Source: a bacterium (GTDB lineage Bacteria > Verrucomicrobiota > Verrucomicrobiia > Verrucomicrobiales > Akkermansiaceae). From it: DNA of 64,000 nt. The stretch lies in assembly GCA_018222765.1 (NCBI GenBank), contig JAAEZT010000008.1, forward strand, positions 1-64,000, read 5' to 3'. The position numbers were made by a program, and so were the translations under genes. The notes below the pieces were generated by a model, which did no database searches, had not been told where the DNA came from, and saw only the letters and a list, made by a program, of their open reading frames with translations. Below, in pieces: positions 1 to 64,000 of the stretch (the stretch's first letter is position 1; the number at the start of each line of letters is the position of its first letter).

Positions 1-2
1 TC

Positions 3-284
3 CTCCCCGTCGGAATGGTCCGAGGCATGGACCTCAATCGTGACCAAGTCATCACTTCAAAGGAATTCCTCGACTACCGCGCCCAGCAGTTCGACCCCAA
101 GGATAAAAATGGCGACGGCTTCCTCGACGCGAATGAATTCTCCCACCCCAAGGCCCTCAAAGGTTCCGACAAAAATAAAGACGGCAAGCTCTCGCGGGAG
201 GAACACCTCAACATCTTCCGTAGCCAATTCCCCAACGTCGACGTCAACAAGGATGGAAAAATCACCGCGGCGGACAAAAGATAG
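3..284 (+). CDS. EF-hand domain protein, C-terminal part (5' end outside window)
   Basis: The frame is open to the left edge of the window, so the true start lies upstream and only about 93 residues are visible. They are almost entirely EF-hand calcium loops: DLNRDQVITSKEF, DKNGDGFLDANEF, DKNKDGKLSREEH and DVNKDGKITAADK, spaced as in paired EF-hands. Such EF-hand tails are common in secreted Planctomycetota and Verrucomicrobiota proteins and probably bind Ca2+. The identity of any upstream catalytic part cannot be judged. The frame ends at a TAG at 282-284, and no strong terminator follows before the sigma-factor fragment. Confidence 0.75.
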   Translation, partial: LPVGMVRGMDLNRDQVITSKEFLDYRAQQFDPKDKNGDGFLDANEFSHPKALKGSDKNKDGKLSREEHLNIFRSQFPNVDVNKDGKITAADKR

Positions 285-341
285 GAATTTTCAGGTTATT
301 TTGAAAATAATTGTCCAAAAATCGTCCATTTTCTGAACCTG

Positions 342-362
342 TGTAAAAGGACGACTTTTACA
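342..362 (+). promoter_or_regulatory. Hairpin covering the ribosome site of the sigma fragment
   Basis: TGTAAAAG (342-349) and CTTTTACA (355-362) are perfect 8-base reverse complements around the loop GACGA. The only Shine-Dalgarno-like stretch, AAAAGGA, lies inside the left arm and loop, and the right arm runs into the first base of the ATG at 362. If transcribed, the hairpin would mask both the ribosome site and the start codon. The pairing is seen directly; a regulatory role is inferred. There is no U-tract, so it is not an ordinary terminator. Confidence 0.45.
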
Positions 363-664
363 TGGATTCAGAAGATAATTACGACGCACACGAGCAATTC
401 ACCCGGCATCTCCTTGAGAGTGAGCCCGTGATGATACGCTCAATCCTCGTCATCGTTCCGCATCAAGACGATGCCCGAGAAATCATGCAGGAGACCGCCG
501 TGGCACTCTGGAGGCAATTCGATTCCTACGATCCAACACGCCCTTTCATCAACTGGGTGATGGAGAGGTTTCGGAGCTTCTGGCATAAACGTGATTACCC
601 AAGGCTGACAAAAGAAAGAAGTAACTCCGTTCCGGGGTATTCAAGTTCTTCTTTTGCTCTATGA
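362..664 (+). pseudogene. Truncated ECF sigma factor (region 2 only)
   Basis: The 100-residue product begins like the short ECF sigma factors of the Rhodopirellula/Verrucomicrobium type. An acidic N-terminus is followed by the core-binding region 2 motif DAREIMQETAVALWRQFDSY (about residues 39-58) and a PFINW segment resembling the family's usual FRAW. Full-length members have about 170-190 residues with a region 4 helix-turn-helix. Here the frame runs into an unrelated Ser-rich tail and stops. No region 4 is present downstream, because the next frame is a secreted protein. The stop overlaps the next start (ATGA), which would couple translation to the ThuA gene. Most likely a decayed gene; a functional mini-sigma or anti-sigma decoy cannot be excluded. 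Confidence 0.6.
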
Positions 665-1599
665 AAAAAAGCATCCTCTGGCCTCTTCTCATTCTCGTTG
701 GACTTCTCTCCGCCCAGCGCAAGAACAACAGCTCCGGGCCCAATGACCCGATTCCCAAATCGGAAGTCCTAAAACTCACCGGCAACTTAAAAGGCGCGAA
801 GCTGGAAGAGGACGTCAACATACTCTGGCTCTATGGACCCGAAGATCATCGCGGCGGCGAACACGACTACATCCGCATCAAGGAGCTCTTCGTCCCAATG
901 CTGAAAGCCATCCCACGGATCACCGTAGACGAGGCTTATCAATTCCCCACGCAAGAGCAGTTCGGCAAAGCCGATCTCCTCATTCAATATCTTCATCTTC
1001 CGGATCTCACCGATGAGCAATTCGCGATGTATCAAAAATTCGTCGATGATGGCGGCAGTGTCGTTTCCCTCCATGAATCCTGTATCATGCGCCCCGTTGA
1101 CCGCGCAGAGAAACTCGCTGGCTGTATCGGCGGCTCCTGGAAGGGCAACAAAACTTCCAAGTGGAGTAAGTTTGATCACGCCCATCCGCTCTATCTCAAC
1201 ACCGATCACCCAGCCTTCAAAGGCCTCCCCGACTCCATCAAACTCAACGACGAGTCCTATTGGAACCTCTTGAAAAAAGAAAACGTCGAGGTCATCGGCG
1301 CGATCGCGCCAACAGGAACCAAAGATTTCAACGCCGCTCTCAAACACCCCGAAGTCCGCAGCGACACTTTCTGGACCTACACCTCCGGCAAAGGCCGCGT
1401 CTTCGGCACCACTACCGGCCACTACACCTATACCTTCTACGACCCAACCTATCGTGTCCTCCTCCTTCGCGGTATCGCGTGGGCCCTCGACATCGATCCC
1501 GCTCCCCTGATGCCTCTCGCCATCCAAGGCATCACCGACGATAATGACCTTGTTGGCACCAAGGATGCGATGATGGATTACAAAAATCGCAAACGCTAA
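661..1599 (+). CDS. Secreted ThuA-domain protein
   Basis: A 312-residue protein with a short signal peptide (hydrophobic segment WPLLILVGLLSA, residues 7-18) followed by a ThuA-like (trehalose utilization) fold. Supporting motifs are VNILWLYGPEDHRGGEHDY near residue 50, DLLIQYLHLPDLT, the GGSVVSLHES strand-loop near residue 135, and the C-terminal RVFGTTTGHYTYTF...RGIAWAL stretch typical of the family. ThuA-like proteins have a class I glutamine-amidotransferase-like fold. In PVC bacteria they accompany secreted sugar-oxidising systems, but their reaction is poorly defined. Translation probably couples to the preceding sigma fragment through ATGA. It is the first of three ThuA domains in this window. 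Confidence 0.8.
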   Translation: MKKSILWPLLILVGLLSAQRKNNSSGPNDPIPKSEVLKLTGNLKGAKLEEDVNILWLYGPEDHRGGEHDYIRIKELFVPMLKAIPRITVDEAYQFPTQEQFGKADLLIQYLHLPDLTDEQFAMYQKFVDDGGSVVSLHESCIMRPVDRAEKLAGCIGGSWKGNKTSKWSKFDHAHPLYLNTDHPAFKGLPDSIKLNDESYWNLLKKENVEVIGAIAPTGTKDFNAALKHPEVRSDTFWTYTSGKGRVFGTTTGHYTYTFYDPTYRVLLLRGIAWALDIDPAPLMPLAIQGITDDNDLVGTKDAMMDYKNRKR

Positions 1600-1731
1600 A
1601 AAGGCACCGCGCTGCCCCCGCCGCATATCTAGTGTGCTTTAAAACCCTCCCGTAAATACCCGACAAAATCTCCGATAGAACAATCATGCAAAGACGGTAA
1701 CTTCAACCTCGCGAGTAAACTCTCTCACTCG

Positions 1732-3033
1732 ATGTCTTTCCATACCAACTCCACCACCCGCCGATCCTTTTTTCGTCTCGGCAGCTCCGTCCTGGCACTT
1801 CCCTTTCTGGAAAGCTTCGCCAGCGCCAAGGCCGCCTCGGCCACCCCTCCCAAGCGCATGATCTTTCTCGGCGGCGGCTTCGGCTTCACCAAGGACACTT
1901 TCTACCCTAAGAAAGCCGGTCGCTTTTCCGAGATCGGCATGACCGAGGGACTCTCTCCCCTCGCTCGGCACAAGGACGACATCACCATGGTGACCAATCT
2001 CACCAACCTCGGCGCATCCGATCCGCACGGCGGCTCCACCTCCTACCTCACCGGAGCCAACGTCGCCGGAACTCCGGGCAAGCGCTTTCACAACTCCATC
2101 TCCTGTGATCAGATTGTGGCTCAGCACCTCGGCAAGAACACTCGTTTTTCTTCCCTCATCCTCTCAGCCAAGGAAGCCGATGGCGGCTCCAACTCCGGAC
2201 ACGGAAAAGGCCTCTCCCTCTCCTGGGATGACTCCGGTAACCCCATTCCGGGTATCGATAAACCCCTCGATCTCTTCCGCACCCTCTTCGCCCACCCTGG
2301 CGACTCGAGGGCCGAACTCGATGCCCGGCTCAAAAAACGTCAGAGCATTCTCGATCTCGTCCGTATCGACGGCGGCGGCATGAAGCGAACTCTCAGTAAA
2401 GGCGATCAGGAAAAGCTCGACGAATACTTCACCGGAGTCCGCCAAGTCGAGAAAGGCCTCGAGCGCCAGGCGAAGTGGGCGGATATTCCCAAGCCCAAGG
2501 CGCCCTTCGAGGCACCCGATGAGGGCATCACCGGCGAGGAAGCGATCCATCTCATGTATGACATGATGATCATCGCTCTCCAAACCAACATGACCAACGT
2601 CGTCTCCTACCGCCAGCCGGTCTGCTCCCTCCTCGCCGGCATGGGCGTCAAACTTAAGGCCCACTCACTAAGCCACTACGGATTTTCCCAACCCCGTATC
2701 CTCGCCTCCCGCGAACGAGACAAGAAGTGTTCCTCTCTCCTCGCGCATTTCATCGACCGCTTGAAAGAAGCGAAAGACAGCGACGGCAGCCGCGTCTTCG
2801 ACAACTGTATTGTAAGCTACGGCTCCAACCTCCGCAGCGGGCACGAACTCAAAAACGTTCCCGCGATCGTCACTGGCGGCGGCGCAGAGCAAATTAAACA
2901 CGGCCGCAACATTGTCCTCCCCAAGGAAGACACACCGCTGGCCAACTACTGGCTCACCCTCATGCAGCAGGGAGGAATCAAAACCGAGCAGTTCTCTCAC
3001 AGCACCGGAATCATCCCCGAACTCCTGAGCTAG
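1732..3033 (+). CDS. Tat-exported DUF1552 protein
   Basis: A 433-residue protein with a twin-arginine leader (STTRRSFFRLGSS, then a hydrophobic stretch ending in an Ala-rich region). The rest matches the DUF1552 family: KRMIFLGGGFGF early, DPHGGSTSYLTGANV, then SCDQIVAQHLG, and a C-terminal GSNLRSGHELKNVPAIVTGG segment. DUF1552 proteins look like distant members of the alkaline phosphatase/sulfatase-like (DUF1501-type) exported proteins, and their reaction is unknown. They are almost always paired with a DUF1592 multidomain cytochrome, which follows after only 7 bases, so the two are very likely one transcript. Here DUF1552 comes first, whereas the DUF1592 partner often leads. Confidence 0.85.
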   Translation: MSFHTNSTTRRSFFRLGSSVLALPFLESFASAKAASATPPKRMIFLGGGFGFTKDTFYPKKAGRFSEIGMTEGLSPLARHKDDITMVTNLTNLGASDPHGGSTSYLTGANVAGTPGKRFHNSISCDQIVAQHLGKNTRFSSLILSAKEADGGSNSGHGKGLSLSWDDSGNPIPGIDKPLDLFRTLFAHPGDSRAELDARLKKRQSILDLVRIDGGGMKRTLSKGDQEKLDEYFTGVRQVEKGLERQAKWADIPKPKAPFEAPDEGITGEEAIHLMYDMMIIALQTNMTNVVSYRQPVCSLLAGMGVKLKAHSLSHYGFSQPRILASRERDKKCSSLLAHFIDRLKEAKDSDGSRVFDNCIVSYGSNLRSGHELKNVPAIVTGGGAEQIKHGRNIVLPKEDTPLANYWLTLMQQGGIKTEQFSHSTGIIPELLS

Positions 3034-3040
3034 TTTTCAC

Positions 3041-5527
3041 ATGAAGCTCCTCACACTCTTCGCCGTCTCACTCTTCACGGCCGCTTCCGCTGCGCCCAAA
3101 GCCACTGCGCTGAATTCCAAACAGCTCCAGCCGTTCCTCGAAAACTACTGCATCAAATGCCACGGCCCAAAGAAACAAAAAGGCCAGGTTCGCTTTGATC
3201 AAAAAGATTGGAAAATCACCGACAACGACACCGCCCAACGATGGCAGGATGTCCTCGATCAACTCAACGGCGGCGACATGCCTCCCGAGGACGAAAAGCA
3301 ACCATCGAACGCAGAGATGGCCGCCGCCCTCGATTCCATCACCGGCTCCGTCATCACCGCCCGCAAACGTCTCACTGATCACGGCGGTGAAATCAAAATG
3401 CGCCGGCTCAACAAACGCGAATACGCTGCCACCATTCGCGACCTCTTCGGCTTCGATGTCTCCCTGCACGACATCCCCGACGACGGAGAAATCGCGACCT
3501 TCGACACAGTCGGCGAGGAACAATTCTTCACCTCCGCCCACTTCGAAAAATATCTCGAACTCGGTCGTCAGGTCGCCGACACCGCTCTCCGGTACAACAC
3601 CAGCCCGCGAAGGAAGCTCGAAAAAAGTCGCACCGAGACCGAGGACCGCGTCACCAAAAGAATGCGTAAAGACCTCGCCGAGAAGGATCGCAAAAAAGCT
3701 CTCCTCGACGCTGGAAAGACGTGGAGGGAAGCCGGCTTCAAAGACGAAGGCGAAATGAAAATTCTCCTTAGCCAGTGGGACTCCCGCGCAGAATTGCCTC
3801 GCAGCTATCTCAAGTATCCCCACGTTAATACCGGCGTCTACAACTCCAACGTCGCCAAGTGGTCCTATGCCAATAAACACACCGACATCCGCGGCGACTA
3901 CCTCATTCGAGTCCACGGCGGCCTCGTCGACAATCCCCACGAACTCCGGAAATTCATCCGCCTTTCCGACGGCGACCGCATCCACGGCACCCTTAAGATG
4001 ATCGGCACTCCGGAGAAGCCTGAGTCCGTCGTCCTCCGCACCCGCCAGCCCATGGGTCGCACCCAGCTCGCGATTCGCCTCCGCGAAAATTTTCCGGACC
4101 ACGCCATCAACTCGACCCGCGGATACATCAATCAACTCAAGGACCCACGCAAACACCCCGATCCCCGACCTTCCCTCTGGTTCGACTGGATTGAAATCGA
4201 AGGTCCCTTTTATCCTGAAAAACGCCCCGCCTTCGAAGAGCTCCTCTACCCCGGAATCGAAACCGGGAAAAACGGCCCCTACCTCAATCACGACAAATCC
4301 GCCCACGAGTTCCTCGAAAAATTCTCCACCCTCGCTTTCCGACGCAAGGCCCCCGAACCCGCCTATCTCGAGGCCCTTCACCAGAACTTTGTCGATCTCC
4401 GGGCCTCCGGGAAAAACTACCGCGAAGCCATGACTGAAGTCATGGCCATCGTCCTCGCCTCGCCCAGCTTCCTCTTCATTCAAGAAGCCGCTCCCGAGCA
4501 AGACAAACCACACGGCCTCCTCGACAATCGCGAACTCGCCATCCGCCTTTCCTACTTCCTCTGGAGCAGCCCGCCCGACAACGAACTCTACGATGCCGAC
4601 CTCTCCGACCCCGAGATCTACTCACAACAAATCGACCGCCTCCTCGCCGATCCAAAATCCCAGGCCTTCCGCGATGGCTTCATCGGCCAATGGACCCACC
4701 TCGATCGCTATGACGCCATCACCATCGACACCAGGCAGCATCCTCACTTTAACGAAGGACTCCAGCGGGATGCCAAACAAGAAGTTCGGGAATTCTTCAG
4801 CACCCTCATCAAAGAAAACCTCCCCGTCAAAAACCTCATCGACTCGGAGTTCGTCACCATCAACGGAGCCCTCGCCAATCACTATGGCCTTCCTTTCGAC
4901 AACCCACGAGACGCCTCATTCCGAAAAATCAAACTCCCCGCCGGCTCTCATCGCGGCGGACTTCTCACCCAAGCCGCCTTCCTCGTCACCGGCTCCAATG
5001 GCGAACGATCTTCACCGGTCATTCGCGGGGCTCTCGTCATGGAAAAAATCCTCCACGACGCTCCGCCACCGCCACCGCCCAATGTCCCCGAACTTGATGA
5101 AGCTTCCGATAAGCCCATGACCAATCGCGAGATGGTCCTCCTTCACCAGAACCGCGCGACCTGTGCCTCCTGCCACAAAAAAATGGATGTCATCGGCTTC
5201 GGACTCGAAAACTTTGACCCCACCGGACGCTGGCGCGTCACCGAAAAAGTTGGCCGCAAGCAAGTCCCCATCCAACCCGGCGGCACCCTCCCCGGAGGCG
5301 GCGAATTCAAAGACGTCACCGAACTCAAAAAACTCCTCCTTCTCCATCAGGACAAGCTCGCCCACGAACTCACCGAGTCCATTCTCGCCTACGCCTTGGG
5401 ACGCACCGTGGAATTCTCCGACGATGACGACGTCGAAGAAATCCTCTCAAAACTCAAACCCCAAGACTACCCCCTCCGCACCCTCATCCGCGAAGTCGCT
5501 CTCAGCCCCCTCTTCAAAAAGAAATAA
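3041..5527 (+). CDS. DUF1592-type multidomain c-type cytochrome protein
   Basis: An 828-residue exported protein with signal peptide 1-18. The N-terminal PSCyt1-like heme site CIKCH (residues 37-41) is followed by the domain string usual for this family: DUF1587 (MRRLNKREYAATIRDLFG, about 130-147), a middle carbohydrate-binding-like region, DUF1595 (about 430-490), DUF1592 (ELAIRLSYFLWSSPPDNEL, near 500), DUF1588 (HRGGLLTQAAFLVTGSNGER, near 640, then a Pro-rich linker) and DUF1585. A second heme site, CASCH, lies near 708-712. Family members are thought to be periplasmic oxidases or electron-transfer proteins of polysaccharide or sterol catabolism in PVC bacteria, with no reaction proven. It is transcribed with the DUF1552 gene. 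Confidence 0.85.
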   Translation: MKLLTLFAVSLFTAASAAPKATALNSKQLQPFLENYCIKCHGPKKQKGQVRFDQKDWKITDNDTAQRWQDVLDQLNGGDMPPEDEKQPSNAEMAAALDSITGSVITARKRLTDHGGEIKMRRLNKREYAATIRDLFGFDVSLHDIPDDGEIATFDTVGEEQFFTSAHFEKYLELGRQVADTALRYNTSPRRKLEKSRTETEDRVTKRMRKDLAEKDRKKALLDAGKTWREAGFKDEGEMKILLSQWDSRAELPRSYLKYPHVNTGVYNSNVAKWSYANKHTDIRGDYLIRVHGGLVDNPHELRKFIRLSDGDRIHGTLKMIGTPEKPESVVLRTRQPMGRTQLAIRLRENFPDHAINSTRGYINQLKDPRKHPDPRPSLWFDWIEIEGPFYPEKRPAFEELLYPGIETGKNGPYLNHDKSAHEFLEKFSTLAFRRKAPEPAYLEALHQNFVDLRASGKNYREAMTEVMAIVLASPSFLFIQEAAPEQDKPHGLLDNRELAIRLSYFLWSSPPDNELYDADLSDPEIYSQQIDRLLADPKSQAFRDGFIGQWTHLDRYDAITIDTRQHPHFNEGLQRDAKQEVREFFSTLIKENLPVKNLIDSEFVTINGALANHYGLPFDNPRDASFRKIKLPAGSHRGGLLTQAAFLVTGSNGERSSPVIRGALVMEKILHDAPPPPPPNVPELDEASDKPMTNREMVLLHQNRATCASCHKKMDVIGFGLENFDPTGRWRVTEKVGRKQVPIQPGGTLPGGGEFKDVTELKKLLLLHQDKLAHELTESILAYALGRTVEFSDDDDVEEILSKLKPQDYPLRTLIREVALSPLFKKK

Positions 5528-5638
5528 GATGAGCGGTTGCGTCCAACGGCCCAACTCCCAACCTTTAAAACCTTCGCTCCTCAGCGTCATTGGAGTTAAC
5601 TCTCCCCCCAACAAAGTCTGAACCCTAGCAAAGTTCCC

Positions 5639-7039
5639 ATGCGCCTCCCAATCACTCTCTCATTCCTCATCATCTTCATCACAACATTCTCCCTTTCTGC
5701 TAAAAAACCAAACGTCATTCTCATTATGGCGGACGATGTGAGTTGGGAGTGCTTTTCCTGCTACGGGGCCGAGGACTACCAAACCCCCAACATCGATGCT
5801 CTTGCCGCCAACGGTATCCGCTTCAACCATTGTTACTCCACTCCGATCTGCACCACTTCACGGGTCAAAATCATGACCGGGAAATACAACTTTCGAAATT
5901 ACACCCACTTCGGATACCTCAATCCGGACGAACGCACCTTTGGACATATGATGAAAGACGCCGGCTACAAAACCGCCATCGCCGGCAAGTGGCAACTCAA
6001 CGGTCTCTATCACAATGCCGAGGGCAGCCAGGATGTTTCCCGTCCGGTCAAAGCGGGATTCGATGAATACTGTCTCTGGCAGGTCACGACCCAGAAACGT
6101 GGTGAAAGAGGCGGCGAGCGTTTCTGGAGCCCGCCACTCGAACAGAACGGAAAGTTCCTCAGCAAGGAAGACAATCATGAGAAATACGGCCCTGACCTCA
6201 TGTCCGACTTTCTCTGCGATTTTATCAAGCGTAACAAAGACGAACCCTTCTTTGTCTACTATCCTGCGGTCTTGGTTCACGATCCATTCGTCCCCACACC
6301 GGACACCATTGGCGACGCTCCCCGCACCCACGAATCCAACAAGCAACCCAAAGACAAAGCTGCGCGCAAAGCCAACTTCGTTGCCATGGTGCAATATCTC
6401 GACAAGATCGTGGGAAAGATCGTCAAGCAAGTCGACGAGATCGGCCAACTCGAGAACACCATCATTATGTTCACCGCCGATAACGGCACCCACACCTCCC
6501 TTACCTCTCGCTGGAATGGCCGGGACATCAAAGGCGGCAAGGGCGGCACCCGCGACATGGGAACTCACGTGCCCTTCGTGGCCTCATGGAAAGGACACAC
6601 TCCCGAAGGCCTCGTCTCAAACGACCTCATCGATTTCACGGACTTCTACGCCACTTTTTCCGAAGCCGCCGGGGCAAAACCCGGAAAAAATGAATCCCTC
6701 GACGGCCGCAGTTTCTTTCCTCAGCTTCAGGGGAAAAAAGGCACCCCACGCAATTGGGTCTTCTGCCACTACCAACCTTACTGGGGAAAATCTCTAGGCA
6801 CCCAGTTTGTCCGCGACCAAAACTACAAGCTCTATCGCAACGGCAACTTCTTTAACGTCCCCAATGATCTCAAGGAGGCCAACATCCTTCCCATTGAGGG
6901 CCCCGGCAAACCCTCCCACGAGAAACTGACCAAAGTCTTTGAAACGACCCCGCCCGCTCCAGAGAAAAAGGGCGGCAAATCAATCAAGGACCGCCCCACC
7001 CATCCCAACTGGAGAAACATCACCAATCCCAACGACTAG
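5639..7039 (+). CDS. Secreted sulfatase (type I, arylsulfatase family)
   Basis: A 466-residue protein with signal peptide 1-21. It has the sulfatase metal site KPNVILIMADDVSW and the active-site region CTTSRVKIMTGKYNF, with Cys71 as the residue converted to formylglycine. FTADNGTH near 280 supplies further metal ligands. The canonical signature is C-x-P/A-x-R; here the third position is Thr, so the site is slightly off consensus though still plausible. Substrate is likely a sulfated polysaccharide or glycan ester, with hydrolysis outside the cytoplasm. No sulfatase-maturing enzyme is encoded in the window. It follows the DUF1592 gene by 111 bases and may share its transcript. Confidence 0.88.
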   Translation: MRLPITLSFLIIFITTFSLSAKKPNVILIMADDVSWECFSCYGAEDYQTPNIDALAANGIRFNHCYSTPICTTSRVKIMTGKYNFRNYTHFGYLNPDERTFGHMMKDAGYKTAIAGKWQLNGLYHNAEGSQDVSRPVKAGFDEYCLWQVTTQKRGERGGERFWSPPLEQNGKFLSKEDNHEKYGPDLMSDFLCDFIKRNKDEPFFVYYPAVLVHDPFVPTPDTIGDAPRTHESNKQPKDKAARKANFVAMVQYLDKIVGKIVKQVDEIGQLENTIIMFTADNGTHTSLTSRWNGRDIKGGKGGTRDMGTHVPFVASWKGHTPEGLVSNDLIDFTDFYATFSEAAGAKPGKNESLDGRSFFPQLQGKKGTPRNWVFCHYQPYWGKSLGTQFVRDQNYKLYRNGNFFNVPNDLKEANILPIEGPGKPSHEKLTKVFETTPPAPEKKGGKSIKDRPTHPNWRNITNPND

Positions 7040-7156
7040 CCAAACCTGCAATTCTCTTCGCGTCATTGCAGCTCGCCCCCCATTTGACGATTTTATTCAA
7101 AAATCACCTGTTTTTCTTCAAGACTCTCTCCGCTTTCTCCTGTATCAGTCCCCCAC

Positions 7157-8374
7157 ATGAAGACCGTCGCCATTCTCGCTACCCTCGACACCAAAGCTGC
7201 CGAAGCCGATTTCATGCGCACCGAAATCGAAACCCTCGGCGGAAAGGCCTTCCTCATCGACCTTTCCCTCGTCGGTGACTCCGATCTCAAAGCTGACATC
7301 ACCAAGCAGGAAGTCATCGCTGCCGGCGGAGGCAATCTTGAGGAACTCCTCGTCAAACCCAACCGCGAGCAGTCCAACCCTTTCATCGTCACAGGAGCCA
7401 CCAAGCTCCTTCTTGAACTTCAGGAAGCCGGCAAAATCGACGCCGTGGTGACCCTCGGCGGAACCCAGGGCACCTCGACCTGCGCTCCCATCCTGCAAGC
7501 CCTTCCCTATGGCTTCCCCAAGGTCATGCTCTCAACCGCCGCTTCCGGCGACACCTCACCGTTCGTCGGCATTAAAGACATCACCATGATGTTCGCCGTC
7601 TCCGACATCCTCGGACTCAACGTCTTCTCGCGAAAAATTCTCGCCAACGCTGCCGCCGCCGCTTGGGGCATGGCCCAATCCGAGCAGTGTATCACCAAGT
7701 CCACCGCCAAAGGAGTCATCGGAATGTCCAACCTCGGGGTTCTCACCCAGGGCGCCATGCACGCTATCGAACTCTTCGAAGCGGCCGGTTACGAAGTCAT
7801 CACCTTCCACGCCATCGGTGCCGGTGGTGACGCCATGGAGCAAATGATGAAAGAAGGAATCATCACCGCCGTCTTTGACTACGGCCTTGGCGAAATTGCC
7901 GACGGAGTGTGGGGCGTCCTCCGCGCCGGCGGACCCGACCGGCTCACCGTCGCTGGCAAACTTGGCCTTCCCCAGGTCATCGTTCCCGGCGGATCCGAGC
8001 ACCTCGGCATCCTCGTCAGCGAGCCCAGCGTCATTCCCGCCGGATACGAAGATCACCAAATCACCTGGCATTCACCTTACGTCTTCGTTCCCCGACTCAA
8101 TGCCGAGGAACAAGGCCGCGTCGCCAAAGTCATCGGAGAGAAACTCAGTCACTCCACCAAAGACACCCTTTTCCTCATGCCTCTGAAAGGGGTCAGCAGC
8201 TACTCCGCCGAAGGAGGAGAACTCTACAACCCCGAGCTCGACGCCGCCTACTGGGAGTCACTTCAAAAAGAACTCCCCGACACCATCGAAGTCGAAGCCA
8301 TGGACAACAACGCCCAGGATGACGCCTTCGTCGAACGCGCCGTCAACTACCTCATTGAAAAACTCGAAGCTTAA
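7157..8374 (+). CDS. Tm-1-like ATP-binding protein (UPF0261)
   Basis: A 405-residue cytoplasmic protein without signal peptide. It matches the UPF0261/Tm-1-like family along its whole length: the N-terminal VAILATLDTKAAEADFM, a central GGTQGTSTCAPILQALPYG loop, GVIGMSNLGVLTQGAMHAIE, then the C-terminal half with VPGGSEHLGIL and a histidine-containing segment. The plant Tm-1 homologue binds ATP and a viral helicase; the bacterial reaction is unknown to me. First gene of a probable four-gene cluster with an LsrF-type enzyme, an epimerase and a dehydrogenase, which makes a role in carbohydrate-phosphate metabolism likely, perhaps ATP-dependent activation of the substrate. That role is inference from position only. 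Confidence 0.85.
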   Translation: MKTVAILATLDTKAAEADFMRTEIETLGGKAFLIDLSLVGDSDLKADITKQEVIAAGGGNLEELLVKPNREQSNPFIVTGATKLLLELQEAGKIDAVVTLGGTQGTSTCAPILQALPYGFPKVMLSTAASGDTSPFVGIKDITMMFAVSDILGLNVFSRKILANAAAAAWGMAQSEQCITKSTAKGVIGMSNLGVLTQGAMHAIELFEAAGYEVITFHAIGAGGDAMEQMMKEGIITAVFDYGLGEIADGVWGVLRAGGPDRLTVAGKLGLPQVIVPGGSEHLGILVSEPSVIPAGYEDHQITWHSPYVFVPRLNAEEQGRVAKVIGEKLSHSTKDTLFLMPLKGVSSYSAEGGELYNPELDAAYWESLQKELPDTIEVEAMDNNAQDDAFVERAVNYLIEKLEA

Positions 8375-8425
8375 TTATTTTTCCTCTACCAAATCTCAAC
8401 CCAAAACAACCAACCAACAAATACA

Positions 8426-9292
8426 ATGGCTGACTTAGACGACATCAGAGACGGAGACAATTTTGGTCTCAACACACCTGCAGACACCTCCTCATTCTAC
8501 CTCAAGGGAATGAACAGCGCATCATGGGGCATCAAAAACCGCATGTCACGTATCTTCAACCGCAAGTCCGGACGCACCGTCATGCTTGCTTTCGACCACG
8601 GCTTCCTCATGGGGCCGACTTCCGGTCTTGAGCGCATCGACCTCAACATCGCTCCTCTTGCTGAAGAAGCCGACTGCCTCATGGGTTGCCGTGGCATGAT
8701 CCGCACTTCCATCCCTGCGGAAAACACCAAGCCAATCTGTCTCCGCACTGATTCCGGCACCACAATTCTCACCGAGATGAACCACAACGTGCTCATCTCC
8801 GAAATCGACGCCATCGGCATGAACGTTTCCGCAATGGCCGCCATGCTCGCCATCGGCGACGCTGACACCGAAGCTTCCACCATAGCTAACTTCTCCAAGC
8901 TCGTAGACATCGGCAACAAATACAGCATCCCCGTCATGGGTGTTACCGCTGTTGGTAAGGACATGGCTCGCGACTCCCGCTACTTCGGCCTCGCCTCCCG
9001 CGTTTGTGCTGAAAACGGCGCTTCCATCGTCAAGACCTACTACACTGAAGGCTTCGAAAACGTCGTGGCAGCCTGCCCCGTCCCCGTTGTCATCGCCGGC
9101 GGCAAGAAGCTCCCTGAACTCGAAGCTCTCGAACTCTGCTACAACGCCATCCAGTGTGGCGCTTCCGGAGTCGACATGGGCCGCAACGTCTTCCAATCCG
9201 ACAAGCCTCTCGCCATGATGCGTGCCGTTAAAGAAGTCGTCCACAACGACGCCAAGCCATCCGAGGCCATCGAAATCTACAACGCTGGATAA
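8426..9292 (+). CDS. lsrF: LsrF-type thiolase / class I aldolase family enzyme
   Basis: A 288-residue protein closely resembling E. coli LsrF from its first residues (MADLDDI, then SRIFN, TVMLAFDHG, GPTSGLERIDLNIAPL) to its end (VIAGGKKLPELEALELCYNAI, GVDMGRNVFQSD). Lysines in IVKTYYTEGF and IAGGKK sit where the class I aldolase-type catalytic lysines of the family lie. E. coli LsrF moves an acetyl group from 3-hydroxy-2,4-pentanedione-5-phosphate to CoA, giving DHAP and acetyl-CoA at the end of AI-2 breakdown. No lsrK, lsrG, lsrR or AI-2 transporter is present here, so the natural substrate may be another phosphorylated diketone. It starts 51 bases after the Tm-1-like gene. Related fructose-bisphosphate aldolases are the main alternative. 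Confidence 0.85.
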   Translation: MADLDDIRDGDNFGLNTPADTSSFYLKGMNSASWGIKNRMSRIFNRKSGRTVMLAFDHGFLMGPTSGLERIDLNIAPLAEEADCLMGCRGMIRTSIPAENTKPICLRTDSGTTILTEMNHNVLISEIDAIGMNVSAMAAMLAIGDADTEASTIANFSKLVDIGNKYSIPVMGVTAVGKDMARDSRYFGLASRVCAENGASIVKTYYTEGFENVVAACPVPVVIAGGKKLPELEALELCYNAIQCGASGVDMGRNVFQSDKPLAMMRAVKEVVHNDAKPSEAIEIYNAG

Positions 9293-9302
9293 ACCAGTGG
9301 CC

Positions 9303-9317
9303 GGGGCCTGTAGCCCC
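9303..9317 (+). other. Small GC hairpin after the lsrF-type gene
   Basis: GGGGC (9303-9307) and GCCCC (9313-9317) form a perfect 5-base stem around CTGTA, just upstream of the terminator hairpin. It may extend the termination structure; no separate role is evident. Confidence 0.35.
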
Positions 9318-9332
9318 GTCGCCAATCTTTCC

Positions 9333-9358
9333 AACCCTGGGCGAAAGCCCGGGGTTTT
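9333..9358 (+). terminator. Rho-independent terminator after the lsrF-type gene
   Basis: AACCCTGGGC (9333-9342) pairs with GCCCGGGGTT (9347-9356), with one G-U wobble, around a GAAA tetraloop. It is followed by a short T-run (9355-9358). It lies inside the four-gene cluster, between the thiolase and the epimerase, so it may limit read-through to the last two genes. The short T-run suggests partial termination. Confidence 0.7.
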
Positions 9359-9399
9359 CCTTCTCCCCCTCCCTCATTCACTCTATCTCTCTTCACACC

Positions 9400-10077
9400 A
9401 TGACCCGCGCCGAAAAAATCGATCTCATCCGTTCCCGCCCGCAACTCTCCGTCGCCACCCTCAGCGCCGACATGGGCAACCAAAACGCTGCCCTCCAAAC
9501 CCTCAAGGAAAACGACGTCAATCTCCTCCACTTCGACGTCATGGATGGTAACATTTGGCCCAACATCACTGTCGGATCACCCTTCGTGGCCGGACTTAAA
9601 ACCGACCTCCTCAAGGACGTCCATCTTCTCATCAACAAGCCCAAACAACACATCGACGCCTTCGCCAATGGGGGAGCCGATCTCATCTCTTTCTCCGTCG
9701 AATACACCGCACACATCAACGACACCCTCGCGCGCATTTCCGCCCACGAAGACATCGTCCGCGGCGTCTCCCTCAACCCCGGCACTTCGCCCAGCTTCAT
9801 CAAAGACTACCTCGATCAAATCGACTACGTCCTCCTCCTCGGCGTCGGCCCATACTCCGGAAAAGAACTCTTCCTCGACGACATCCCTCCCAAAATCAAG
9901 ACCCTCCTCGAGTGGAAACCCGAGCTCCTCATCTGCATCGACGGCGGCGTAAACAAAAACACCATCGCCCAAATTTCGGCCATGAACCCTCACTTCGTGG
10001 TTTCCGGGTCCGCCATCTTCAATAACGAAGACCCCGTCGAAAACCTCGCCTTCTTCAACAACGCAATCAGCGCCTAA
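9400..10077 (+). CDS. Ribulose-/allulose-phosphate 3-epimerase family protein
   Basis: A 225-residue TIM-barrel epimerase. The metal and catalytic residues of the family are all present: HFDVMDG (His and Asp), DVHLLI (His) and CIDGGV (Asp), with VSGSAIF as the C-terminal phosphate-binding loop. The loop usually reading MTVNPGFGGQ in ribulose-phosphate epimerase is replaced by LLGVGPYSGK, which points to a different ketose phosphate, closer to allulose-6-phosphate epimerase (AlsE-like) than to housekeeping Rpe. It probably inverts C3 of a ketopentose or ketohexose phosphate feeding the neighbouring LsrF-type enzyme. It lies 107 bases after lsrF, across a terminator, and 30 bases before the SDR gene. 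Confidence 0.82.
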   Translation: MTRAEKIDLIRSRPQLSVATLSADMGNQNAALQTLKENDVNLLHFDVMDGNIWPNITVGSPFVAGLKTDLLKDVHLLINKPKQHIDAFANGGADLISFSVEYTAHINDTLARISAHEDIVRGVSLNPGTSPSFIKDYLDQIDYVLLLGVGPYSGKELFLDDIPPKIKTLLEWKPELLICIDGGVNKNTIAQISAMNPHFVVSGSAIFNNEDPVENLAFFNNAISA

Positions 10078-10107
10078 ACCTCTCTTAACTCATACCATTT
10101 CAATACC

Positions 10108-10875
10108 ATGTCTGAACAAATTCACGCCGGAAAAGTCGCCATCGTCACTGGAGCCTGCGGAGGAATCGGCCGCGCCACCGCCGAACGCCTTCGCAACGAC
10201 GGAGCCACCGTCGTCGGCCTCGATATCAATCCCGACGTCGTCACCAACCTCACCGGCGAGCGCCTCTCCGGAGCCGTCTGCGACATTACCGATGACGGCG
10301 CCCTCAAAGCCGCCGTTGACAAAACCGTCGCCGAACACGGCGGCCTCGACATTATTGTCGCCAACGCTGGCATCTTTAAATCCGGCGAATACATCGATGC
10401 CGAAGAAGACAGCTGGGATCTCCATCTTCGCATTAACCTCACCGCGACCCAACGCTTCCTCAAATTCTCCATCCCCGCCCTCAAGGAAAGCGATAAGCAG
10501 GCAAGCATCATCATCATCGGCTCACGCAACTACGCCGCTCCCGGACCAGGCGCTTCCGCCTACTCCGTCACCAAGGCCGGCGTGACCCAACTCGCCCGCG
10601 TCGCCGCACTCGAGCTCGCGCCCTTCGGCGTGCGCGTCAATATTCTCCATCCCGATGCCGTCTTCGACACCGAGATTTGGACCGACGAAGCCCTCGAAAA
10701 ATCCGCCAAGCGCTACGGCATGACTGTGCAGGAGTATAAAACTAAAAACCTCCTCAGCACCGAAATCACCTCCCCCGGCGTCGCCGCTCTCGTCAGCACC
10801 GTGGCCGGCCCCGTCTTCTCCGCCACCACCGGCGCCCAGATCCCAATCGACGGCGGAAACGATCGTGTGATTTAA
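10108..10875 (+). CDS. SDR-family NAD(P)-dependent dehydrogenase
   Basis: A 255-residue classical short-chain dehydrogenase/reductase. It has the cofactor loop TGACGGIG (residues 14-21), the NAG motif (IIVANAGIF), an active-site region GSRNYAAPGPGASAYSVTKA with Tyr and Lys of the YxxxK motif, and a C-terminal IPIDGGNDRVI. The Asp ending the second strand (VVGLDINPD) favours NAD(H). The substrate is probably a polyol or sugar derivative processed by the same cluster. Members of this subfamily often oxidise the first intermediate of a catabolic route. The start is well placed, 30 bases behind the epimerase gene. Confidence 0.85.
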   Translation: MSEQIHAGKVAIVTGACGGIGRATAERLRNDGATVVGLDINPDVVTNLTGERLSGAVCDITDDGALKAAVDKTVAEHGGLDIIVANAGIFKSGEYIDAEEDSWDLHLRINLTATQRFLKFSIPALKESDKQASIIIIGSRNYAAPGPGASAYSVTKAGVTQLARVAALELAPFGVRVNILHPDAVFDTEIWTDEALEKSAKRYGMTVQEYKTKNLLSTEITSPGVAALVSTVAGPVFSATTGAQIPIDGGNDRVI

Positions 10876-10882
10876 TCTCTCT

Positions 10883-10894
10883 ACTTAGCTAAGT
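10883..10894. promoter_or_regulatory. 12-base perfect palindrome
   Basis: ACTTAGCTAAGT is fully self-complementary. It lies 8 bases after the SDR stop and about 150 bases before the next gene. It could be an operator for the downstream cytochrome gene; there is no other support. Confidence 0.25.
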
Positions 10895-11044
10895 GGCCGC
10901 ATTGCCATTCGGTAATGGATCGATGAAACGGCAGACCGTGGAAAAGTGCTCGACGAAAATTAAGATCGTCACGAAACAGTATTTCGACAAAAAATTTCCG
11001 TCACTTGATTTTCAAAGTCGGGCACAGCAGGATCAACGTGCCAC

Positions 11045-13606
11045 ATGACCCGTCATTTTTTCGTCGTAATTCTATCATTTCTCACTTCAAGCTTTGCTGG
11101 AGCCAGAGAATCTGACTTCGCGCACTTCCTCGAGCCCGGCTTTCCATTTTGCGAAATCACCGTCGACGCACGGGCTCTGGGTAAGGAATTCCCGAAAGAC
11201 AATCTTATCCCACGCGGATTGGTCGTCCGGGTGGCCGAGGACACCTACCTCGCCTACGACACCGATCTCTGTCGCCTGGCGGTTGCGTGGACCGGCGGAT
11301 TTCTGACTGAGGAAAGCCTCGCGACGATGTCCTATCATCAGGAAAAAAAGAAAAAGGGAGGTGGCCAGAAAAAGCTGCCAACTCCGATCGGTGATCCGAT
11401 CTGTGCGAGTGGCCTTTATCCCGGAGTGCAGCTTGGCATGACACCAAAGTTCCACGACCCCCGCCCGGCAGGAAAAGAACCGAAGGAAATTGGTCGCGGC
11501 GCTTTGCCGAAAGGAATGGTGAGATGGGTTTCCGCCATCGCCATCGGAGATCAGGTGAAATTGCATTACGAAATCGACGAAGTAAAAATCCGCGAAGTCC
11601 CCTCGGCAATAGACGACACGGTCATTCTCCGCCATTTCCGGGTCAGTGAACACCCCAAAAGCCAGCTAACCATCGTCATCGGAACCGGCCACTGTCAGCT
11701 CCTCAACCCGCCCTCGGGTAGCGCAATCAAACAAGAGGGCGGAATCAGCTACCTCACGCTCAGCCGGGCTGACTCACCGCAGGAATTTGCGATCGCGCAG
11801 TCAGCGAAAAAACTAAAAAGCAAAATCTCCGCTCCCCTTAAACTGAACGCGGCCTCCGACCATTGGCCCAAACTCACCAAGACCAAAGGCACGCTCGCAG
11901 CCGACACTGCTGACTATGTCGTCGATACCATCCCCCTTCCGATGAACAATCCCGAGCGACGCAACGTTCGACCTATCGATATCGACTTTGCCGACGGATA
12001 CGCAGTGGTTGTCACTTTCGATGGAGATCTTTGGAAAGTGAGGGGCTTGCAGGGAGACCTGCAAAATATCACCTGGCAACGCATCGCTTGTGGTATGCAG
12101 GAACCCAGCGCAGTGCAAATCAAGGACGGTGAGATTTTCGTCTTCGGACGCAATGGCATTACGAAAATTACACCGGGAAAAGAAGGACTCGTGTATGAAA
12201 ATCACAGTAGCGATTTTTGGCAAAGTGCCGAGACGCGGGATTTTGCGCACAGCTTGTCCATCGATCACAAAGGCAACTTTTTTCTCAGTAAAGGTGGCCA
12301 GCAAAACGACTTTCCCTCCAAGCACAGCGGACGCGTTCTTAAGATCGACGACGATAAAAATGTCAGTGTCTTCGCCAGCGGCTTACGAAATACTTACCTG
12401 ACAACCCGTCCTGGCACTGACGAGATCTACGCCAGCGACCAACAAGGACACTGGGTTCCCGCGACTCCCATCCACCGCATTACGGAAGGTGGCTACTACG
12501 GTTTCCTGCCTGCCGCTCCCTGGGATGTTCCCGAACCAAAAATCACCCCTCCCCTTTGTTGGGTTCCACACACCGTGGCAGGCTCCGGACTCGGCCTCGT
12601 TTGGTCGGACCAAAAACGCTTCGGCCCTCTGAGCGATTCCCTCCTCTACCTCGACTTCAAGAAGCCCGGCATGCTACGCACCTATCTCAATGAACGCGAC
12701 GGGCAGGCCGCCTCCGTCCCCATGGCGAGTAAGTTTGAATTCCCCCTGCTCAAAGGCGCAGTCAATCCGGTCGATGGCCAACTCTATCTCGTCGGTTTCC
12801 AAATCTGGGGATCCAGCTCCAAAGACGTTCGCGGCATGGCGCGTCTTCGCTACACCGAAAAACCCTCGGTTCTCCCGACCCGCATTGTCGCCGGCAAGAA
12901 CGCCATCACAATGGGGTTCGACCAGCCTCTCGATCCGACCAGCTCCAACATTTCCGTCAGACGGTGGAACTACAAACGCAGCGCTAACTATGGCTCGGGG
13001 CACTATCGCCCCGATGGAAAATCAGGCGAAGAACTCCTTCCGATTGGCGGCGTGGAATTTTCTGCTGATCGACGTTCCCTCCTGGTCGCAACGCCAGAAT
13101 TAAAACCAGTCCACCAACTCGCCGTAAGTTACGACCTCAAAACCGCCTCCGGCCAATCCTTCTCCAACGCGGCTTATCTGACGCTCCACAGCACCTCTTC
13201 TCTCAACCTCAAAGAAGAAGGCTTCCCCGACATCGATCTTTCCAAACTCGCTGCGGCGGCGAATAACAAACCAAAAGTCACCGACAAAGCGATCAGGCCC
13301 ACCATTCAACGTGGCTCCGTCGTCTACACCACTATCGGGTGCGCGGCCTGTCACTCAGTTGACGGTTCCTCCAATGGAAGGAGCGGTCCGACTTGGAGAG
13401 GTCTCTACAATTCCAAACGCAAGTTGATGAATGGAAAAACCGTTACAGCCACCACCGAGTATCTCCGTGAATCAATTCTCGATCCCGCAGCCAAAGTCAC
13501 CAAGGGCTACAATCCCAAAGACGTCGGCATGCCATCCTATCGCGGAATTCTCCCCGACTCCGACATCGAGTCGCTCCTCCTCTATATCCAATCGCTTAAG
13601 AAATAA
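11045..13606 (+). CDS. Secreted propeller protein with C-terminal cytochrome c (DUF6797-type)
   Basis: An 853-residue exported protein with signal peptide about 1-19. The N-terminal 220 residues (DFAHFLEPGFPF, then LIPRGLVVRV, and LYPGVQLGMTP later) resemble the DUF6797 region found in PVC heme proteins. Residues about 300-600 form a glucose/sorbosone-dehydrogenase-like beta-propeller (IDIDFADGYAVVVTFDGDLW; HSLSIDHKGNFFLSKG; WVPATPIHRITEGGYYGF). The last 90 residues are a class I cytochrome c with CAACH and a later VGMPSY that can supply the Met ligand. It probably oxidises a sugar in the periplasm and passes electrons to the attached heme. The next gene encodes a related fusion, so the pair may act together. 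Confidence 0.8.
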   Translation: MTRHFFVVILSFLTSSFAGARESDFAHFLEPGFPFCEITVDARALGKEFPKDNLIPRGLVVRVAEDTYLAYDTDLCRLAVAWTGGFLTEESLATMSYHQEKKKKGGGQKKLPTPIGDPICASGLYPGVQLGMTPKFHDPRPAGKEPKEIGRGALPKGMVRWVSAIAIGDQVKLHYEIDEVKIREVPSAIDDTVILRHFRVSEHPKSQLTIVIGTGHCQLLNPPSGSAIKQEGGISYLTLSRADSPQEFAIAQSAKKLKSKISAPLKLNAASDHWPKLTKTKGTLAADTADYVVDTIPLPMNNPERRNVRPIDIDFADGYAVVVTFDGDLWKVRGLQGDLQNITWQRIACGMQEPSAVQIKDGEIFVFGRNGITKITPGKEGLVYENHSSDFWQSAETRDFAHSLSIDHKGNFFLSKGGQQNDFPSKHSGRVLKIDDDKNVSVFASGLRNTYLTTRPGTDEIYASDQQGHWVPATPIHRITEGGYYGFLPAAPWDVPEPKITPPLCWVPHTVAGSGLGLVWSDQKRFGPLSDSLLYLDFKKPGMLRTYLNERDGQAASVPMASKFEFPLLKGAVNPVDGQLYLVGFQIWGSSSKDVRGMARLRYTEKPSVLPTRIVAGKNAITMGFDQPLDPTSSNISVRRWNYKRSANYGSGHYRPDGKSGEELLPIGGVEFSADRRSLLVATPELKPVHQLAVSYDLKTASGQSFSNAAYLTLHSTSSLNLKEEGFPDIDLSKLAAAANNKPKVTDKAIRPTIQRGSVVYTTIGCAACHSVDGSSNGRSGPTWRGLYNSKRKLMNGKTVTATTEYLRESILDPAAKVTKGYNPKDVGMPSYRGILPDSDIESLLLYIQSLKK

Positions 13607-13669
13607 TAGCGGTTCGGTCAGCGTAGCACTGATTGAAAATTCGCTGATCCACTTTCGAAACTCTCTTTC

Positions 13670-16600
13670 ATGAAACGCCCTTTCTCCTACCTCATCCTCT
13701 CTTCTCTTCTTCTACAATCACTCAGCGCCGAGAAGCCTGATCCCAAGTCACTGGAATTCACGAAATGGACGCCCGACTTTCCGGTTCCCGACCCGGTTGC
13801 CATTTCCTTCGACAACCAGGGCCGGGCTTACGTTACGCAGACCCAACGGCGCAAAGCCAACGACCTCGATATCCGCCAAAACCGCGACTGGATTTCCGCC
13901 GACCTCAGTTTTGAATCCCCCGACGATAAGCGGGCCTTCTACCATCAGAAGTTCGTTTCCAAAAACAGCGACGCCAACAAACGTCGCGTCAAAGATTACA
14001 ATAAGGACGGCAAGCACGACTTGGCAGATCTCAAATTTCTCACCGAAAGAATCCACCTCATTGAGGACACCGATGGGAACGGTCTCGCCGATAAGACTTC
14101 CATCTACGCCGAAGATTTCACCGACGAAATCGGTGGGATCGCCGCAGGCGTTCTTCATCACGAAGGTGACGTTTATACCACCATCGTCCCCGATGTTTGG
14201 AAACTGAGAGACACCGACAAAGATGGAAAGGCCGACACCCGAGAATCCATCGCCTACGGATTCGGCGCCCATCTCGCCTATGCCGGTCACGACATGCACG
14301 GCCTCACCGTCGGTCCTGACGGACGTATCTACTGGACCGTCGGCGACAAGGGCCTCGGCGCGACCTCGAAAGAAGGTCTTCATTTCAAATACCCCAACCA
14401 CGGAGCCCTGCTCCGCTGTGATCCCGACGGTTCGAACTTTGAGGTCTACGCCCGCGGCCTCCGCAACGTGCAAGAAATCGCCTTCGATCAATTCGGCAAT
14501 ATCTTTGGAGTCGACAACGACTCGGATCGCCCTGGTGAGAAGGAACGCTTTATCTACATCGTCCGGCACATGGACGCGGGCTGGCGCTCCAACTGGCAGT
14601 ATCGCAATGGCGTTTACAATCCCTGGATGGATGAAAACCTCAGCGTCCCCTATCAGAGGGGACAACCCGCTTACATCACTCCGGCAATCTCACTTTACAA
14701 TAATGGACCCGCTGGGATGGCCTTCAATCCAGGCACTGCTCTGAACGAAGAATGGAAAAATTACTTCTTCCACACCAGCGCGCCCAACGGCCAACACTGG
14801 GGCTTTCAGGTCGAACAAAACGGCGCATCCTTCAAGATGGTCAACGATATGAAGATCACTAGCGGTGTCCCCATCGTTGGCATCAACTTTGGACCTGATG
14901 GTGCGCTCTATGGAGTCGACTGGGGCGGCGGCTATCCCCTCAACAATAAAGGTGCCGTCTGGAAATGGGATGTCGCCAAAAAGCATCCTCTTCGCGAAGA
15001 AACCGCCGGGAAACTCCGCTCTGATTTTTCCAAAGTTTCCGCAGACTCGCTCGTCAACAATCTAGGCCATACCGACCAACGAGTCCGCCTCAAAGCCCAG
15101 TTCGAATTGGTCAAACGCAAGCTCCGCGATGACCTCGAAAGCGCTGCAAAAAAGGGTAGCCAACTCACGAGAATCCATGCCACTTGGGGAATTGGCCAAC
15201 TCAATCGCCAAGCGAAGTCACCTGACTTCAAATTCCTCCTCGGCCTCCTCAATGACTCGGATATCGAAATCCAAACTCAAATCGTCAAAACCATAGGCGA
15301 TCACTTCGGCACCCAGCTCGCCCTTCATTTAGCCCCGACTCCTTCCTCCGAGGTATCTCCTCTCACCCCGGCCCTGAGACCCTTCCTAAAATCCTCCTCG
15401 GCCCGACTCAAGTTCCACGCCGCGATTGCGCTCGGGAATATTGGAAGCCCCCTCGAAGCTGACTCCATTCTTGACCTTCTCGGACAGGCCGCCGAAGACA
15501 AAACCTATCTTCGCCACGCTGCCATCGTGCTCGCCACCGGATGTATTTCCGACGCTGATCTTGTTTCTCTTGCGAAGCACAAATCCCAGCTAGCTCAAAA
15601 AATCGCCGTCGTGGCCCTGCGCCGCCGCGGCTCTGCTGAAGTTGGTGAGTTTTTAAATTCTCCTCTCGAGCACGTCGCTGCCGAGGCCGCCCGCGCGATC
15701 CACGATGACTGGACCATTCCCGAAGCAATGCCCGTTCTGGCCGCATCCCTGGCCACTACTTCATGGATCAACAATGAATCTCTCATTCGCCGCGCTATCA
15801 ATGCCAACTTCCATCTTGGCACACCCGAAACGGCACAATGCGTCGCAACTTTCGCTGCCCGCACCGATGTTTCCGAACCGCTCCGACTAGAAGCGCTCGA
15901 TGCCCTCGCAAAATGGTCGGAACCAGCAAAACTCGACCGCGTGGTCGGTCGCTATCGTCCGCTCGAGAAACGAAAGCCAGCCATTGTCAGGAATGCCATC
16001 ACCACTCAACTCAAAAAGCTCCTCACCGACAAAAGTCAAAACATCCAGAGCCAAAGCATGAGCCTCGCCCGCTCCTTGTCGGTCCAAATCCCCGGCGAAG
16101 CTCTCATTGCGGTCGCACAAAATGATTTTTCTCTCCCCAAACTTCGAGTCGAAGCTCTCCGCGGACTCAGCGCTCAAAACCATCCCGAATTGGAAACCCA
16201 ACTCACCGCCGCACTGAAGGTGCCTAAAGTGGAAATCCGTATCGTCGCCCTCGATCTTCTCAGTCAGAAAAACAAAGAAGCCGCCTTCAAAGTCACCAAG
16301 ATTCTCCTGCGAAACGAGAAAGCTTCACTCGCCGAAAAACAAGCCGCGATTTCCCACCTCGCCAGAGCGCTTGCTTCCCCAAAAAGCGACGAACTTCTGA
16401 ACACCTACCTCTCCAAATTCAAATCCATCCCCGCCGGACTTCATCTCGACTTTGCCGAAGCCGCCGTAGCCCGGAAGTTAAAAGCCCCTTCGCCCGACTT
16501 CGCCCACACTCTTCATGGTGGCAATGTCGAACGCGGAGCCGATCTCTTCATCAACCACCTCGCCGCCCAATGTGTCCGTTGTCACAAGATCAAGAATGGC

Positions 16601-16942
16601 AAAGGGAGCGACATCGGGCCCAACCTCAAATCCATCGGTCGCCAAAAAGACCGCGCCTATCTTTTGGAAGCACTGGTAGAACCACAGAAAGTCATTGCCA
16701 AAGGCTACGGTGCCATTTCCCTCACACTCAACGACGGCAGCACCGTCGCCGGAAGCTACCGCAGCGAGAAAGATGGCATCATCGAAATCCGCGACGCCAA
16801 TAACAAGGCCACCAAAGTCAAATCAACCGACGTCAAAGAGCGCAGCGAAGTTATTTCCACCATGCCTCCCATCGGCCTCATCCTCACCAAACGAGAGGTC
16901 CGCGACCTCATCGAATACCTCGCCTCCCTGAAGGCGAAATAG
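13670..16942 (+). CDS. PVC-type propeller-HEAT-cytochrome c protein
   Basis: A 1090-residue exported protein with signal peptide 1-20. Residues about 30-440 are the membrane-bound dehydrogenase-type beta-propeller (TIGR02604-like), recognised by DPVAISFDNQGRAYVTQTQR, HGLTVGPDGRIYWTVGDKG and GLRNVQEIAFDQFGN. A calcium-type insert with DYNKDGKHDLADL and DTDGNGLADKT lies near 110-145. Residues about 450-930 are alpha-helical HEAT-like repeats. The C-terminus is the Pirellula/Verrucomicrobium heme domain (TIGR02603-like) with CVRCH near 967 and DIGPNLKSIG. It is a likely periplasmic sugar oxidase or electron carrier. It lies 63 bases after the DUF6797-type gene, on the same strand. Confidence 0.85.
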   Translation: MKRPFSYLILSSLLLQSLSAEKPDPKSLEFTKWTPDFPVPDPVAISFDNQGRAYVTQTQRRKANDLDIRQNRDWISADLSFESPDDKRAFYHQKFVSKNSDANKRRVKDYNKDGKHDLADLKFLTERIHLIEDTDGNGLADKTSIYAEDFTDEIGGIAAGVLHHEGDVYTTIVPDVWKLRDTDKDGKADTRESIAYGFGAHLAYAGHDMHGLTVGPDGRIYWTVGDKGLGATSKEGLHFKYPNHGALLRCDPDGSNFEVYARGLRNVQEIAFDQFGNIFGVDNDSDRPGEKERFIYIVRHMDAGWRSNWQYRNGVYNPWMDENLSVPYQRGQPAYITPAISLYNNGPAGMAFNPGTALNEEWKNYFFHTSAPNGQHWGFQVEQNGASFKMVNDMKITSGVPIVGINFGPDGALYGVDWGGGYPLNNKGAVWKWDVAKKHPLREETAGKLRSDFSKVSADSLVNNLGHTDQRVRLKAQFELVKRKLRDDLESAAKKGSQLTRIHATWGIGQLNRQAKSPDFKFLLGLLNDSDIEIQTQIVKTIGDHFGTQLALHLAPTPSSEVSPLTPALRPFLKSSSARLKFHAAIALGNIGSPLEADSILDLLGQAAEDKTYLRHAAIVLATGCISDADLVSLAKHKSQLAQKIAVVALRRRGSAEVGEFLNSPLEHVAAEAARAIHDDWTIPEAMPVLAASLATTSWINNESLIRRAINANFHLGTPETAQCVATFAARTDVSEPLRLEALDALAKWSEPAKLDRVVGRYRPLEKRKPAIVRNAITTQLKKLLTDKSQNIQSQSMSLARSLSVQIPGEALIAVAQNDFSLPKLRVEALRGLSAQNHPELETQLTAALKVPKVEIRIVALDLLSQKNKEAAFKVTKILLRNEKASLAEKQAAISHLARALASPKSDELLNTYLSKFKSIPAGLHLDFAEAAVARKLKAPSPDFAHTLHGGNVERGADLFINHLAAQCVRCHKIKNGKGSDIGPNLKSIGRQKDRAYLLEALVEPQKVIAKGYGAISLTLNDGSTVAGSYRSEKDGIIEIRDANNKATKVKSTDVKERSEVISTMPPIGLILTKREVRDLIEYLASLKAK

Positions 16943-17080
16943 AGTCAGGTTTGTGGTTTGCGGAATAAGAGAAATCAAAGTTCTCTCTGTAGACTCGATC
17001 ACGATGGCGCCGTTCACCGTTTTTGAATTCTCTCCCCTCATCAGGAAAACTCTGCTATTCAGGGGGGTCACGATAATCAT

Positions 17081-17100
17081 TTGACCGCCTGGTCGGTTTA
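17081..17100. promoter_or_regulatory. Possible TetR-type operator over a -35 element
   Basis: TTGACCGCCTGGTCGGTTTA contains ACCG...CGGT and GACC...GGTC half-sites with 10 of 14 symmetric positions, similar to operators bound by several TetR-family repressors. Its first six bases also fit a -35 box. It ends 20 bases before the glycosidase start. No TetR gene is in the window, so this is a weak pattern-based call. Confidence 0.3.
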
Positions 17101-17120
17101 TGCAATTTTATGCACCTAGT

Positions 17121-18896
17121 ATGAAAATATTTTCCCTGCTCACCTGCTCCTTCTTACTTTCCATTCCGCTTTTGAGCGCAAAGGTTACCGTTCTGAAGGA
17201 AGGGGAAAATGCCACCTTGCTGGTCGACGGAAAACCCTTCGAGGTCCATGGGGTCGGCGGCGGCGGAAGCTTGGAGACTCTCAAGAACAACGGAGGCAAT
17301 GCGGTGAGAACCTGGGGCATCGATAAAGATACTCAGGCCATTCTCGACGATGCACACTCCAAAGGAATCAAGGTCGCCCTCGGCTTCTGGCTCGGCCACG
17401 AACGTCATGGCTTCAGCTACACTGATTGGGATTCCAACGTCAATCAGGCCGAGACCCTTTTCGCGGCCGTCAAAAAATACAAAGATCATCCGGCCCTCCT
17501 CCTCTGGGGACTTGGCAACGAAATGGAAGGATTCGAAAAATCCTCCAATCCCGCCATCTACACTCAGATCGAATACCTCGCCCGCGCGGTCAAAGATCTC
17601 GACCCGAATCATCCCGTCATGACAGTCACCGCCGAGATTGGTAAAAAGCAAATCGAAGGACTCAACCGCTTTTGTCCCAGCGTCGACATTCACGGGATCA
17701 ATTCATACGGGGGCGGCCCTTCCATCCCCAAGCGATACCGCGAAGGGGGCGGCGTCAAACCCTACCTCATCACCGAGTTCGGACCAGCCGGCACCTGGGA
17801 ACGCCCTCCCAATAAATGGGGCATGCCCAATGAAGCTACCAGCACAGCAAAGGCCATTGATTATCGCAATTCCTTCGAAGCATTCAAAAACGATCCTCTC
17901 TGCCTCGGCAGTTTCGCCTTTATGTGGGGCACGAAACAAGAAGCCTCCGCCACTTGGTTCGGGATGCTCTTATCGACCGGCGAGAAACTGGCTGCCGTCG
18001 ATGAACTCTCCAAACTCTGGACCGGAAAACCTCCCGCCAACCTTTGCCCCATCATCGAATCCGTCGAGCTAGTTGGGCCCAACAAAGAATTTGATCCCGG
18101 TGCCACCATCACCATCAAGCTCAAAGCCTCCGACCCCGAAAGCGACCCACTTGAAGTCCAGTGGATCCTCACCGAAGACTGGAAGGAAGTCGCTGAAGGG
18201 GGCGACCACCGCGCAGCACCACCGCAATACCCGCAAGCCATTCTTCCCGAGTCGACCAACTCCACCGCCAAGATCAAACTCCCTGAAGGGGGCGGCACCT
18301 ACCGCATCTACGCCTTCATCCGCGACGGCAAGGGCTCCGCAGCCACCGGCAATATCTCGATTAAGATCAAGGGAGATCGTAAACCCGTCCCCGCCGAAAA
18401 ATTAGCAACACCCATCGTCATCGCCGGTTCCGCCAAGAATGGTCCCTGGGCTCCCAGTGGCTGGATGGGCGACACCGCCAAGCTCAAGATCGACGAAGCC
18501 TCCACCGACAATCCCAAGGTCGGCAGCGAATGCGCCAAGGTCAACTTCAATGCCGATGCCGGATGGGCCGGCGTGGTCTGGCAGCACCCCGCAGGCGATT
18601 GGGGCGACGCCCCCGGCGGCTTCAACCTCACCGGAGCGAAAAAGCTTTCACTCTGGGCCCGTGGAAAATCCGGCGGAGAAAAAGTCACTGTTGGAATTGG
18701 CCTCATCAACGAGGAAAAGCCCTATCACGATACCTTAAGCCAAAAACTGGATCTCACTCTGACCAAGCAGTGGCAGAATTTCACGATCGATCTCTCCGGA
18801 AAAGACCTCACTCGAGTCAAAACCGCTCTCTACTTCACCACCAACGCCAACGGTACACCGGTCGAATTCTACCTCGACGATATCACCATCGAGTAA
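17121..18896 (+). CDS. Secreted glycoside hydrolase (GH2-like TIM barrel) with binding domains
   Basis: A 591-residue product if the ATG at 17121 is used. It gives a clean signal peptide (MKIFSLLTCSFLLSIPLLSA) that an ATG 21 bases upstream would spoil. Residues about 25-300 form a TIM barrel of the GH2/clan GH-A kind. GNE (132-134) carries the acid/base Glu134, and ITEFGPAG carries the likely nucleophile Glu219. An Ig/PKD-like domain follows (about 320-430), then a jelly-roll carbohydrate-binding-like domain ending at LYFTTNANGTPVEFYLDDI. It likely hydrolyses beta-linked glycans outside the cytoplasm; exact specificity is not evident. GH2 enzymes usually carry N-terminal sandwich domains, which are lacking here. 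Confidence 0.75.
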   Translation: MKIFSLLTCSFLLSIPLLSAKVTVLKEGENATLLVDGKPFEVHGVGGGGSLETLKNNGGNAVRTWGIDKDTQAILDDAHSKGIKVALGFWLGHERHGFSYTDWDSNVNQAETLFAAVKKYKDHPALLLWGLGNEMEGFEKSSNPAIYTQIEYLARAVKDLDPNHPVMTVTAEIGKKQIEGLNRFCPSVDIHGINSYGGGPSIPKRYREGGGVKPYLITEFGPAGTWERPPNKWGMPNEATSTAKAIDYRNSFEAFKNDPLCLGSFAFMWGTKQEASATWFGMLLSTGEKLAAVDELSKLWTGKPPANLCPIIESVELVGPNKEFDPGATITIKLKASDPESDPLEVQWILTEDWKEVAEGGDHRAAPPQYPQAILPESTNSTAKIKLPEGGGTYRIYAFIRDGKGSAATGNISIKIKGDRKPVPAEKLATPIVIAGSAKNGPWAPSGWMGDTAKLKIDEASTDNPKVGSECAKVNFNADAGWAGVVWQHPAGDWGDAPGGFNLTGAKKLSLWARGKSGGEKVTVGIGLINEEKPYHDTLSQKLDLTLTKQWQNFTIDLSGKDLTRVKTALYFTTNANGTPVEFYLDDITIE

Positions 18897-18956
18897 GCCC
18901 GCGCTGGGTTCGGCATCCTTTACATTCCTTGGAGACAGGAGTAGACCGAAGCCATC

Positions 18957-20069
18957 GTGAGCAACTTCAAGTCACTTGGCATCCCCGCCGACCTCATCAA
19001 GAGTCTGGATGAAATGGGTATTCACAAGCCCACCCCGGTGCAGGCCCAATCCATTCCATACCTTCTGGAGAAGGGACACGACTTCGTCGGACAGGCTCAG
19101 ACCGGCACCGGAAAAACCGCCGCCTTTGGACTCCCTCTCCTCACCAAAGTCTCCGGGAATAAGAAACACATTCAGGCCCTCATCCTTTCCCCGACCCGCG
19201 AGCTCGCCAAGCAGATCGGGAAGGCTCTTTTCAAATTCACCAAGTACGCCGACGCAAAAACATTCGTGGAAGTAGTCGCTGGCGGAGACAAAATCGACCT
19301 TCAGGTATCCCGACTGCAACGACCCACGCAAATTGTCGTCGCCACTCCCGGCCGCCTCTTCGATCTCCTCAAGCGCAAGGCTCTTTCTATCGATCACGTG
19401 CAGTATCTCATCCTCGATGAAGCGGACGAAATGCTCAGCATGGGCTTCAAACAACAAATCCGCACCGCCATCGAACTCACCGCCAACCGCAAGGCGACCT
19501 GGCTATTCTCCGCCACCTTTCCGCCGGTCCTCAAAGAGCTTGTCAAGGGCTGCATGGCTCCGGAACCGAAGACGGTGAAAATTGACTCCACCCGCGTGGT
19601 CAATCGCGACATCGACCATCGCTATGCGGTCTGCGTTAAAGAAGACAAAACCGACTTCATCAGCGACTTCCTCGAACGGCAGGGCGAAAAGCGCGGCCTC
19701 ATTTTTTGCCGCACCAAAGACGGCTGCAGCATCCTCGGCAAGCAACTCGCCAAACGCGACTTCTCTGTTGATGTCCTTCAGGGCGATCTCACCCAACCGG
19801 AACGCGACAAGGTCATGCGCGCCTTCAAAAAAGAACGCACGCAGTTTCTCATCGCCACCGACGTCGCCGCCCGCGGTATTGATGTCGAAGGCCTTTCCTT
19901 CGTGGTCCATCACCAGCTTCCCGAACAAGTGGAAATGTACACCCACCGCAGCGGCCGCACCGCACGCGCTGGGAAGAAAGGAATGTCTCTTGTCCTCATC
20001 GATCCCCGAGAGCAGAAACGCCTCGACACAATCAGCCGGGAATTGGGCGTTCATTTTGGACCGGCTTAA
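18957..20069 (+). CDS. DEAD-box RNA helicase
   Basis: A 370-residue ATP-dependent RNA helicase with every core motif in order: the Q motif PTPVQAQSIP, motif I AQTGTGKTA, PTRELA, TPGR, DEAD (LILDEADEM), SAT (FSATFP), then RGIDVEG and the final HRSGRTARAG. It stops soon after motif VI, so it has no basic or RNA-binding C-terminal extension, unlike DeaD/CsdA or RhlE. Start is a GTG at 18957 preceded by GGAGACAGGAG. It is probably housekeeping RNA remodelling (ribosome assembly or cold adaptation), unrelated to the carbohydrate genes around it. The exact subfamily is not assignable by eye. Confidence 0.92.
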   Translation: MSNFKSLGIPADLIKSLDEMGIHKPTPVQAQSIPYLLEKGHDFVGQAQTGTGKTAAFGLPLLTKVSGNKKHIQALILSPTRELAKQIGKALFKFTKYADAKTFVEVVAGGDKIDLQVSRLQRPTQIVVATPGRLFDLLKRKALSIDHVQYLILDEADEMLSMGFKQQIRTAIELTANRKATWLFSATFPPVLKELVKGCMAPEPKTVKIDSTRVVNRDIDHRYAVCVKEDKTDFISDFLERQGEKRGLIFCRTKDGCSILGKQLAKRDFSVDVLQGDLTQPERDKVMRAFKKERTQFLIATDVAARGIDVEGLSFVVHHQLPEQVEMYTHRSGRTARAGKKGMSLVLIDPREQKRLDTISRELGVHFGPA

Positions 20070-20303
20070 GGGTCAAAATGATATTCATCTGATCTTTTGG
20101 TTGGTCCAGAAGCGATTCACCACACACTTAAAAGGAAACCAAGTCCTCTTCAGCAAAGTCAAAGCCAGGAAGAAAACACCCTGCCACGTTCGCTTTCTCT
20201 ACAACAGGGAACCGACCTAACCAAACTACGACGCCACCTTGCCTGCAAAAAGCGGAAGTCTCCGGCGGCATCGACATTAAGGAGGGTTGCAGCTGATCTT
20301 TGA

Positions 20304-21509
20304 TTAAAATTTCAGCGCCGCTTCCGCCGCAAGCGTTCCGGAGGCGAAACATCCTTGCAGGAGATACCCTCCCGTTGGGGCCTCCCAGTCGATCATTTCT
20401 CCAGCCACGAAGACGCCGGGGAGTTCCTTGATCATGAGATAATCGTTGAGTTCCGACCACTTCACCCCACCGGCTGAAGAAATCGCCTCCGCCAAGGGAC
20501 GGGCTTGCACCAGAGGCACCCGACAGGCCTTGACATGTTTGGCCAATTCCTTTGCCGATTCAAAGGGCCCATGAAAATGATCCAGGATCGCTCTCATCGG
20601 ATCGCTCAACTTCCAGCGATACGTTGATTCCTTGAGGAAATTCTTCTTCACTGATTCCATCTTCGCCACCAGTTGCTCAGCGGTGAAGGTCGGCTTCATG
20701 TCCAAGGTGATCGCGGGCGCAGCCATCGTTCGGAGGGCAGGGCCCAATTGATAGACTGGCCCCCCTTCCAAGCCATAACGCGTGAGCATCAATTCCCCCG
20801 GTGCGATTTCTTCACCCACTGACGCCACGACATTTTTCAGCGGCTGACCTTCCACCTGCGGAATCATTTCCTCCGGCCAGGCAATCTCCCAACCGCAATT
20901 GGCCGGGCTCAAAGGAGAGACCTCAATCCCCGCTGCTTGCAAAATCTCCACCCAGGCTCCAACCGATCCCGTCTGCGGCCATGAACCTCCGCCCATTGCC
21001 AGAATAATCGAATCGCAGCCAATCGTGACCGGACCGTCAGACATTTCAAATTCCGCCGAGCCCGGCGACAACTTGGTGAGGCGATGCTGCATTTTGAGAG
21101 CTACTCCTTGCTTCCTGAGCATCTCCACCCAGCGACGCAAGAGAGGTGCCGCTTTGAGCGCCTTGGGATAGACCCGCCCCGACTTTTGCACGAAGGTCCC
21201 TACATCCATCCGCGCCGCCCAGGACCGAATCATCTTATTGTCGAAACAAGCCAAGGCTCGCGACCAAAAGTCATCCGGTTGCCCCGGCCCGCGAAATCTC
21301 TTCACGAAGTCATCCAACTCTTCCGAGTGTGTCAGGTTGAGCCCGCCTTTCCCCGCTACGAGGAATTTGCGCCCCACCGATCTCTTCTGCTCGCACAGCG
21401 TTACTTGCGCCCCACCTGCCGACGCCACCTCCGCCGCCCGCAATCCTGCCGGACCTCCTCCAATGACTAAAATATGTGACACCGCGTTCTTATCGAAGAC
21501 TTCGATCAA
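20304..21509 (-). CDS. FAD-dependent oxidoreductase, HI0933/PP_4765-like flavoprotein
   Basis: A 401-residue flavoprotein of the HI0933-like (YhiN) superfamily, best fitting the TIGR03862 (PP_4765) subgroup. Features are the Rossmann dinucleotide loop ILVIGGGPAGLRAAE at the N-terminus, CEQKRSVGRKFLVAGKGGLN shortly after, LAMGGGSWPQTGS near the middle and a C-terminal VFVAGEMIDWEAPTGGYLLQ. The reaction is unknown; automated annotations often call such proteins aminoacetone oxidase-like. Start is a TTG at 21509 with a strong GGGGAGGG nine bases upstream; a GTG nine codons later would be the alternative. It converges with the helicase gene across a 234-base gap that holds nothing recognisable. 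Confidence 0.82.
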   Translation of the reverse strand: MIEVFDKNAVSHILVIGGGPAGLRAAEVASAGGAQVTLCEQKRSVGRKFLVAGKGGLNLTHSEELDDFVKRFRGPGQPDDFWSRALACFDNKMIRSWAARMDVGTFVQKSGRVYPKALKAAPLLRRWVEMLRKQGVALKMQHRLTKLSPGSAEFEMSDGPVTIGCDSIILAMGGGSWPQTGSVGAWVEILQAAGIEVSPLSPANCGWEIAWPEEMIPQVEGQPLKNVVASVGEEIAPGELMLTRYGLEGGPVYQLGPALRTMAAPAITLDMKPTFTAEQLVAKMESVKKNFLKESTYRWKLSDPMRAILDHFHGPFESAKELAKHVKACRVPLVQARPLAEAISSAGGVKWSELNDYLMIKELPGVFVAGEMIDWEAPTGGYLLQGCFASGTLAAEAALKF

Positions 21510-21605
21510 GGAAGCAAGCCCTCCCCGATCGTATCCTGATAACTTTCTTCCCTCAGCTACAATGAGATTGCGGACAGCAAGTCATTTCTATAAGGATTCC
21601 CCTCC

Positions 21606-24600
21606 ATGAAAGTATCTATCGCCATCGCTATTTTTTTCAGCGGACTTCTCGCGGTTCACGCGGTCAACTTTCATCCCATTTCCTCGATCACCAGTTCGAC
21701 CTCGGGCTCGGACCTATATCCGGTTGGAAATCTCATTCAGGGACCCGGCTCGGGATACTCGACAAGCGAACCCCACAATAGTATCGGCGGCGGCTCCTCC
21801 CACACTTGGGTCACGAACGCCCCGGGAGCAGACTACTTCGCATTACTCCCGGATCCCGTGCTTTTGCTGGATCTCGGTGCCGACCGTTCCCTGAGTGAAA
21901 TTAGCACCTGGGGATACGCCAATTCCAATACCAATGGTGGAAAAGATTTCACCCTTCGTTTCGCTACCAGCGCCGACGGACCGGGCGGACTGGCAACTTC
22001 CATCACTTACACACCCTCCTTCGACGCCGCATTTAGTGCCGATACCCGCGACTCTCACTCCTTCAGCCAAACTGTCATCGCTCGCTACGTCGAACTTGTC
22101 TTCACCGACAACTGGAAAAATCTTCAAGGCGGAACTCCTGGCGGAGACCGGGTTGGACTCGGCGAGATCGCTTTCGAAGATTCCGTCCCTCCCATCGATC
22201 CCCTACTTCAAATTGAAAGCTCCCTGACCCTCACTCTCGACGGCTCGGTGCAAACGATTGACGTCCCGGTAGCAAATTTGGGAGCGACTCAAAGCCTCGC
22301 TCTCTCCACACCAACATTCTCTGGACCCAACTCCGCGGCTTTTTCCCTGCTTTCTTCGCCAGCCTCCATCAGTCCCGGCAATGGCGACAACATTCAGATT
22401 TCCTTCAACCCTACCGGTCTCTCAGGAAATATCAGCGCCTCTCTGGATTTTACGACCAACGACACCTCACAACCTTCGGTCTCAGTCGCCTTAAGTGGCT
22501 TTATCCATGATCCTCGAATTTCCGTCGCGGGATTCTTCGACATCGGCTTCTACCCCTCCGGATCAGGCATTCAGAGCAAGCAGTTCACCATCCAAAACAT
22601 CGGCGGCGGACAAACCCTTAACATTACCGGCACCAGTATCACCGGAGGCAATGCCGCGAATTTTTCCGTGACCAGCTCGCCATCCTCGATCGCGCCATTG
22701 GGCAACGACACCATCACGATCCAACTCGATCCTATGGGCAGTGACGGCATCTTTTCCGCCCAACTTGAGATCACGAGCAACGACGCTCTCAGTCCGTCTT
22801 CCATCGTCAATCTCAACGCCCTCGTCGGCGATGCCATCCCCAACTCCGGCGTTCGCATTAATGAGTTCATGGCCAACAACAGCACTACATTCAACGATGG
22901 CGACGGAAACTCCTCGGACTGGATCGAGCTTTACAATGCCGGGCCGGGGCCGGTCGATCTCGGTGGATGGTATCTCACGGACTCCAGCTCCAATCTCAAC
23001 AAATGGGAATTCCCCGGCGGAACCACCCTTGCGGAAGACGCCTACCTCATCGTCTTCGCCTCCGGACAGAACGTCGACGACTATGTCGACGGCAGCGGAT
23101 ACCTGCATACTAATTTCAAGCTCACAACCGGAGGTGAATACCTCGCACTCGTCATGCCCGACCGCACCACGCCGAAGAGTGAATTTACGCCATCCTATCC
23201 CAGCCAATTCAGCGACGTGTCCTACGGCACTTATTCCGACGGCGGGTCAACAACCAATCTGATTGCCTCGAGTGATGCTGAAGTTCTCATCCCCGATAAC
23301 GGATCTCTGGGGTTAACCTGGACCTTTCCCGGGTTCACTCCCGACGCCTCGTGGTTGACTCCGAATCTGGGCACAGGGGTGGGCTTTGACAACGGCTCTG
23401 GCTACGATGCCTACATTGATGTCGATGTGCAGGACGACATGTATCAAGCTCGCTCAACTGCCTACATTCGCATTCCCTTTACCCTCGCTGATGCTTCGGA
23501 AATTTCGATGCTGGCACTTTCCATCCGCTACGACGATGGATTCTACGCCTACCTCAACGGCGATGAAATCACCTCGCGCAATGCTCCCGCCAATCCCACT
23601 TGGGACAGCACCACACCGTCAAACATTGATGAAAACAACAACCTCGAGACCATCGATGTTTCGGCCTTCACTTCCAGCCTTAAGAATGGCCAAAACATTC
23701 TCGCCATCCATGGTATCAATCGATCAACTGGCAGCAGCGATTTCCTAGCCGATCCTGAACTCACCGGCACAACGACTTCCAACGGACCACTCCTGCTCGG
23801 GTTCCTGCAAACCGCGACTCCCGGTGCGGCCAACACTGGTGGAACCACCAATCCCGGACCCGAAATCATCACCGCCACTCACGCTCCTGCTCAACCGGCC
23901 GAGAACGAAAACATTGTCGTCACCGCCACCGTTCTTCCCCGTCTTGTGGCCATCGGGCAGGTGGAACTCGCATACCGTGTGCAATATGGCGCGTCGACAA
24001 ATCTAACCATGGTCGATGACGGCACCGGCGATGATGCCATCGCCAACGACTCGATCTTCACCGCCACCATCCCGGCATCGGCATACGGAAACGAAGACAT
24101 GGTGCGTTGGTTCGTCACCGCCAAAGACGCCGCCAATAATCCCTCCCGCGCGCCCGCCTTCCTCGACCAAACCGGCACCAATCAATCAGCGGAATACTTT
24201 GGCACCGTGACCACCGATCCTTCGCTCACCTCAGACATGCCCATCCTGCAATGGTTCACGCAAAGCGAGTCCGCCAGTCACACGCGCAGCGGAGCCCGCG
24301 CGTCGGTTTATTTCCTTGGCCGCTTCTACGACAACATCTTCATCCGCCAACGCGGAGGCGCAACCAATGGCTCGATCTCCCAGAAATTTGACTTCAACAA
24401 AGGCGACTCTTTCTACGTGAATGAAGAAATGAGTTCGGTTGGTGAAATCAACATGAACGCCAACGGTGCCGACAGCACCTACATCCGACAAGCGATGGGC
24501 TTCGACACCCACCGTCTCGCCGGCAACGAATCCTGCCTCACCTACCTCTGGCAAATGCGCGTGAATGGTGGAAGCGATCGCGTCGGCGTGGCCATCGAGC

Positions 24601-26513
24601 AAGTCGATGGTGACTTCATGGATCGCTATGGCTACGACCGCGATGGAGATCTCTACAAGTTCGTGCAACGGAGCAACCTCAACCCCGTCTTCTTCGACAC
24701 CATCACCGGCATTGAAAAGAAAACCGGCGACCTTTCCAATATCGACTCGGCTGCCGATCTTGTCGCTGGACTCAACCTCGGCACCTCTGCCGCGCGACGT
24801 CGATGGGTCATCGACAATCTCGACCTCCCTCAAATCGTCAACTACCTCGCCGCCCGCTCCATCATTCAAGACGCTGACGACCTCCGCAAAAACTTCTACA
24901 TGTATTTCGACGCACGCGGAGACAGCCGTTGGCGCATGCTTCCCTGGGACAAAGACTACACTTTCGGCGTCCGTGGCGACGGCGGCACCCACCTTCCCCA
25001 TCCCTTCTTCGGCGATGAAGAGCACAAGAAGCAAAATGCCAATCAGTGGAATATCCTTTACGATGTTATTTTCGAGGAAGAAGTCACGCAACGCATCTAC
25101 CTGCGACGTCTCCGCACCCTGATGGATGACGTTCTCCAGCCCACCTCTGTTCCGACCAACGATCGTATTCTCGAGAACCTCGCCCTCGACACCATCGGAC
25201 CAGCTTCGCCGCCCCTCAGCAGCAACATCAATTCGGTCAACAGCTATCTCAACAGCCGCCGAAATGTCCTCTTCAACAATTACAATTCGCTCATTCCCGC
25301 CAGCCAACCGGCGTCTCCCGACATCGTCTTCGCAGCCGTCGATGCTAATCCCGCCGGCGGAAACCAGGAGCAGGAATACATTCGGATCCACAACAATGAG
25401 AACACCGAGATCGATATCTCCGGTTGGACCATCGAAGGCGGGGTCGGTTTCACCTTCCGTCCCGGAACAATCATCGAGCGAAACGGCGACCTTCACGTTT
25501 CTCCAAGCAGCAAAGACTTCTTGGATCGCTCCGTTTCTCCCAAGGCAGGCGAGGAACTTCTCGTCGCCGCCCCGTATTCAGGCCACCTCTCCAACTTCAC
25601 CGAACTGCTCACCCTCAAAGACAGCTCGGGCACGGAAGTCGACACCTTCAATACGCCCAACGATCCAAGCGACGCGCAACTCTATCTCGCCATTAGCGAG
25701 ATCATGTATCACCCCGCCGATCCCAACGGCGATGCCGAATACATTGAACTCATGAATATCAGCGACACCGTGTCGCTCGATCTCACCGGGGTCAACTTCA
25801 CCGCCGGAGTTGATTTCACCTTCGGCGCCCTCACTCTCCTTCCGGGTGAACGCACTCTCGTGGTTCTGAATCAAGCAGCCTTCGAGGCCGTCCACGGTCC
25901 CGGTCATCCTATCGCTGGCATTTTCCAGAATGGATCACGCCTCAACAACGGAAGCGACCGTATTAAATTGGAGGACGCCAACAACAGCTCGATTCTCGAA
26001 TTCACCTATGACGACGAATCGCCCTGGCCCACCGGCCCCGACGGCGGCGGCTTCAGCCTGGTCCTGATCAATCCCGACACCTCTCCCGATTCCGACGATG
26101 CCTCGAACTGGCGTGAGAGCGGCTTCATCGGCGGCGGCCCCGGAGATCCCGACACCATGCCATTCACCGGCGATCCCGATGCCGACCTCGACAATGATGG
26201 CCTTGTTGCTCTCGCTGAATATGCCTTTGGAACCTCGTCCTCCATTGCCAACCCGAGCCCCTTCGGCGTGGAATCCATTGGCACTGCGATAAGAATCTCC
26301 ACCCAGCTCAACCAAACCGCCGACGACCTTGCCATCTCAATTGAAAAATCACCCGACTTGATCAACTGGTCCGACGCCACTACCGACCTTCCCGAAATTT
26401 CGCGGGTGAACAATGGCGACGGAACCGTCACTGTCGTTTTCGAAAGCGCCTCCGGATACACCGGCTTGGAATTCCGCCACTTCTACCGCCTCAAGATCGA
26501 AATCCTCCCCTAA
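21606..26513 (+). CDS. Giant secreted CotH / lamin-tail protein
   Basis: A 1635-residue exported protein with signal peptide 1-19 and a modular build. Residues about 20-195 are a galactose-binding-like domain ending GDRVGLGEIAF. About 200-405 are two choice-of-anchor-D (ASH-like) domains, and 415-530 a lamin-tail domain (INEFMANNS, DWIELYNAGPGPVDLGGW). A jelly-roll module and an Ig-like module follow. About 900-1250 are a CotH kinase-like domain (RQRGGATNGSISQKFDFNK, WRMLPWDKDYTFG), and two more lamin-tail domains lie near 1300 and 1425. The C-terminus has DPDADLDNDGL followed by a SPDLINW...FYRLKIEI module. CotH proteins phosphorylate or bind surface proteins; here a role in cell-surface anchoring or an extracellular matrix is likely. 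It is probably transcribed alone. Confidence 0.8.
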   Translation: MKVSIAIAIFFSGLLAVHAVNFHPISSITSSTSGSDLYPVGNLIQGPGSGYSTSEPHNSIGGGSSHTWVTNAPGADYFALLPDPVLLLDLGADRSLSEISTWGYANSNTNGGKDFTLRFATSADGPGGLATSITYTPSFDAAFSADTRDSHSFSQTVIARYVELVFTDNWKNLQGGTPGGDRVGLGEIAFEDSVPPIDPLLQIESSLTLTLDGSVQTIDVPVANLGATQSLALSTPTFSGPNSAAFSLLSSPASISPGNGDNIQISFNPTGLSGNISASLDFTTNDTSQPSVSVALSGFIHDPRISVAGFFDIGFYPSGSGIQSKQFTIQNIGGGQTLNITGTSITGGNAANFSVTSSPSSIAPLGNDTITIQLDPMGSDGIFSAQLEITSNDALSPSSIVNLNALVGDAIPNSGVRINEFMANNSTTFNDGDGNSSDWIELYNAGPGPVDLGGWYLTDSSSNLNKWEFPGGTTLAEDAYLIVFASGQNVDDYVDGSGYLHTNFKLTTGGEYLALVMPDRTTPKSEFTPSYPSQFSDVSYGTYSDGGSTTNLIASSDAEVLIPDNGSLGLTWTFPGFTPDASWLTPNLGTGVGFDNGSGYDAYIDVDVQDDMYQARSTAYIRIPFTLADASEISMLALSIRYDDGFYAYLNGDEITSRNAPANPTWDSTTPSNIDENNNLETIDVSAFTSSLKNGQNILAIHGINRSTGSSDFLADPELTGTTTSNGPLLLGFLQTATPGAANTGGTTNPGPEIITATHAPAQPAENENIVVTATVLPRLVAIGQVELAYRVQYGASTNLTMVDDGTGDDAIANDSIFTATIPASAYGNEDMVRWFVTAKDAANNPSRAPAFLDQTGTNQSAEYFGTVTTDPSLTSDMPILQWFTQSESASHTRSGARASVYFLGRFYDNIFIRQRGGATNGSISQKFDFNKGDSFYVNEEMSSVGEINMNANGADSTYIRQAMGFDTHRLAGNESCLTYLWQMRVNGGSDRVGVAIEQVDGDFMDRYGYDRDGDLYKFVQRSNLNPVFFDTITGIEKKTGDLSNIDSAADLVAGLNLGTSAARRRWVIDNLDLPQIVNYLAARSIIQDADDLRKNFYMYFDARGDSRWRMLPWDKDYTFGVRGDGGTHLPHPFFGDEEHKKQNANQWNILYDVIFEEEVTQRIYLRRLRTLMDDVLQPTSVPTNDRILENLALDTIGPASPPLSSNINSVNSYLNSRRNVLFNNYNSLIPASQPASPDIVFAAVDANPAGGNQEQEYIRIHNNENTEIDISGWTIEGGVGFTFRPGTIIERNGDLHVSPSSKDFLDRSVSPKAGEELLVAAPYSGHLSNFTELLTLKDSSGTEVDTFNTPNDPSDAQLYLAISEIMYHPADPNGDAEYIELMNISDTVSLDLTGVNFTAGVDFTFGALTLLPGERTLVVLNQAAFEAVHGPGHPIAGIFQNGSRLNNGSDRIKLEDANNSSILEFTYDDESPWPTGPDGGGFSLVLINPDTSPDSDDASNWRESGFIGGGPGDPDTMPFTGDPDADLDNDGLVALAEYAFGTSSSIANPSPFGVESIGTAIRISTQLNQTADDLAISIEKSPDLINWSDATTDLPEISRVNNGDGTVTVVFESASGYTGLEFRHFYRLKIEILP

Positions 26514-26837
26514 AATCCCATAAAGCGCCTGATCATTCTCCTATTGCTGACCCTTACCTCTCCGGACATCTAATTGATGCCAAGATCGCTGGAGAATTCG
26601 ATGGCATCTCCAGCCTCAAGATCGGAGAGGAAGCGGGCCTTCGTCGCCGGAACGCCTGGCGAAATGACTACCTTCAAGCTCAAACCGGAACCCGGTCCCA
26701 TCTGTGTTGCCGTTGGTTACAATGGTTCCCCGCAAGTTGAGCGAATGAGAGCGAGGATTCATTGATGAAATGAGAAAAATTAGTTCAGCGCCCCAAACCA
26801 TTTTTGAACAATATCTGCACAAAGCGATTTTCCCGAC
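26514..26837. other. Intergenic stretch without recognisable gene
   Basis: Between the CotH giant and the promoter of the PEP-CTERM gene there is no convincing gene. One 63-codon frame is open at 26574, but its composition lacks the C-rich wobble pattern of the neighbours and it matches no family I recognise. No terminator hairpin with a T-run was found after the giant gene. Confidence 0.5.
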
Positions 26838-26866
26838 TTGAAACATCTCCCTCTGCACTCTAATTT
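26838..26866 (+). promoter_or_regulatory. Sigma-70-type promoter of the PEP-CTERM gene
   Basis: TTGAAA (26838-26843), a 17-base spacer, and TAATTT (26861-26866) match the -35/-10 consensus at five of six and four of six positions with ideal spacing. Transcription would begin near 26873 and give a leader of about 28 bases before the ATG at 26901. It is the clearest promoter in the window. Confidence 0.65.
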
Positions 26867-26900
26867 CTATGCCTAATTGAATCGCACGACGCTCTCTCAA

Positions 26901-27575
26901 ATGAACACTCCTTTGAAATCCACCCTTCTTTTCTGCGCCACGGCCATGTTAGCGAGTGCTACCGTTGTTCTCGTCACACCAACCGGTGAGACAAATGTCA
27001 GCGGTGTGTCAGAATTTTTTGATGCAAACAATATGGTGGACAACTCCGGCCTCAGTGGAGCTGCTACCCTTGCCAACTACGCCACAATTACCCACGCAGG
27101 TGCCGGTGGCACAACCGCTTGGACTACCATTGATCCCGCTCCAGGTGGCGGAGATTACTACGCCGACGGAGGCATTCCTGCGATCTTTGACATGACTCTT
27201 GGAGCGACCTACGGCCTTACCGATCTCGTGTTCTGGGGATATCACTTTGGAAGCGCAAACGGCAATGAAGCCCGCGAATTTTCCCTCAGCTTCTCGACGG
27301 ACGGCGGCACCACTTTCCCTACTTCGACCACGGTCAGCCTAGACTTGGGGAGCCACACCGTCGGCAACGCGGCCACCTTAGATTTGGGCGGAACTTTTTC
27401 AGCTAATACCGTGAGAGTCAATTTCACTGACAACCAATTCGGAGCTCCCGCTGCTGGCGGTGATCGTATCGGCGTCGGTGAACTTAAGTTCATCGGTGAT
27501 GATGCAATCCCAGAGCCCTCGAGCGCTCTTCTACTCGGTCTCGCTGGCTTGAGCCTTTTCCGACGCCGTCGATAA
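26901..27575 (+). CDS. PEP-CTERM protein consisting of one galactose-binding-like domain
   Basis: A 224-residue exported protein. The ATG at 26901 is preferred over an in-frame TTG at 26877, because the promoter places the transcript start just upstream of it and a normal signal peptide (MNTPLKSTLLFCATAMLAS) follows. The mature part is one beta-rich domain (AWTTIDPAPGGGDYYADGG; LVFWGYHFGSANGNEAREF; RVNFTDNQFG; GGDRIGVGELKFIG) that is also found at the N-terminus of both flanking CotH proteins. The C-terminus is a PEP-CTERM sorting signal: PEP, a hydrophobic run and a final FRRRR. Such signals are processed by exosortases during export of surface or matrix proteins. No exosortase is in the window. 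Confidence 0.85.
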   Translation: MNTPLKSTLLFCATAMLASATVVLVTPTGETNVSGVSEFFDANNMVDNSGLSGAATLANYATITHAGAGGTTAWTTIDPAPGGGDYYADGGIPAIFDMTLGATYGLTDLVFWGYHFGSANGNEAREFSLSFSTDGGTTFPTSTTVSLDLGSHTVGNAATLDLGGTFSANTVRVNFTDNQFGAPAAGGDRIGVGELKFIGDDAIPEPSSALLLGLAGLSLFRRRR

Positions 27576-27602
27576 ATTCCTCGGAAAAAGGAATCCCATC
27601 AT

Positions 27603-27635
27603 GTCATTCAGGGTTCGCTCTGAATGACTTTTTTT
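27603..27635 (+). terminator. Strong Rho-independent terminator after the PEP-CTERM gene
   Basis: GTCATTCAG (27603-27611) and CTGAATGAC (27620-27628) form a perfect 9-base stem with an 8-base loop, followed by seven T's (27629-27635). It ends only seven bases before the ATG of the next gene. Confidence 0.88.
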
Positions 27636-27642
27636 ACACCTC

Positions 27643-30600
27643 ATGAAGGCACTTCTTCTCGTTCTCCTCCCCACGATTGTGATGGGCCAGGAAATGCTTT
27701 CCCCGACCGTCACTACTTTGCAGGCCGGCACGGAATTCTACCCGGCCCAAAATATTAGCAACGGCTCGGGACTCTCCTCGACTCCAACCGCCGGGAATTA
27801 TCTCACCATCTCGCATTCGTCGGCGAGTAGTTCGACGGCTTGGACCACTGCCGCTCCGGGCGGAGGCGGTGCCGATTACTTTGCCCTGAATCCAGCCAGC
27901 GCCCCTCTTCCGGTATTTCTGTTCACCTTCTCCGAAAGTCACAACTTCACCGATTTCATTTACTGGGGATACCACTTTGGAAATCCCAATGGCAACGAAG
28001 CCAAATCCTTCACGCTTGAATTCTCCGACGACGGAGGAACGACTTTTCCCGCCTCCGTCGAACTTCGTTCGCCTGCGCTTTCCCAATCTGCGGCGACCAC
28101 CCTCTCACTCGGTGGGGGCTTCACCGCGAACACCATTCGATTGACCCTGACCGACAATTGGTTCGAGGCCGTCGGTGGCGGAGATCGGGTCGGGCTCGGG
28201 GAAGTCCGTTTTCTCGGCAACACTCCGGTCAATCCCAGCCCAGTCATCGAAACAACCGGGCTCGTGGACTTTGGTTCTTCCGCCAGCAACCCAGGCCCAA
28301 ATCAGCTCCCGCTTCAGATCTCCAACCTCGGGGGAGTGGAAGACCTAACGGTCACCCCAAGCCTTCCCATCGGCAGTTCTTTTTCTGTCGCCGAAGACTC
28401 ACTCATCATCGAAGCCGGTCAATTGATCGACCTCACGCTCACTTTCTTTCCATCCACCGACGGCTGCTTTAGCGAAACCCTCACTCTCACCACCAACGAT
28501 CCTGAAAACCCGCTCGTCGAAATCACTCTCATTGGGGCCGTCAATTGTGTCTTCCCAAATCCACAACAGCCTGATTTCTCAAAGGAAGAAGGCGTTTTCA
28601 GCGAGGACTTCTCTCTCTCCCTCACAAGCTCAGAACCGGGAGCGACTCTCATCTACACTCTTGATGGATCTCTTCCCGGTCCGGACAACGGGTTGGTTTA
28701 CAACGGTGCAATTTCGGTGACTACTTCCATCCAAGTCCGAGCTGCCTCATTCCTCCCGGGACAAGCTCCGGCCATTCGAACCCGGTCCTATGTAAAACTT
28801 AGCCCGGATCTCGTCGGCTACTCTTCCAATCTCCCCATCATGGTCGTTGAAAACTTCGCGGCTGGTTCCATTCCTAACAAAAACTGGAGCACCAACACAC
28901 AAACCGGAGGCGGCTTACAACAATTGGCCCGCCAGCCGGCTTTCCTCGGTATCTATGACCGCAACCCCGCCGATAACACCGCCGATTTCCAAAGCGCTCC
29001 CAATCAATCATCGCGCATTGGCATTCGTGTAAGAGGGGCCTTTTCCTCAACCTGGACACCCAAACCCTACTCACTGGAAACCTGGAAAACCGACGAAGAC
29101 AGCGATCGTTCGATCAAGATTTTGGGGATGTCCACCGAATCCGACTGGATTTTCTATTATCCCCACCCGGGATACGACCGGACGATGCTCTACAATACCT
29201 TCATCTGGGAATTGAGTCGACAAACGGGACGATGGGCTCCGGAGTTTCGATTTGTCGATGTCTTTGTCAACGAGGACGGAGGAGATCTTACCTTGGCCGA
29301 CCGCAAAGGAGTCTATGTCTTTCTCGAGAAACCAAAGCGGGACTCGAAGAGGATCGAATTCGACGAGCTCTCGCAAGACGGTTCCACAGGTGGCTGGATC
29401 AACAGCATCAACCGAATGGACCCCATTCCGGTGGAAGGATTTCCCGCCGAGAATGGAGCAAAAACTCCCCAGTTCTTTCACACCGCCGGACCGAATCGAA
29501 TCCAGTCCACCTCGCCAAACGTTTCCGGATCCGGCGATGACATTCCTCGCCAATACAACGCCTTCATCAACTTCGAGGATCCCAACGGATACACAATCAG
29601 CGCTCCTCAACGGGACGCTGTCGAAGAGTGGTATCGGCAATTCGAGAATGTCCTTTACGACAATGACATTTGGCAGGATCCCGACGTCGGCTATCGGCAC
29701 CACCTCGATACCACCGACTTTATTGACTACTTCCAAATGCTCACTCTGGCCAAACAAGGCGATGGCTTGCTTCTGAGTATGTTCCCCTGGGTTTCGTCGG
29801 GAGATCGCAAACTCCGCATGGGACCCATGTGGGATTTTAATAACGGCGCCTACGGAGGGTCGACGACCGGGACTCTCTACTTCCGCTCGGATCGTTTATG
29901 GTATGACCGCCTCTTCGACGATCCTACTTTTCAACGAGAGTATGAAGATCGTTGGTTCGAGCTCAGAGAGGGCCCGCTTTCCAATACGAACATGTCAGCG
30001 ATCATCGACAGCCAGGCCGCTGAAATCACCACTACTCTCGCCAACCAACAATCCGGGCTAAGCGCGTCCTCGTGGACCAACCGGGTCGCCACGATGAAAT
30101 CTTGGCTGCAAACCCGGGCAAACTGGATTGACTCCAACTTCCTCCCGCCCCCCGATTTCAGCTCAAATGGAGGAGTGATCTCTCCCGGATTCCAGCTCAC
30201 GATTTCTAATACCACGGGAGAAAATGGAACAATCTACTACTCCACGGATGAACGCGACCCCATGGAAACCTTGACCGCTTTTGATGGTCAAATCATCCCC
30301 TTGGTCTCCATGGAAATCTCCGCCCGTGTTCGCACTGATTCGGGGAACTGGTCCGCCATCCGCCGCGCGACTTTTGTCATTGGAACTCCGGCCAGTGCCG
30401 ACAATTTAACCATCAGCGAAATCAACTACCATCCCTCGGACAACTACCCCGCTACGGAATTTATTGAACTCCTCAATACGTCCCCCACCGAAATCATCGA
30501 CCTCACCGAAGTGGCTTTCACTGCCGGCCTCAACTTCACCTTCCCGGTTAATACTCTCCTCAATCCGGGAGAACGCATCGTCGTGGTGGAGAACATTGCG

Positions 30601-31158
30601 GCCTTCACAGACCTCTATGGCGACTTCATGAAAATTGCCGGGGAATTTTTCAAACTGACTAATCTCGCCAACTCCGGAGAGCCACTCGTCCTCTCCGCCG
30701 CCGATGGCTCCGTCATTGCCGACTTCACCTACAACGACAAGGATCCATGGCCCGAGTTTGCCGACGGTGAGGGGTGCACCTTGACTCTCATCCATGGCCA
30801 CGCCAATCCGGAGCTGTCCATGGCATCGAACTGGAGATGCAGCGCCGCCCGCCATGGCTCTCCTGGGACTGACGATTCTCTTGTCTTCGCAGGAGAGCCC
30901 GACGATCTGCCCTCCTTTGTCTTAGGAGTCACCCTACCGGAAGCAACTCTCCCCGATGTCTTTGAATTCAATGTGAGGCTTGGAGCCGATGATTTCATCG
31001 TCATTCCGCAGCAATCCGACGATCTGGTCAGTTGGGAGGAAGTTCCCATGCCGACCCAAGCTTCGATATTCAACGACGATGGCACCGCGACCTACCGGAT
31101 TCCAATTGACAATCTTGATTCGCGGACCTTCCTGAGATTAGTCATCACCTCCCGATGA
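27643..31158 (+). CDS. Giant secreted CotH protein with chitobiase-type and lamin-tail domains
   Basis: A 1171-residue exported protein with signal peptide 1-15. Order of domains: galactose-binding-like domain at about 20-190 (YWGYHFGNPNGNEAKSFTLE; GGDRVGLGEVRFLG), closely related to the preceding PEP-CTERM protein; choice-of-anchor domain about 195-300; a chitobiase C-terminal-like repeat (TLIYTLDGSLPGPDNGLVYN) near 345; CotH kinase-like domain about 410-770 (RVRGAFSSTWTPKPYSLE, RMGPMWDFNNGAYGG); a second chitobiase-like repeat near 870; a lamin-tail domain near 930-1045. The C-terminus has SDDLVSW...TFLRLVI. The ATG lies seven bases after a terminator T-run, and no Shine-Dalgarno is visible, so expression may be low or need its own unusual initiation. 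A paralogue of the gene at 21606. Confidence 0.8.
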   Translation: MKALLLVLLPTIVMGQEMLSPTVTTLQAGTEFYPAQNISNGSGLSSTPTAGNYLTISHSSASSSTAWTTAAPGGGGADYFALNPASAPLPVFLFTFSESHNFTDFIYWGYHFGNPNGNEAKSFTLEFSDDGGTTFPASVELRSPALSQSAATTLSLGGGFTANTIRLTLTDNWFEAVGGGDRVGLGEVRFLGNTPVNPSPVIETTGLVDFGSSASNPGPNQLPLQISNLGGVEDLTVTPSLPIGSSFSVAEDSLIIEAGQLIDLTLTFFPSTDGCFSETLTLTTNDPENPLVEITLIGAVNCVFPNPQQPDFSKEEGVFSEDFSLSLTSSEPGATLIYTLDGSLPGPDNGLVYNGAISVTTSIQVRAASFLPGQAPAIRTRSYVKLSPDLVGYSSNLPIMVVENFAAGSIPNKNWSTNTQTGGGLQQLARQPAFLGIYDRNPADNTADFQSAPNQSSRIGIRVRGAFSSTWTPKPYSLETWKTDEDSDRSIKILGMSTESDWIFYYPHPGYDRTMLYNTFIWELSRQTGRWAPEFRFVDVFVNEDGGDLTLADRKGVYVFLEKPKRDSKRIEFDELSQDGSTGGWINSINRMDPIPVEGFPAENGAKTPQFFHTAGPNRIQSTSPNVSGSGDDIPRQYNAFINFEDPNGYTISAPQRDAVEEWYRQFENVLYDNDIWQDPDVGYRHHLDTTDFIDYFQMLTLAKQGDGLLLSMFPWVSSGDRKLRMGPMWDFNNGAYGGSTTGTLYFRSDRLWYDRLFDDPTFQREYEDRWFELREGPLSNTNMSAIIDSQAAEITTTLANQQSGLSASSWTNRVATMKSWLQTRANWIDSNFLPPPDFSSNGGVISPGFQLTISNTTGENGTIYYSTDERDPMETLTAFDGQIIPLVSMEISARVRTDSGNWSAIRRATFVIGTPASADNLTISEINYHPSDNYPATEFIELLNTSPTEIIDLTEVAFTAGLNFTFPVNTLLNPGERIVVVENIAAFTDLYGDFMKIAGEFFKLTNLANSGEPLVLSAADGSVIADFTYNDKDPWPEFADGEGCTLTLIHGHANPELSMASNWRCSAARHGSPGTDDSLVFAGEPDDLPSFVLGVTLPEATLPDVFEFNVRLGADDFIVIPQQSDDLVSWEEVPMPTQASIFNDDGTATYRIPIDNLDSRTFLRLVITSR

Positions 31159-31485
31159 GGGATTGCGCAACTTGGCGGGAAGGCCTTTCACAACGAGCTC
31201 GTAGGAATGACCAATTAGCTGGGTCGCGAAAGAAGCAGAGAGTGATTCATCGAACACGAGGGTATTCCGATGCTTCTTATTCATGTGATAGCCCGGAATG
31301 ATCGCAACGTGTTCATCCCCAAATTTAAGGGCGCGCTCGGGATCACATTTGAGATTCATTCGTCCGATTTCATCTTCAACCCCAAGAGTCGCAAACATCT
31401 TTCCGCAGACTTTATAGACAAGGACTTCCCGACCAAAGGGAGTTTCCTCAGTGCCCTCCTTTTGGGGGGCATCATGGTTCGGACC
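31138..31485 (-). pseudogene. MmcQ/YjbR-family gene lacking its N-terminus
   Basis: Translated from the stop at 31486 onward, the minus strand reads TEETPFGREVLVYKVCGKMF, then MNLKCDPERA, then IIPGYHMNKKHRNTL and SYELVVKGLPAKLR. These are the hallmarks of the MmcQ/YjbR (CyaY-fold, DNA-binding-like) family. Intact members have about 115-120 residues. Here a TGA closes the frame about ten codons before TEETPFG, and the usual first 20 residues (containing the YC...PG motif) are absent in any frame. The only in-frame ATG (31398) would skip part of the first conserved strand. It is therefore a decayed gene or a 5'-deleted remnant. It overlaps the end of the CotH gene by 21 bases. Confidence 0.7.
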
Positions 31486-31546
31486 TCATCGGCGGAAGAA
31501 GAACATCGTGATTTTTGATTGAGTCAAAGGAGCATGACAGCAAGTC

Positions 31547-32374
31547 TTGGGAGTGCGACTTTTGATCTTATTGGTGTGCCTCATAAGACTGGCCTACGGA
31601 GACCCCAGAATTCTGGAGCAAAAAAATATCGGCACCTACGCCTGCGGTCCTTGCTCCATCATTAATCAAGTTCTTCTCAGCACTCCGGCAGAACGAGCCG
31701 GATATGAAAAAATCCCAGGAAAGACTGCCGCCGGAAAAGCTCGCACCATTATCGAAAAATACGCTCAGCGCCCCTCGATTACCTATGGCGACAACAAGCC
31801 CACGATGAGGAAAACAGGCATCAATTGGGCTGATATGACCCACCTCGCCAACTGGGTCAGAAAAGATGTCGGCCTCCCCGTTCTCAAGGGATCCTACCTC
31901 CGGAGAATCCCACCAGAAGGAGGGGTCTCACACGTGCAACGAGTCCACAAGATCTTCAAAGACTCCATCGACGGAGGAGTGCTCCCTATCATCAACTTCG
32001 TTTCCCAAACAACCTACCAGGACCCCGACACCGACGAATGGCTCTGGGGATCTCTCATGGGACACCTCTGTACCCTGATGGGAGTACAGGAGAAGCTTTC
32101 CAAAAACGAACAAGGCTTTCGCTTCCGCTACGCCGATCCTCAAACCGGAAACATCGAGACCGGCTATCTCCACTTTTCCGGCGCCAGAAATTTCGCGGCA
32201 TTTGATGGCGATCCGGTCAATGGAAAGTGGAGCAAACACCGCCCCTTCTTGTTGGTAGCAGCACCTGCTCTAAAAATGCAAACAGGCCATGAAAATTGGC
32301 ACCACCGCACAGAGATCGTCATGAACTACGCGATCTATCTGGAGAAGAGGGATGCCTTTTTTGAAGAGGACTAA
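31547..32374 (+). CDS. Secreted C39-like (papain-fold) cysteine peptidase candidate
   Basis: A 275-residue protein with no family I recognise for the whole chain, but with the layout of C39-type papain-like peptidases. YACGPCSIINQ puts Cys33 before Gly-Pro, LMGHLCTLMG has His173, and RYADPQTG has Asp197, in the expected order and spacing. The first 18 residues (LLILLVCLIRLAYG) form a signal peptide, which suggests an exported peptidase or an inactive relative. Start is a TTG at 31547; an ATG at 31534 is in another frame and gives no signal peptide. AAAGGAG upstream is farther away (14 bases) than usual, so the exact start is uncertain. It converges on the aldehyde dehydrogenase gene with a 4-base overlap. 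Confidence 0.55.
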   Translation: MGVRLLILLVCLIRLAYGDPRILEQKNIGTYACGPCSIINQVLLSTPAERAGYEKIPGKTAAGKARTIIEKYAQRPSITYGDNKPTMRKTGINWADMTHLANWVRKDVGLPVLKGSYLRRIPPEGGVSHVQRVHKIFKDSIDGGVLPIINFVSQTTYQDPDTDEWLWGSLMGHLCTLMGVQEKLSKNEQGFRFRYADPQTGNIETGYLHFSGARNFAAFDGDPVNGKWSKHRPFLLVAAPALKMQTGHENWHHRTEIVMNYAIYLEKRDAFFEED

Positions 32375-33783
32375 CAGACCCCCGAGAGGTCACCTTGGAT
32401 CGCGCGGCGGCGGTAGAGAAATTCAAAGAGGTTTCCTTCGTGTGGCTGCTCCCACTGAACGCGGTTCGTCGGGAAAGGCCCGATGTTAAGTCGCTCGATG
32501 TTGTGGCTAATCATCATATCCTGCGACCAAGCTTTGTCTTCGGTAAAGGCACTCACGACAAGAGTTTCGCCGATACTATCAAGCATTTCCGCCTGTGGCA
32601 TCTCGACTATACTCGCGAAGGGAAACATGAACTCGGTATTGGCCAGCGAATGGTTTTTGTCGTCGCAGGCAATGAGGGTAGGACGGAGATAGGTCTGCCC
32701 GTGAGCTTCGACCTTACGATCTCCGTCACGATGAGAGGAGGTAACATCGCGAGCGCCAGGCTCTTCAAGAAGGTCTTCGATCATACCGTCGATGCCCTCG
32801 GCCATCGCGGTATTTGCAAAACCGCAGAGGAGAGCGTTCTCGTCATCGCGTGCCAGCGGTTCGATTTGTGCCAACTTGGCCGCGAGTGCCTCGGCGATCT
32901 CATCGCGGTGCGAGGGCACGAGGATGGACGAGGTATTGATGCAACTCCGTCCACCATTGGCTGAGATTGAAGTCACGAGAACATCGATGTAATCTTCCCA
33001 ACGATCGATGAAGTCTTCACCGATGAGGATTTTGGAACGTCCGGTGCCGTGAACCTGGATCGACTTGAAAGGAGCATACTTCCGGACCGTGACATCAGAC
33101 CCAAAGGAAATTCCGGCGCCACAGCTTGTGAGCAAGGTGTCGCCACCCTCATGAGTGGTTGGATAGAACCCGAAGGCCTCTTTTGGGAATCCCGCCTGGA
33201 TCATCGCTTGCACGATTCGGAGTGGCGTAAAAGGGTCTTCCCGACCTGGCTTAAGGAGCACTGGGATTTTCATCACCAGCGCGGGCAGCCAGAGAGAGTT
33301 GACTGCCGGAGCATTACTCGGAAGAGAGACACCGAGAGAAGAAGTGGCGGGGTAATAATTGACGTCAAGCCCGTCGAGAGTGGCCAGTCCGCCATCAAAC
33401 ATTTCAAGAGGAATCCCACGGGTCAGTCCACCAATGACAGTGCGAATCTGAGACATTGCCTCGTAAATTTTTCCCATATTCATCTTCACCAAGGTGTGGG
33501 GAAGGCGGGTCAGCGCGGAGAGCGATTCGATATATTCCGCCGGGCTCTGGGTGGAATCTCCGCAGGGAAGATCCGCGTGCATGAACAATTCGGCCGCCGC
33601 TTCACAGTAGTCCGCCAGCGTCTCCGCCGGGATGGCATCGAGAGCTGCCTTGGATTTTTCGATATTGAGTAAATCGCGTCGGATGAGCCCAGGGTTGGCA
33701 GTGTGAGTAACGAGATTATCGTTCAACTCAACAAGGTCGGCGGAATGGTAATCCTCACCGAGTCGGAGAATGGGAATTTGCAT
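32371..33783 (-). CDS. Aldehyde dehydrogenase-family acyl reductase
   Basis: A 470-residue cytoplasmic protein of the aldehyde dehydrogenase superfamily. GGRSCINTSS gives the catalytic Cys281, LPSNAPAVNSLW with PVLLKPG lies in the cofactor-binding half, and YLRPTLI and NTEFMFPFASIVEM correspond to late ALDH motifs. It is downstream of, and on the same strand as, a small adenylate-forming enzyme (87 bases apart). That arrangement, like LuxC/LuxE or the EhpG/EhpF pair of phenazine biosynthesis, suggests reduction of an activated carboxylic acid to an aldehyde with NAD(P)H. A degradative aldehyde dehydrogenase running the other way is the alternative. Substrate unknown. Confidence 0.75.
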   Translation of the reverse strand: MQIPILRLGEDYHSADLVELNDNLVTHTANPGLIRRDLLNIEKSKAALDAIPAETLADYCEAAAELFMHADLPCGDSTQSPAEYIESLSALTRLPHTLVKMNMGKIYEAMSQIRTVIGGLTRGIPLEMFDGGLATLDGLDVNYYPATSSLGVSLPSNAPAVNSLWLPALVMKIPVLLKPGREDPFTPLRIVQAMIQAGFPKEAFGFYPTTHEGGDTLLTSCGAGISFGSDVTVRKYAPFKSIQVHGTGRSKILIGEDFIDRWEDYIDVLVTSISANGGRSCINTSSILVPSHRDEIAEALAAKLAQIEPLARDDENALLCGFANTAMAEGIDGMIEDLLEEPGARDVTSSHRDGDRKVEAHGQTYLRPTLIACDDKNHSLANTEFMFPFASIVEMPQAEMLDSIGETLVVSAFTEDKAWSQDMMISHNIERLNIGPFPTNRVQWEQPHEGNLFEFLYRRRAIQGDLSGVC

Positions 33784-33870
33784 AATGAGAAAAGGAGCGG
33801 TTGGTTTTGGAAGTTGGCTATCTAGGTTTAGCGATCGGCCTCTAGCTTTTTGGAGCTGACGCGCCGGTGT

Positions 33871-34941
33871 TTAATAAACGCCCTCGATGACGGCTTTGGT
33901 GCCGCTCTGGAAAGGACGGACATCGCCCACTCCATCCCACGGAAATTCATCACACTCGGGACGTCGGATCGCTTCGTCGCGCTCGAGGAAACGAGGGACG
34001 AAAAATTCCTTGGTCATGGTAGTTAGCTCAACGCGGCCATACTCACCGTATTCGACGCCTTTGGTTGAATCCTTGGGATCAACCACTCGTAAAGTCGCGC
34101 GCGGCTGGGGCGCATAGTAAGTGAGCGAATATTCGCCCGGCTCCCGCTTCCGGCTGATGGCGAGTCCCATGAGGGTGTTTCCGTAAGTAGGAGCGTAGTT
34201 GATCTTCCCTTCGAGAACTTCTTCCTGAATGAACTTCACATACTGCGGAGTCATCGTGGTGCCTCCGGCAAAAACGCCCCGGATTCCGGCATCAGCAAGC
34301 GACATGCGCTCGGCGAGAGATTCGAGAAGTTTCGGGGTCGTGAAGATACATTGAATGTCGCGATGACGGATGATCGTCGCGGCCTGATCAATGACGTGGG
34401 CTTGATACGCCCTGGCCATTTGCATTTCGCCCATGCCAATGAGGCGTTTCACCCAACGGGGATCGAGATCGATAAAGTAGGCCGCTCCGCCACGAATATT
34501 GGCGAGGTGCTCAATGGCAAGACGCAGACGCCGCGGCCCGGTCGGGCCGACCATAAGCCAGTTTCCTCCCTGCGGGAAAAAGTCCGGTCCGTAGTGATTT
34601 GAAAATTCGGTGTAGTCCGTTTTGTAGTCCTCCCAGCCAATCCGTTGTTTAGGCATTCCGGTCGTGCCGCCTGTTTCAAAAACATTGTAGGGCTTGCCCT
34701 CGTAGGCCTTCGGGATGAATTTCGCAGGATCTTCCTTCCGAAGCACCTCGTCGTCGAAATTATCAAAATGCATAATGTCGGCGAAGCACTCCACCTTTTC
34801 TCGGGGATCCCAGCCGGCATTTTTGGCCCAATCCAGCCAATACGGGCATCCCGTTTCGGGCGAAAAGTGCCAGTTAATCAGTTCCCGGGTGTGGGAATCC
34901 AGTTGGGCGCGGGCTTCTTGAACAGTCAGGGTCGAACTCAT
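33871..34941 (-). CDS. Short adenylate-forming (ANL) carboxylate-activating enzyme
   Basis: A 356-residue cytoplasmic protein related to phenylacetate-CoA ligase (PaaK), LuxE and EhpF. ETGGTTGMPKQR (residues 89-100) is the phosphate-binding A3 motif, FAGGTTMTPQYVKF lies in the middle, and YAPTYGNTLMG corresponds to the A5-like loop. YGEYGRVELTTMTKEFFVPR resembles the A7 region. It ends without the roughly 100-residue C-terminal lid domain of most ANL enzymes. Atypical EhpF-like proteins are similarly short, so this need not be a truncation. It likely forms an acyl-adenylate from an aromatic or fatty acid and hands it to the aldehyde dehydrogenase encoded downstream. It is divergent from the lipoamide dehydrogenase gene. 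Confidence 0.72.
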   Translation of the reverse strand: MSSTLTVQEARAQLDSHTRELINWHFSPETGCPYWLDWAKNAGWDPREKVECFADIMHFDNFDDEVLRKEDPAKFIPKAYEGKPYNVFETGGTTGMPKQRIGWEDYKTDYTEFSNHYGPDFFPQGGNWLMVGPTGPRRLRLAIEHLANIRGGAAYFIDLDPRWVKRLIGMGEMQMARAYQAHVIDQAATIIRHRDIQCIFTTPKLLESLAERMSLADAGIRGVFAGGTTMTPQYVKFIQEEVLEGKINYAPTYGNTLMGLAISRKREPGEYSLTYYAPQPRATLRVVDPKDSTKGVEYGEYGRVELTTMTKEFFVPRFLERDEAIRRPECDEFPWDGVGDVRPFQSGTKAVIEGVY

Positions 34942-35069
34942 GAGTAATGGAGTATGAAATACGTCTACTCAGAGGTAAACTAACAAGGGATTGCCGCAAG
35001 CGCAGTTTTTCAGCAAATCCCCTCCCCTTACGCCTTGATTGTTCTGATTCCAGGTTGCAGGTTTTTCCC

Positions 35070-36452
35070 ATGTCATACGATCTCGTCGTTATCGGAGGAG
35101 GCCCCGGCGGTTACGTCGCCGCCATCCGCGCCGGTCAACTGGGAAAAAAAGTCGCCTGTGTCGAAATGGACCGCGCCGGCGGCACCTGCCTCAACTGGGG
35201 ATGCATCCCTACCAAGGCCCTCCTCAAGAACGCGCACCTCTACCACCAGCTCAAGCACGAGGCTTCCACTTTCGGCCTATCCTTTGACAACCTCAGCTAC
35301 GATTGGTCGCAAGTCATCGGGCGCTCACGCAACGTCTCCGGTAAACTCGCCGGCGGAATCGAATTCCTTTTTAAGAAAAATAAGGTCGAGTACATTGAAG
35401 GCTACGGATCCGTTGCCGGTGAAGGGAAAGTCGAAGTGAAAAAAGAAGATGGCTCCACTGAGATACTCGACACCAATAAAATCATTCTCGCCACCGGTGC
35501 CAAGTCGCGCGAACTGCCCGGACTCCCCGTCAACGGCATTTCAGTTATCTCTTCCAAGGAGGCAATGGTTCTCGAAAAACAACCCCACTCGATGGTCATC
35601 ATCGGGGGCGGTGCGATTGGAGTGGAATTCGCCTATATCTACAATGCCTTTGGCACCAAGGTAACGCTCATCGAAATGATGCCTAATCTTCTTCCCGTCG
35701 AAGACGATGAAGTGGGAGAAGCCATCACCAAGATTTACAAGAAAGCCGGCATTAATTGCCTCACCAACACCAAGGTCGTCAGCACCCGTGACAATGGATC
35801 CTCGGTCACCATCACCGTTGAAAACGATCAAGGCACGCAGGAAGTCATCGCCGACACCTGCCTCGTCGCGATCGGAGTCTCGCCCGTCCTTCCCGACGGC
35901 GAGCAACCGAAATTAACCGACCGTGGTTGGATTGAAATCAACGAGCGTTACGAGACCTCTATTTCCGGGGTCCACGCCATCGGCGACATCGCCGGACCTC
36001 CCTGGCTCGCCCACACTGCGAGCTTCGAAGCAGTCCAGTGCGTCGACGGCATGTTCGTGGAAGGCCACGACGTAAAACGCGTCGACCAATTTCCCGGCTG
36101 CACCTACTGCTACCCCGAAGTCGCCTCTGTTGGAAAAACCGAACGCGCGCTCAAGGAGGAAGGCATCGACTACAAAGTCGGTAAATTCCCTTACCAAGCT
36201 CTGGGCAAAGCCCAAGCCAGTGGCGAGACCGAAGGCTTCGTAAAACTTCTCTTCGGAAAAGAATACGGCGAAGTTCTCGGCGCTCACATCATTGGTGAAA
36301 ACGCCACCGACCTCATTTCCGAAATGGGCCTCGCTCTCTCGCTCGAGGCGACCATCGACGATATTCACGCGACCATCCACGCTCACCCGACTCTGGCCGA
36401 AGGCATCCACGAAGCGACCCTCGACGCCGACGGACACGCCATCCACTTCTAG
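35070..36452 (+). CDS. lpdA: Dihydrolipoyl dehydrogenase
   Basis: A 460-residue flavoprotein disulfide reductase. The N-terminal FAD loop VVIGGGPGGYVAA is followed by the redox disulfide motif GGTCLNWGCIPTK (Cys40, Cys45). The central NAD loop is VIIGGGAIGVEFAYIYN, ending at HAIGDIAG. The C-terminal interface motif is HAHPTLAEGIHEA with the catalytic His-Glu pair. The ATG at 35070 is chosen because the family begins directly at the FAD fold; the frame is open for 41 codons upstream without homology. It reoxidises lipoamide in pyruvate, 2-oxoglutarate or branched-chain dehydrogenase complexes or the glycine cleavage system. No E1 or E2 gene is adjacent, so the partner complex is unknown. Confidence 0.93.
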   Translation: MSYDLVVIGGGPGGYVAAIRAGQLGKKVACVEMDRAGGTCLNWGCIPTKALLKNAHLYHQLKHEASTFGLSFDNLSYDWSQVIGRSRNVSGKLAGGIEFLFKKNKVEYIEGYGSVAGEGKVEVKKEDGSTEILDTNKIILATGAKSRELPGLPVNGISVISSKEAMVLEKQPHSMVIIGGGAIGVEFAYIYNAFGTKVTLIEMMPNLLPVEDDEVGEAITKIYKKAGINCLTNTKVVSTRDNGSSVTITVENDQGTQEVIADTCLVAIGVSPVLPDGEQPKLTDRGWIEINERYETSISGVHAIGDIAGPPWLAHTASFEAVQCVDGMFVEGHDVKRVDQFPGCTYCYPEVASVGKTERALKEEGIDYKVGKFPYQALGKAQASGETEGFVKLLFGKEYGEVLGAHIIGENATDLISEMGLALSLEATIDDIHATIHAHPTLAEGIHEATLDADGHAIHF

Positions 36453-36475
36453 AATTCAAATCTCACACAGGCCAC

Positions 36476-37381
36476 GTGGCCGAACTACCGAAACGGCTCC
36501 CCCCTCCGTCACAATCCGCTCCAAAAGGACCGGCAGGGTGGTTCTGTGAGCTCAGCGGAAAAGTCCACGGCCCCTTGGATTTCCGAAGCCTGAAGGAACT
36601 CGCTGTCAGTCAGGAAATCGCCAAAGACACTCTGGTCTGGAAAAGTGACGGCTCTGACAAACAAAAAGCCAGCACGATTCTTGGTTTGTTTCCCAGGGCC
36701 AAACCCAAAAGAACAGATTCCCAGAAGCCCGTTCCGAAATCACGACTCAGCGATGACGATCCCTACGCCACTCCGCGCGCCTCCACCATTCAAGATGGCC
36801 CACCCGGCGGGCTCTACCTCCCCCACCTCCGCACCTCCAGCTTTCTTCACTTATTCCTCTCCTTTATCGCAATGAGCGCACTGATTGGAGGAGCCTTTCA
36901 AATTGCCGAGCGCGACATTCGGCTCATTACTTTTTGCCTCGGAGGCATCGCCGGCATTCACTGGCTTGTCCTTGGCCTGACATACCTTCACCGGAGCTGG
37001 GACATGATGCACATGTTCGGGGCCCAACTTAATGGCAGCAAAGCTGTTCGCTTTATGCTCATTCCACTTTTCAATGCCCTCTGGAGTTTCGTTGCCCTCT
37101 ACAGCTGGGCCAGACTTTGGAATCACAGCCAGCGAACCCACCCCGGCCTCTCTCTGGCCTCCGCAGTTTGGAAGCCCTTCTTCTTTCTTTTTCCGATTGT
37201 CTTCCTCGTCAGTCAGGGCCTGATCCTGATGCACTTTATTGCCAAGGACTGGCCCACCGACCTGACAAATCCCAACCACCAGATTCCCCTCGGCATCTTC
37301 GCCTTCACCATCGCCCTGGGGATGTTCTGCTGGTTTCAAATGACCCGCGCGATCAACTTCCTCGCGCGAAAGAAATCCTAG
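36476..37381 (+). CDS. GYF_2-domain membrane protein
   Basis: A 301-residue protein. Residues about 20-70 form a GYF_2 (DUF4339) domain, seen as GWFCELSGKVHGPLDFRSL with the later VWKSDG. This is a small fold common at the N-terminus of PVC and Bacteroidota membrane proteins and thought to bind proline-rich peptides. A Lys/Pro-rich linker follows, then four to five hydrophobic helices (about 125-145, 150-170, 190-215, 230-250 and 268-290). Start is a GTG at 36476, 23 bases after the lipoamide dehydrogenase stop. The function is not known. It is probably an inner-membrane protein with a cytoplasmic GYF_2 head. Confidence 0.72.
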   Translation: MAELPKRLPPPSQSAPKGPAGWFCELSGKVHGPLDFRSLKELAVSQEIAKDTLVWKSDGSDKQKASTILGLFPRAKPKRTDSQKPVPKSRLSDDDPYATPRASTIQDGPPGGLYLPHLRTSSFLHLFLSFIAMSALIGGAFQIAERDIRLITFCLGGIAGIHWLVLGLTYLHRSWDMMHMFGAQLNGSKAVRFMLIPLFNALWSFVALYSWARLWNHSQRTHPGLSLASAVWKPFFFLFPIVFLVSQGLILMHFIAKDWPTDLTNPNHQIPLGIFAFTIALGMFCWFQMTRAINFLARKKS

Positions 37382-37515
37382 TTGCTACTCCTCTATTGGC
37401 TCGGAAATGGCGACCGCTGGGGACGACTGAAAAAGTAAGCTGACTTTCGACCTATTATCCATCCTTTGATTCAAGGAACCTTGCCATAGCCGGTTCAATT
37501 CGGCAGTTTCCAACC

Positions 37516-38271
37516 ATGACAAAAATACTCGCCGTTCTCATCGCCAGCATTGCCACCTCGATGGCGGTGACTCCTGCAGAAATGAAAGCCGAAGTTCACG
37601 AAAAGCGCGGCAAGTCACTCCCTTATCGTTGGACTAAAACAGGCGACTCCGAAAAGCCCGCTCTCGTCCTCTTCCTCCACGGAGCCGGCGAGCGGGGAAA
37701 CAATAACAAATCGCAGCTCGTCCATGGCGTAAAAGATCTCCTTAAGTGGCTTAAGTCCAACAAGGAGAGCGCCGTCGTCGTAGCCCCGCAGTGCAACCGC
37801 GGCACCTGGTGGGCCGACCTCAGTGGAAATTTTAAAGATCCCAAGGACGGCACCCTGAGCAAAAAGCCCTCCGACATGCTCAGCATGGTCTTCGAAGTCG
37901 TAGACAAGCTGGCCAAGAAACACAAGGTCGACCCCAACCGCATTTACGTCACCGGGCTCTCCATGGGCGGCTTTGGAACCTTCGGCTCCGTCGCGCATCG
38001 TCCCGATTTCTTCGCTGCAGCTATACCGGTTTGCGGAGGAGGCGATGCCAAAACAGCTGCCAAGATGGCCAAGGTTCCCTTCTGGGTTTTCCATGGCGAT
38101 GCCGACAAGGTCGTTCCTGTCGCCTGCTCCCGCGTCATGGCCAAGGCCCTCAAAGAGGCTGGCGCCGAAGTCAAGCTCACCGAGTATCCAGGCGTTGGCC
38201 ACGATTCCTGGACCCAGACTTATCGCAGTCCGCAAACCTGGAAGTGGCTTTTCTCTCAGAAGAAAAACTAA
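37516..38271 (+). CDS. Secreted alpha/beta-hydrolase (esterase or peptidase type)
   Basis: A 251-residue exported alpha/beta-hydrolase with a signal peptide of about 18-20 residues. The oxyanion strand is LVLFLHGAGERG, the nucleophile elbow VTGLSMGGFG has Ser149, FHGDADKVVP carries the catalytic Asp, and VGHDSW the His. The order and spacing fit the PHB-depolymerase-like / dienelactone-hydrolase-like predicted peptidases often found in polysaccharide loci of PVC bacteria, where they may remove acetyl or feruloyl groups. The substrate cannot be told from sequence. Its stop overlaps that of the DUF3500 gene on the other strand by 4 bases. Confidence 0.82.
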   Translation: MTKILAVLIASIATSMAVTPAEMKAEVHEKRGKSLPYRWTKTGDSEKPALVLFLHGAGERGNNNKSQLVHGVKDLLKWLKSNKESAVVVAPQCNRGTWWADLSGNFKDPKDGTLSKKPSDMLSMVFEVVDKLAKKHKVDPNRIYVTGLSMGGFGTFGSVAHRPDFFAAAIPVCGGGDAKTAAKMAKVPFWVFHGDADKVVPVACSRVMAKALKEAGAEVKLTEYPGVGHDSWTQTYRSPQTWKWLFSQKKN

Positions 38272-39248
38272 ACCGGTTCGCGAATGTGCATCCAGGCATG
38301 CACGTGCGGCTTCCCACGGAAGTAACAAATCATATTGGGACCTTCCAACTGCCACACATCCCAAACTTCATCCTTTCCAATATTTTCCTTCTGGTAGAAG
38401 GCCATGTGAATGTTGTCGAAGCCGCCCGCTTCCACCAGCTTGAGCGCTTCGGCTGAGTCTTTCTTGCGGAAGGGTGCCAGCAAATCTCCAAGCACCTTGC
38501 GTACGTGGCCTTTCTGGTCGCCGCTCATATCGCCCACGCGAATGCCATCGAGTCCGGTTTTCTTTCCAGTCAATTCGATCGTCTTGTTGCCATGTTCACC
38601 ACGACTAGTATCGCAAAGGGCAACCTTGCGCTGCTTGCCATCGAGCATTTGATAAACTTCGTTCGCCCGCACCGCCTGATACCAATAAGCATTATCCTTG
38701 TGGTCGGCTTTCTCGTTAAAACTCTTCGCAGCGTGTCCGTAGAAAAGAGGGCCGCCAAAAGCCGCGCCCTCCACTGAATCACCATCGCAACGACGCGTGC
38801 AGTGACGTCCAGTAAGGACAAACTCAAATTTCCCGGTCCCCGGCTTCCCAAAAATCGCCACCGACGATCCACCCTCAAAACCGTCCAGACCGCTATCCCA
38901 CTCCACCTGATCAAAGACCTTCTCGGCATACTCCTCACTGTGAAGTCCCATAAAAATCTCTTTGATCATCGCTTGCTGATCCTTGTTAAAATCTTCCACC
39001 TTCGTCTTCGTGACCATCCAGTTATTGTCCACCTTAAGACGAAGTTTGTGATTGAAAGGAAAGCAAATCGCCTTCCGCTGTTTTTCGGTCAGCGTGTCGT
39101 AAAAAGTCTTCACGAGCGTTTCCGAACTCGCCTTCTTCTCCGCCCCAATCATCGGAAGTGACCCCAACCCCAGTCCGGCAGCGATCCCACTGGATTGGCG
39201 AAGAAAGGAACGGCGGCCAAGGTCGAGCGGAGATGATTTTGGTTTCAT
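38268..39248 (-). CDS. Tat-exported DUF3500 protein
   Basis: A 326-residue protein when started at the ATG at 39248, which places a twin-arginine leader (GRRSFLRQSSGIAAGLGLGS) near the N-terminus; a longer frame upstream is not needed. The mature part matches DUF3500: QRKAICFPFNHKLRLKVDNNW, then GGSSVAIFGKPGTGKFEFVL, HCTRRCDGDS, AAFGGPLFYGHA, and a His-rich C-terminal HVHAWMHIREP. Conserved histidines and cysteines suggest metal or heme binding, but the reaction is unknown. DUF3500 proteins are frequent in Verrucomicrobiota and Planctomycetota near secreted oxidases. Confidence 0.8.
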   Translation of the reverse strand: MKPKSSPLDLGRRSFLRQSSGIAAGLGLGSLPMIGAEKKASSETLVKTFYDTLTEKQRKAICFPFNHKLRLKVDNNWMVTKTKVEDFNKDQQAMIKEIFMGLHSEEYAEKVFDQVEWDSGLDGFEGGSSVAIFGKPGTGKFEFVLTGRHCTRRCDGDSVEGAAFGGPLFYGHAAKSFNEKADHKDNAYWYQAVRANEVYQMLDGKQRKVALCDTSRGEHGNKTIELTGKKTGLDGIRVGDMSGDQKGHVRKVLGDLLAPFRKKDSAEALKLVEAGGFDNIHMAFYQKENIGKDEVWDVWQLEGPNMICYFRGKPHVHAWMHIREPV

Positions 39249-39431
39249 GGTAATGAGATACGTAAGAGGAAAGTTTATCTGTCGCGCCTGAAGAGTCCAA
39301 CTCCGAAAACACCAAACCTCCCTCATTCCGGAGGGAGTCTAGTCACTCATCCCTTCCCTCCCCCAATTCTCGATGAACCAATTTGAAACAGACCTCTCTT
39401 ACCTCAGGTATTCTGCATTGTGATTCGACCA

Positions 39432-41132
39432 ATGCGTCTCCTTCTCGCTCTGCTCCTGCTCTTGCCTTCTTCCGTTTTCGGGGAAAAACAAAAACCCAAC
39501 ATCCTCTTTATTGCGATGGATGATTTGAATGACTGGATCGGCTGCATGGGCGGCAATTCTCAAACGATCACACCGAATCTTGACCGCCTTGCCAAGAGCG
39601 GGGTTCTTTTCACCAATGCCCATTGTCCGGGTGCGGCCTGCAACCCCTCGCGCACCGCCATCATGACGGGGCTCTCACCGCATACCTCGGGGCTCTACGA
39701 AAATGGGCAGAACATGCGCGAAACTCTTCCGGATGCCAAAATTCTACCGCAGTATTTTCGTGATCACGGCTACCGATCCATCGGGTCAGGCAAGATGCTC
39801 CACTACTTCATCGATGCCCGTTCATGGGACGAATATTTTCCAGAGAAGGAAAAAGAAAACCCCTTCCCCTTTACCCTCTATCCCAAAACCCGCCCGCTCT
39901 CGCTGCCCCGCGGTGGTCCCTGGCAGTATGTCGAGACCGATTGGGGCCCACTCGATGCCACCGACGAGGAATTCGGCGGGGACTTTAGTGTCGCCAAATG
40001 GATCAGCAAACAGCTCTCGGTAAAACAAGCCAAACCGCTTTTCCTCGCTTGTGGATTTTACCGACCACACGAGCCGTGGTTCGTCCCCAAGAAATATTTC
40101 GAGCCCTTTCCGCTCAAAGACATCAAACTGCCACTCGGATACAAAGAGAACGATCTCGACGACCTTCCTCCGTCCGGCAAGCGCATCGGCTCCAACCGCT
40201 ACTTCGCGCACATTCAAAACGAAGGCCAATGGAAGAAAGGCATTCAGGGCTACCTCGCCTCGATTCACTTCGCCGACGCAATGCTAGGCAAAGTCCTCGA
40301 CGCGCTCGAGAAAGGCCCTAACGCCGACAATACCATCGTCGTTCTCTGGAGTGATCACGGCTGGCATCTCGGCTCAAAACAACACTGGCAAAAATTCACG
40401 GCTTGGCGCGCTGTCACCCGGGTTCCTCTCATGGTTCGCCTTCCAAAAAACTGCGCTCCCGGACTTCCTGAAGGAACCGCCGCCGGCTCGGTCTGCAATC
40501 GGCCGGTCAACCTCCTCGACCTCTTTCCCACTCTCACCAAGCTCGCGGGTATTCCACACAAAAAAGATAACGACGGACGCAACTTGATCCCTCTTCTCAA
40601 AAACTCCGCCGCGCCCTGGCCGCACACCTCACTGACCCACCTCAACAAGCCTGGCAGCTATGGCATGAGCACGAAAGATTGGCGCTATCTTCACTACTCA
40701 GATGGCGACGAAGAACTCTATAACATTAAATCCGATCCCTTCGAATGGACCAACCTCGCGACGTCCCAAAAGCACGCCAAGAAACTCGCCGAGCTACGCG
40801 CGCTCGCTCCCAAAAAATTCGCGCCCTTTAAAGAACCCTCCCTGAAAGCCCTGCCCTCCTTGAAGTGGCGCAGGGGCTCCGGCCCAGCCTCGAAACCTGA
40901 CGGCGGCTCCTTCCCCGTCATCTTCGTCAACCGCCGAAAGCGAACGGTCGAACTCTTCTGGAAAACTCCCAAAGGAGATCGTCAATCCTACGGGATCATC
41001 AAACCGGGAAAAACCAAAAGCCAGCAAAGCCGCCCCGGCGCGGCCTGGGAAATCGCTGAAGCCGAATCCGGCAAAACCCTCGGCCACTGCATCGTCGGCG
41101 ATCGCAAAGCCAAGTTGATCATCCCCCGATAG
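39432..41132 (+). CDS. Secreted sulfatase (iduronate-2-sulfatase-like)
   Basis: A 566-residue protein with signal peptide 1-17. The metal site KPNILFIAMDDLNDW is followed by the canonical sulfatase signature CNPSRTAIMTG (Cys70 as formylglycine precursor). LWSDHGWHLGSKQHW is the late metal and substrate region and is typical of iduronate-2-sulfatase-like enzymes, as is the early DDLNDWIGCMGG. The C-terminal 100 residues add a small beta domain that may position the substrate. The ATG at 39432 is preferred to a GTG at 39420 for the signal peptide. Likely target is a 2-O-sulfated uronic acid or similar residue in algal polysaccharide. It is probably a single-gene transcript. Confidence 0.88.
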   Translation: MRLLLALLLLLPSSVFGEKQKPNILFIAMDDLNDWIGCMGGNSQTITPNLDRLAKSGVLFTNAHCPGAACNPSRTAIMTGLSPHTSGLYENGQNMRETLPDAKILPQYFRDHGYRSIGSGKMLHYFIDARSWDEYFPEKEKENPFPFTLYPKTRPLSLPRGGPWQYVETDWGPLDATDEEFGGDFSVAKWISKQLSVKQAKPLFLACGFYRPHEPWFVPKKYFEPFPLKDIKLPLGYKENDLDDLPPSGKRIGSNRYFAHIQNEGQWKKGIQGYLASIHFADAMLGKVLDALEKGPNADNTIVVLWSDHGWHLGSKQHWQKFTAWRAVTRVPLMVRLPKNCAPGLPEGTAAGSVCNRPVNLLDLFPTLTKLAGIPHKKDNDGRNLIPLLKNSAAPWPHTSLTHLNKPGSYGMSTKDWRYLHYSDGDEELYNIKSDPFEWTNLATSQKHAKKLAELRALAPKKFAPFKEPSLKALPSLKWRRGSGPASKPDGGSFPVIFVNRRKRTVELFWKTPKGDRQSYGIIKPGKTKSQQSRPGAAWEIAEAESGKTLGHCIVGDRKAKLIIPR

Positions 41133-41241
41133 TTTCGAAAAATTCTCGCCGAAGGAGGCAACATACTCTATATCAGCCAATGAGATCTTGACTTGAATTG
41201 GCGTTTTTCGTGGTTTTGTGGGACCTATTCTTCTTCTAACC

Positions 41242-44200
41242 ATGAAAGCAACCCTACTGACTTTTGGCCTCCTTCCCGGACTTCTCTCCGCGCAATCAAT
41301 TTTCACCGGCGATGGAAATTGGCTGGATCCCCTCCTTTGGAATACCGGAGTCGTGCCTCCCGACAACAGCGTGGTGCAGGTCAACGGAATCTGTGAAGTG
41401 AGTCAAAATACCGGAGCCGCCAATACTGACAATCCCAGCCGCATCGAAATTGGAAACGGCGCCGGGGCCGTCGGAGAGCTCACCGTGAGCGGAGGCACCT
41501 CAAGCGGAGCCCACGGCGGCGGCAATGGAATTTTTGTAGGAGTCAACGGAGGCAACGGAACTCTCATCGTAGAGGAAGGAGCGACCTACCGCAGCCAGGG
41601 GGCCAACATGGAAGTTGCCATTGGAGATTCCCTTGGAGGAACAGGGTTCATTTCCGTTTCCGGAGAACTCCAGATCTACAAATTCCTCAATATTAACAAC
41701 GGCACTCTGGAAATGCAGCCAACAGGAAAGAACAATCTTTTCAATTCCAACAATCCCAGCACCATTGGAGCCGCTGGAACGCTTTCCTTCATCATCGATG
41801 GTCCCAACATTGGAGCGCTCGAAAGATCCAACGCCAACGGTTTGAACCTCACCATTGACCCGGCTGCCAACCTGATGGTCACTCTCGGCGGCACCTTTGC
41901 CATCAATGATTCCTGGACTTTAATGGACTACACCACCTTGAACGGACAGTTCAGCCAGGGAACATCCTTCACCAACCAACAGGGATACACCTTTGCGGTA
42001 GACTATGGAACAGGGAGCAATGATCTCGTCACCCTGACGCTGACCTCGGATTCAGCACGCCCCAAGATCGATAGCCTCACCGCCAATCCGGCTGCAATTT
42101 CCTCCGGAAGCTCCAGCACCATTGGCTGGATCGCCTCGAACTTCGATACCCTTACCCTCGATCCCGGCGGAATTGACGCCACCGCGCTTTCCGAGATCGA
42201 GTTATCTCCCGTTTCCTCCACAACCTATACCCTCTCGGCTATCAAAGACGCGGTCACGGTAACCAAAAATGTCACTGTGGTGGTTGATGCCCTTCCCGAG
42301 ATCAACTCCTTCACGGCGAGTGATTTTCTCATCGCACCCGGAGAGACCACTACTCTCTCATGGGATGTTTCCGGAGCAGATTCCGTGGACCTTTCCCCTA
42401 CCACCGGGGCCGTCTCAGCCGCAGGATCCGCTGACGTTTCCCCCGTCGCCACGACGACCTACACTCTCACGGCAACCAACACCACCGGCAGTGTGAACTC
42501 CGAAATTGAAATTGCTGTGGATGCTCTCGATGCCGCCCTTATTCACCTCTGGGACCCCGCCTTGCCCGGCCAGACCAGTGGCGGATTTCTCGATTCCATC
42601 GGGGGAAAGAACTTCGATGTCACCAACGGCAACCTCCTCACCAACCTGACCTCGGACAACACCAGCCTAACTGCCGCGATGAGCCGGGTGAATCCCGATT
42701 TGGTAACGGGCGGAGATATGGGGCTCGGTTTTCCCTCGCCCGACACCACCTTCGAAATCTGGATCCAACCGGGAGATTTCGATGAAAACCCACAGCTTAT
42801 TTTCGAAACCGGCGGACCTGATGAGGGCTCATCCATATTGATGACATCGACGAACGTTCGCTTCATTCACAGCACCGGAGGACTCAACACCATCGATATC
42901 GAAATCCCCTTGTTGTTCGTCTCGTTGGAAGATTTTGTTCAGGTTATCGTCTCAATCAATGCTGGCACCGGAGATGTCACCCTCTCAGCCAAGGGCTCTG
43001 CCGGCGGTTCGGAATCAATAACCGCCAACGGAACCGTGGGCGCGCCCAACGGAAGAGCCAGCCTCTTTACCTGGTCAGGGTTCGGAGGCGGCATCGACGG
43101 AGCTATGGGAGGGACCGGCGGCGTCGCGCCTTCTGGCACAACAACCTTCCGGGGCAATATCGGTTTATTTAAAATCTACGATCGCCCGCTCAGCGGCCCG
43201 GAAGCAGACGAAGCCTACCTTCGCATTGCCGATGCCATTCTCGCAGGAGACTCCGACAACGACACTCTGCCCGACTGGTGGGAGCAAATGTTTTTCGGCG
43301 ACCTATCCGAAGGACCAACCGACACATCCGACGGCGATATCTTAACTAATTTCCAGGAGCTCAATGCCGGCACCGATCCCACGCTCGCCGATTCCGATAT
43401 GGATGAACTCGACGACCACGTCGAACTCGCATTTAACGAACCCACCGACCCCAACAATCCAGACACCGACGGAGATGGGTTGACCGATGGCGAGGAAGTC
43501 AATGGTGCCCCTTCCAGTAACCCGCTCCTCGCAGATACCGATTCCGATGGCTTCGGTGACGCCTTTGAAGTCCGTGTCGGATCGAACCCCAACGATTCCT
43601 CAAGCCAACCGGGGCCCGATGAGGTTGGAACTCCTTTCGCCAATCTCAGCACCTTTGGAACCGCCGCTTCCTATGACACGCTCCTCCTTGCCACGAATAC
43701 CACGGATGCCAGCTTCAAGCTCGTTGTTGACTTCCTCGAGAAGACAGATGGTCAACGTGAGGTCCTCTTCGAAACCGGTGGTGGCTCAACTGGGATTTCC
43801 CTCGTCTACGAAGCAGGAAATCAAATCATCTTCCGCGGATCAGGCGGAGGAGGACTTGAACTGGCAACCGCATCTCACACCCTCACCGCAGCTCAAATCG
43901 CTGCGGGAGACATTGATGTCGTGGTCACCTATGATGTTAATGACATCGACGGAAACTCAGCGATCGCGATTTATCTGGACGGGATACAGGTTGCTTCAGC
44001 CGCTGCCCTACTTGGCGGGAATTGGACCGGAACCAATGGCTCGGCCTTTGGGGTCGCCAGTGACATGATGGCGGGCGACGGGGCCAACGGCACCCTCACC
44101 GGCGTAACATTCACCTCAGGCACAATCAATGCCCAACAAGGTCTCACCTACTACGCTGACACCCTCTACCAGGGGGGCACTGATGCCCCTCCGGCGATTA

Positions 44201-44424
44201 CCGACATCAGCTTCGATCCATCCATCGGAGTAGATGGACAGTTCTCTATCACCTTCACCTCCAGAGTAAATGCCACCTACACTCTCTTCTTCTCAACCGA
44301 CCTCACCGATTTCGGATTTGACCTGAACGACAGTATTATTGGCGAAGCTGGATCCACAACAGTGACCTTCCCCCACCCTGGTCCAGGCAACAACAAAGTG
44401 TTCTACCGTGTTGGGCTCAATTAG
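41242..44424 (+). CDS. Large secreted adhesin-like protein with TSP3 and LamG-like domains
   Basis: A 1060-residue exported protein starting at the ATG at 41242 (signal peptide MKATLLTFGLLPGLLSAQS). Residues about 20-280 are an autotransporter-like beta-helix passenger (GNGAGAVGELTVSGG; GVNGGNGTLIVEEGATY). Two Ig-like repeats follow, each ending STTYTL or TTTYTLTATN (about 285-435). A LamG/concanavalin-like domain follows (about 440-670), then a WWEQMFFGDL segment leading into thrombospondin type 3 calcium repeats (DSDMDELDDHVE, DTDGDGLTDGEEV, DTDSDGFGDAFEV). A second LamG-like domain and a final STDLTDF...FYRVGL module end the protein. There is no membrane barrel, so it is not a classical autotransporter. 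It probably binds glycans or surfaces. Confidence 0.75.
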   Translation: MKATLLTFGLLPGLLSAQSIFTGDGNWLDPLLWNTGVVPPDNSVVQVNGICEVSQNTGAANTDNPSRIEIGNGAGAVGELTVSGGTSSGAHGGGNGIFVGVNGGNGTLIVEEGATYRSQGANMEVAIGDSLGGTGFISVSGELQIYKFLNINNGTLEMQPTGKNNLFNSNNPSTIGAAGTLSFIIDGPNIGALERSNANGLNLTIDPAANLMVTLGGTFAINDSWTLMDYTTLNGQFSQGTSFTNQQGYTFAVDYGTGSNDLVTLTLTSDSARPKIDSLTANPAAISSGSSSTIGWIASNFDTLTLDPGGIDATALSEIELSPVSSTTYTLSAIKDAVTVTKNVTVVVDALPEINSFTASDFLIAPGETTTLSWDVSGADSVDLSPTTGAVSAAGSADVSPVATTTYTLTATNTTGSVNSEIEIAVDALDAALIHLWDPALPGQTSGGFLDSIGGKNFDVTNGNLLTNLTSDNTSLTAAMSRVNPDLVTGGDMGLGFPSPDTTFEIWIQPGDFDENPQLIFETGGPDEGSSILMTSTNVRFIHSTGGLNTIDIEIPLLFVSLEDFVQVIVSINAGTGDVTLSAKGSAGGSESITANGTVGAPNGRASLFTWSGFGGGIDGAMGGTGGVAPSGTTTFRGNIGLFKIYDRPLSGPEADEAYLRIADAILAGDSDNDTLPDWWEQMFFGDLSEGPTDTSDGDILTNFQELNAGTDPTLADSDMDELDDHVELAFNEPTDPNNPDTDGDGLTDGEEVNGAPSSNPLLADTDSDGFGDAFEVRVGSNPNDSSSQPGPDEVGTPFANLSTFGTAASYDTLLLATNTTDASFKLVVDFLEKTDGQREVLFETGGGSTGISLVYEAGNQIIFRGSGGGGLELATASHTLTAAQIAAGDIDVVVTYDVNDIDGNSAIAIYLDGIQVASAAALLGGNWTGTNGSAFGVASDMMAGDGANGTLTGVTFTSGTINAQQGLTYYADTLYQGGTDAPPAITDISFDPSIGVDGQFSITFTSRVNATYTLFFSTDLTDFGFDLNDSIIGEAGSTTVTFPHPGPGNNKVFYRVGLN

Positions 44425-44463
44425 TTGGTCCTCGAAAAAGCGATTTTCACTCACCGCCTTGAT

Positions 44464-44475
44464 TGAGATATCTCA
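44464..44475. promoter_or_regulatory. 12-base perfect palindrome upstream of the kinase operon
   Basis: TGAGATATCTCA is fully self-complementary and sits 55 bases before the kinase start, where an operator would be expected. It could bind the AraC-type or NarL-type regulator encoded in the same operon. No comparison to other sites was possible. Confidence 0.35.
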
Positions 44476-44529
44476 GTATTCGCAGGATAGGAGTAATGGT
44501 TAAGGGAGCTCCTACAGGTTTCCTATCGG

Positions 44530-46578
44530 GTGTTCACGGGACAAAATTCTCATCTCCCTTTTTTCTCCAAAGAGAATACTCTCATAGCCCAACGCCCGCC
44601 AGCCTTGTCTTCATTCAAACGAATCCTGCTCTCAACACTCCTGCTCGTCGCTCCTGCGCGGGGGCAGGAATCCGGTCTCAACGACCTCTCGACCGACCAA
44701 CTGGAAAAAAAACTGGAGGGCATCGACACTCAACTCAGCCAACTCGCCAACTTCACCATGCGAAGTGGAGTCGGCGCGATTGGCCATCGATCCAAGAGTC
44801 ATCAAACCAGCACCAATCCCGAGTGGGTTGAGGTCGCTCTCGACGACGAAAAGGACATCGACCTCATCGTCCTGGTCCCCACCATCGGACGCCTCACCCG
44901 GGAAGGCCTGGCCGCCGATGGCTTCCCGCGCGCCCTCCGCGTGATCGCCGGAACACCCGGGCACCCCGACGGAGAGATTGTGGCAAGCCTCGATCGCCGC
45001 GATCACCTCCTCCCTCGCATCGCCCCCCTGACCATCCCCTGCCGGATCCCGCAGGCCTCCTGGATCAGAATCGAAGCTATGGAACTTTCCACCCGCGCCT
45101 GGGACGAGCGATTTATCTTCCAACTCTCGGAAGTCCTCATTTTCCGAGATCAAAAAAATCTCGCCCTTCGCCGTCCCGTTCGGGTCTCTTCCGGAACGAT
45201 CTCCTCTCCTAATGCCCGAGGTGCCAACTACCTGGTCGACGGTAGTCTGCCCTACCTCATGGACGCCTACGATGGAGAGCAAAGTATCGCCTTGGTCGGC
45301 CACACTACTCCCAACAAGAATCTTACCATCATCATCGACCTGGAAGCCGAGCGTCGCATTGAGCAAATCAACCTGCACTCCACCGACGTCGAAGACTTCA
45401 TTCCTCAGGCCGTGCCTTCCGACTTTGGAATCCCAAGACAGCTTCTCATCGAGGGCGCCAATAAGCCGGATTTCTCCGATGCCGTCACCTTGCTCAAACC
45501 CGACCTCAGCTCCCCTTTCAAACGAGCCCCGATTCTCATGCTGCCCGTCTCTGGGGCGAGTTGCCGCTTCATACGCTTCACCATCGAAGAAGCCTACCGC
45601 TCGGATGACCCGAACACCAACTCCTCCTTCGTGGGTTTCGGCGAGATCGAAATTTTTTCTGACAACGCCAACCTCGCCCTTGGGAAAACAGCTCAACTCA
45701 ACTTCAAACCCACCGATCCCAGCCGCTTAGTCTCCTCGCTCACCGACGGAAGAAATTACCATGGCAACATCCTTCCTATCCGTGAATGGATCAAGCAGCT
45801 CTCCCTCCGTCACGACCTCGAAAGTCAACGCCCCAAAATCGTCGACCTTCTCAAGACCCGCTACGATGAACAGAAAACAAACTTGAACCTCCTCCTGTGG
45901 ATTCTGCCCCTCCTCCTTACCGGAACCATCATTATCGTCCTCGTCAATCGCATTAACCAACAACGGGCCATCCACCGGGCCCGCGAACTCATCGCCGCGG
46001 ACTTGCACGATGAACTCGGAGCCAACCTCCATGCCATCGGCCTCCTCGGTGACCTCACACGAGCCAGCGATGCCAATCCCGAGAAACGGGAATCCCTCCT
46101 TCTTCGCATGCGCACTCTCACCCAGAAAACCGGAGCCGCCGCCCGCTACTGCACCAACATGCTGGAGGCCAAAGAGAACTACGAAGATGTCGATGTCGCG
46201 ATGAAGCGATCATCCTCCCGCCTTCTCGCCGACCTCGAACACGAGATCACCTTCGAAGGCGAAGACCACCTCAAAAGACTCTCTCCCCGACGCCGAATCG
46301 ACATTTGCCTCTTTTACAAGGAATGCCTCACCAACATTCTCAAACACTCCGGTGCGAGTGAAGTTACAACTCACCTCAAGGCCGACAAAAAGGAAATCAT
46401 TCTCGAAGTCACCGACAATGGCTTCGGCATGGACGGCGACTCCGGCGAACATATTCCGCCCTCCCTGAAACGCCGCGCCCGCATCATCGGAGCACAGATT
46501 CAAACTAAGCATCAAGATCCTCAAGGACTCAAAGTAACCCTGATGCTCAACTACCGGAGATGGAGATTTCTCACATGA
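44530..46578 (+). CDS. Sensor histidine kinase with galactose-binding-like sensor domains
   Basis: A protein of up to 682 residues. The exported part (about 45-450) contains two beta-sandwich, discoidin-like modules (EWVEVALDDEKDIDLIVLVP; LTIIIDLEAERRIEQINLHS; SFVGFGEIEIF), as in carbohydrate-binding F5/8C domains. One membrane helix follows (LLLWILPLLLTGTIIIVLV, about 455-475). The cytoplasmic part carries the HisKA_3-type phosphoacceptor motif IAADLHDELGANLHA (His about 493) and an ATPase domain (ECLTNILKHSGASEV, VTDNGFGMDG). Such NarL-system kinases phosphorylate the partner regulator encoded directly downstream (ATGA overlap). The start is uncertain: GTG at 44530 or TTG at 44605, which would give a better signal peptide. 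It probably senses a glycan or cell-wall ligand. Confidence 0.82.
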   Translation: MFTGQNSHLPFFSKENTLIAQRPPALSSFKRILLSTLLLVAPARGQESGLNDLSTDQLEKKLEGIDTQLSQLANFTMRSGVGAIGHRSKSHQTSTNPEWVEVALDDEKDIDLIVLVPTIGRLTREGLAADGFPRALRVIAGTPGHPDGEIVASLDRRDHLLPRIAPLTIPCRIPQASWIRIEAMELSTRAWDERFIFQLSEVLIFRDQKNLALRRPVRVSSGTISSPNARGANYLVDGSLPYLMDAYDGEQSIALVGHTTPNKNLTIIIDLEAERRIEQINLHSTDVEDFIPQAVPSDFGIPRQLLIEGANKPDFSDAVTLLKPDLSSPFKRAPILMLPVSGASCRFIRFTIEEAYRSDDPNTNSSFVGFGEIEIFSDNANLALGKTAQLNFKPTDPSRLVSSLTDGRNYHGNILPIREWIKQLSLRHDLESQRPKIVDLLKTRYDEQKTNLNLLLWILPLLLTGTIIIVLVNRINQQRAIHRARELIAADLHDELGANLHAIGLLGDLTRASDANPEKRESLLLRMRTLTQKTGAAARYCTNMLEAKENYEDVDVAMKRSSSRLLADLEHEITFEGEDHLKRLSPRRRIDICLFYKECLTNILKHSGASEVTTHLKADKKEIILEVTDNGFGMDGDSGEHIPPSLKRRARIIGAQIQTKHQDPQGLKVTLMLNYRRWRFLT

Positions 46579-47243
46579 ACACGCCAATCAAGGTCATGCT
46601 CGTCGAAGACAACCCCGAATACCGGGCTGTTGTCGCCCTCGCTCTGGAAGACGAGACTGACATCACCCTCCTCAGCCAATTCGGCACTGCCGAGATCGCC
46701 CTGCGCAGTCTTGGGAACGCCACGAATTATCAAAAGCCCGATCTCATCCTGCTCGACCTCAACCTCCCCGGCATGAGCGGTATCGAGGCTCTTCCTTATT
46801 TTTCCGAAGCCCTTCCCGAGACCCGCGTCATGATCCTCACGCAATCAGACCGGGAAGAAGATGTCCTTCAAGCCATCTCAAATGGCGCCGACGGCTACCT
46901 TCTCAAGTCTTCCGAGCTTGGCGGCATCACCGGCGGCATTCGGAACGTCATGGCGGGCGGCGCTTCCCTCGATGCCAATATCGCACGCCTCGTCCTCGAT
47001 AACCTTCAACACCGACTCCCAAAATCCGAAGAGGAAACCACCCTCACCAAGCGGGAACTCCAAATCCTAAAGCTCCTCGCCGAGGGTTTCGTGAAGAAGG
47101 AAATCGCGGACCAACTCAACATTGGCTACAGCACCGTGGACACGCACGTCAGCAACATTTACGAAAAGCTCGAGGTCCGCAACGCCCCTTCCGCCGTCAG
47201 CCAAGCCTTCCGCAAGGGCCTCCTCAACGATCAACAGGACTGA
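46575..47243 (+). CDS. NarL/FixJ-family response regulator
   Basis: A 222-residue two-component regulator. The receiver domain (about 5-120) has the acidic pair VEDNP, the phosphorylated Asp61 (LILLDLNLPG), the Thr of ILTQSD and the Lys of YLLKSS. The C-terminal LuxR-type helix-turn-helix (about 155-215) is seen as LTKREL, FVKKEIADQLNIGYSTVDTH and KLEVRN. It starts at the ATG at 46575, overlapping the kinase stop as ATGA. An in-frame ATG at 46560 would lie inside the kinase. It is the cognate partner of the preceding kinase; target genes are unknown. Confidence 0.92.
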   Translation: MNTPIKVMLVEDNPEYRAVVALALEDETDITLLSQFGTAEIALRSLGNATNYQKPDLILLDLNLPGMSGIEALPYFSEALPETRVMILTQSDREEDVLQAISNGADGYLLKSSELGGITGGIRNVMAGGASLDANIARLVLDNLQHRLPKSEEETTLTKRELQILKLLAEGFVKKEIADQLNIGYSTVDTHVSNIYEKLEVRNAPSAVSQAFRKGLLNDQQD

Positions 47244-47281
47244 CCTCGCCCTCGCATCTCGAACCTGCTTCAATTCCCACC

Positions 47282-48013
47282 ATGCAGGACGACCGATTCT
47301 TTCAAACGAACAAAGTCGAGAACCACCTCGCCTCTATCTTCGATGACCTCCCTGGCTTCATCTACTTCGTCAAAGATCTCGACCTTCGCTACGTCGCCTA
47401 CAACGACCGGCTCTGCGAAATCTTCGAGGCCTCATCTCCCTCCGAAGTTCTCGGAAAGCGGGACGACGACTACATCCCCCAACACATCATGAAGGACATC
47501 CGCAAGGATGACCTGCGCATCCTTCAAACCGGCGAGTCCATCGTGAACCGCGTCGAACTTGTCCCGCGCGGAAACGGCTTCGTCGACTGGTCTAATACCA
47601 CTAAAAAACCACTCTACAATCAGGAGAGAAAGATCTGCGGCCTCATCGGCATCACTCGGCCTTTCAACCAAGGCACCACCTCGCTCAGCATGAACGAAGA
47701 ACTCGGTGCCGCGCTTCAGCTCCTCCACGAACGCTACCGCGAAAACATCGCCATCACCGAGCTCGCCAAAGCGGCCCACATTTCTCTCAGCAGCTTCCTC
47801 CGTAAATTCAAAGCCTGCTTCAACATGACGCCCAAGGAGTATCTCCGTCACCTCCGTGTCCAGGAAGCCTGCCACCTCATCGTACGCACCACCCGCCCAT
47901 TCGCCCAGATCGGACTCGACTGCGGCTTCGCCGACCAAGCCCACTTCTCCCGCGAATTCTCCCGTATCATGAAGGAGCCGCCCTCAGCATATCGCTCGCG
48001 ATATCGCCTGTAA
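47282..48013 (+). CDS. PAS-domain AraC-family regulator
   Basis: A 243-residue protein. The N-terminal PAS domain (about 15-130) shows LPGFIYFVKDLDLRYVAYN, DDDYIPQHIMKDIRKDD and a final GLIGITRPF. The AraC-type DNA-binding domain (about 140-243) has two helix-turn-helix segments (ITELAKAAHISLSSFLRKFK and IGLDCGFADQAHFSREFSRI) plus the usual PSAYR close. In PAS-AraC regulators the PAS part senses a small molecule or redox state in the cytoplasm instead of a sugar jelly-roll. It lies 38 bases after the response regulator on the same strand, so the three genes likely form one regulatory operon. It converges with the next gene. Confidence 0.88.
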   Translation: MQDDRFFQTNKVENHLASIFDDLPGFIYFVKDLDLRYVAYNDRLCEIFEASSPSEVLGKRDDDYIPQHIMKDIRKDDLRILQTGESIVNRVELVPRGNGFVDWSNTTKKPLYNQERKICGLIGITRPFNQGTTSLSMNEELGAALQLLHERYRENIAITELAKAAHISLSSFLRKFKACFNMTPKEYLRHLRVQEACHLIVRTTRPFAQIGLDCGFADQAHFSREFSRIMKEPPSAYRSRYRL

Positions 48014-48025
48014 ATAGTCCTCAGA

Positions 48026-49510
48026 CTACCCCAAGGCCGCCCGCGTCCGCGCAACGAGATCGGTATCTTTCTTTTTCGAACCCTGCAGCCAGTAGACACT
48101 CGCCGCCAAAAAGCGATCCCGCATTCCTCCAGTGATGTGATAGTAATCTTCCAAAACTGCCGAACTGAATTTGTAATCATGCGATCCATTCCCCTTCAAA
48201 TAAATTAGGCGTTGCGCTTCATCGAGAAACGGCCGCGGATTTTTCGCTGACTTGAGGTAGGCTAGGGCTTTCTGTGCCGCGACCACTTTATTCCCACTCA
48301 CTTCAGCGAAGATCTCCTCGATCGAAGGCACTCCATCAACAGGTTCAAATTCATCAATCTTCACGCCCTCTTTTACCGCTCCGCGATCCCGGAACATGGT
48401 TAGAAAAGCCGCATTTTGCAGGAGAAGAAAACGACGTGTCTCATCGTTAGACGTCTGCTGATGCGCATAATGCATCGCATTGGTCGTGGTAGTGGCATGC
48501 AGCGAAATAATCCCCGGCTGCCGCATTAGCATTTCCGAGGCATGCTGGAAAAGGGCATCCCAAATCGACTGCGGAGAAATCTTCTTATTCAAGAACTCTA
48601 CCACCTTGCGACTGGCCTCCTCCCAAGAACCGCTTCGAAGAACTCCCAGCATTTCCGCTGTCGCCTCCTTAACCATCAATCCTCGCTGCCACCCGTCCCG
48701 AATCGTCTTGAGAAGCTTCTCATTCATGCGCCCGGGCAGGTCCGCCCCAAAGCTATTTTCCGCGGGATTCTTATCGCCACCTTGGAGCAAGGCATAGCCC
48801 AGAGACCGCAGTACCGGCTCGCTATGCCGCCAACCAATCGCCTGTAAAGTACGCCAACTGTTCGCGACATAAATCGCCTTGTGCCCAATGTCCCGAAAAT
48901 CCCGCGAACCATATTTTGCGAACAAATCGAACACCTCCTGCGCACCCACCGATCGGGCCAGGCCAGCCGTCGCCGCATCGACTTTAACCACATCCCACTG
49001 CTCCATTCCCTCGACAAACATCTGCCGTGCTTTCTCTGCCGATGGCACTTCGCTTTCCTTTACTGGTGCCATCGTCCAGTTCCCTTCTTTAACATCCTGC
49101 GCTTGCGACGACTTGAATTGATCAAGCGCCCAAAAGATCGGCAACCAACGATCCGAGTCAGGCGAATTCATGCTGGCCAGATGCGCTGAATTCACCACCA
49201 AGACCGCGTGAAATTTGAAGCCCACCGGACGAGGTTGAATATTCCGGACTCCCGCCAGCATCAAGGCACTTAATACCTCGGTATAGGTCGTTCCCTTCTT
49301 GATCAAAGCCCCCACTTCCTCAAGTACACGCTGTCGGGAAGCCTCCTCGATCATACGGACCAAAGGTTCAATCTCCGGCCGAAATTGCACCTGCTTCGGG
49401 TCCAGCTTCGCCTCCTCCGCCCTCACAGAGGGAATCCTGGAAAGAAAACCAAAGGCCCCGGCTACCGCTCCGGTTTGCAAGACTTGTCGACGCGATGGGT
49501 TCACACTCAT
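48026..49510 (-). CDS. Tat-exported protein of unknown function
   Basis: A 494-residue protein with a twin-arginine leader (SRRQVLQTGAVAGAFGFLSR, cleavage near residue 31). The mature part looks mostly alpha-helical and includes conserved-looking histidine segments (KFHAVLVVNSAHL; IISLHATTTTNAMHYAHQQ), which could bind metal or cofactor. The size and helical histidine pattern faintly recall questin-oxidase-like proteins, but I cannot assign a family. It lies 12 bases after the convergent AraC-type gene and 58 bases downstream of the cyanophycinase-like gene on the same strand, so it may share that gene's transcript. Confidence 0.55.
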   Translation of the reverse strand: MSVNPSRRQVLQTGAVAGAFGFLSRIPSVRAEEAKLDPKQVQFRPEIEPLVRMIEEASRQRVLEEVGALIKKGTTYTEVLSALMLAGVRNIQPRPVGFKFHAVLVVNSAHLASMNSPDSDRWLPIFWALDQFKSSQAQDVKEGNWTMAPVKESEVPSAEKARQMFVEGMEQWDVVKVDAATAGLARSVGAQEVFDLFAKYGSRDFRDIGHKAIYVANSWRTLQAIGWRHSEPVLRSLGYALLQGGDKNPAENSFGADLPGRMNEKLLKTIRDGWQRGLMVKEATAEMLGVLRSGSWEEASRKVVEFLNKKISPQSIWDALFQHASEMLMRQPGIISLHATTTTNAMHYAHQQTSNDETRRFLLLQNAAFLTMFRDRGAVKEGVKIDEFEPVDGVPSIEEIFAEVSGNKVVAAQKALAYLKSAKNPRPFLDEAQRLIYLKGNGSHDYKFSSAVLEDYYHITGGMRDRFLAASVYWLQGSKKKDTDLVARTRAALG

Positions 49511-49568
49511 GGAAGAAGCCTAATCACAATCAGGAGCTAGGTCGCGTAAGAAATCCACTCTTGCGCTA

Positions 49569-50444
49569 TCACTCCAACACCTTTCGCGCCTTTAAGTCAT
49601 ACTTCTGCCCCTTAATCAAGGTCACCCACTTCTTCTCATCCGGGGTGTCCTTCTTCCAGGACTTCGGATCGTATACCAAGACCGCGCCCTTCTCTTTCCC
49701 GATCACTTCAAATTGATCACCCTTCACCACGATCGCGACATCTTCATCGATGCCAATCCCCAGCATCTCCGCTCGATCAAATTGCTTGCGCATTCTTCCC
49801 TTCGGGTCTTCGAGCACCTTCAGGAGATCCTTTTCTCTCCCCCGCGCGATAAGATGCTGGTCGATGGCGGTGTTCTTCATAAAACCAAACCCCCGCTGCA
49901 CATTTCCAATCATGATGGTGTTTCCTCTGGTATCTCCCCGCGCCAAAAATGATCCCTGAATTGTCGCCCCCGCCGAGGACCCGCCGATCACCCCGCCTCG
50001 TTCCAGCACCTTGTGGAATTCCATTTCAGTTCGCGTTCCACCATAAGCTTTCGTAAAACGCCACTGACGCCCTCCTCCAAACCACACACCCGTCGCCTTA
50101 CTCAACGGCTTCACAAACTTCTCTGTATTCGCCTCTTTTCGATCATGGGTATGCAGCACGGAAACTTCCGCCACACCCAATCTCTTTGCCAATGAAACCG
50201 CCGGAGAGCGCTGGTAATTATAATTCGGATCACTCGAAGCTGCCGTCGGCACAATGACAATATGCGCCTTCTTCCCTCCGGCTAATTCGACAAACTTCTC
50301 GAAAACATGGGGAAACTGACGATCAGGTCCACCACCGCCCACAATGACCAAGGACCCCTGCTTCGGGCCTACTACGGCATCAGGATACTCCGCGGATACG
50401 GGAATACTCAAAAATAACAACTGCAGGAAAAACATGCGAATCAT
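49569..50444 (-). CDS. Secreted cyanophycinase-like peptidase (S51)
   Basis: A 291-residue product when started at the ATG at 50444, which gives a clear signal peptide (MIRMFFLQLLFLSIPVSA); a frame 18 codons longer exists. The fold is peptidase S51: GSLVIVGGGGPD, IVIVPTAAS, the nucleophile elbow VIGGSSAGA (Ser157), and GFMKNTAIDQHLIARGR with the usual His of cyanophycinases. Cyanophycinases cut beta-Asp-Arg dipeptides from cyanophycin. Exported forms are known in heterotrophs that feed on external cyanophycin; other isoaspartyl or alpha-aspartyl peptides are possible. No cyanophycin synthetase is nearby, which fits scavenging. Confidence 0.8.
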   Translation of the reverse strand: MIRMFFLQLLFLSIPVSAEYPDAVVGPKQGSLVIVGGGGPDRQFPHVFEKFVELAGGKKAHIVIVPTAASSDPNYNYQRSPAVSLAKRLGVAEVSVLHTHDRKEANTEKFVKPLSKATGVWFGGGRQWRFTKAYGGTRTEMEFHKVLERGGVIGGSSAGATIQGSFLARGDTRGNTIMIGNVQRGFGFMKNTAIDQHLIARGREKDLLKVLEDPKGRMRKQFDRAEMLGIGIDEDVAIVVKGDQFEVIGKEKGAVLVYDPKSWKKDTPDEKKWVTLIKGQKYDLKARKVLE

Positions 50445-50771
50445 GGAGGAATAGGATTCCCGAGTTATGAAGAACTGACAATCTAATCTTCGGCTCATTT
50501 TTTCTCTAATAAAAGCGAAGACTACGAACTCACCAAATCAGGACTGCAGCTCGTCCCAACAGCCATCGGCCAACCACCCCACGATGTGCATTGCTGCAAG
50601 CAATCCTGTCAGCGGAGGCTACATCGCCTGGCACCTCCACACTGCCAACGGCACCGAACATTCCAAAGGCCTCAAGTCGCGCACCTGCCCCCCAATGGGT
50701 GGCTGAACCGGCATCCTCGGGACCGCGCCACCCAGGCCCCCCTCCGTGCCGTCGAGAAAAAATAACCACGA
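50445..50771. other. GC-rich intergenic region with strong hairpins
   Basis: No convincing gene. Several short open frames exist on both strands, and none matches a family I recognise. A perfect 8-base stem TGGGTGGC (50696-50703) / GCCACCCA (50727-50734) and the small stems ATTGC/GCAAT and GGAGG/CCTCC lie within 50585-50735. The region is flanked by minus-strand genes and could be a long 5' leader, a small RNA or a repeat copy. Confidence 0.4.
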
Positions 50772-52802
50772 TCACTCGGACACCCTGATCCGAAAAAAGA
50801 ACATCTTTCCTGAGATTGCAGAAAGATCAAGATTGTAGCGGATCCTTACCGTCTGACTCCCATCGCCATGATCTTCCGAGGCGCTCAATTGAGTGTATGA
50901 ATTCACGGAACTCCCACCGTCGTTCCGAAGACACTCCGACCAGGTCGTGAGATCCTCCGAAACCTCCACTAAATAATTCACCTCGGACGCATCAATTCTG
51001 CGAGTGAAGGCGAAGGCCGGAAAACTTCCACCCGTCGTTTCAATCCAAGTTGAGGGTACTCGCGCAGGGTCCTCTGAAGAACTCGTGGGATCATACCCGA
51101 AATAGTATTCGGCCTCATTTCCCCATTGATCTCCATCGCTATTCCCGGATCGGCCTGCTCCCCCGATTCCATAAGTATCCTCCCAAGCCGCATAGTCGGG
51201 ATCGAGCAATTCAAAGCTCCACCAATTGAGATTCCATCCCCCCACCGTCGCAAAAACCGTTAGGGTTTGTGAACCCTTCTCAAGCGTTGCTGTGTCAGTA
51301 ATCGTCGTCCAATTTTTCCATCCTCCGGTATCCGGTGCAGACGTCTGAACAATGTCCACGCCATCTCTCCCCAGGGTAATCGTTCCGCCCCCCATCGCAC
51401 TCGCGACGCGGTAGCTCACCCGATAATCGCCCGACACCGGCACCTCCACCGGGAAACTCATCCAATCGCCGTTGTCGATGTATCCGATCGACTGCCCCCC
51501 GCCCACATCTTCCGAAAACTCGTCCTGCACTCCCCACATGTGTGCATAATACTCCGCTTCGACATGCGTTGCTGGCGGAGCAGGAATGATTTTAAAATGA
51601 TTGAGATTCCACCCTCCGCTTGTGGCGTAAACATCCAGCATTTGCGCTCCCTCTTCCAGCCAGACAAGATCGCTCACTGTTTCCCAATCCTGCCAACCTC
51701 CCGTATCGGGAATTGTCGTTTGCTTGAGATCAACCCCGCCTTTTCCCAAAGTCACAATTCCCCCGCCACCATCAGAAGCGATGCGGTAGTCTATCTGATA
51801 CCAAGCTGTCTCCGGCACATTGAATCGATACTGCATATAGTCTCCCGTATCGATATATCCCACGTTCCATCCTCCGCCAAGGTCTGCGCACTTTTCCTCC
51901 CGAACATCTCCACCATAACCTTCGTAGCGCTCTGCTTCGACATGCGCCGGAATGTCGTGATCCGGCCAATCCCACTTGTAGGCCCGCACGTAGTCAACAA
52001 AGTAACCTACTCCGTAATTGTCTCCCGCCGTGTCATACGCCCCCGTATCAATCCCCATCACTCCACCCCAGTCTCCCCCGATGGCATGATTTAGAATAAT
52101 GAAAAATTCCGAGTTGAACGGCCACTGTCCAGGACCCGTATCCTCGTTCACAAAGCCATATCGCCAGACTCCATCAATGTAGAAATCAATCCGATCGTGC
52201 CACCACTCTACCGTGTAGGTATGATAGCTATTTTCCAGACCTCCGACCCAACCACTCCAGCCATAATTCGTACCCAAAAGGAAGTTGTGATCCTTGGTGT
52301 GCGCATTGACGTGCGCGACATCATTGTCCCATCCCACATACTCGAGAATGTCAATTTCCCCTGAGTCCGGCCACCCGCCATACAGCCCATTCTGCGGCAT
52401 CATCCAAAAGGCAGGCCACGAACCATTCGCCCACGGCATCAGGGCCCGCATCTCAATCTTGCCATACTTAATACTGAACTTCCCGGCGGTCTGAATTCGC
52501 GCGGAGGTATATTCGTAAGTCTGACCATTCCCTTGATCAAACCACCAATCCCGGCGCCCTTCTAGAACAAGCACTCCATCCTGACGGCGACAATTCTCCG
52601 TCCGATTCCAGGTGTATTTCTGCAGCTCGTTGTTGTTAGCTCCCGGCTCGAAAGATTCAAAATTCCACTTGCTCTGGTCAAGTTCACCATTGCCATCGAA
52701 CTCATCACTCCACACCAAATCCCACTCCGCCAGAGCCGTCCCTGAAATCAGTAATCCGCACCCCAGGGAAACGCGGAAACCCTTCAGGAAAAATCTTGGC
52801 AT
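50772..52802 (-). CDS. Secreted GH16 beta-glucanase with two CBM6-like domains
   Basis: A 676-residue exported enzyme with signal peptide about 1-25. Residues 27-275 are a GH16 beta-jelly-roll: WSDEFDG, GKIEMRALMPWANGSWPAFW and the catalytic GEIDILE with nucleophile Glu149, Asp151 and acid/base Glu154. This pattern is typical of laminarinases and other endo-beta-1,3-glucanases, with agarase or carrageenase being less likely. Two CBM6-like modules follow (HVEAERYEGYGG...VGYIDTGDYMQYRFNV near 290-400; HVEAEYY...IGYIDNGDWMSFPVEV near 415-530), with matching WNLNH and WNLNW ends. A C-terminal SEDLTTW...FFFRIRV module ends the protein. It likely degrades algal beta-glucan outside the cell. Confidence 0.88.
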   Translation of the reverse strand: MPRFFLKGFRVSLGCGLLISGTALAEWDLVWSDEFDGNGELDQSKWNFESFEPGANNNELQKYTWNRTENCRRQDGVLVLEGRRDWWFDQGNGQTYEYTSARIQTAGKFSIKYGKIEMRALMPWANGSWPAFWMMPQNGLYGGWPDSGEIDILEYVGWDNDVAHVNAHTKDHNFLLGTNYGWSGWVGGLENSYHTYTVEWWHDRIDFYIDGVWRYGFVNEDTGPGQWPFNSEFFIILNHAIGGDWGGVMGIDTGAYDTAGDNYGVGYFVDYVRAYKWDWPDHDIPAHVEAERYEGYGGDVREEKCADLGGGWNVGYIDTGDYMQYRFNVPETAWYQIDYRIASDGGGGIVTLGKGGVDLKQTTIPDTGGWQDWETVSDLVWLEEGAQMLDVYATSGGWNLNHFKIIPAPPATHVEAEYYAHMWGVQDEFSEDVGGGQSIGYIDNGDWMSFPVEVPVSGDYRVSYRVASAMGGGTITLGRDGVDIVQTSAPDTGGWKNWTTITDTATLEKGSQTLTVFATVGGWNLNWWSFELLDPDYAAWEDTYGIGGAGRSGNSDGDQWGNEAEYYFGYDPTSSSEDPARVPSTWIETTGGSFPAFAFTRRIDASEVNYLVEVSEDLTTWSECLRNDGGSSVNSYTQLSASEDHGDGSQTVRIRYNLDLSAISGKMFFFRIRVSE

Positions 52803-52822
52803 AAGACCACTCTATGTCTTGA

Positions 52823-54232
52823 TCAGCGAGATTCAAGCTGACTTCGCTTCAGCGTCAAATCGTAGACCGTCTTGTTCTCCAGCGTGACACATTTAAAGGT
52901 CACTTCGGGATCTTTCTTGGTCAAATCAAAATCCAGCAACCCGAAGAAATTTCCTTTGTTGTAAGAAAACAAGGCTTTCTTGTTCGTGTTGTGAGTGTGG
53001 ATATTGGTGATCTTCCCGGTCTCAAATTCGTAAATATCGTAACCTTTCGGCCGCTCGATTTTATAGACGTCGGTCCGATGACGATCAGATGACAAAAGAA
53101 TCACTCCGCCCAATTTCTTCTCATCAATAAGCGAGAAAATCTCCTCCCGCTCTTCCTTCACGCCCCACCACGAGTCCTTTCCGCCCTTGTCCGCATCCTT
53201 GGTCCATAGCGTACCACAAGCGATCACTTTGAAAGTCGCCTTCGATTTTCCAAGCTTATCCAACAACCAGGCCTTCTGATCCGGCCCCATCATGGTGCCT
53301 TTTTTGAAGTCTCGATAGTAACGCCCATCGAGCATGAAGAAGTCGACATCCCCAATCGAGAAATTATACCAACATCCCGGACGCTCCGGTTCCTGCCCAT
53401 ACGCCGGATTATTCCAGTTCTCTTTGAACACTTTCCACGAAGCATATTTCCAATCTGGCTTAAAGGGCTTCGGCCCACCCGAGGTATCATTTATCCCCAA
53501 ATCGTGATCGTCATAGATGCTGTAAATCGCCGTCGCCCTTGTCAGGTTCTGAAACTCCGGACGAAGTTGCCGGCGGTAATAATGCACCCGCTGCTGTGTC
53601 CGATGCTCGGGCACATCCATGTAGACGTTGTCTCCCAGAAACAAAAACGCGAGCGGGTCATACGAAGCCACAACATTCCAAATCCCCTCCTTAGGTGAGT
53701 TGTATCGTGCACAACCGCCAAACCCGACATGAAAACGCGCCTTCTGCTCTCTCTTGGGAAAGGTCCTAAACTCAGGCTTCTCGCCTCCATAAACACTCTC
53801 ACCATTCACCAGCACATCGTAGGAATAAGAAGTCAAGGGCTTGAGTCCTCCCAAATTCATGATCCCGGTGAAATCTTTCTCTGCGGTTGTCTTGATCACT
53901 TCGCTTTTGAATCCCTCGCCCACCACCTGCACGCTCGCGGGACCGGGCGTGCGAACCCACACCTTCGCGCTCTCATCAGTGACACATCCCAGAATCGGTC
54001 CGCCAAAAAGCTTCACATTCCACTTCTTTACCAGTTCCTGAAACCGTTTCTCACCCACGATCTTCTCCAAACCCGTATCTTTGTTTTTCTCGGCATAGAG
54101 CGTCTTGAGCAAATACGGATCCATCTCCCCCATCAGGGGAACTTCCGGCGGAGTCAACAGAGGTGGCTTGCCACTCGCACTTCCCAAAAGGGAAACCAAT
54201 CCAGCTAACAGAAATCCATGGCGCCTATTCAT
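52823..54232 (-). CDS. PhoD-like phosphodiesterase / alkaline phosphatase D family protein
   Basis: A 469-residue exported metallophosphoesterase if started at the ATG at 54232 (MNRRHGFLLAGLVSLLGSAS leader); a frame 12 codons longer exists. An N-terminal fibronectin-like domain (GCVTDESAKVWVRTPGPASV, then LKPLTSYSYDVLVNG) precedes the phosphatase domain with GFGGCARYNS, FLFLGDNVYMD, IYDDHDLGINDTSG and VILLSSDRH. These are the Asp, Asn and His metal ligands of PhoD. It likely releases phosphate from phosphodiesters such as teichoic acids, phospholipid headgroups or nucleotides. It lies 20 bases upstream of the GH16 gene on the same strand, so co-transcription is possible. Confidence 0.85.
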   Translation of the reverse strand: MNRRHGFLLAGLVSLLGSASGKPPLLTPPEVPLMGEMDPYLLKTLYAEKNKDTGLEKIVGEKRFQELVKKWNVKLFGGPILGCVTDESAKVWVRTPGPASVQVVGEGFKSEVIKTTAEKDFTGIMNLGGLKPLTSYSYDVLVNGESVYGGEKPEFRTFPKREQKARFHVGFGGCARYNSPKEGIWNVVASYDPLAFLFLGDNVYMDVPEHRTQQRVHYYRRQLRPEFQNLTRATAIYSIYDDHDLGINDTSGGPKPFKPDWKYASWKVFKENWNNPAYGQEPERPGCWYNFSIGDVDFFMLDGRYYRDFKKGTMMGPDQKAWLLDKLGKSKATFKVIACGTLWTKDADKGGKDSWWGVKEEREEIFSLIDEKKLGGVILLSSDRHRTDVYKIERPKGYDIYEFETGKITNIHTHNTNKKALFSYNKGNFFGLLDFDLTKKDPEVTFKCVTLENKTVYDLTLKRSQLESR

Positions 54233-54302
54233 CTGCCCAATCACTACGGACTTCTCTCTGGAAATCAATCCTTCTCCAACTTCCTGCGGCCGGAGGGAAA
54301 AA

Positions 54303-54376
54303 TGGAGCGGGTAGAGGGAATCGAACCCTCATGATCAGCTTGGAAGGCTGGAGCTTTACCATTAAGCTATACCCGC
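54303..54376 (-). tRNA. tRNA-Gly (anticodon UCC)
   Basis: The minus strand reads GCGGGTA at the 5' end and TACCCGC at the 3' end (perfect acceptor stem), followed by a U discriminator and an encoded CCA. The D-arm region AGCTTAATGGTAAAGCT, the anticodon loop CTTCCAA (UCC, reading GGA) and the T-arm GAGGGTTCGATTCCCTC are all present. The length of 74 bases including CCA is normal. Confidence 0.96.
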
Positions 54377-54444
54377 ATCATCCGGCGGCGGTGGGATAGG
54401 CCGATGCGGGGAGGGCCGCAAGACTTTTAAAAAGGAAACGAGAA

Positions 54445-55200
54445 TTATTTTTTCTCCTGTGGCGCCGGATTGAGAAGCCACTTGGTGGCTTGCTTGAGAA
54501 GAAGTCCGAAATGAGGAGACTGAAAATCCTTTACGTGGCCAAGCGAGGTATAAAAAGAAAGCCCGCCGTTCTTTCGTCTGAAATTCCAGGCAACAGGTTG
54601 ATCTTCTTTACTGCCTTCGGCATTGCCGGACAGGAGAACAGTCGTGGCCTTGGCGAGAGGTTTAACAGTATAAAGAGAACCACCGGTCGAAAAAGCCTTC
54701 TTGGGCAGGCCCTTGGTAATAACGTGTTCGGAAAAAACCATCGCGGTGGTGGCTTGCTCACGTTTGAGGTGACCGGAGTAGCTGCCGCCGAAAATATCGG
54801 CATCCCAGGTCTGCCAGTTGGCGTGACCCGCAGGGACCTTTTGCTTCTTATTCGTGACGAAGGCGTGGCTGCTGGTGCGGATGCCGAGGACGGGCTTGCG
54901 GGACTCAATGTATTTTCTGAGCGCTGCCATCTGCGAAACAGTGGGCGTGCGCCGGCGCACGCTGACGAAGAGAAGGTCGGTATCCTCAAGATGTTTTTTG
55001 AGCCCTGCGAAGTCGTGCTCATTGTCTTCGAGTTGGATAATGACGACCTCGTAATCCTCCTTAAAATTCTTTTCAAAGAAGGCCGGAAGAGTGTCCCGGG
55101 TTTCGTATTCCCGCTCGGCAATGAGCGCGAGGATCTTGGGTTTAGCGGAAACAGGAAGGACTACTAATGTGAGGAGAAAGAAGCCGAGGAGATTTTTCAT
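54445..55200 (-). CDS. Secreted ThuA-like protein
   Basis: A 251-residue product started at the ATG at 55200, which opens a signal peptide (MKNLLGFFLLTLVVLPVSA). Longer upstream readings have no homology and would run into the divergent promoter. The mature part is ThuA-like: PKILALIAEREYETRDTLPA, DLLFVSVRRRTPTVSQM, LGIRTSSHAFV, then WDADIFGGSYSGHLKRE and WNFRRKNGGLSFYTSLGH near the C-terminus. It is probably a periplasmic sugar-related protein of unknown reaction. It is transcribed divergently from a much larger ThuA fusion, and the two starts are 106 bases apart, so they may share regulation. Confidence 0.82.
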   Translation of the reverse strand: MKNLLGFFLLTLVVLPVSAKPKILALIAEREYETRDTLPAFFEKNFKEDYEVVIIQLEDNEHDFAGLKKHLEDTDLLFVSVRRRTPTVSQMAALRKYIESRKPVLGIRTSSHAFVTNKKQKVPAGHANWQTWDADIFGGSYSGHLKREQATTAMVFSEHVITKGLPKKAFSTGGSLYTVKPLAKATTVLLSGNAEGSKEDQPVAWNFRRKNGGLSFYTSLGHVKDFQSPHFGLLLKQATKWLLNPAPQEKK

Positions 55201-55306
55201 GGAGGAGCATACGGGCCTCCACTGCAAAACCTTCGCAATGACTTGGCTTAAAATACCTCGGGAGTGAAAGAACCGCCCCCCGCAGACCGAATCCACTAAG
55301 CCCACC

Positions 55307-58300
55307 ATGAAGTACTTTCGCGTTCTAACGCCTCTCATTTTTGCCTTGGCCCTGCCCGCCTTCTTTTTGAAAGCAGAACAAAAAGCCACCGAAGATGGTC
55401 CCCGCCCTCTCAAAGCCCTCCTCATCGCAGGTGGCTGTTGCCACGACTACGTCAAGCAGCACGAGATCCTTTACAAGGGGATTCAGGAGCGTGCCAATGT
55501 GCGGGTTGATGTTGTCTGGACCCGGGATCGCTCAACCAATCCCCCATTGCCGATCTACAAGAACCCCCATTGGGCCAAGGGGTACGACATTATTATCCAC
55601 GACGAATGTGCCGCTTCCAATAAGGACCCGGAAGTCTTGAAGAATATTCTCGAGGCCCACAAAACGATTCCGGCGGTGCATCTGCATTGCGCGATGCATT
55701 CCTTCCGCCAGGGAAATGATCTTTGGTTCAAGCACCTTGGACTGCAGTCCAGTGGACACGGCCCGCAAGAGCCGGTATCGATCCAGTTCACTGATCCCAA
55801 TCACCCGATCACCAAAGGCCTCGAAGATTGGGTCACCAAGAAGGAGGAGCTTTACAACAACGTCAACGTCTTTGACGCACACCCTCTCGCCCTCGGTCAT
55901 CAAAGCTACAAACGAGGAGACAAGGACGTTTCCAGCTCGGCCATCGTGGCATGGACCAATGAGAAACAAGGTGCGCCTTCCTTCTCCACCACCATCGGAC
56001 ACAACAGCTACACCGTCGAAGATCCCCGCTATCTCGACCTCGTCACCCGCGGACTTCTCTGGTCGGCCGGCAAGCTCAACGAAGAATATCTCACCCCTTA
56101 CACCGGCTCCAATGTCGTGACCGAACTGGGCAAAAATGAAAAAGTGGTGGAGTCCATCTTCGCCAACCCGCCGAAGGACGCCGTGATGGTCAAGCTCACT
56201 GCCTCATCCACCCAGACCAGCGACAGCCATTTCCCTTGGCAAGCTGTCGACGGAAACGAAAAAACCCGCTGGACTGCCAACGGTTCAAAATACCCCGCGT
56301 GGCTACAGCTCGAATTTCAAAAGCCCCAAACCGTCACTGAAGCCACCATCTTCTGGGAAATCCGAAACCAGTGGTACCAATATAAAATCGAATCATCCAA
56401 AGACGGAAAGAACTGGCAGATCGCCTACGACGGATCCTCCAACCAACGTAAATCAGATACCACCGACAAACTCGCTGCCAAGGACATCAAGTTCCTTCGC
56501 GTGACCCTTCTGAAACAAGAATCAGGAATGTGGCCAGCGCTTTGGGAACTCAAGCTCAAGGGGCCAAAAGGCCCGCTCAAGCTATTTCCGATTCTCAACA
56601 AGGCGGAACAAAAACAAACGAACTCCGTGGACGGAAAAGGCTTCGAAAAATCGGGTAACATTAAACCCCGGATCGTGAAACTCACTCCAGCCGAGGAAGA
56701 AGCCATCCTCAAAGACACCACCGTGCCCGAGGGATTCGAAAAAACCCTCTTCGCCCCCTGGCAAACCGCCAACTATCCCGTTTACGTCGCCGCCTCACCC
56801 GACGGCGACCTTTATGTCTCCTCCGATGGCAACGGATCGCTTGGTCGGGAACCCGGGCGGGGCCGCGTGCTTCGTCTGCGCGACAAGGACAAGGACGGCC
56901 GAGCTGACGAGGTCACGGAATTCATCCGCGATATTGATTCGCCCCGCGGGTTAATCTGGGATCACGACCGCCTTTATCTCCTCCACCCTCCGCACATTTC
57001 CGTTTTCTTTGACCGCGATGGCGATGGAGTGGCTGAGTCTTCCAAGCGACTGATCTCCGATATCGCCTTCGGATTCAAAGACCGCCCCGCCGACCACACC
57101 ACCAACGATCTTACTCTGGGCATCGACGGATGGATCTACATCGCGGGCGGCGACTTCGGATTCATGAAAGCCACCGGTGCCGACGGACGCACCCTGCAAC
57201 ATCGGGGCGGAGGCGTCATCCGTTTTCGTCCCGATGGTTCAGGGCTCGAGCTTTACTCCACCGGCACACGAAACATCCTCGCCACCCCCATGTCGCCCAC
57301 CCTCGACATGTTCTCCCGCGACAACACCAACGATGGCGGAGGCTGGGACGTTCGCTTTCACCACCTCACTCCCCTCGCCGACCACGGCTATCCCCGGCTC
57401 TATAAAAACTTCGAAAAAGAGATCATCACTCCGCTTGCAGACTACGGCGGCGGCTCCGGCTGCGGCGGCGTTTACATCTCCGAACCCGGTTTTCCAGACG
57501 AATGGAACCACGCACCGTTCACCGTCGACTGGGGCCGCGCCGGCTCCTTCCGCCACACCGTTTCGCCCTACGGCGCCACCTTCAAGGAGACCGCCCCTCC
57601 CCAGCAGTTCATTAAAATGAACCGCCCTACCGATGCCGACGTCGATGGCATGAGCACCATTTACCAGGCCTCTTGGAAAGGCCCCGCCACCTTCAAATGG
57701 GCTGGCCCAAATCATGGCTACATCGCCCGGGTAAGACCGAAAGGCTATACACCAGAGCCGCTCCCTGACTTCGAAAAGCTCAATGATACCGAGTTGGTCA
57801 AGGTTCTCGAATCCCCATCCCACATACGGCGACTGGCTGCTCAACGAGCACTCATACGTCGAATGCCTAACAAAGAGATTAGAGAAAAGCTCCTAGCCCT
57901 TGTTCAAACTTCCTCCAAGCCACTGGAATCCAGAATTGCTGCGGTTTACGCCCTTATCCAAAAGGATGCGCTGTTCGAGTCCCTTGCCCAATCTTCCGGA
58001 CATCGCGACGCAAATCTTCTTCCTTTTATCATTAGAGCGATTGGCGATAGCAAAGAAAATGCGTTTTCAGGCTCTTCGTTGGTTTTAGAAAAAGCTCTCA
58101 AATCCGAATCTTCACGAACCGTCCTTGAAGCGATCGTCGCTGTCTCGAGACACAACGATCACGTTGTCGCTCCTGCTGTTGCAAATCACCTTTCGTCTGC
58201 TGACCCCATTATCCGCCACACTGCCTATCGCGCTCTCGCCAAGATGGGTGCCCACGAGGCGGCTTTCTCTCAAATCAATTCCGACAACATCGACACCCGA

Positions 58301-59728
58301 AAGGCTGCCGCCTGGGCTCTCATGCGCATGCACAAGAAGGAAGTCGTCGACGAGCTTCTCAAGCGACTCTCATCGGAAAAAGACGCCGCCAAGCGCAAGC
58401 CTCTCCTCTCAACTCTCGCGCGCCTCTACCACAAGGAGGCCGAGTGGAAGGGTGACTCATGGGGCACTCGCCCCGACACTCGCGGGCCATACTACCAACT
58501 GGACACTTGGGAGCAGTCAGAGCGCATTCTCAACGAGCTAAAAAAGATTCTCAATACCGCAGCAGCTGAGGAAGCAGGCTTCATTGTTGAGAAGCTTAAT
58601 AAGAACCGCATTCAATCAAACGAGGCGCTCAACAAAGTGATTAGCTTAGCGATGAAAGACGCGAAGCTGATCCCCGCCGCCATCGCGCAAATCGCGGCTG
58701 CCGGTGATACTCCGAATGCTGCGATCCCACTCGTCCTCAAAGGCGCCCGCGACCCCGAGACCTCTCCCGGAGCCCTCGCCAGCGCGGTGGCTATTCTCGT
58801 CAAGAGCGATGACAAGGAAGCCCTCTCCGCCGTCCTCACCGCCTTGAGCACTCTCGAAAAGGCTGAGGGCTTTGGCAAAGACCAGTCGGCCGCGCGCGGA
58901 TCATTCCTTAATTCGCCCAAACTTGAAAACCACCACTTGATTCTCGAAAAGATCGCTGCTGAAAAATCCGGAACTTCGGAAGGAAAATGGGCCTCGATGT
59001 CGATCCTGCAGCTGGCTTCCCGGAAAGGCGGAAGCCCCGAATCCCGTGAAATGTCGCTCAAGGCCATCGATCTTGCCTGGCCCGACCCCAAGCAACGCCT
59101 CGCTTTCATCAAAGCCGCGCAAGAACTTCGAAACCCCGTCATCAACGACCGTATCGCCGCCGCCCTGAGCGATCCCGATGCCGCAATAGCCAAGGCCGCC
59201 AAGTCTGCCGCCGGGCGCCTAAAAATCCAGACTCCAGGCGAAGATAAAACGCCCAGAATCGGCACGCTCAAGCCAGAGGCTGCCATCAAGCAAGTCTCCG
59301 GGATGAAAGGCGACATCGCCCTCGGTCAGGCCATTTACACACGGGCGACATGCAACGCCTGCCACACCGTTTCCCAAAAGGAAAAGCAGAAAGGCCCCTA
59401 CCTCGGCAACATCACCGAGACCTATCGCCGCAATGAATTGGCCGAAGCCATTCTCGTCCCGGGAAAAACCATCGCCCAAGGATTTGCGACCAATGTCTTC
59501 ACCCTCAAAGATGGCAGCAGCAAGATGGGATTTGTCACCGACGAATCCGGCGATTCGGTGAGCCTCCGCGACATCACAAGCATGGAGCACACCTTCAAAA
59601 AAAGCCAAGTCAAAGAACGGTCGACTCTGCCAAATTCCCTGATGCCTTTGGGCCTGATGGCCAACTTCACGACCCACGAAATGGCCAGCTTGCTGAGCTA
59701 TCTCGAATCATTGGCGAAGAAGAAGTAA
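55307..59728 (+). CDS. ThuA / F5-8C / propeller / HEAT / cytochrome c fusion protein
   Basis: A 1473-residue exported protein with signal peptide 1-24. Residues about 35-255 are a ThuA domain (KALLIAGGCCHDYVKQHEIL; HLHCAMHSFRQG; FSTTIGHNSYT). About 290-415 are a discoidin-like F5/8C domain (HFPWQAVDGNEKTRWTANGS). About 480-830 are a dehydrogenase-type beta-propeller (YVAASPDGDLYVSSDGNGS; LTLGIDGWIYIAGGD). About 840-1330 are HEAT-like helical repeats. The C-terminus is the PVC heme domain with CNACH near 1349. Combining a glycan-binding module, a putative sugar-active domain and an electron carrier in one chain suggests oxidation of a bound polysaccharide or oligosaccharide in the periplasm. 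No reaction is proven for such fusions. Confidence 0.85.
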   Translation: MKYFRVLTPLIFALALPAFFLKAEQKATEDGPRPLKALLIAGGCCHDYVKQHEILYKGIQERANVRVDVVWTRDRSTNPPLPIYKNPHWAKGYDIIIHDECAASNKDPEVLKNILEAHKTIPAVHLHCAMHSFRQGNDLWFKHLGLQSSGHGPQEPVSIQFTDPNHPITKGLEDWVTKKEELYNNVNVFDAHPLALGHQSYKRGDKDVSSSAIVAWTNEKQGAPSFSTTIGHNSYTVEDPRYLDLVTRGLLWSAGKLNEEYLTPYTGSNVVTELGKNEKVVESIFANPPKDAVMVKLTASSTQTSDSHFPWQAVDGNEKTRWTANGSKYPAWLQLEFQKPQTVTEATIFWEIRNQWYQYKIESSKDGKNWQIAYDGSSNQRKSDTTDKLAAKDIKFLRVTLLKQESGMWPALWELKLKGPKGPLKLFPILNKAEQKQTNSVDGKGFEKSGNIKPRIVKLTPAEEEAILKDTTVPEGFEKTLFAPWQTANYPVYVAASPDGDLYVSSDGNGSLGREPGRGRVLRLRDKDKDGRADEVTEFIRDIDSPRGLIWDHDRLYLLHPPHISVFFDRDGDGVAESSKRLISDIAFGFKDRPADHTTNDLTLGIDGWIYIAGGDFGFMKATGADGRTLQHRGGGVIRFRPDGSGLELYSTGTRNILATPMSPTLDMFSRDNTNDGGGWDVRFHHLTPLADHGYPRLYKNFEKEIITPLADYGGGSGCGGVYISEPGFPDEWNHAPFTVDWGRAGSFRHTVSPYGATFKETAPPQQFIKMNRPTDADVDGMSTIYQASWKGPATFKWAGPNHGYIARVRPKGYTPEPLPDFEKLNDTELVKVLESPSHIRRLAAQRALIRRMPNKEIREKLLALVQTSSKPLESRIAAVYALIQKDALFESLAQSSGHRDANLLPFIIRAIGDSKENAFSGSSLVLEKALKSESSRTVLEAIVAVSRHNDHVVAPAVANHLSSADPIIRHTAYRALAKMGAHEAAFSQINSDNIDTRKAAAWALMRMHKKEVVDELLKRLSSEKDAAKRKPLLSTLARLYHKEAEWKGDSWGTRPDTRGPYYQLDTWEQSERILNELKKILNTAAAEEAGFIVEKLNKNRIQSNEALNKVISLAMKDAKLIPAAIAQIAAAGDTPNAAIPLVLKGARDPETSPGALASAVAILVKSDDKEALSAVLTALSTLEKAEGFGKDQSAARGSFLNSPKLENHHLILEKIAAEKSGTSEGKWASMSILQLASRKGGSPESREMSLKAIDLAWPDPKQRLAFIKAAQELRNPVINDRIAAALSDPDAAIAKAAKSAAGRLKIQTPGEDKTPRIGTLKPEAAIKQVSGMKGDIALGQAIYTRATCNACHTVSQKEKQKGPYLGNITETYRRNELAEAILVPGKTIAQGFATNVFTLKDGSSKMGFVTDESGDSVSLRDITSMEHTFKKSQVKERSTLPNSLMPLGLMANFTTHEMASLLSYLESLAKKK

Positions 59729-59819
59729 TCATTTCCGGGAACGATGGTTGCTACAGTCAACTTGATGATTCCGAATTCCTCGAACAAAAGGAGGTCCCGA
59801 CCAGCGATGACCTAGCCTC

Positions 59820-59852
59820 CCATCGTTAATGAATTCAGCTCATTAACGATGG
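59820..59852. promoter_or_regulatory. Perfect 13-base inverted repeat upstream of the urea operon
   Basis: CCATCGTTAATGA (59820-59832) and TCATTAACGATGG (59840-59852) are exact reverse complements with a 7-base spacer. No T-run follows, so a simple terminator for the preceding gene is less likely than an operator or RNA hairpin in the leader of the outer-membrane protein gene. Confidence 0.6.
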
Positions 59853-59854
59853 AC

Positions 59855-59913
59855 TCGAATCTGCTTCAGCAACCCCCGAGCGCTCACATGCGCCCGAAAA
59901 ACAATAGATTCGA
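59855..59913 (+). promoter_or_regulatory. Long-range stem in the leader before the urea-operon barrel gene
   Basis: TCGAATCT (59855-59862) pairs perfectly with AGATTCGA (59906-59913). The right arm ends five bases before the ATG at 59919, and no Shine-Dalgarno is visible nearby. Together with the 13-base inverted repeat just upstream it would fold the whole leader; a regulatory role is inferred. Confidence 0.35.
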
Positions 59914-59918
59914 ACAAA

Positions 59919-60662
59919 ATGAAAAAAGTAAACCAGAAAATCCTGTCAACCATCAGTGCTGCAAGTCTTATCGTTGCAGGTCAAACACAAGCCGGTGAAT
60001 TAACCGCCGGATTGTCGCTCGATTATAACTCCCACTTCATCTCTTACGGTTTTGACGTATGGGGTGATGGAGACAGTCCCCAAGGAACCTTTAACCCGAG
60101 CTTATCCCTAGACTACAAGGTGAGTGACTCACTATCCTTGAACGCTGGAGTCTGGCTTGATGTCAATGACAACGGCGGCGGATCCTTCGAAGCCGTCGAG
60201 ACCGACGTCTGGATCGGAGCATCCTACAACTTCGGGGTCACAACCTTATCCGCGACATTCCAAAACTGGCAGTATGCTGGAACGAGTGAGGAAATTCTAG
60301 ATCTTGGACTTTCCTTTGACACCTTCCTGAGCCCATCCATTACCCTTCACACTCGTCTCGGCGAGGGTGCCAGTGGTGGATTCGACGGCAGTTTCATCGT
60401 ATTTGGCGCGGAACATGGCATTGACCTCTCTGATGACTTCAGCCTTTCCATTCCAGTTTCGCTCGGCTTCGCGATAGACGATTTCCACACCACTGAAACC
60501 GGCTACGGATTCGCCTCCATCGGTCTCCAAGGCAGCTACACGATCGACGAGATGACTTCATTCAACTTTGGCGTGACCTACTGGGACACCGACGACGAAG
60601 TAGTTGGCAATGCGGAAGATTCATTCCTTGCCTACAATGCAGGGTTGTCGTTCAGCTTCTAA
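59919..60662 (+). CDS. Outer-membrane beta-barrel protein of the urea uptake operon
   Basis: A 247-residue exported protein with a signal peptide of about 26 residues (ending GQTQAGE). The rest alternates polar and hydrophobic residues in about 10-12 strands with aromatic ends ([38 protein letters not shown]) and closes with a terminal Phe (LSFSF), the usual signal for outer-membrane insertion. It lies 20 bases before urtA on the same strand, so it is probably a small porin letting urea or related short amides reach the ABC transporter. No family name is certain. Confidence 0.72.
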
Positions 60663-60682
60663 AACGAACAAAACCACTTCGC

Positions 60683-61933
60683 ATGAGATTCAAATCATCA
60701 ATTCTGGCCGCCACGGCTTTTGCGACCGGTATTTCCGCTTCCATGGCCGAAGACACGGTCAAAGTGGGAGTCCTTCACTCGCTGAGCGGCACAATGGCCA
60801 TCTCCGAAACCTCTCTTCGCGATGTCTTGCTCTACACCTTCGACGAAATTAACGCCGCCGGGGGGGTCCTCGGAAAGAAAATCGAACCTATCGTAGTCGA
60901 TGGGGCATCCGATTGGCCCCTCTTTGCCGAGAAAGCCGAAGAGCTGCTGGTGAAAGAGAAAACTGCAGTGACTTTCGGTTGCTGGACTTCAGTTTCCCGA
61001 AAATCGGTGCTACCGGTCTACGAGAAGCATAATGGTCTTCTCTTCTACCCCGTGCAATACGAAGGTGAAGAACAATCCAAGAATATCTTCTACACTGCCG
61101 AGGCCGTCGGTCAGCAAGCCATTCCGGCCGTTGACTATCTTCTCGAGGAGGGAATGAAGAAGTTCTATCTGATCGGAACAGACTACGTCTATCCACAAAC
61201 CACCAACTTAGTTCTCTTTGAGTATCTCCTGTCAAAGGGGATTCCCGTCGAGAACATCGGTGGCGGACTCCGCAAGGATGCAGCGGGTAAAGTGATCTCC
61301 GCTGGAAACTACACGCCGTTCGGTCATTCGGATTTCCAACAAATCGTTGCCGACATTAAAAAGTTCAGCGCCTCGGGCGACGCCTGTGTTGTGAATACCA
61401 TCAACGGAGACGCCAACGTTCCCTTCTTCAAGGAGTTTGCGGCATCGGGTTTGACTTCTGAAGATTGTCCCGTGGTTTCTTTCTCCATCTCGGAAGATGA
61501 ATTCCGCGCACTTCCCGCCAAGGACCTCGTGGGTCACCTCGGGTGCTGGACCTACTTCATGTCGATCGACTCTCCCGCGAACAAGAAGTTCAAGGACGGA
61601 TTCCAAGCTTGGTTGAAGAAGACAACCGTGGCCGGTGTGGTAAAGGAAAATCGGGTGACCTGTTCACCAATGGTTCTTTCATACAACGGTGTTTACCTAT
61701 GGAAAGCTGCTGTGGAAAAAGCAGGAAGCTTCGATGTTGAGAAGGTCACCGCCGCTCTTCAAGGTGGCATCTCGTTTGAAGGCCCTGGTGGCACAGTCAC
61801 CTCCCAGAAAAACCATCACGTCACCAAATCGGTCTTCATTGGCGAGACTTTGGAAACCGGTCAATTCGATATCATCGAATCATTCAAGGACGTCTATGGG
61901 GAACCATTCCTCAAAGGAACCTTCAAGAAATAA
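60683..61933 (+). CDS. urtA: Urea ABC transporter substrate-binding protein UrtA
   Basis: A 416-residue periplasmic binding protein with signal peptide about 1-23. The sequence follows UrtA throughout: [69 protein letters not shown] and DYVYPQ-flanking ligand-site residues. It captures urea in the periplasm and delivers it to UrtBC. It is preceded by the outer-membrane barrel gene (20 bases) and followed by a terminator before urtB, so it should be made in excess over the permease subunits, as is usual for binding proteins. Confidence 0.93.
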
Positions 61934-61986
61934 AATCCTTACACGGACATCCGACCGGTATTTTTCTTAGTGGGATTTTCATGACC

Positions 61987-62027
61987 AGACCCCCTTCCGG
62001 CCACCGGTCCCGGAACGGGGTCTTTTT
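61987..62027 (+). terminator. Terminator/attenuator between urtA and urtB
   Basis: AGACCCC (61987-61993) pairs with GGGGTCT (62017-62023) and TTCCGG (61995-62000) with CCGGAA (62010-62015), interrupted by one C-C mismatch. The loop has nine bases and five T's follow (62023-62027). It is expected to stop most transcripts after urtA. Confidence 0.85.
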
Positions 62028-62087
62028 ATCGAGAGACTGGGAATACCAATCATACTTGGCATTCGGCATGCTCAAGACAACCCACCC

Positions 62088-63728
62088 ATGAATCTGACAG
62101 ACCTCTGCAAGCGATCTCTATTCTGGGTCTTGTTCATCTTGGGTCTAAGTGGCCCGCTCCATGCGGAGGAGACAGAAGCCAGACGCATACTGAGCAAACT
62201 CATTCTGGCTCACTCGGAAGAACAACAAGCAGTCACCGAAGAGCTTTACGATCACGGCGATCAAATTATTAAGGAAGTCATCGAAGGCTGGCGGATCGGC
62301 AAGGTCTCGGTCTTTGATCAAGATGGAAATCCCATTGCCCTCCTCAAGCGAGGGGAGGATTCCTACGAAGAAATCAGCTCCGGGAATTCATTCTTAAGAG
62401 GAAGTGAGAGCAAAATTAATCGCGCCTCACGCAAACTACGCAAAAAACTTCGAAACGTCGTCGATTTTCTAGATCTCAGTTCCAACGACCCCAGAGAGCG
62501 AATTGATGCTGCGATGAAATTGGGGCTCACTCAAAAGCCCGACTATGTCGAAGTCTTACAAGAGCGTATTAATCGCCAAAAAGATTCTGAGGTAAAGGAA
62601 GCCTTCGAGGTGGCCTTAAACATCTCGCTCTTGAAAAATAGTGACTCAAGCCAGAAGCTTCAAGCAGTCAAGGATCTGGGCGAGAGCGCCTCTTTTCCGG
62701 CGCGTGATTTTATTGAAGCTCTGCGCGTGGAAGCCTCCGAATCAGACGATGACGGAGCAAGTGACCTCGAGGAGGCCTGTGCTGTAGCTCTTGAAAAAAT
62801 CGACAGCGAACAAAAACGCGTTGAGTTTTATGGATCATTGTTACGAGGGCTTAGCACGGGCTCGGTCCTGCTGCTTGTCTCCTACGGCCTTGCCATCACC
62901 TTTGGCTTGATGGGAGTCATCAACATGGCTCACGGAGAGTTCATCGCTATCGGAGGATATACCGCCTACGTCGTCCAAGGTATCTTCGCAAGCACCTACG
63001 GGATCGGATCAAGCGGATACGAATGGTATTTCGTCCTCGCTCTCCCCGCCTCATTCTTCGTCACAGCCTTCTTTGGAATTCTCCTAGAAAGAGGAGTTAT
63101 CCAGTTCCTCTACAATAGACCACTGGAGTCACTACTGGCGACGTGGGGAATCTCCATGATCATTCAACAGGTGATCCGCTTAAAATTCGGAGCAGCCAAC
63201 GTGGCCGTTTCCTCCCCTCAATGGCTCTTTGGCAGTTACGAATTTTATCGGGTGTCAATGTCTTACAATCGACTCTTCCTGATTGCCTTTGCGCTCTTTG
63301 TCATTATTGCGACCTGGCTTCTGCTCAATAAGACGAGCTGGGGCCTGCACATACGGGCCACCATGCAGAATCGCCGCATGGCTTCAAGCCTCGGTATCAA
63401 GTCTTCACGCGTTAACATGATGACCTTTGCCTACGGTTCCGGGTTGGCCGGACTAGCCGGTGCCTTCCTCTCTCAAATTGGAAACGTCGGACCTTCGATG
63501 GGCCAAACCTACATCGTCGATAGCTTTATGGTCGTAGTCGTCGGAGGAGTGGGAAACCTGCTCGGCGCCGCGCTTTCCTCACTCGGAATCGGAGTCATTG
63601 ACCAAGGGCTGCAGCCTCTTCTGGGACCGGTGATGGGGAAAATCACCGTGCTTTTTGCCATCATTCTCTTCCTTCAACTACGCCCCGGCGGCCTGTTCCC
63701 GGCAAGAACCCGAAGCCTTGATGATTAA
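62088..63728 (+). CDS. urtB: Urea ABC transporter permease UrtB
   Basis: A 546-residue permease subunit. An exported N-terminal region of about 240 residues (signal peptide 1-26, then a helical, HEAT-like segment with DPRERIDAAMKLG) precedes the membrane part, as in many long UrtB proteins. The LIV-type permease domain has about eight helices and the motifs VSYGLAITFGLMGVINMAHG, LERGVIQFLYNRPLESLLAT, ATMQNRRMASSLGI and GSGLAGLAGAFLSQIGNVGP. With UrtC it forms the inner-membrane channel, energised by UrtD and UrtE, which would lie beyond the window. Confidence 0.92.
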   Translation: MNLTDLCKRSLFWVLFILGLSGPLHAEETEARRILSKLILAHSEEQQAVTEELYDHGDQIIKEVIEGWRIGKVSVFDQDGNPIALLKRGEDSYEEISSGNSFLRGSESKINRASRKLRKKLRNVVDFLDLSSNDPRERIDAAMKLGLTQKPDYVEVLQERINRQKDSEVKEAFEVALNISLLKNSDSSQKLQAVKDLGESASFPARDFIEALRVEASESDDDGASDLEEACAVALEKIDSEQKRVEFYGSLLRGLSTGSVLLLVSYGLAITFGLMGVINMAHGEFIAIGGYTAYVVQGIFASTYGIGSSGYEWYFVLALPASFFVTAFFGILLERGVIQFLYNRPLESLLATWGISMIIQQVIRLKFGAANVAVSSPQWLFGSYEFYRVSMSYNRLFLIAFALFVIIATWLLLNKTSWGLHIRATMQNRRMASSLGIKSSRVNMMTFAYGSGLAGLAGAFLSQIGNVGPSMGQTYIVDSFMVVVVGGVGNLLGAALSSLGIGVIDQGLQPLLGPVMGKITVLFAIILFLQLRPGGLFPARTRSLDD

Positions 63729-64000
63729 ATGATTGCCGCCTTAAAACCATTCGAAGCCAAATCGGAGAGGATCACCTTCCTCTCAATGCTCGCCGTGCTC
63801 GTGGTGATGCTTCTTTTGAACACCATGGTCGGGGAAGGGTCAGCCCTTCATCTCCCCGCCTACACCCTCGGAAACTGGGGCAAGTATCTCTGCTACGCCG
63901 TTTTGGCGATGAGTCTCAATATGCTTTGGGGATACACCGGGCTGCTGTGCCTAGGTCAGTGCCTCTTCTTCGCTTTGGGAGGATACGCCTTCGGGATGCA
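63729..64000 (+). CDS. urtC: Urea ABC transporter permease UrtC, N-terminal part
   Basis: It starts with an ATG directly after the urtB stop and runs off the right edge; 90 codons are visible. A cytoplasmic start (MIAALKPFEAKSERI) is followed by a first helix (LAVLVVMLLLNTMVG) and the conserved UrtC segment SLNMLWGYTGLLCLGQCLFF ahead of ALGGYAFGM. UrtC is the second membrane subunit of the urea transporter. The zero-base spacing implies translational coupling with urtB. Confidence 0.9.
   Translation, partial: MIAALKPFEAKSERITFLSMLAVLVVMLLLNTMVGEGSALHLPAYTLGNWGKYLCYAVLAMSLNMLWGYTGLLCLGQCLFFALGGYAFGM

Follow-up and report, generated by a model that had tools for sequence, protein, structure and literature searches.

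Single-chain carboxylate reductases (CAR) use ATP and NAD(P)H to convert a carboxylic acid into an aldehyde, and in the fatty acid reductase LuxE/LuxC an acyl-adenylate is made and then reduced on the cysteine of an aldehyde dehydrogenase (ALDH)-type protein. Acid reduction to an aldehyde is also the reaction of EhpF and EhpG, a pair known from the D-alanylgriseoluteic acid (phenazine) operon of Pantoea agglomerans. ANL adenylating enzymes characteristically have a lid domain at the C-terminal end. In the published account of the Pantoea operon, EhpF to EhpO turn a phenazine dicarboxylic acid into the antibiotic. Marine clusters for brominated phenols combine a chorismate lyase, a flavin halogenase and a P450 (PMC10579414).

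Here we analyse two neighbouring genes, A and B, in a 64,000-nucleotide stretch (the window) of an Akkermansiaceae genome of the Verrucomicrobiota. The original prediction held that a lid-less ANL enzyme and an ALDH-family protein form a two-gene unit, resembling LuxE/LuxC or EhpF/EhpG, that turns a carboxylic acid into an aldehyde. We find that a two-gene carboxylate reductase of the EhpF/EhpG type fits the sequences best, and that A and B form part of a wider gene set found in a subset of Verrucomicrobiota.

Results

The families, residues, linkage and co-occurrence described here are read from the sequences themselves. Gene A is identified by homology as a full-length EhpF homologue and a lid-less ANL enzyme, as originally predicted: its residues 16-356 match EhpF (3hgu/3l2k) at E 3.3e-50 in phmmer, and it ends where EhpF does, ahead of the ANL lid. 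The P-loop motif GGT.G.P and the ERD motif are retained and, together with a C-terminal G.Y, are invariant across 20 of 20 aligned A homologues, all of which have G(V/L)Y at the C-terminus. The sole superfamily model matched was PF00501, with a score below the cut-off. Adenylation of an aromatic acid is the predicted activity that fits A best.

Features of the A/B locus, with positions in the window
Feature	Positions	Strand	Basis
B, putative EhpG-type aldehyde dehydrogenase-fold reductase, 470 aa	32371..33783	-	PF00171; Cys281, Asn157; His at Glu position
A-B gap, 87 bases	33784..33870	- (both genes same strand)	no terminator-like site reported inside
A, putative EhpF-type lid-less acyl-adenylating enzyme, 356 aa	33871..34941	-	phmmer to EhpF; conserved motifs

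Gene B matches one superfamily model, PF00171 (Aldedh, 5.9e-19), in keeping with the ALDH family foreseen for it. Cys281 and Asn157, which we take to be the catalytic cysteine and the oxyanion asparagine, are invariant in 19 of 19 aligned B-type sequences, and the position that presumably holds the general-base Glu of ordinary ALDHs is a His in B. All 15 B-type proteins compared have the Cys and lack the Glu; the Glu was found in five of six ordinary ALDHs, the sixth being annotated as CoA-acylating. Retention of Cys and Asn with loss of the general base is as expected of an acyl-AMP reductase. In a tree rooted on these six ordinary ALDHs, a small outgroup, and drawn with LuxC left out, the 15 pair-type ALDHs, including EhpG-type proteins, were separate from the ordinary ones with a support of 0.82. 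Phylogeny against EhpG had been proposed as a check on the prediction, and B would accordingly be classed as a divergent ALDH that groups with EhpG-type partners.

The two open reading frames lie on the minus strand with A upstream of B. Across 80 loci holding A, many of them from the window's own genus and hence not independent, B lies downstream on the same strand, 0-1408 bases away, in 62; for the other 18, no B turned up in the fetched DNA, five of them having less than 1.2 kb of contig left. By hand count, 10 of the 42 relatives carrying both genes have A and B non-adjacent. Such pairing is not due to chance, which bears out the two-gene unit. A degradative ALDH clade without conserved linkage had been named as the outcome that would speak against the prediction; what we found was an EhpG-type grouping and a linkage that recurs.

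The association extends to an iron alcohol dehydrogenase (Fe-ADH): in 36 of the 80 loci one strand carries A, then B, then Fe-ADH, at times with additional genes in between. Four genomes have A and B apart and a mapped Fe-ADH; in G042, G046 and G049 Fe-ADH adjoins B directly, and in G055 it sits on a third contig, next to neither. Most Acidobacteriota loci consist of A-B or of A with a GT4 glycosyltransferase, the rest of the set not being found in the fetched DNA. A divergent lpd gene next to the pair (34947-36452) was considered as a partner and rejected, as it lies near A in just 5 of 80 loci.

Gene maps of the loci, built from tblastn hits with E of 1e-15 or lower that covered 40% or more of the query, revealed a recurring Verrucomicrobiota set made up of BamB-like propellers, a transporter, A, B, Fe-ADH, a third propeller, a HemN-like radical SAM enzyme and a chorismate-lyase-like protein (CL), to which some genomes add a halogenase-like flavoprotein and the GT4 glycosyltransferase. 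The last gene of the set encodes a small membrane-like protein that matched no family in a Pfam scan, and an EamA identity assigned by eye was dropped on that account. In a search of the window's genome that covered the set apart from propellers 3 and 4, the members found were spread over three contigs, with Fe-ADH on contig C75 and CL on C87. Counted without a matched control gene and with shared ancestry left in, A, CL, the radical SAM enzyme and Fe-ADH are each present in 12 of the 288 phylum genomes, always the same ones, and among relatives A and CL occur in the identical 43 of 58. In eight of the 12 genomes, A and CL are on separate contigs. At the level of locus DNA, the radical SAM gene is present and CL was not detected in L075 and L081, and L077 has neither. 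The culturable Haloferula rosea KCTC 22201 (L063) is one carrier of the set. In the genomes searched, the set is an all-or-none block inherited in a patchy subset of Verrucomicrobiota.

CL is, on its structural model (pLDDT 90.7), predicted to carry the chorismate lyase fold, with distant kinship to UbiC. The model matches DUF98, which we take to be a lyase-like family, with Z 16.9 (2nwi) and chorismate lyase 1g81 with Z 12.8 (rmsd 2.9, 141 aligned); UTRA sensor domains reach Z 12.1, tied with chorismate lyase, and the fold alone is indecisive on function. In hhalign, CL and UbiC align at E 2e-4 with a probability of 46.8. Of the residues that we assume to act in the UbiC active site, the Arg and Gly have the invariant R72 and G86 of CL as their counterparts, and the Glu is one column off from invariant E169. 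In the CL alignment A1, several rows start at a tblastn boundary rather than a start codon. Pfam and NCBIfam gave no match to CL, Pfam applied to 15 CL members gave one chance-level match (HrpB4, 1 of 15), and a PDB profile search with the CL alignment returned nothing at E up to 10. We regard a UTRA-type sensor as the less likely identity, since DUF98 scores clearly above the UTRA domains, the UbiC Arg and Gly are kept, and CL sits between enzyme genes.

The halogenase-like gene was found in just 10 of 15 loci with CL. GxGxxG and WxWxIP, which we take to be the motifs of flavin-dependent halogenases, are present in 23 of 23 hits (three of these are one gene, giving at most 21 genes), and the best PDB match is a halogenase at 9e-53. 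By motif and homology, the linked flavoprotein is classed as a putative flavin-dependent halogenase.

Discussion

An EhpF/EhpG-type carboxylate reductase fits A and B best because A is homologous to EhpF, B groups with EhpG-type proteins, the residues for acyl transfer are kept, the hydrolytic Glu is absent and the linkage recurs; the same evidence supports the predicted conversion of an acid into an aldehyde. A and B share with the Pantoea pair the kinds of protein, B being a similarly divergent ALDH, and the order A then B, at identities of 32% (A) and 24% (B). Unlike in the Pantoea operon, there are no phenazine genes among the scanned neighbours, and the pair belongs instead to a set with Fe-ADH, radical SAM and chorismate-lyase-like genes. 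That no lux or phenazine genes surround the pair had been noted before and held for A, B and five neighbours (31.5-39.3 kb), none of which matched such families; phz families were likewise absent from ten further window proteins and from ten proteins of the L059 cluster, and a phenazine pathway was rejected on the scan of these proteins. The resemblance to EhpF/EhpG stands, whereas membership of LuxC/LuxE does not: with E values up to 10 allowed, though most matches above 0.1 are lost to the HMMER filters, neither A nor B had the LuxC (PF05893) or the LuxE Pfam model among its listed matches, and the likeness is functional only. CAR shares the overall reaction, but A and B are two separate proteins with no carrier-protein domain matched and no lid.

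We favour, at a probability of roughly 55%, an aryl-carboxylate reductase dependent on ATP and NAD(P)H that acts in a chorismate-derived pathway, and we infer its direction, substrate, order of steps and product as follows. CL would convert chorismate into an aryl carboxylic acid; since the acid most likely arises in this way, the simplest substrate is probably 4-hydroxybenzoate or a modified version. A would bind ATP and the aromatic acid to form an acyl-AMP and, lacking the lid domain, would not be equipped for CoA thioester formation. From A the acyl group would move to Cys281 in the active site of B. B would then use NAD(P)H to reduce the resulting thioester and would release the aldehyde, working in the reducing direction because the thioester-hydrolysing Glu is absent. 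The dedicated Fe-ADH would convert the aldehyde to the alcohol, and the HemN-like radical SAM enzyme, joined in some genomes by the halogenase-like flavoprotein and the GT4 glycosyltransferase, would tailor the product.

The pair could instead act with Fe-ADH on an imported aryl acid, reducing it to the alcohol for detoxification or scavenging. In 25 of 80 loci, A is immediately preceded on its own strand by a transporter gene (SSS in 12, MFS in 13), and on Halalkalicoccus and Halomarina plasmids an SSS-like gene, A and B are consecutive. Yet the transporter could equally be an exporter, a reduction that consumes ATP is costly for scavenging, and co-occurrence with CL and the radical SAM enzyme points to synthesis, so that we consider uptake unlikely. 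White-rot fungi cycle aryl alcohols, and BamB-like, quinoprotein-like propellers, whose export we judged by eye from their N-termini, are encoded beside the pair. A chorismate-derived aryl aldehyde or alcohol might work with these propellers, either as a redox shuttle between the intracellular reductase and an oxidation outside the cytoplasm, which would be the bacterial equivalent of the fungal cycling, or as a new redox cofactor of the propellers, an idea that we hold to be rather improbable.

We think it very improbable that the substrate is an aliphatic or fatty acid giving a lipid aldehyde. The two-enzyme logic is identical to that of LuxE/LuxC, Pantoea EhpG matches LuxC weakly, at E 0.001 and short of the cut-off, and 9 of the 80 loci share a 4HBT/YbgC-type acyl-CoA thioesterase; against this stand the missing LuxE and LuxC matches of A and B, the absence of a carrier protein and a ketosynthase among the ten L059 proteins scanned, and the plasmid homologues, for of 28 plasmid loci with an EhpF homologue eight were opened and five of these sit with chorismate-using genes, in aromatic pathways. 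Equally improbable is aromatic degradation by a CoA ligase (A) and an ordinary aldehyde-oxidising dehydrogenase (B), which would suit two superfamilies common in degradation and the generic models matched (PF00501, PF00171), but not the 15 of 15 B-type proteins without the general base, an A without the lid for a thioester step, or the grouping of B with EhpG-type ALDHs.

The favoured aryl-carboxylate reductase pathway is closest in its starting point to the brominated-phenol clusters, which likewise put a chorismate lyase with a flavin-dependent halogenase in one chorismate pathway (PMC10579414). The present set differs from what is described there in having the reductase pair, Fe-ADH and the radical SAM enzyme, in the absence of a P450 from the ten scanned proteins of L059, in the distance of CL from UbiC and in the partial occurrence of the halogenase-like gene. 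The limited literature searched contained no description of such a pathway; the enzyme pair is of a known kind, and the pathway starting from chorismate is apparently undescribed. EhpF/EhpG belong to an antibiotic operon, and a like pair here lies within an all-or-none Verrucomicrobiota set with CL and a HemN-like radical SAM enzyme. If our reading is right, the set would add an aromatic metabolite or cofactor to the scant knowledge of natural products from these phyla, and the pair would be a small two-protein carboxylate reductase open to testing. The window's genome also illustrates how such a set goes unnoticed, since a search of neighbouring genes would not connect members on three contigs; the pair's membership in it was invisible to the original prediction, the other members lying elsewhere in the genome.

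Results

The original prediction, of a putative two-gene carboxylate reductase like LuxE/LuxC or EhpF/EhpG, was borne out as regards the unit itself: in the window, the adenylating enzyme gene (A) and the ALDH-fold gene (B) are consecutive, A first, with 87 bases between them, and B lies downstream of A on the same strand, 0-1408 bases away, in 62 of 80 A-holding loci. Most of the window has a clearly negative GC skew; over the pair it is near zero (+0.05 and -0.04), in keeping with minus-strand genes, as it also is at 54-56 and 60-64 kb. The genome itself (a 4.33 Mb assembly in 87 contigs, 97.8% complete) finds its best matches among Akkermansiaceae/Verrucomicrobiales MAGs.

Location of the pair, of further members of the gene set in the same genome, and of other genes in the window
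Feature	Location	Position	Strand	Description
A	window	33871-34941	minus	EhpF-type lid-less adenylating enzyme, 356 aa
B	window	32371-33783	minus	EhpG-type ALDH-fold protein, 470 aa
Fe-ADH, propeller 5	contig C75 (L116)	8019-10534		iron alcohol dehydrogenase; BamB-like propeller
Radical SAM, CL, flavoprotein, GT4, thioesterase, membrane-like protein	contig C87 (L115)	8318-13718		CL, chorismate-lyase-like protein
Dihydrolipoamide dehydrogenase-like gene	window	34947-36452	plus	ORF start 5 bases from A start
Secreted-looking protein	window	31547-32374	plus	275 aa; 4-base overlap with B end
Very large secreted-looking protein	window	21606-26513	plus	CotH kinase and three lamin-tail (LTD) stretches
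Very large secreted-looking protein	window	27643-31158	plus	
Cytochrome protein	window	3041-5527	plus	planctomycete-type PSD/PSCyt
Proteins with cytochrome c matches	window	11045-13606, 13670-16942	plus	DUF6797; DUF7133/HEAT
Periplasmic binding protein, then permease	window	60683-63728	plus	Peripla_BP_5; branched-chain type

By its sequence, A is an EhpF homologue. Residues 16-356 match EhpF (3l2k, 3hgu) at 3e-50 in a phmmer search of the PDB, which gave no other match below 0.3, and the Pfam AMP-binding match falls below cut-off, as it does for Pantoea EhpF. The P-loop GGT.G.P, an ERD motif and a C-terminal G.Y are invariant across 20 aligned homologues, including that of Pantoea (L119). Ordinary ANL enzymes carry a C-terminal lid domain, and A ends at what we take to be the point where this lid would start.

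B, in turn, is classed as an EhpG-type ALDH. Its Pfam match is to PF00171 (6e-19), all curated NCBIfam subfamilies being far from their cut-offs; Cys281 and Asn157 are kept in 19 of 19 pair-type ALDHs. At the general-base position, Glu is present in five of six ordinary ALDHs and Gln in the sixth, which is annotated as CoA-acylating; in each of the 15 pair-type proteins the residue is His, Gln, Arg, Leu or Tyr. An ALDH without this Glu is expected to reduce or transfer the acyl group, not to hydrolyse it. In a 21-protein FastTree phylogeny with the six ordinary ALDHs as the root (a small outgroup without LuxC), the 15 pair-type proteins, B included, stay together with support 0.82, and the Verrucomicrobiota and Acidobacteriota B-type proteins form one clade (support 1.0). 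EhpF and EhpG are taken to act in acid reduction; the EhpF match, the pair-type ALDH lacking Glu and the recurring linkage support the predicted likeness, and the pair belongs to this known kind.

A and B were each detected in 43 of 58 relatives and occur together in 42; the exceptions are G057, with A alone, and G019, with no more than a fragment of B where a contig ends. The two genes are adjacent in 32 of these 42 genomes (a hand count from two lists) and apart in ten (G036, G037, G042, G045, G046, G049, G051, G053, G054 and G055), where some separations may be contig breaks in draft assemblies. Fe-ADH was mapped in four of the ten, adjoining B in G042, G046 and G049 and lying on a third contig in G055.

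What is new is a conserved, often dispersed gene set to which the pair belongs, and of which a narrow search of openly licensed papers found no description. Locus clustering followed by tblastn mapping, with families assigned on L059, L065, L115 and L116, gave a recurring order of BamB-like propellers 3 and 4, an SSS or MFS transporter, A, B, Fe-ADH, propeller 5, a HemN-like radical SAM enzyme, CL, a flavoprotein, GT4, a 4HBT thioesterase and a small membrane-like protein. Because contig ends cut many loci, counts of gene order are lower bounds: of 80 loci, at least 36 have A, B and Fe-ADH in order, at least 14 continue through propeller 5 and radical SAM to CL, at least 28 have propellers 3 and 4 ahead of A, and at least 25 have the transporter directly ahead of A. 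In the window's own genome, the set members that were detected occur in three places. Of 15 CL-holding loci, 10 also contain the flavoprotein, as do 10 of another 20 from relatives; since searches near CL in several Verrucomicrobiota (e.g. L128, L131) found neither it nor GT4 nor the thioesterase, these three look optional. The closest solved structures are HemN (1e-33) and the methyltransferase NocN (2e-26) for the radical SAM enzyme, and halogenases (9e-53) and PltA (3e-50) for the flavoprotein, all 23 hits of which contain a W.W.IP motif.

CL is likely a chorismate lyase, as judged from a predicted structure and a distant alignment. The 178-aa CL of L059 matched no Pfam or NCBIfam family, and Pfam gave no relevant match over 15 members. 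An AlphaFold2 model of the CL from the window's genome (pLDDT 90.7, pTM 0.88) is closest to AF1396/DUF98 (2nwi; Z 16.9, rmsd 2.0, 142 aligned), then to chorismate lyase (1g81; Z 12.8, rmsd 2.9, 141 aligned), with which regulator effector (UTRA) domains are tied (Z up to 12.1). In hhalign, CL aligned with E. coli UbiC at E 2e-4 with a probability of only 46.8; UbiC Arg and Gly, which with its Glu we take to be active-site residues, fall on invariant R72 and G86, and the Glu is one column off invariant E169.

CL occurs in exactly the 43 of 58 relatives that hold A (in G024 as just 42 residues where a contig begins), and the radical SAM enzyme (E up to 1e-80) in all but G024 and G039 (41/43), which are 85% and 83% complete. 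Across 288 genomes of the phylum, searched for four genes other than B, A (E up to 1e-40), CL, radical SAM (1e-60) and Fe-ADH (1e-60) were each found in the same 12, spanning 10 genera and five families; in genus g7, G325 holds all four and G032 none. A and CL lie on different contigs in eight of the 12 (G000, G038, G042, G046, G049, G052, G115 and G284). Two genes would match the same 12 by chance at about 10^-20.7 with kinship ignored, a figure that relatedness makes much larger. Often unlinked genes that are inherited all together or not at all make a good case for one pathway. Between pairs of loci, the distances measured for A track those for B (Spearman 0.88, 64 loci), Fe-ADH (0.83, 33), CL (0.72, 15) and radical SAM (0.66, 17), as vertical descent alone would equally give.

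Discussion

We consider it somewhat probable (roughly 0.55) that A and B form an aryl-carboxylate reductase in a chorismate-derived pathway with Fe-ADH, CL and the radical SAM enzyme. Beyond the families, residues, linkage and co-occurrence, which the sequences establish, we infer a route in which A would convert a chorismate-derived aryl acid to its acyl-AMP, the acyl group would pass to Cys281 of B and be reduced with NAD(P)H, and Fe-ADH would make the alcohol; the radical SAM enzyme and, in genomes that have it, the halogenase-like flavoprotein would tailor the product. The plasmid contexts of A homologues favour aromatic acids, and so support these as the putative substrate class: of 28 plasmid records, eight were inspected and five sit with chorismate-using genes, namely phenazine genes in E. 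coli, Pantoea and Burkholderia, DAHP synthase and pabB in S. goshikiensis, and DAHP synthase and isochorismate synthase in Streptomyces NBC_00998, where the ALDH lies a few kb off on the other strand. Another adjoins a type I PKS and is annotated as an arylcarboxylate reductase, and on two haloarchaeal plasmids (L122, L124) an SSS-like transporter gene is followed directly by A and B.

Several observations count against the proposed route: L075 and L081 hold the radical SAM gene with no CL detected, most Acidobacteriota loci show just A-B or A-GT4, B is absent nearby in 18 of 80 A loci, and Fe-ADH adjoins neither A nor B in G055. In Acidobacteriota, a GT4 glycosyltransferase recurs before or after an EhpF-like gene (L098, L100, L101-L106), and B was not found in the DNA examined for L101-L106; the same enzyme may here serve another pathway.

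Among the pair's neighbors, the dihydrolipoamide dehydrogenase-like gene, opposite in strand to A, is probably unrelated, since just 5 of 80 loci have it close to A. The 275-aa protein, likewise opposite to B, has no Pfam or NCBIfam match (E up to 10). Further away, the two very large secreted-looking proteins resemble each other by eye, and the binding protein and permease genes have the look of an ABC transporter for urea or amides.
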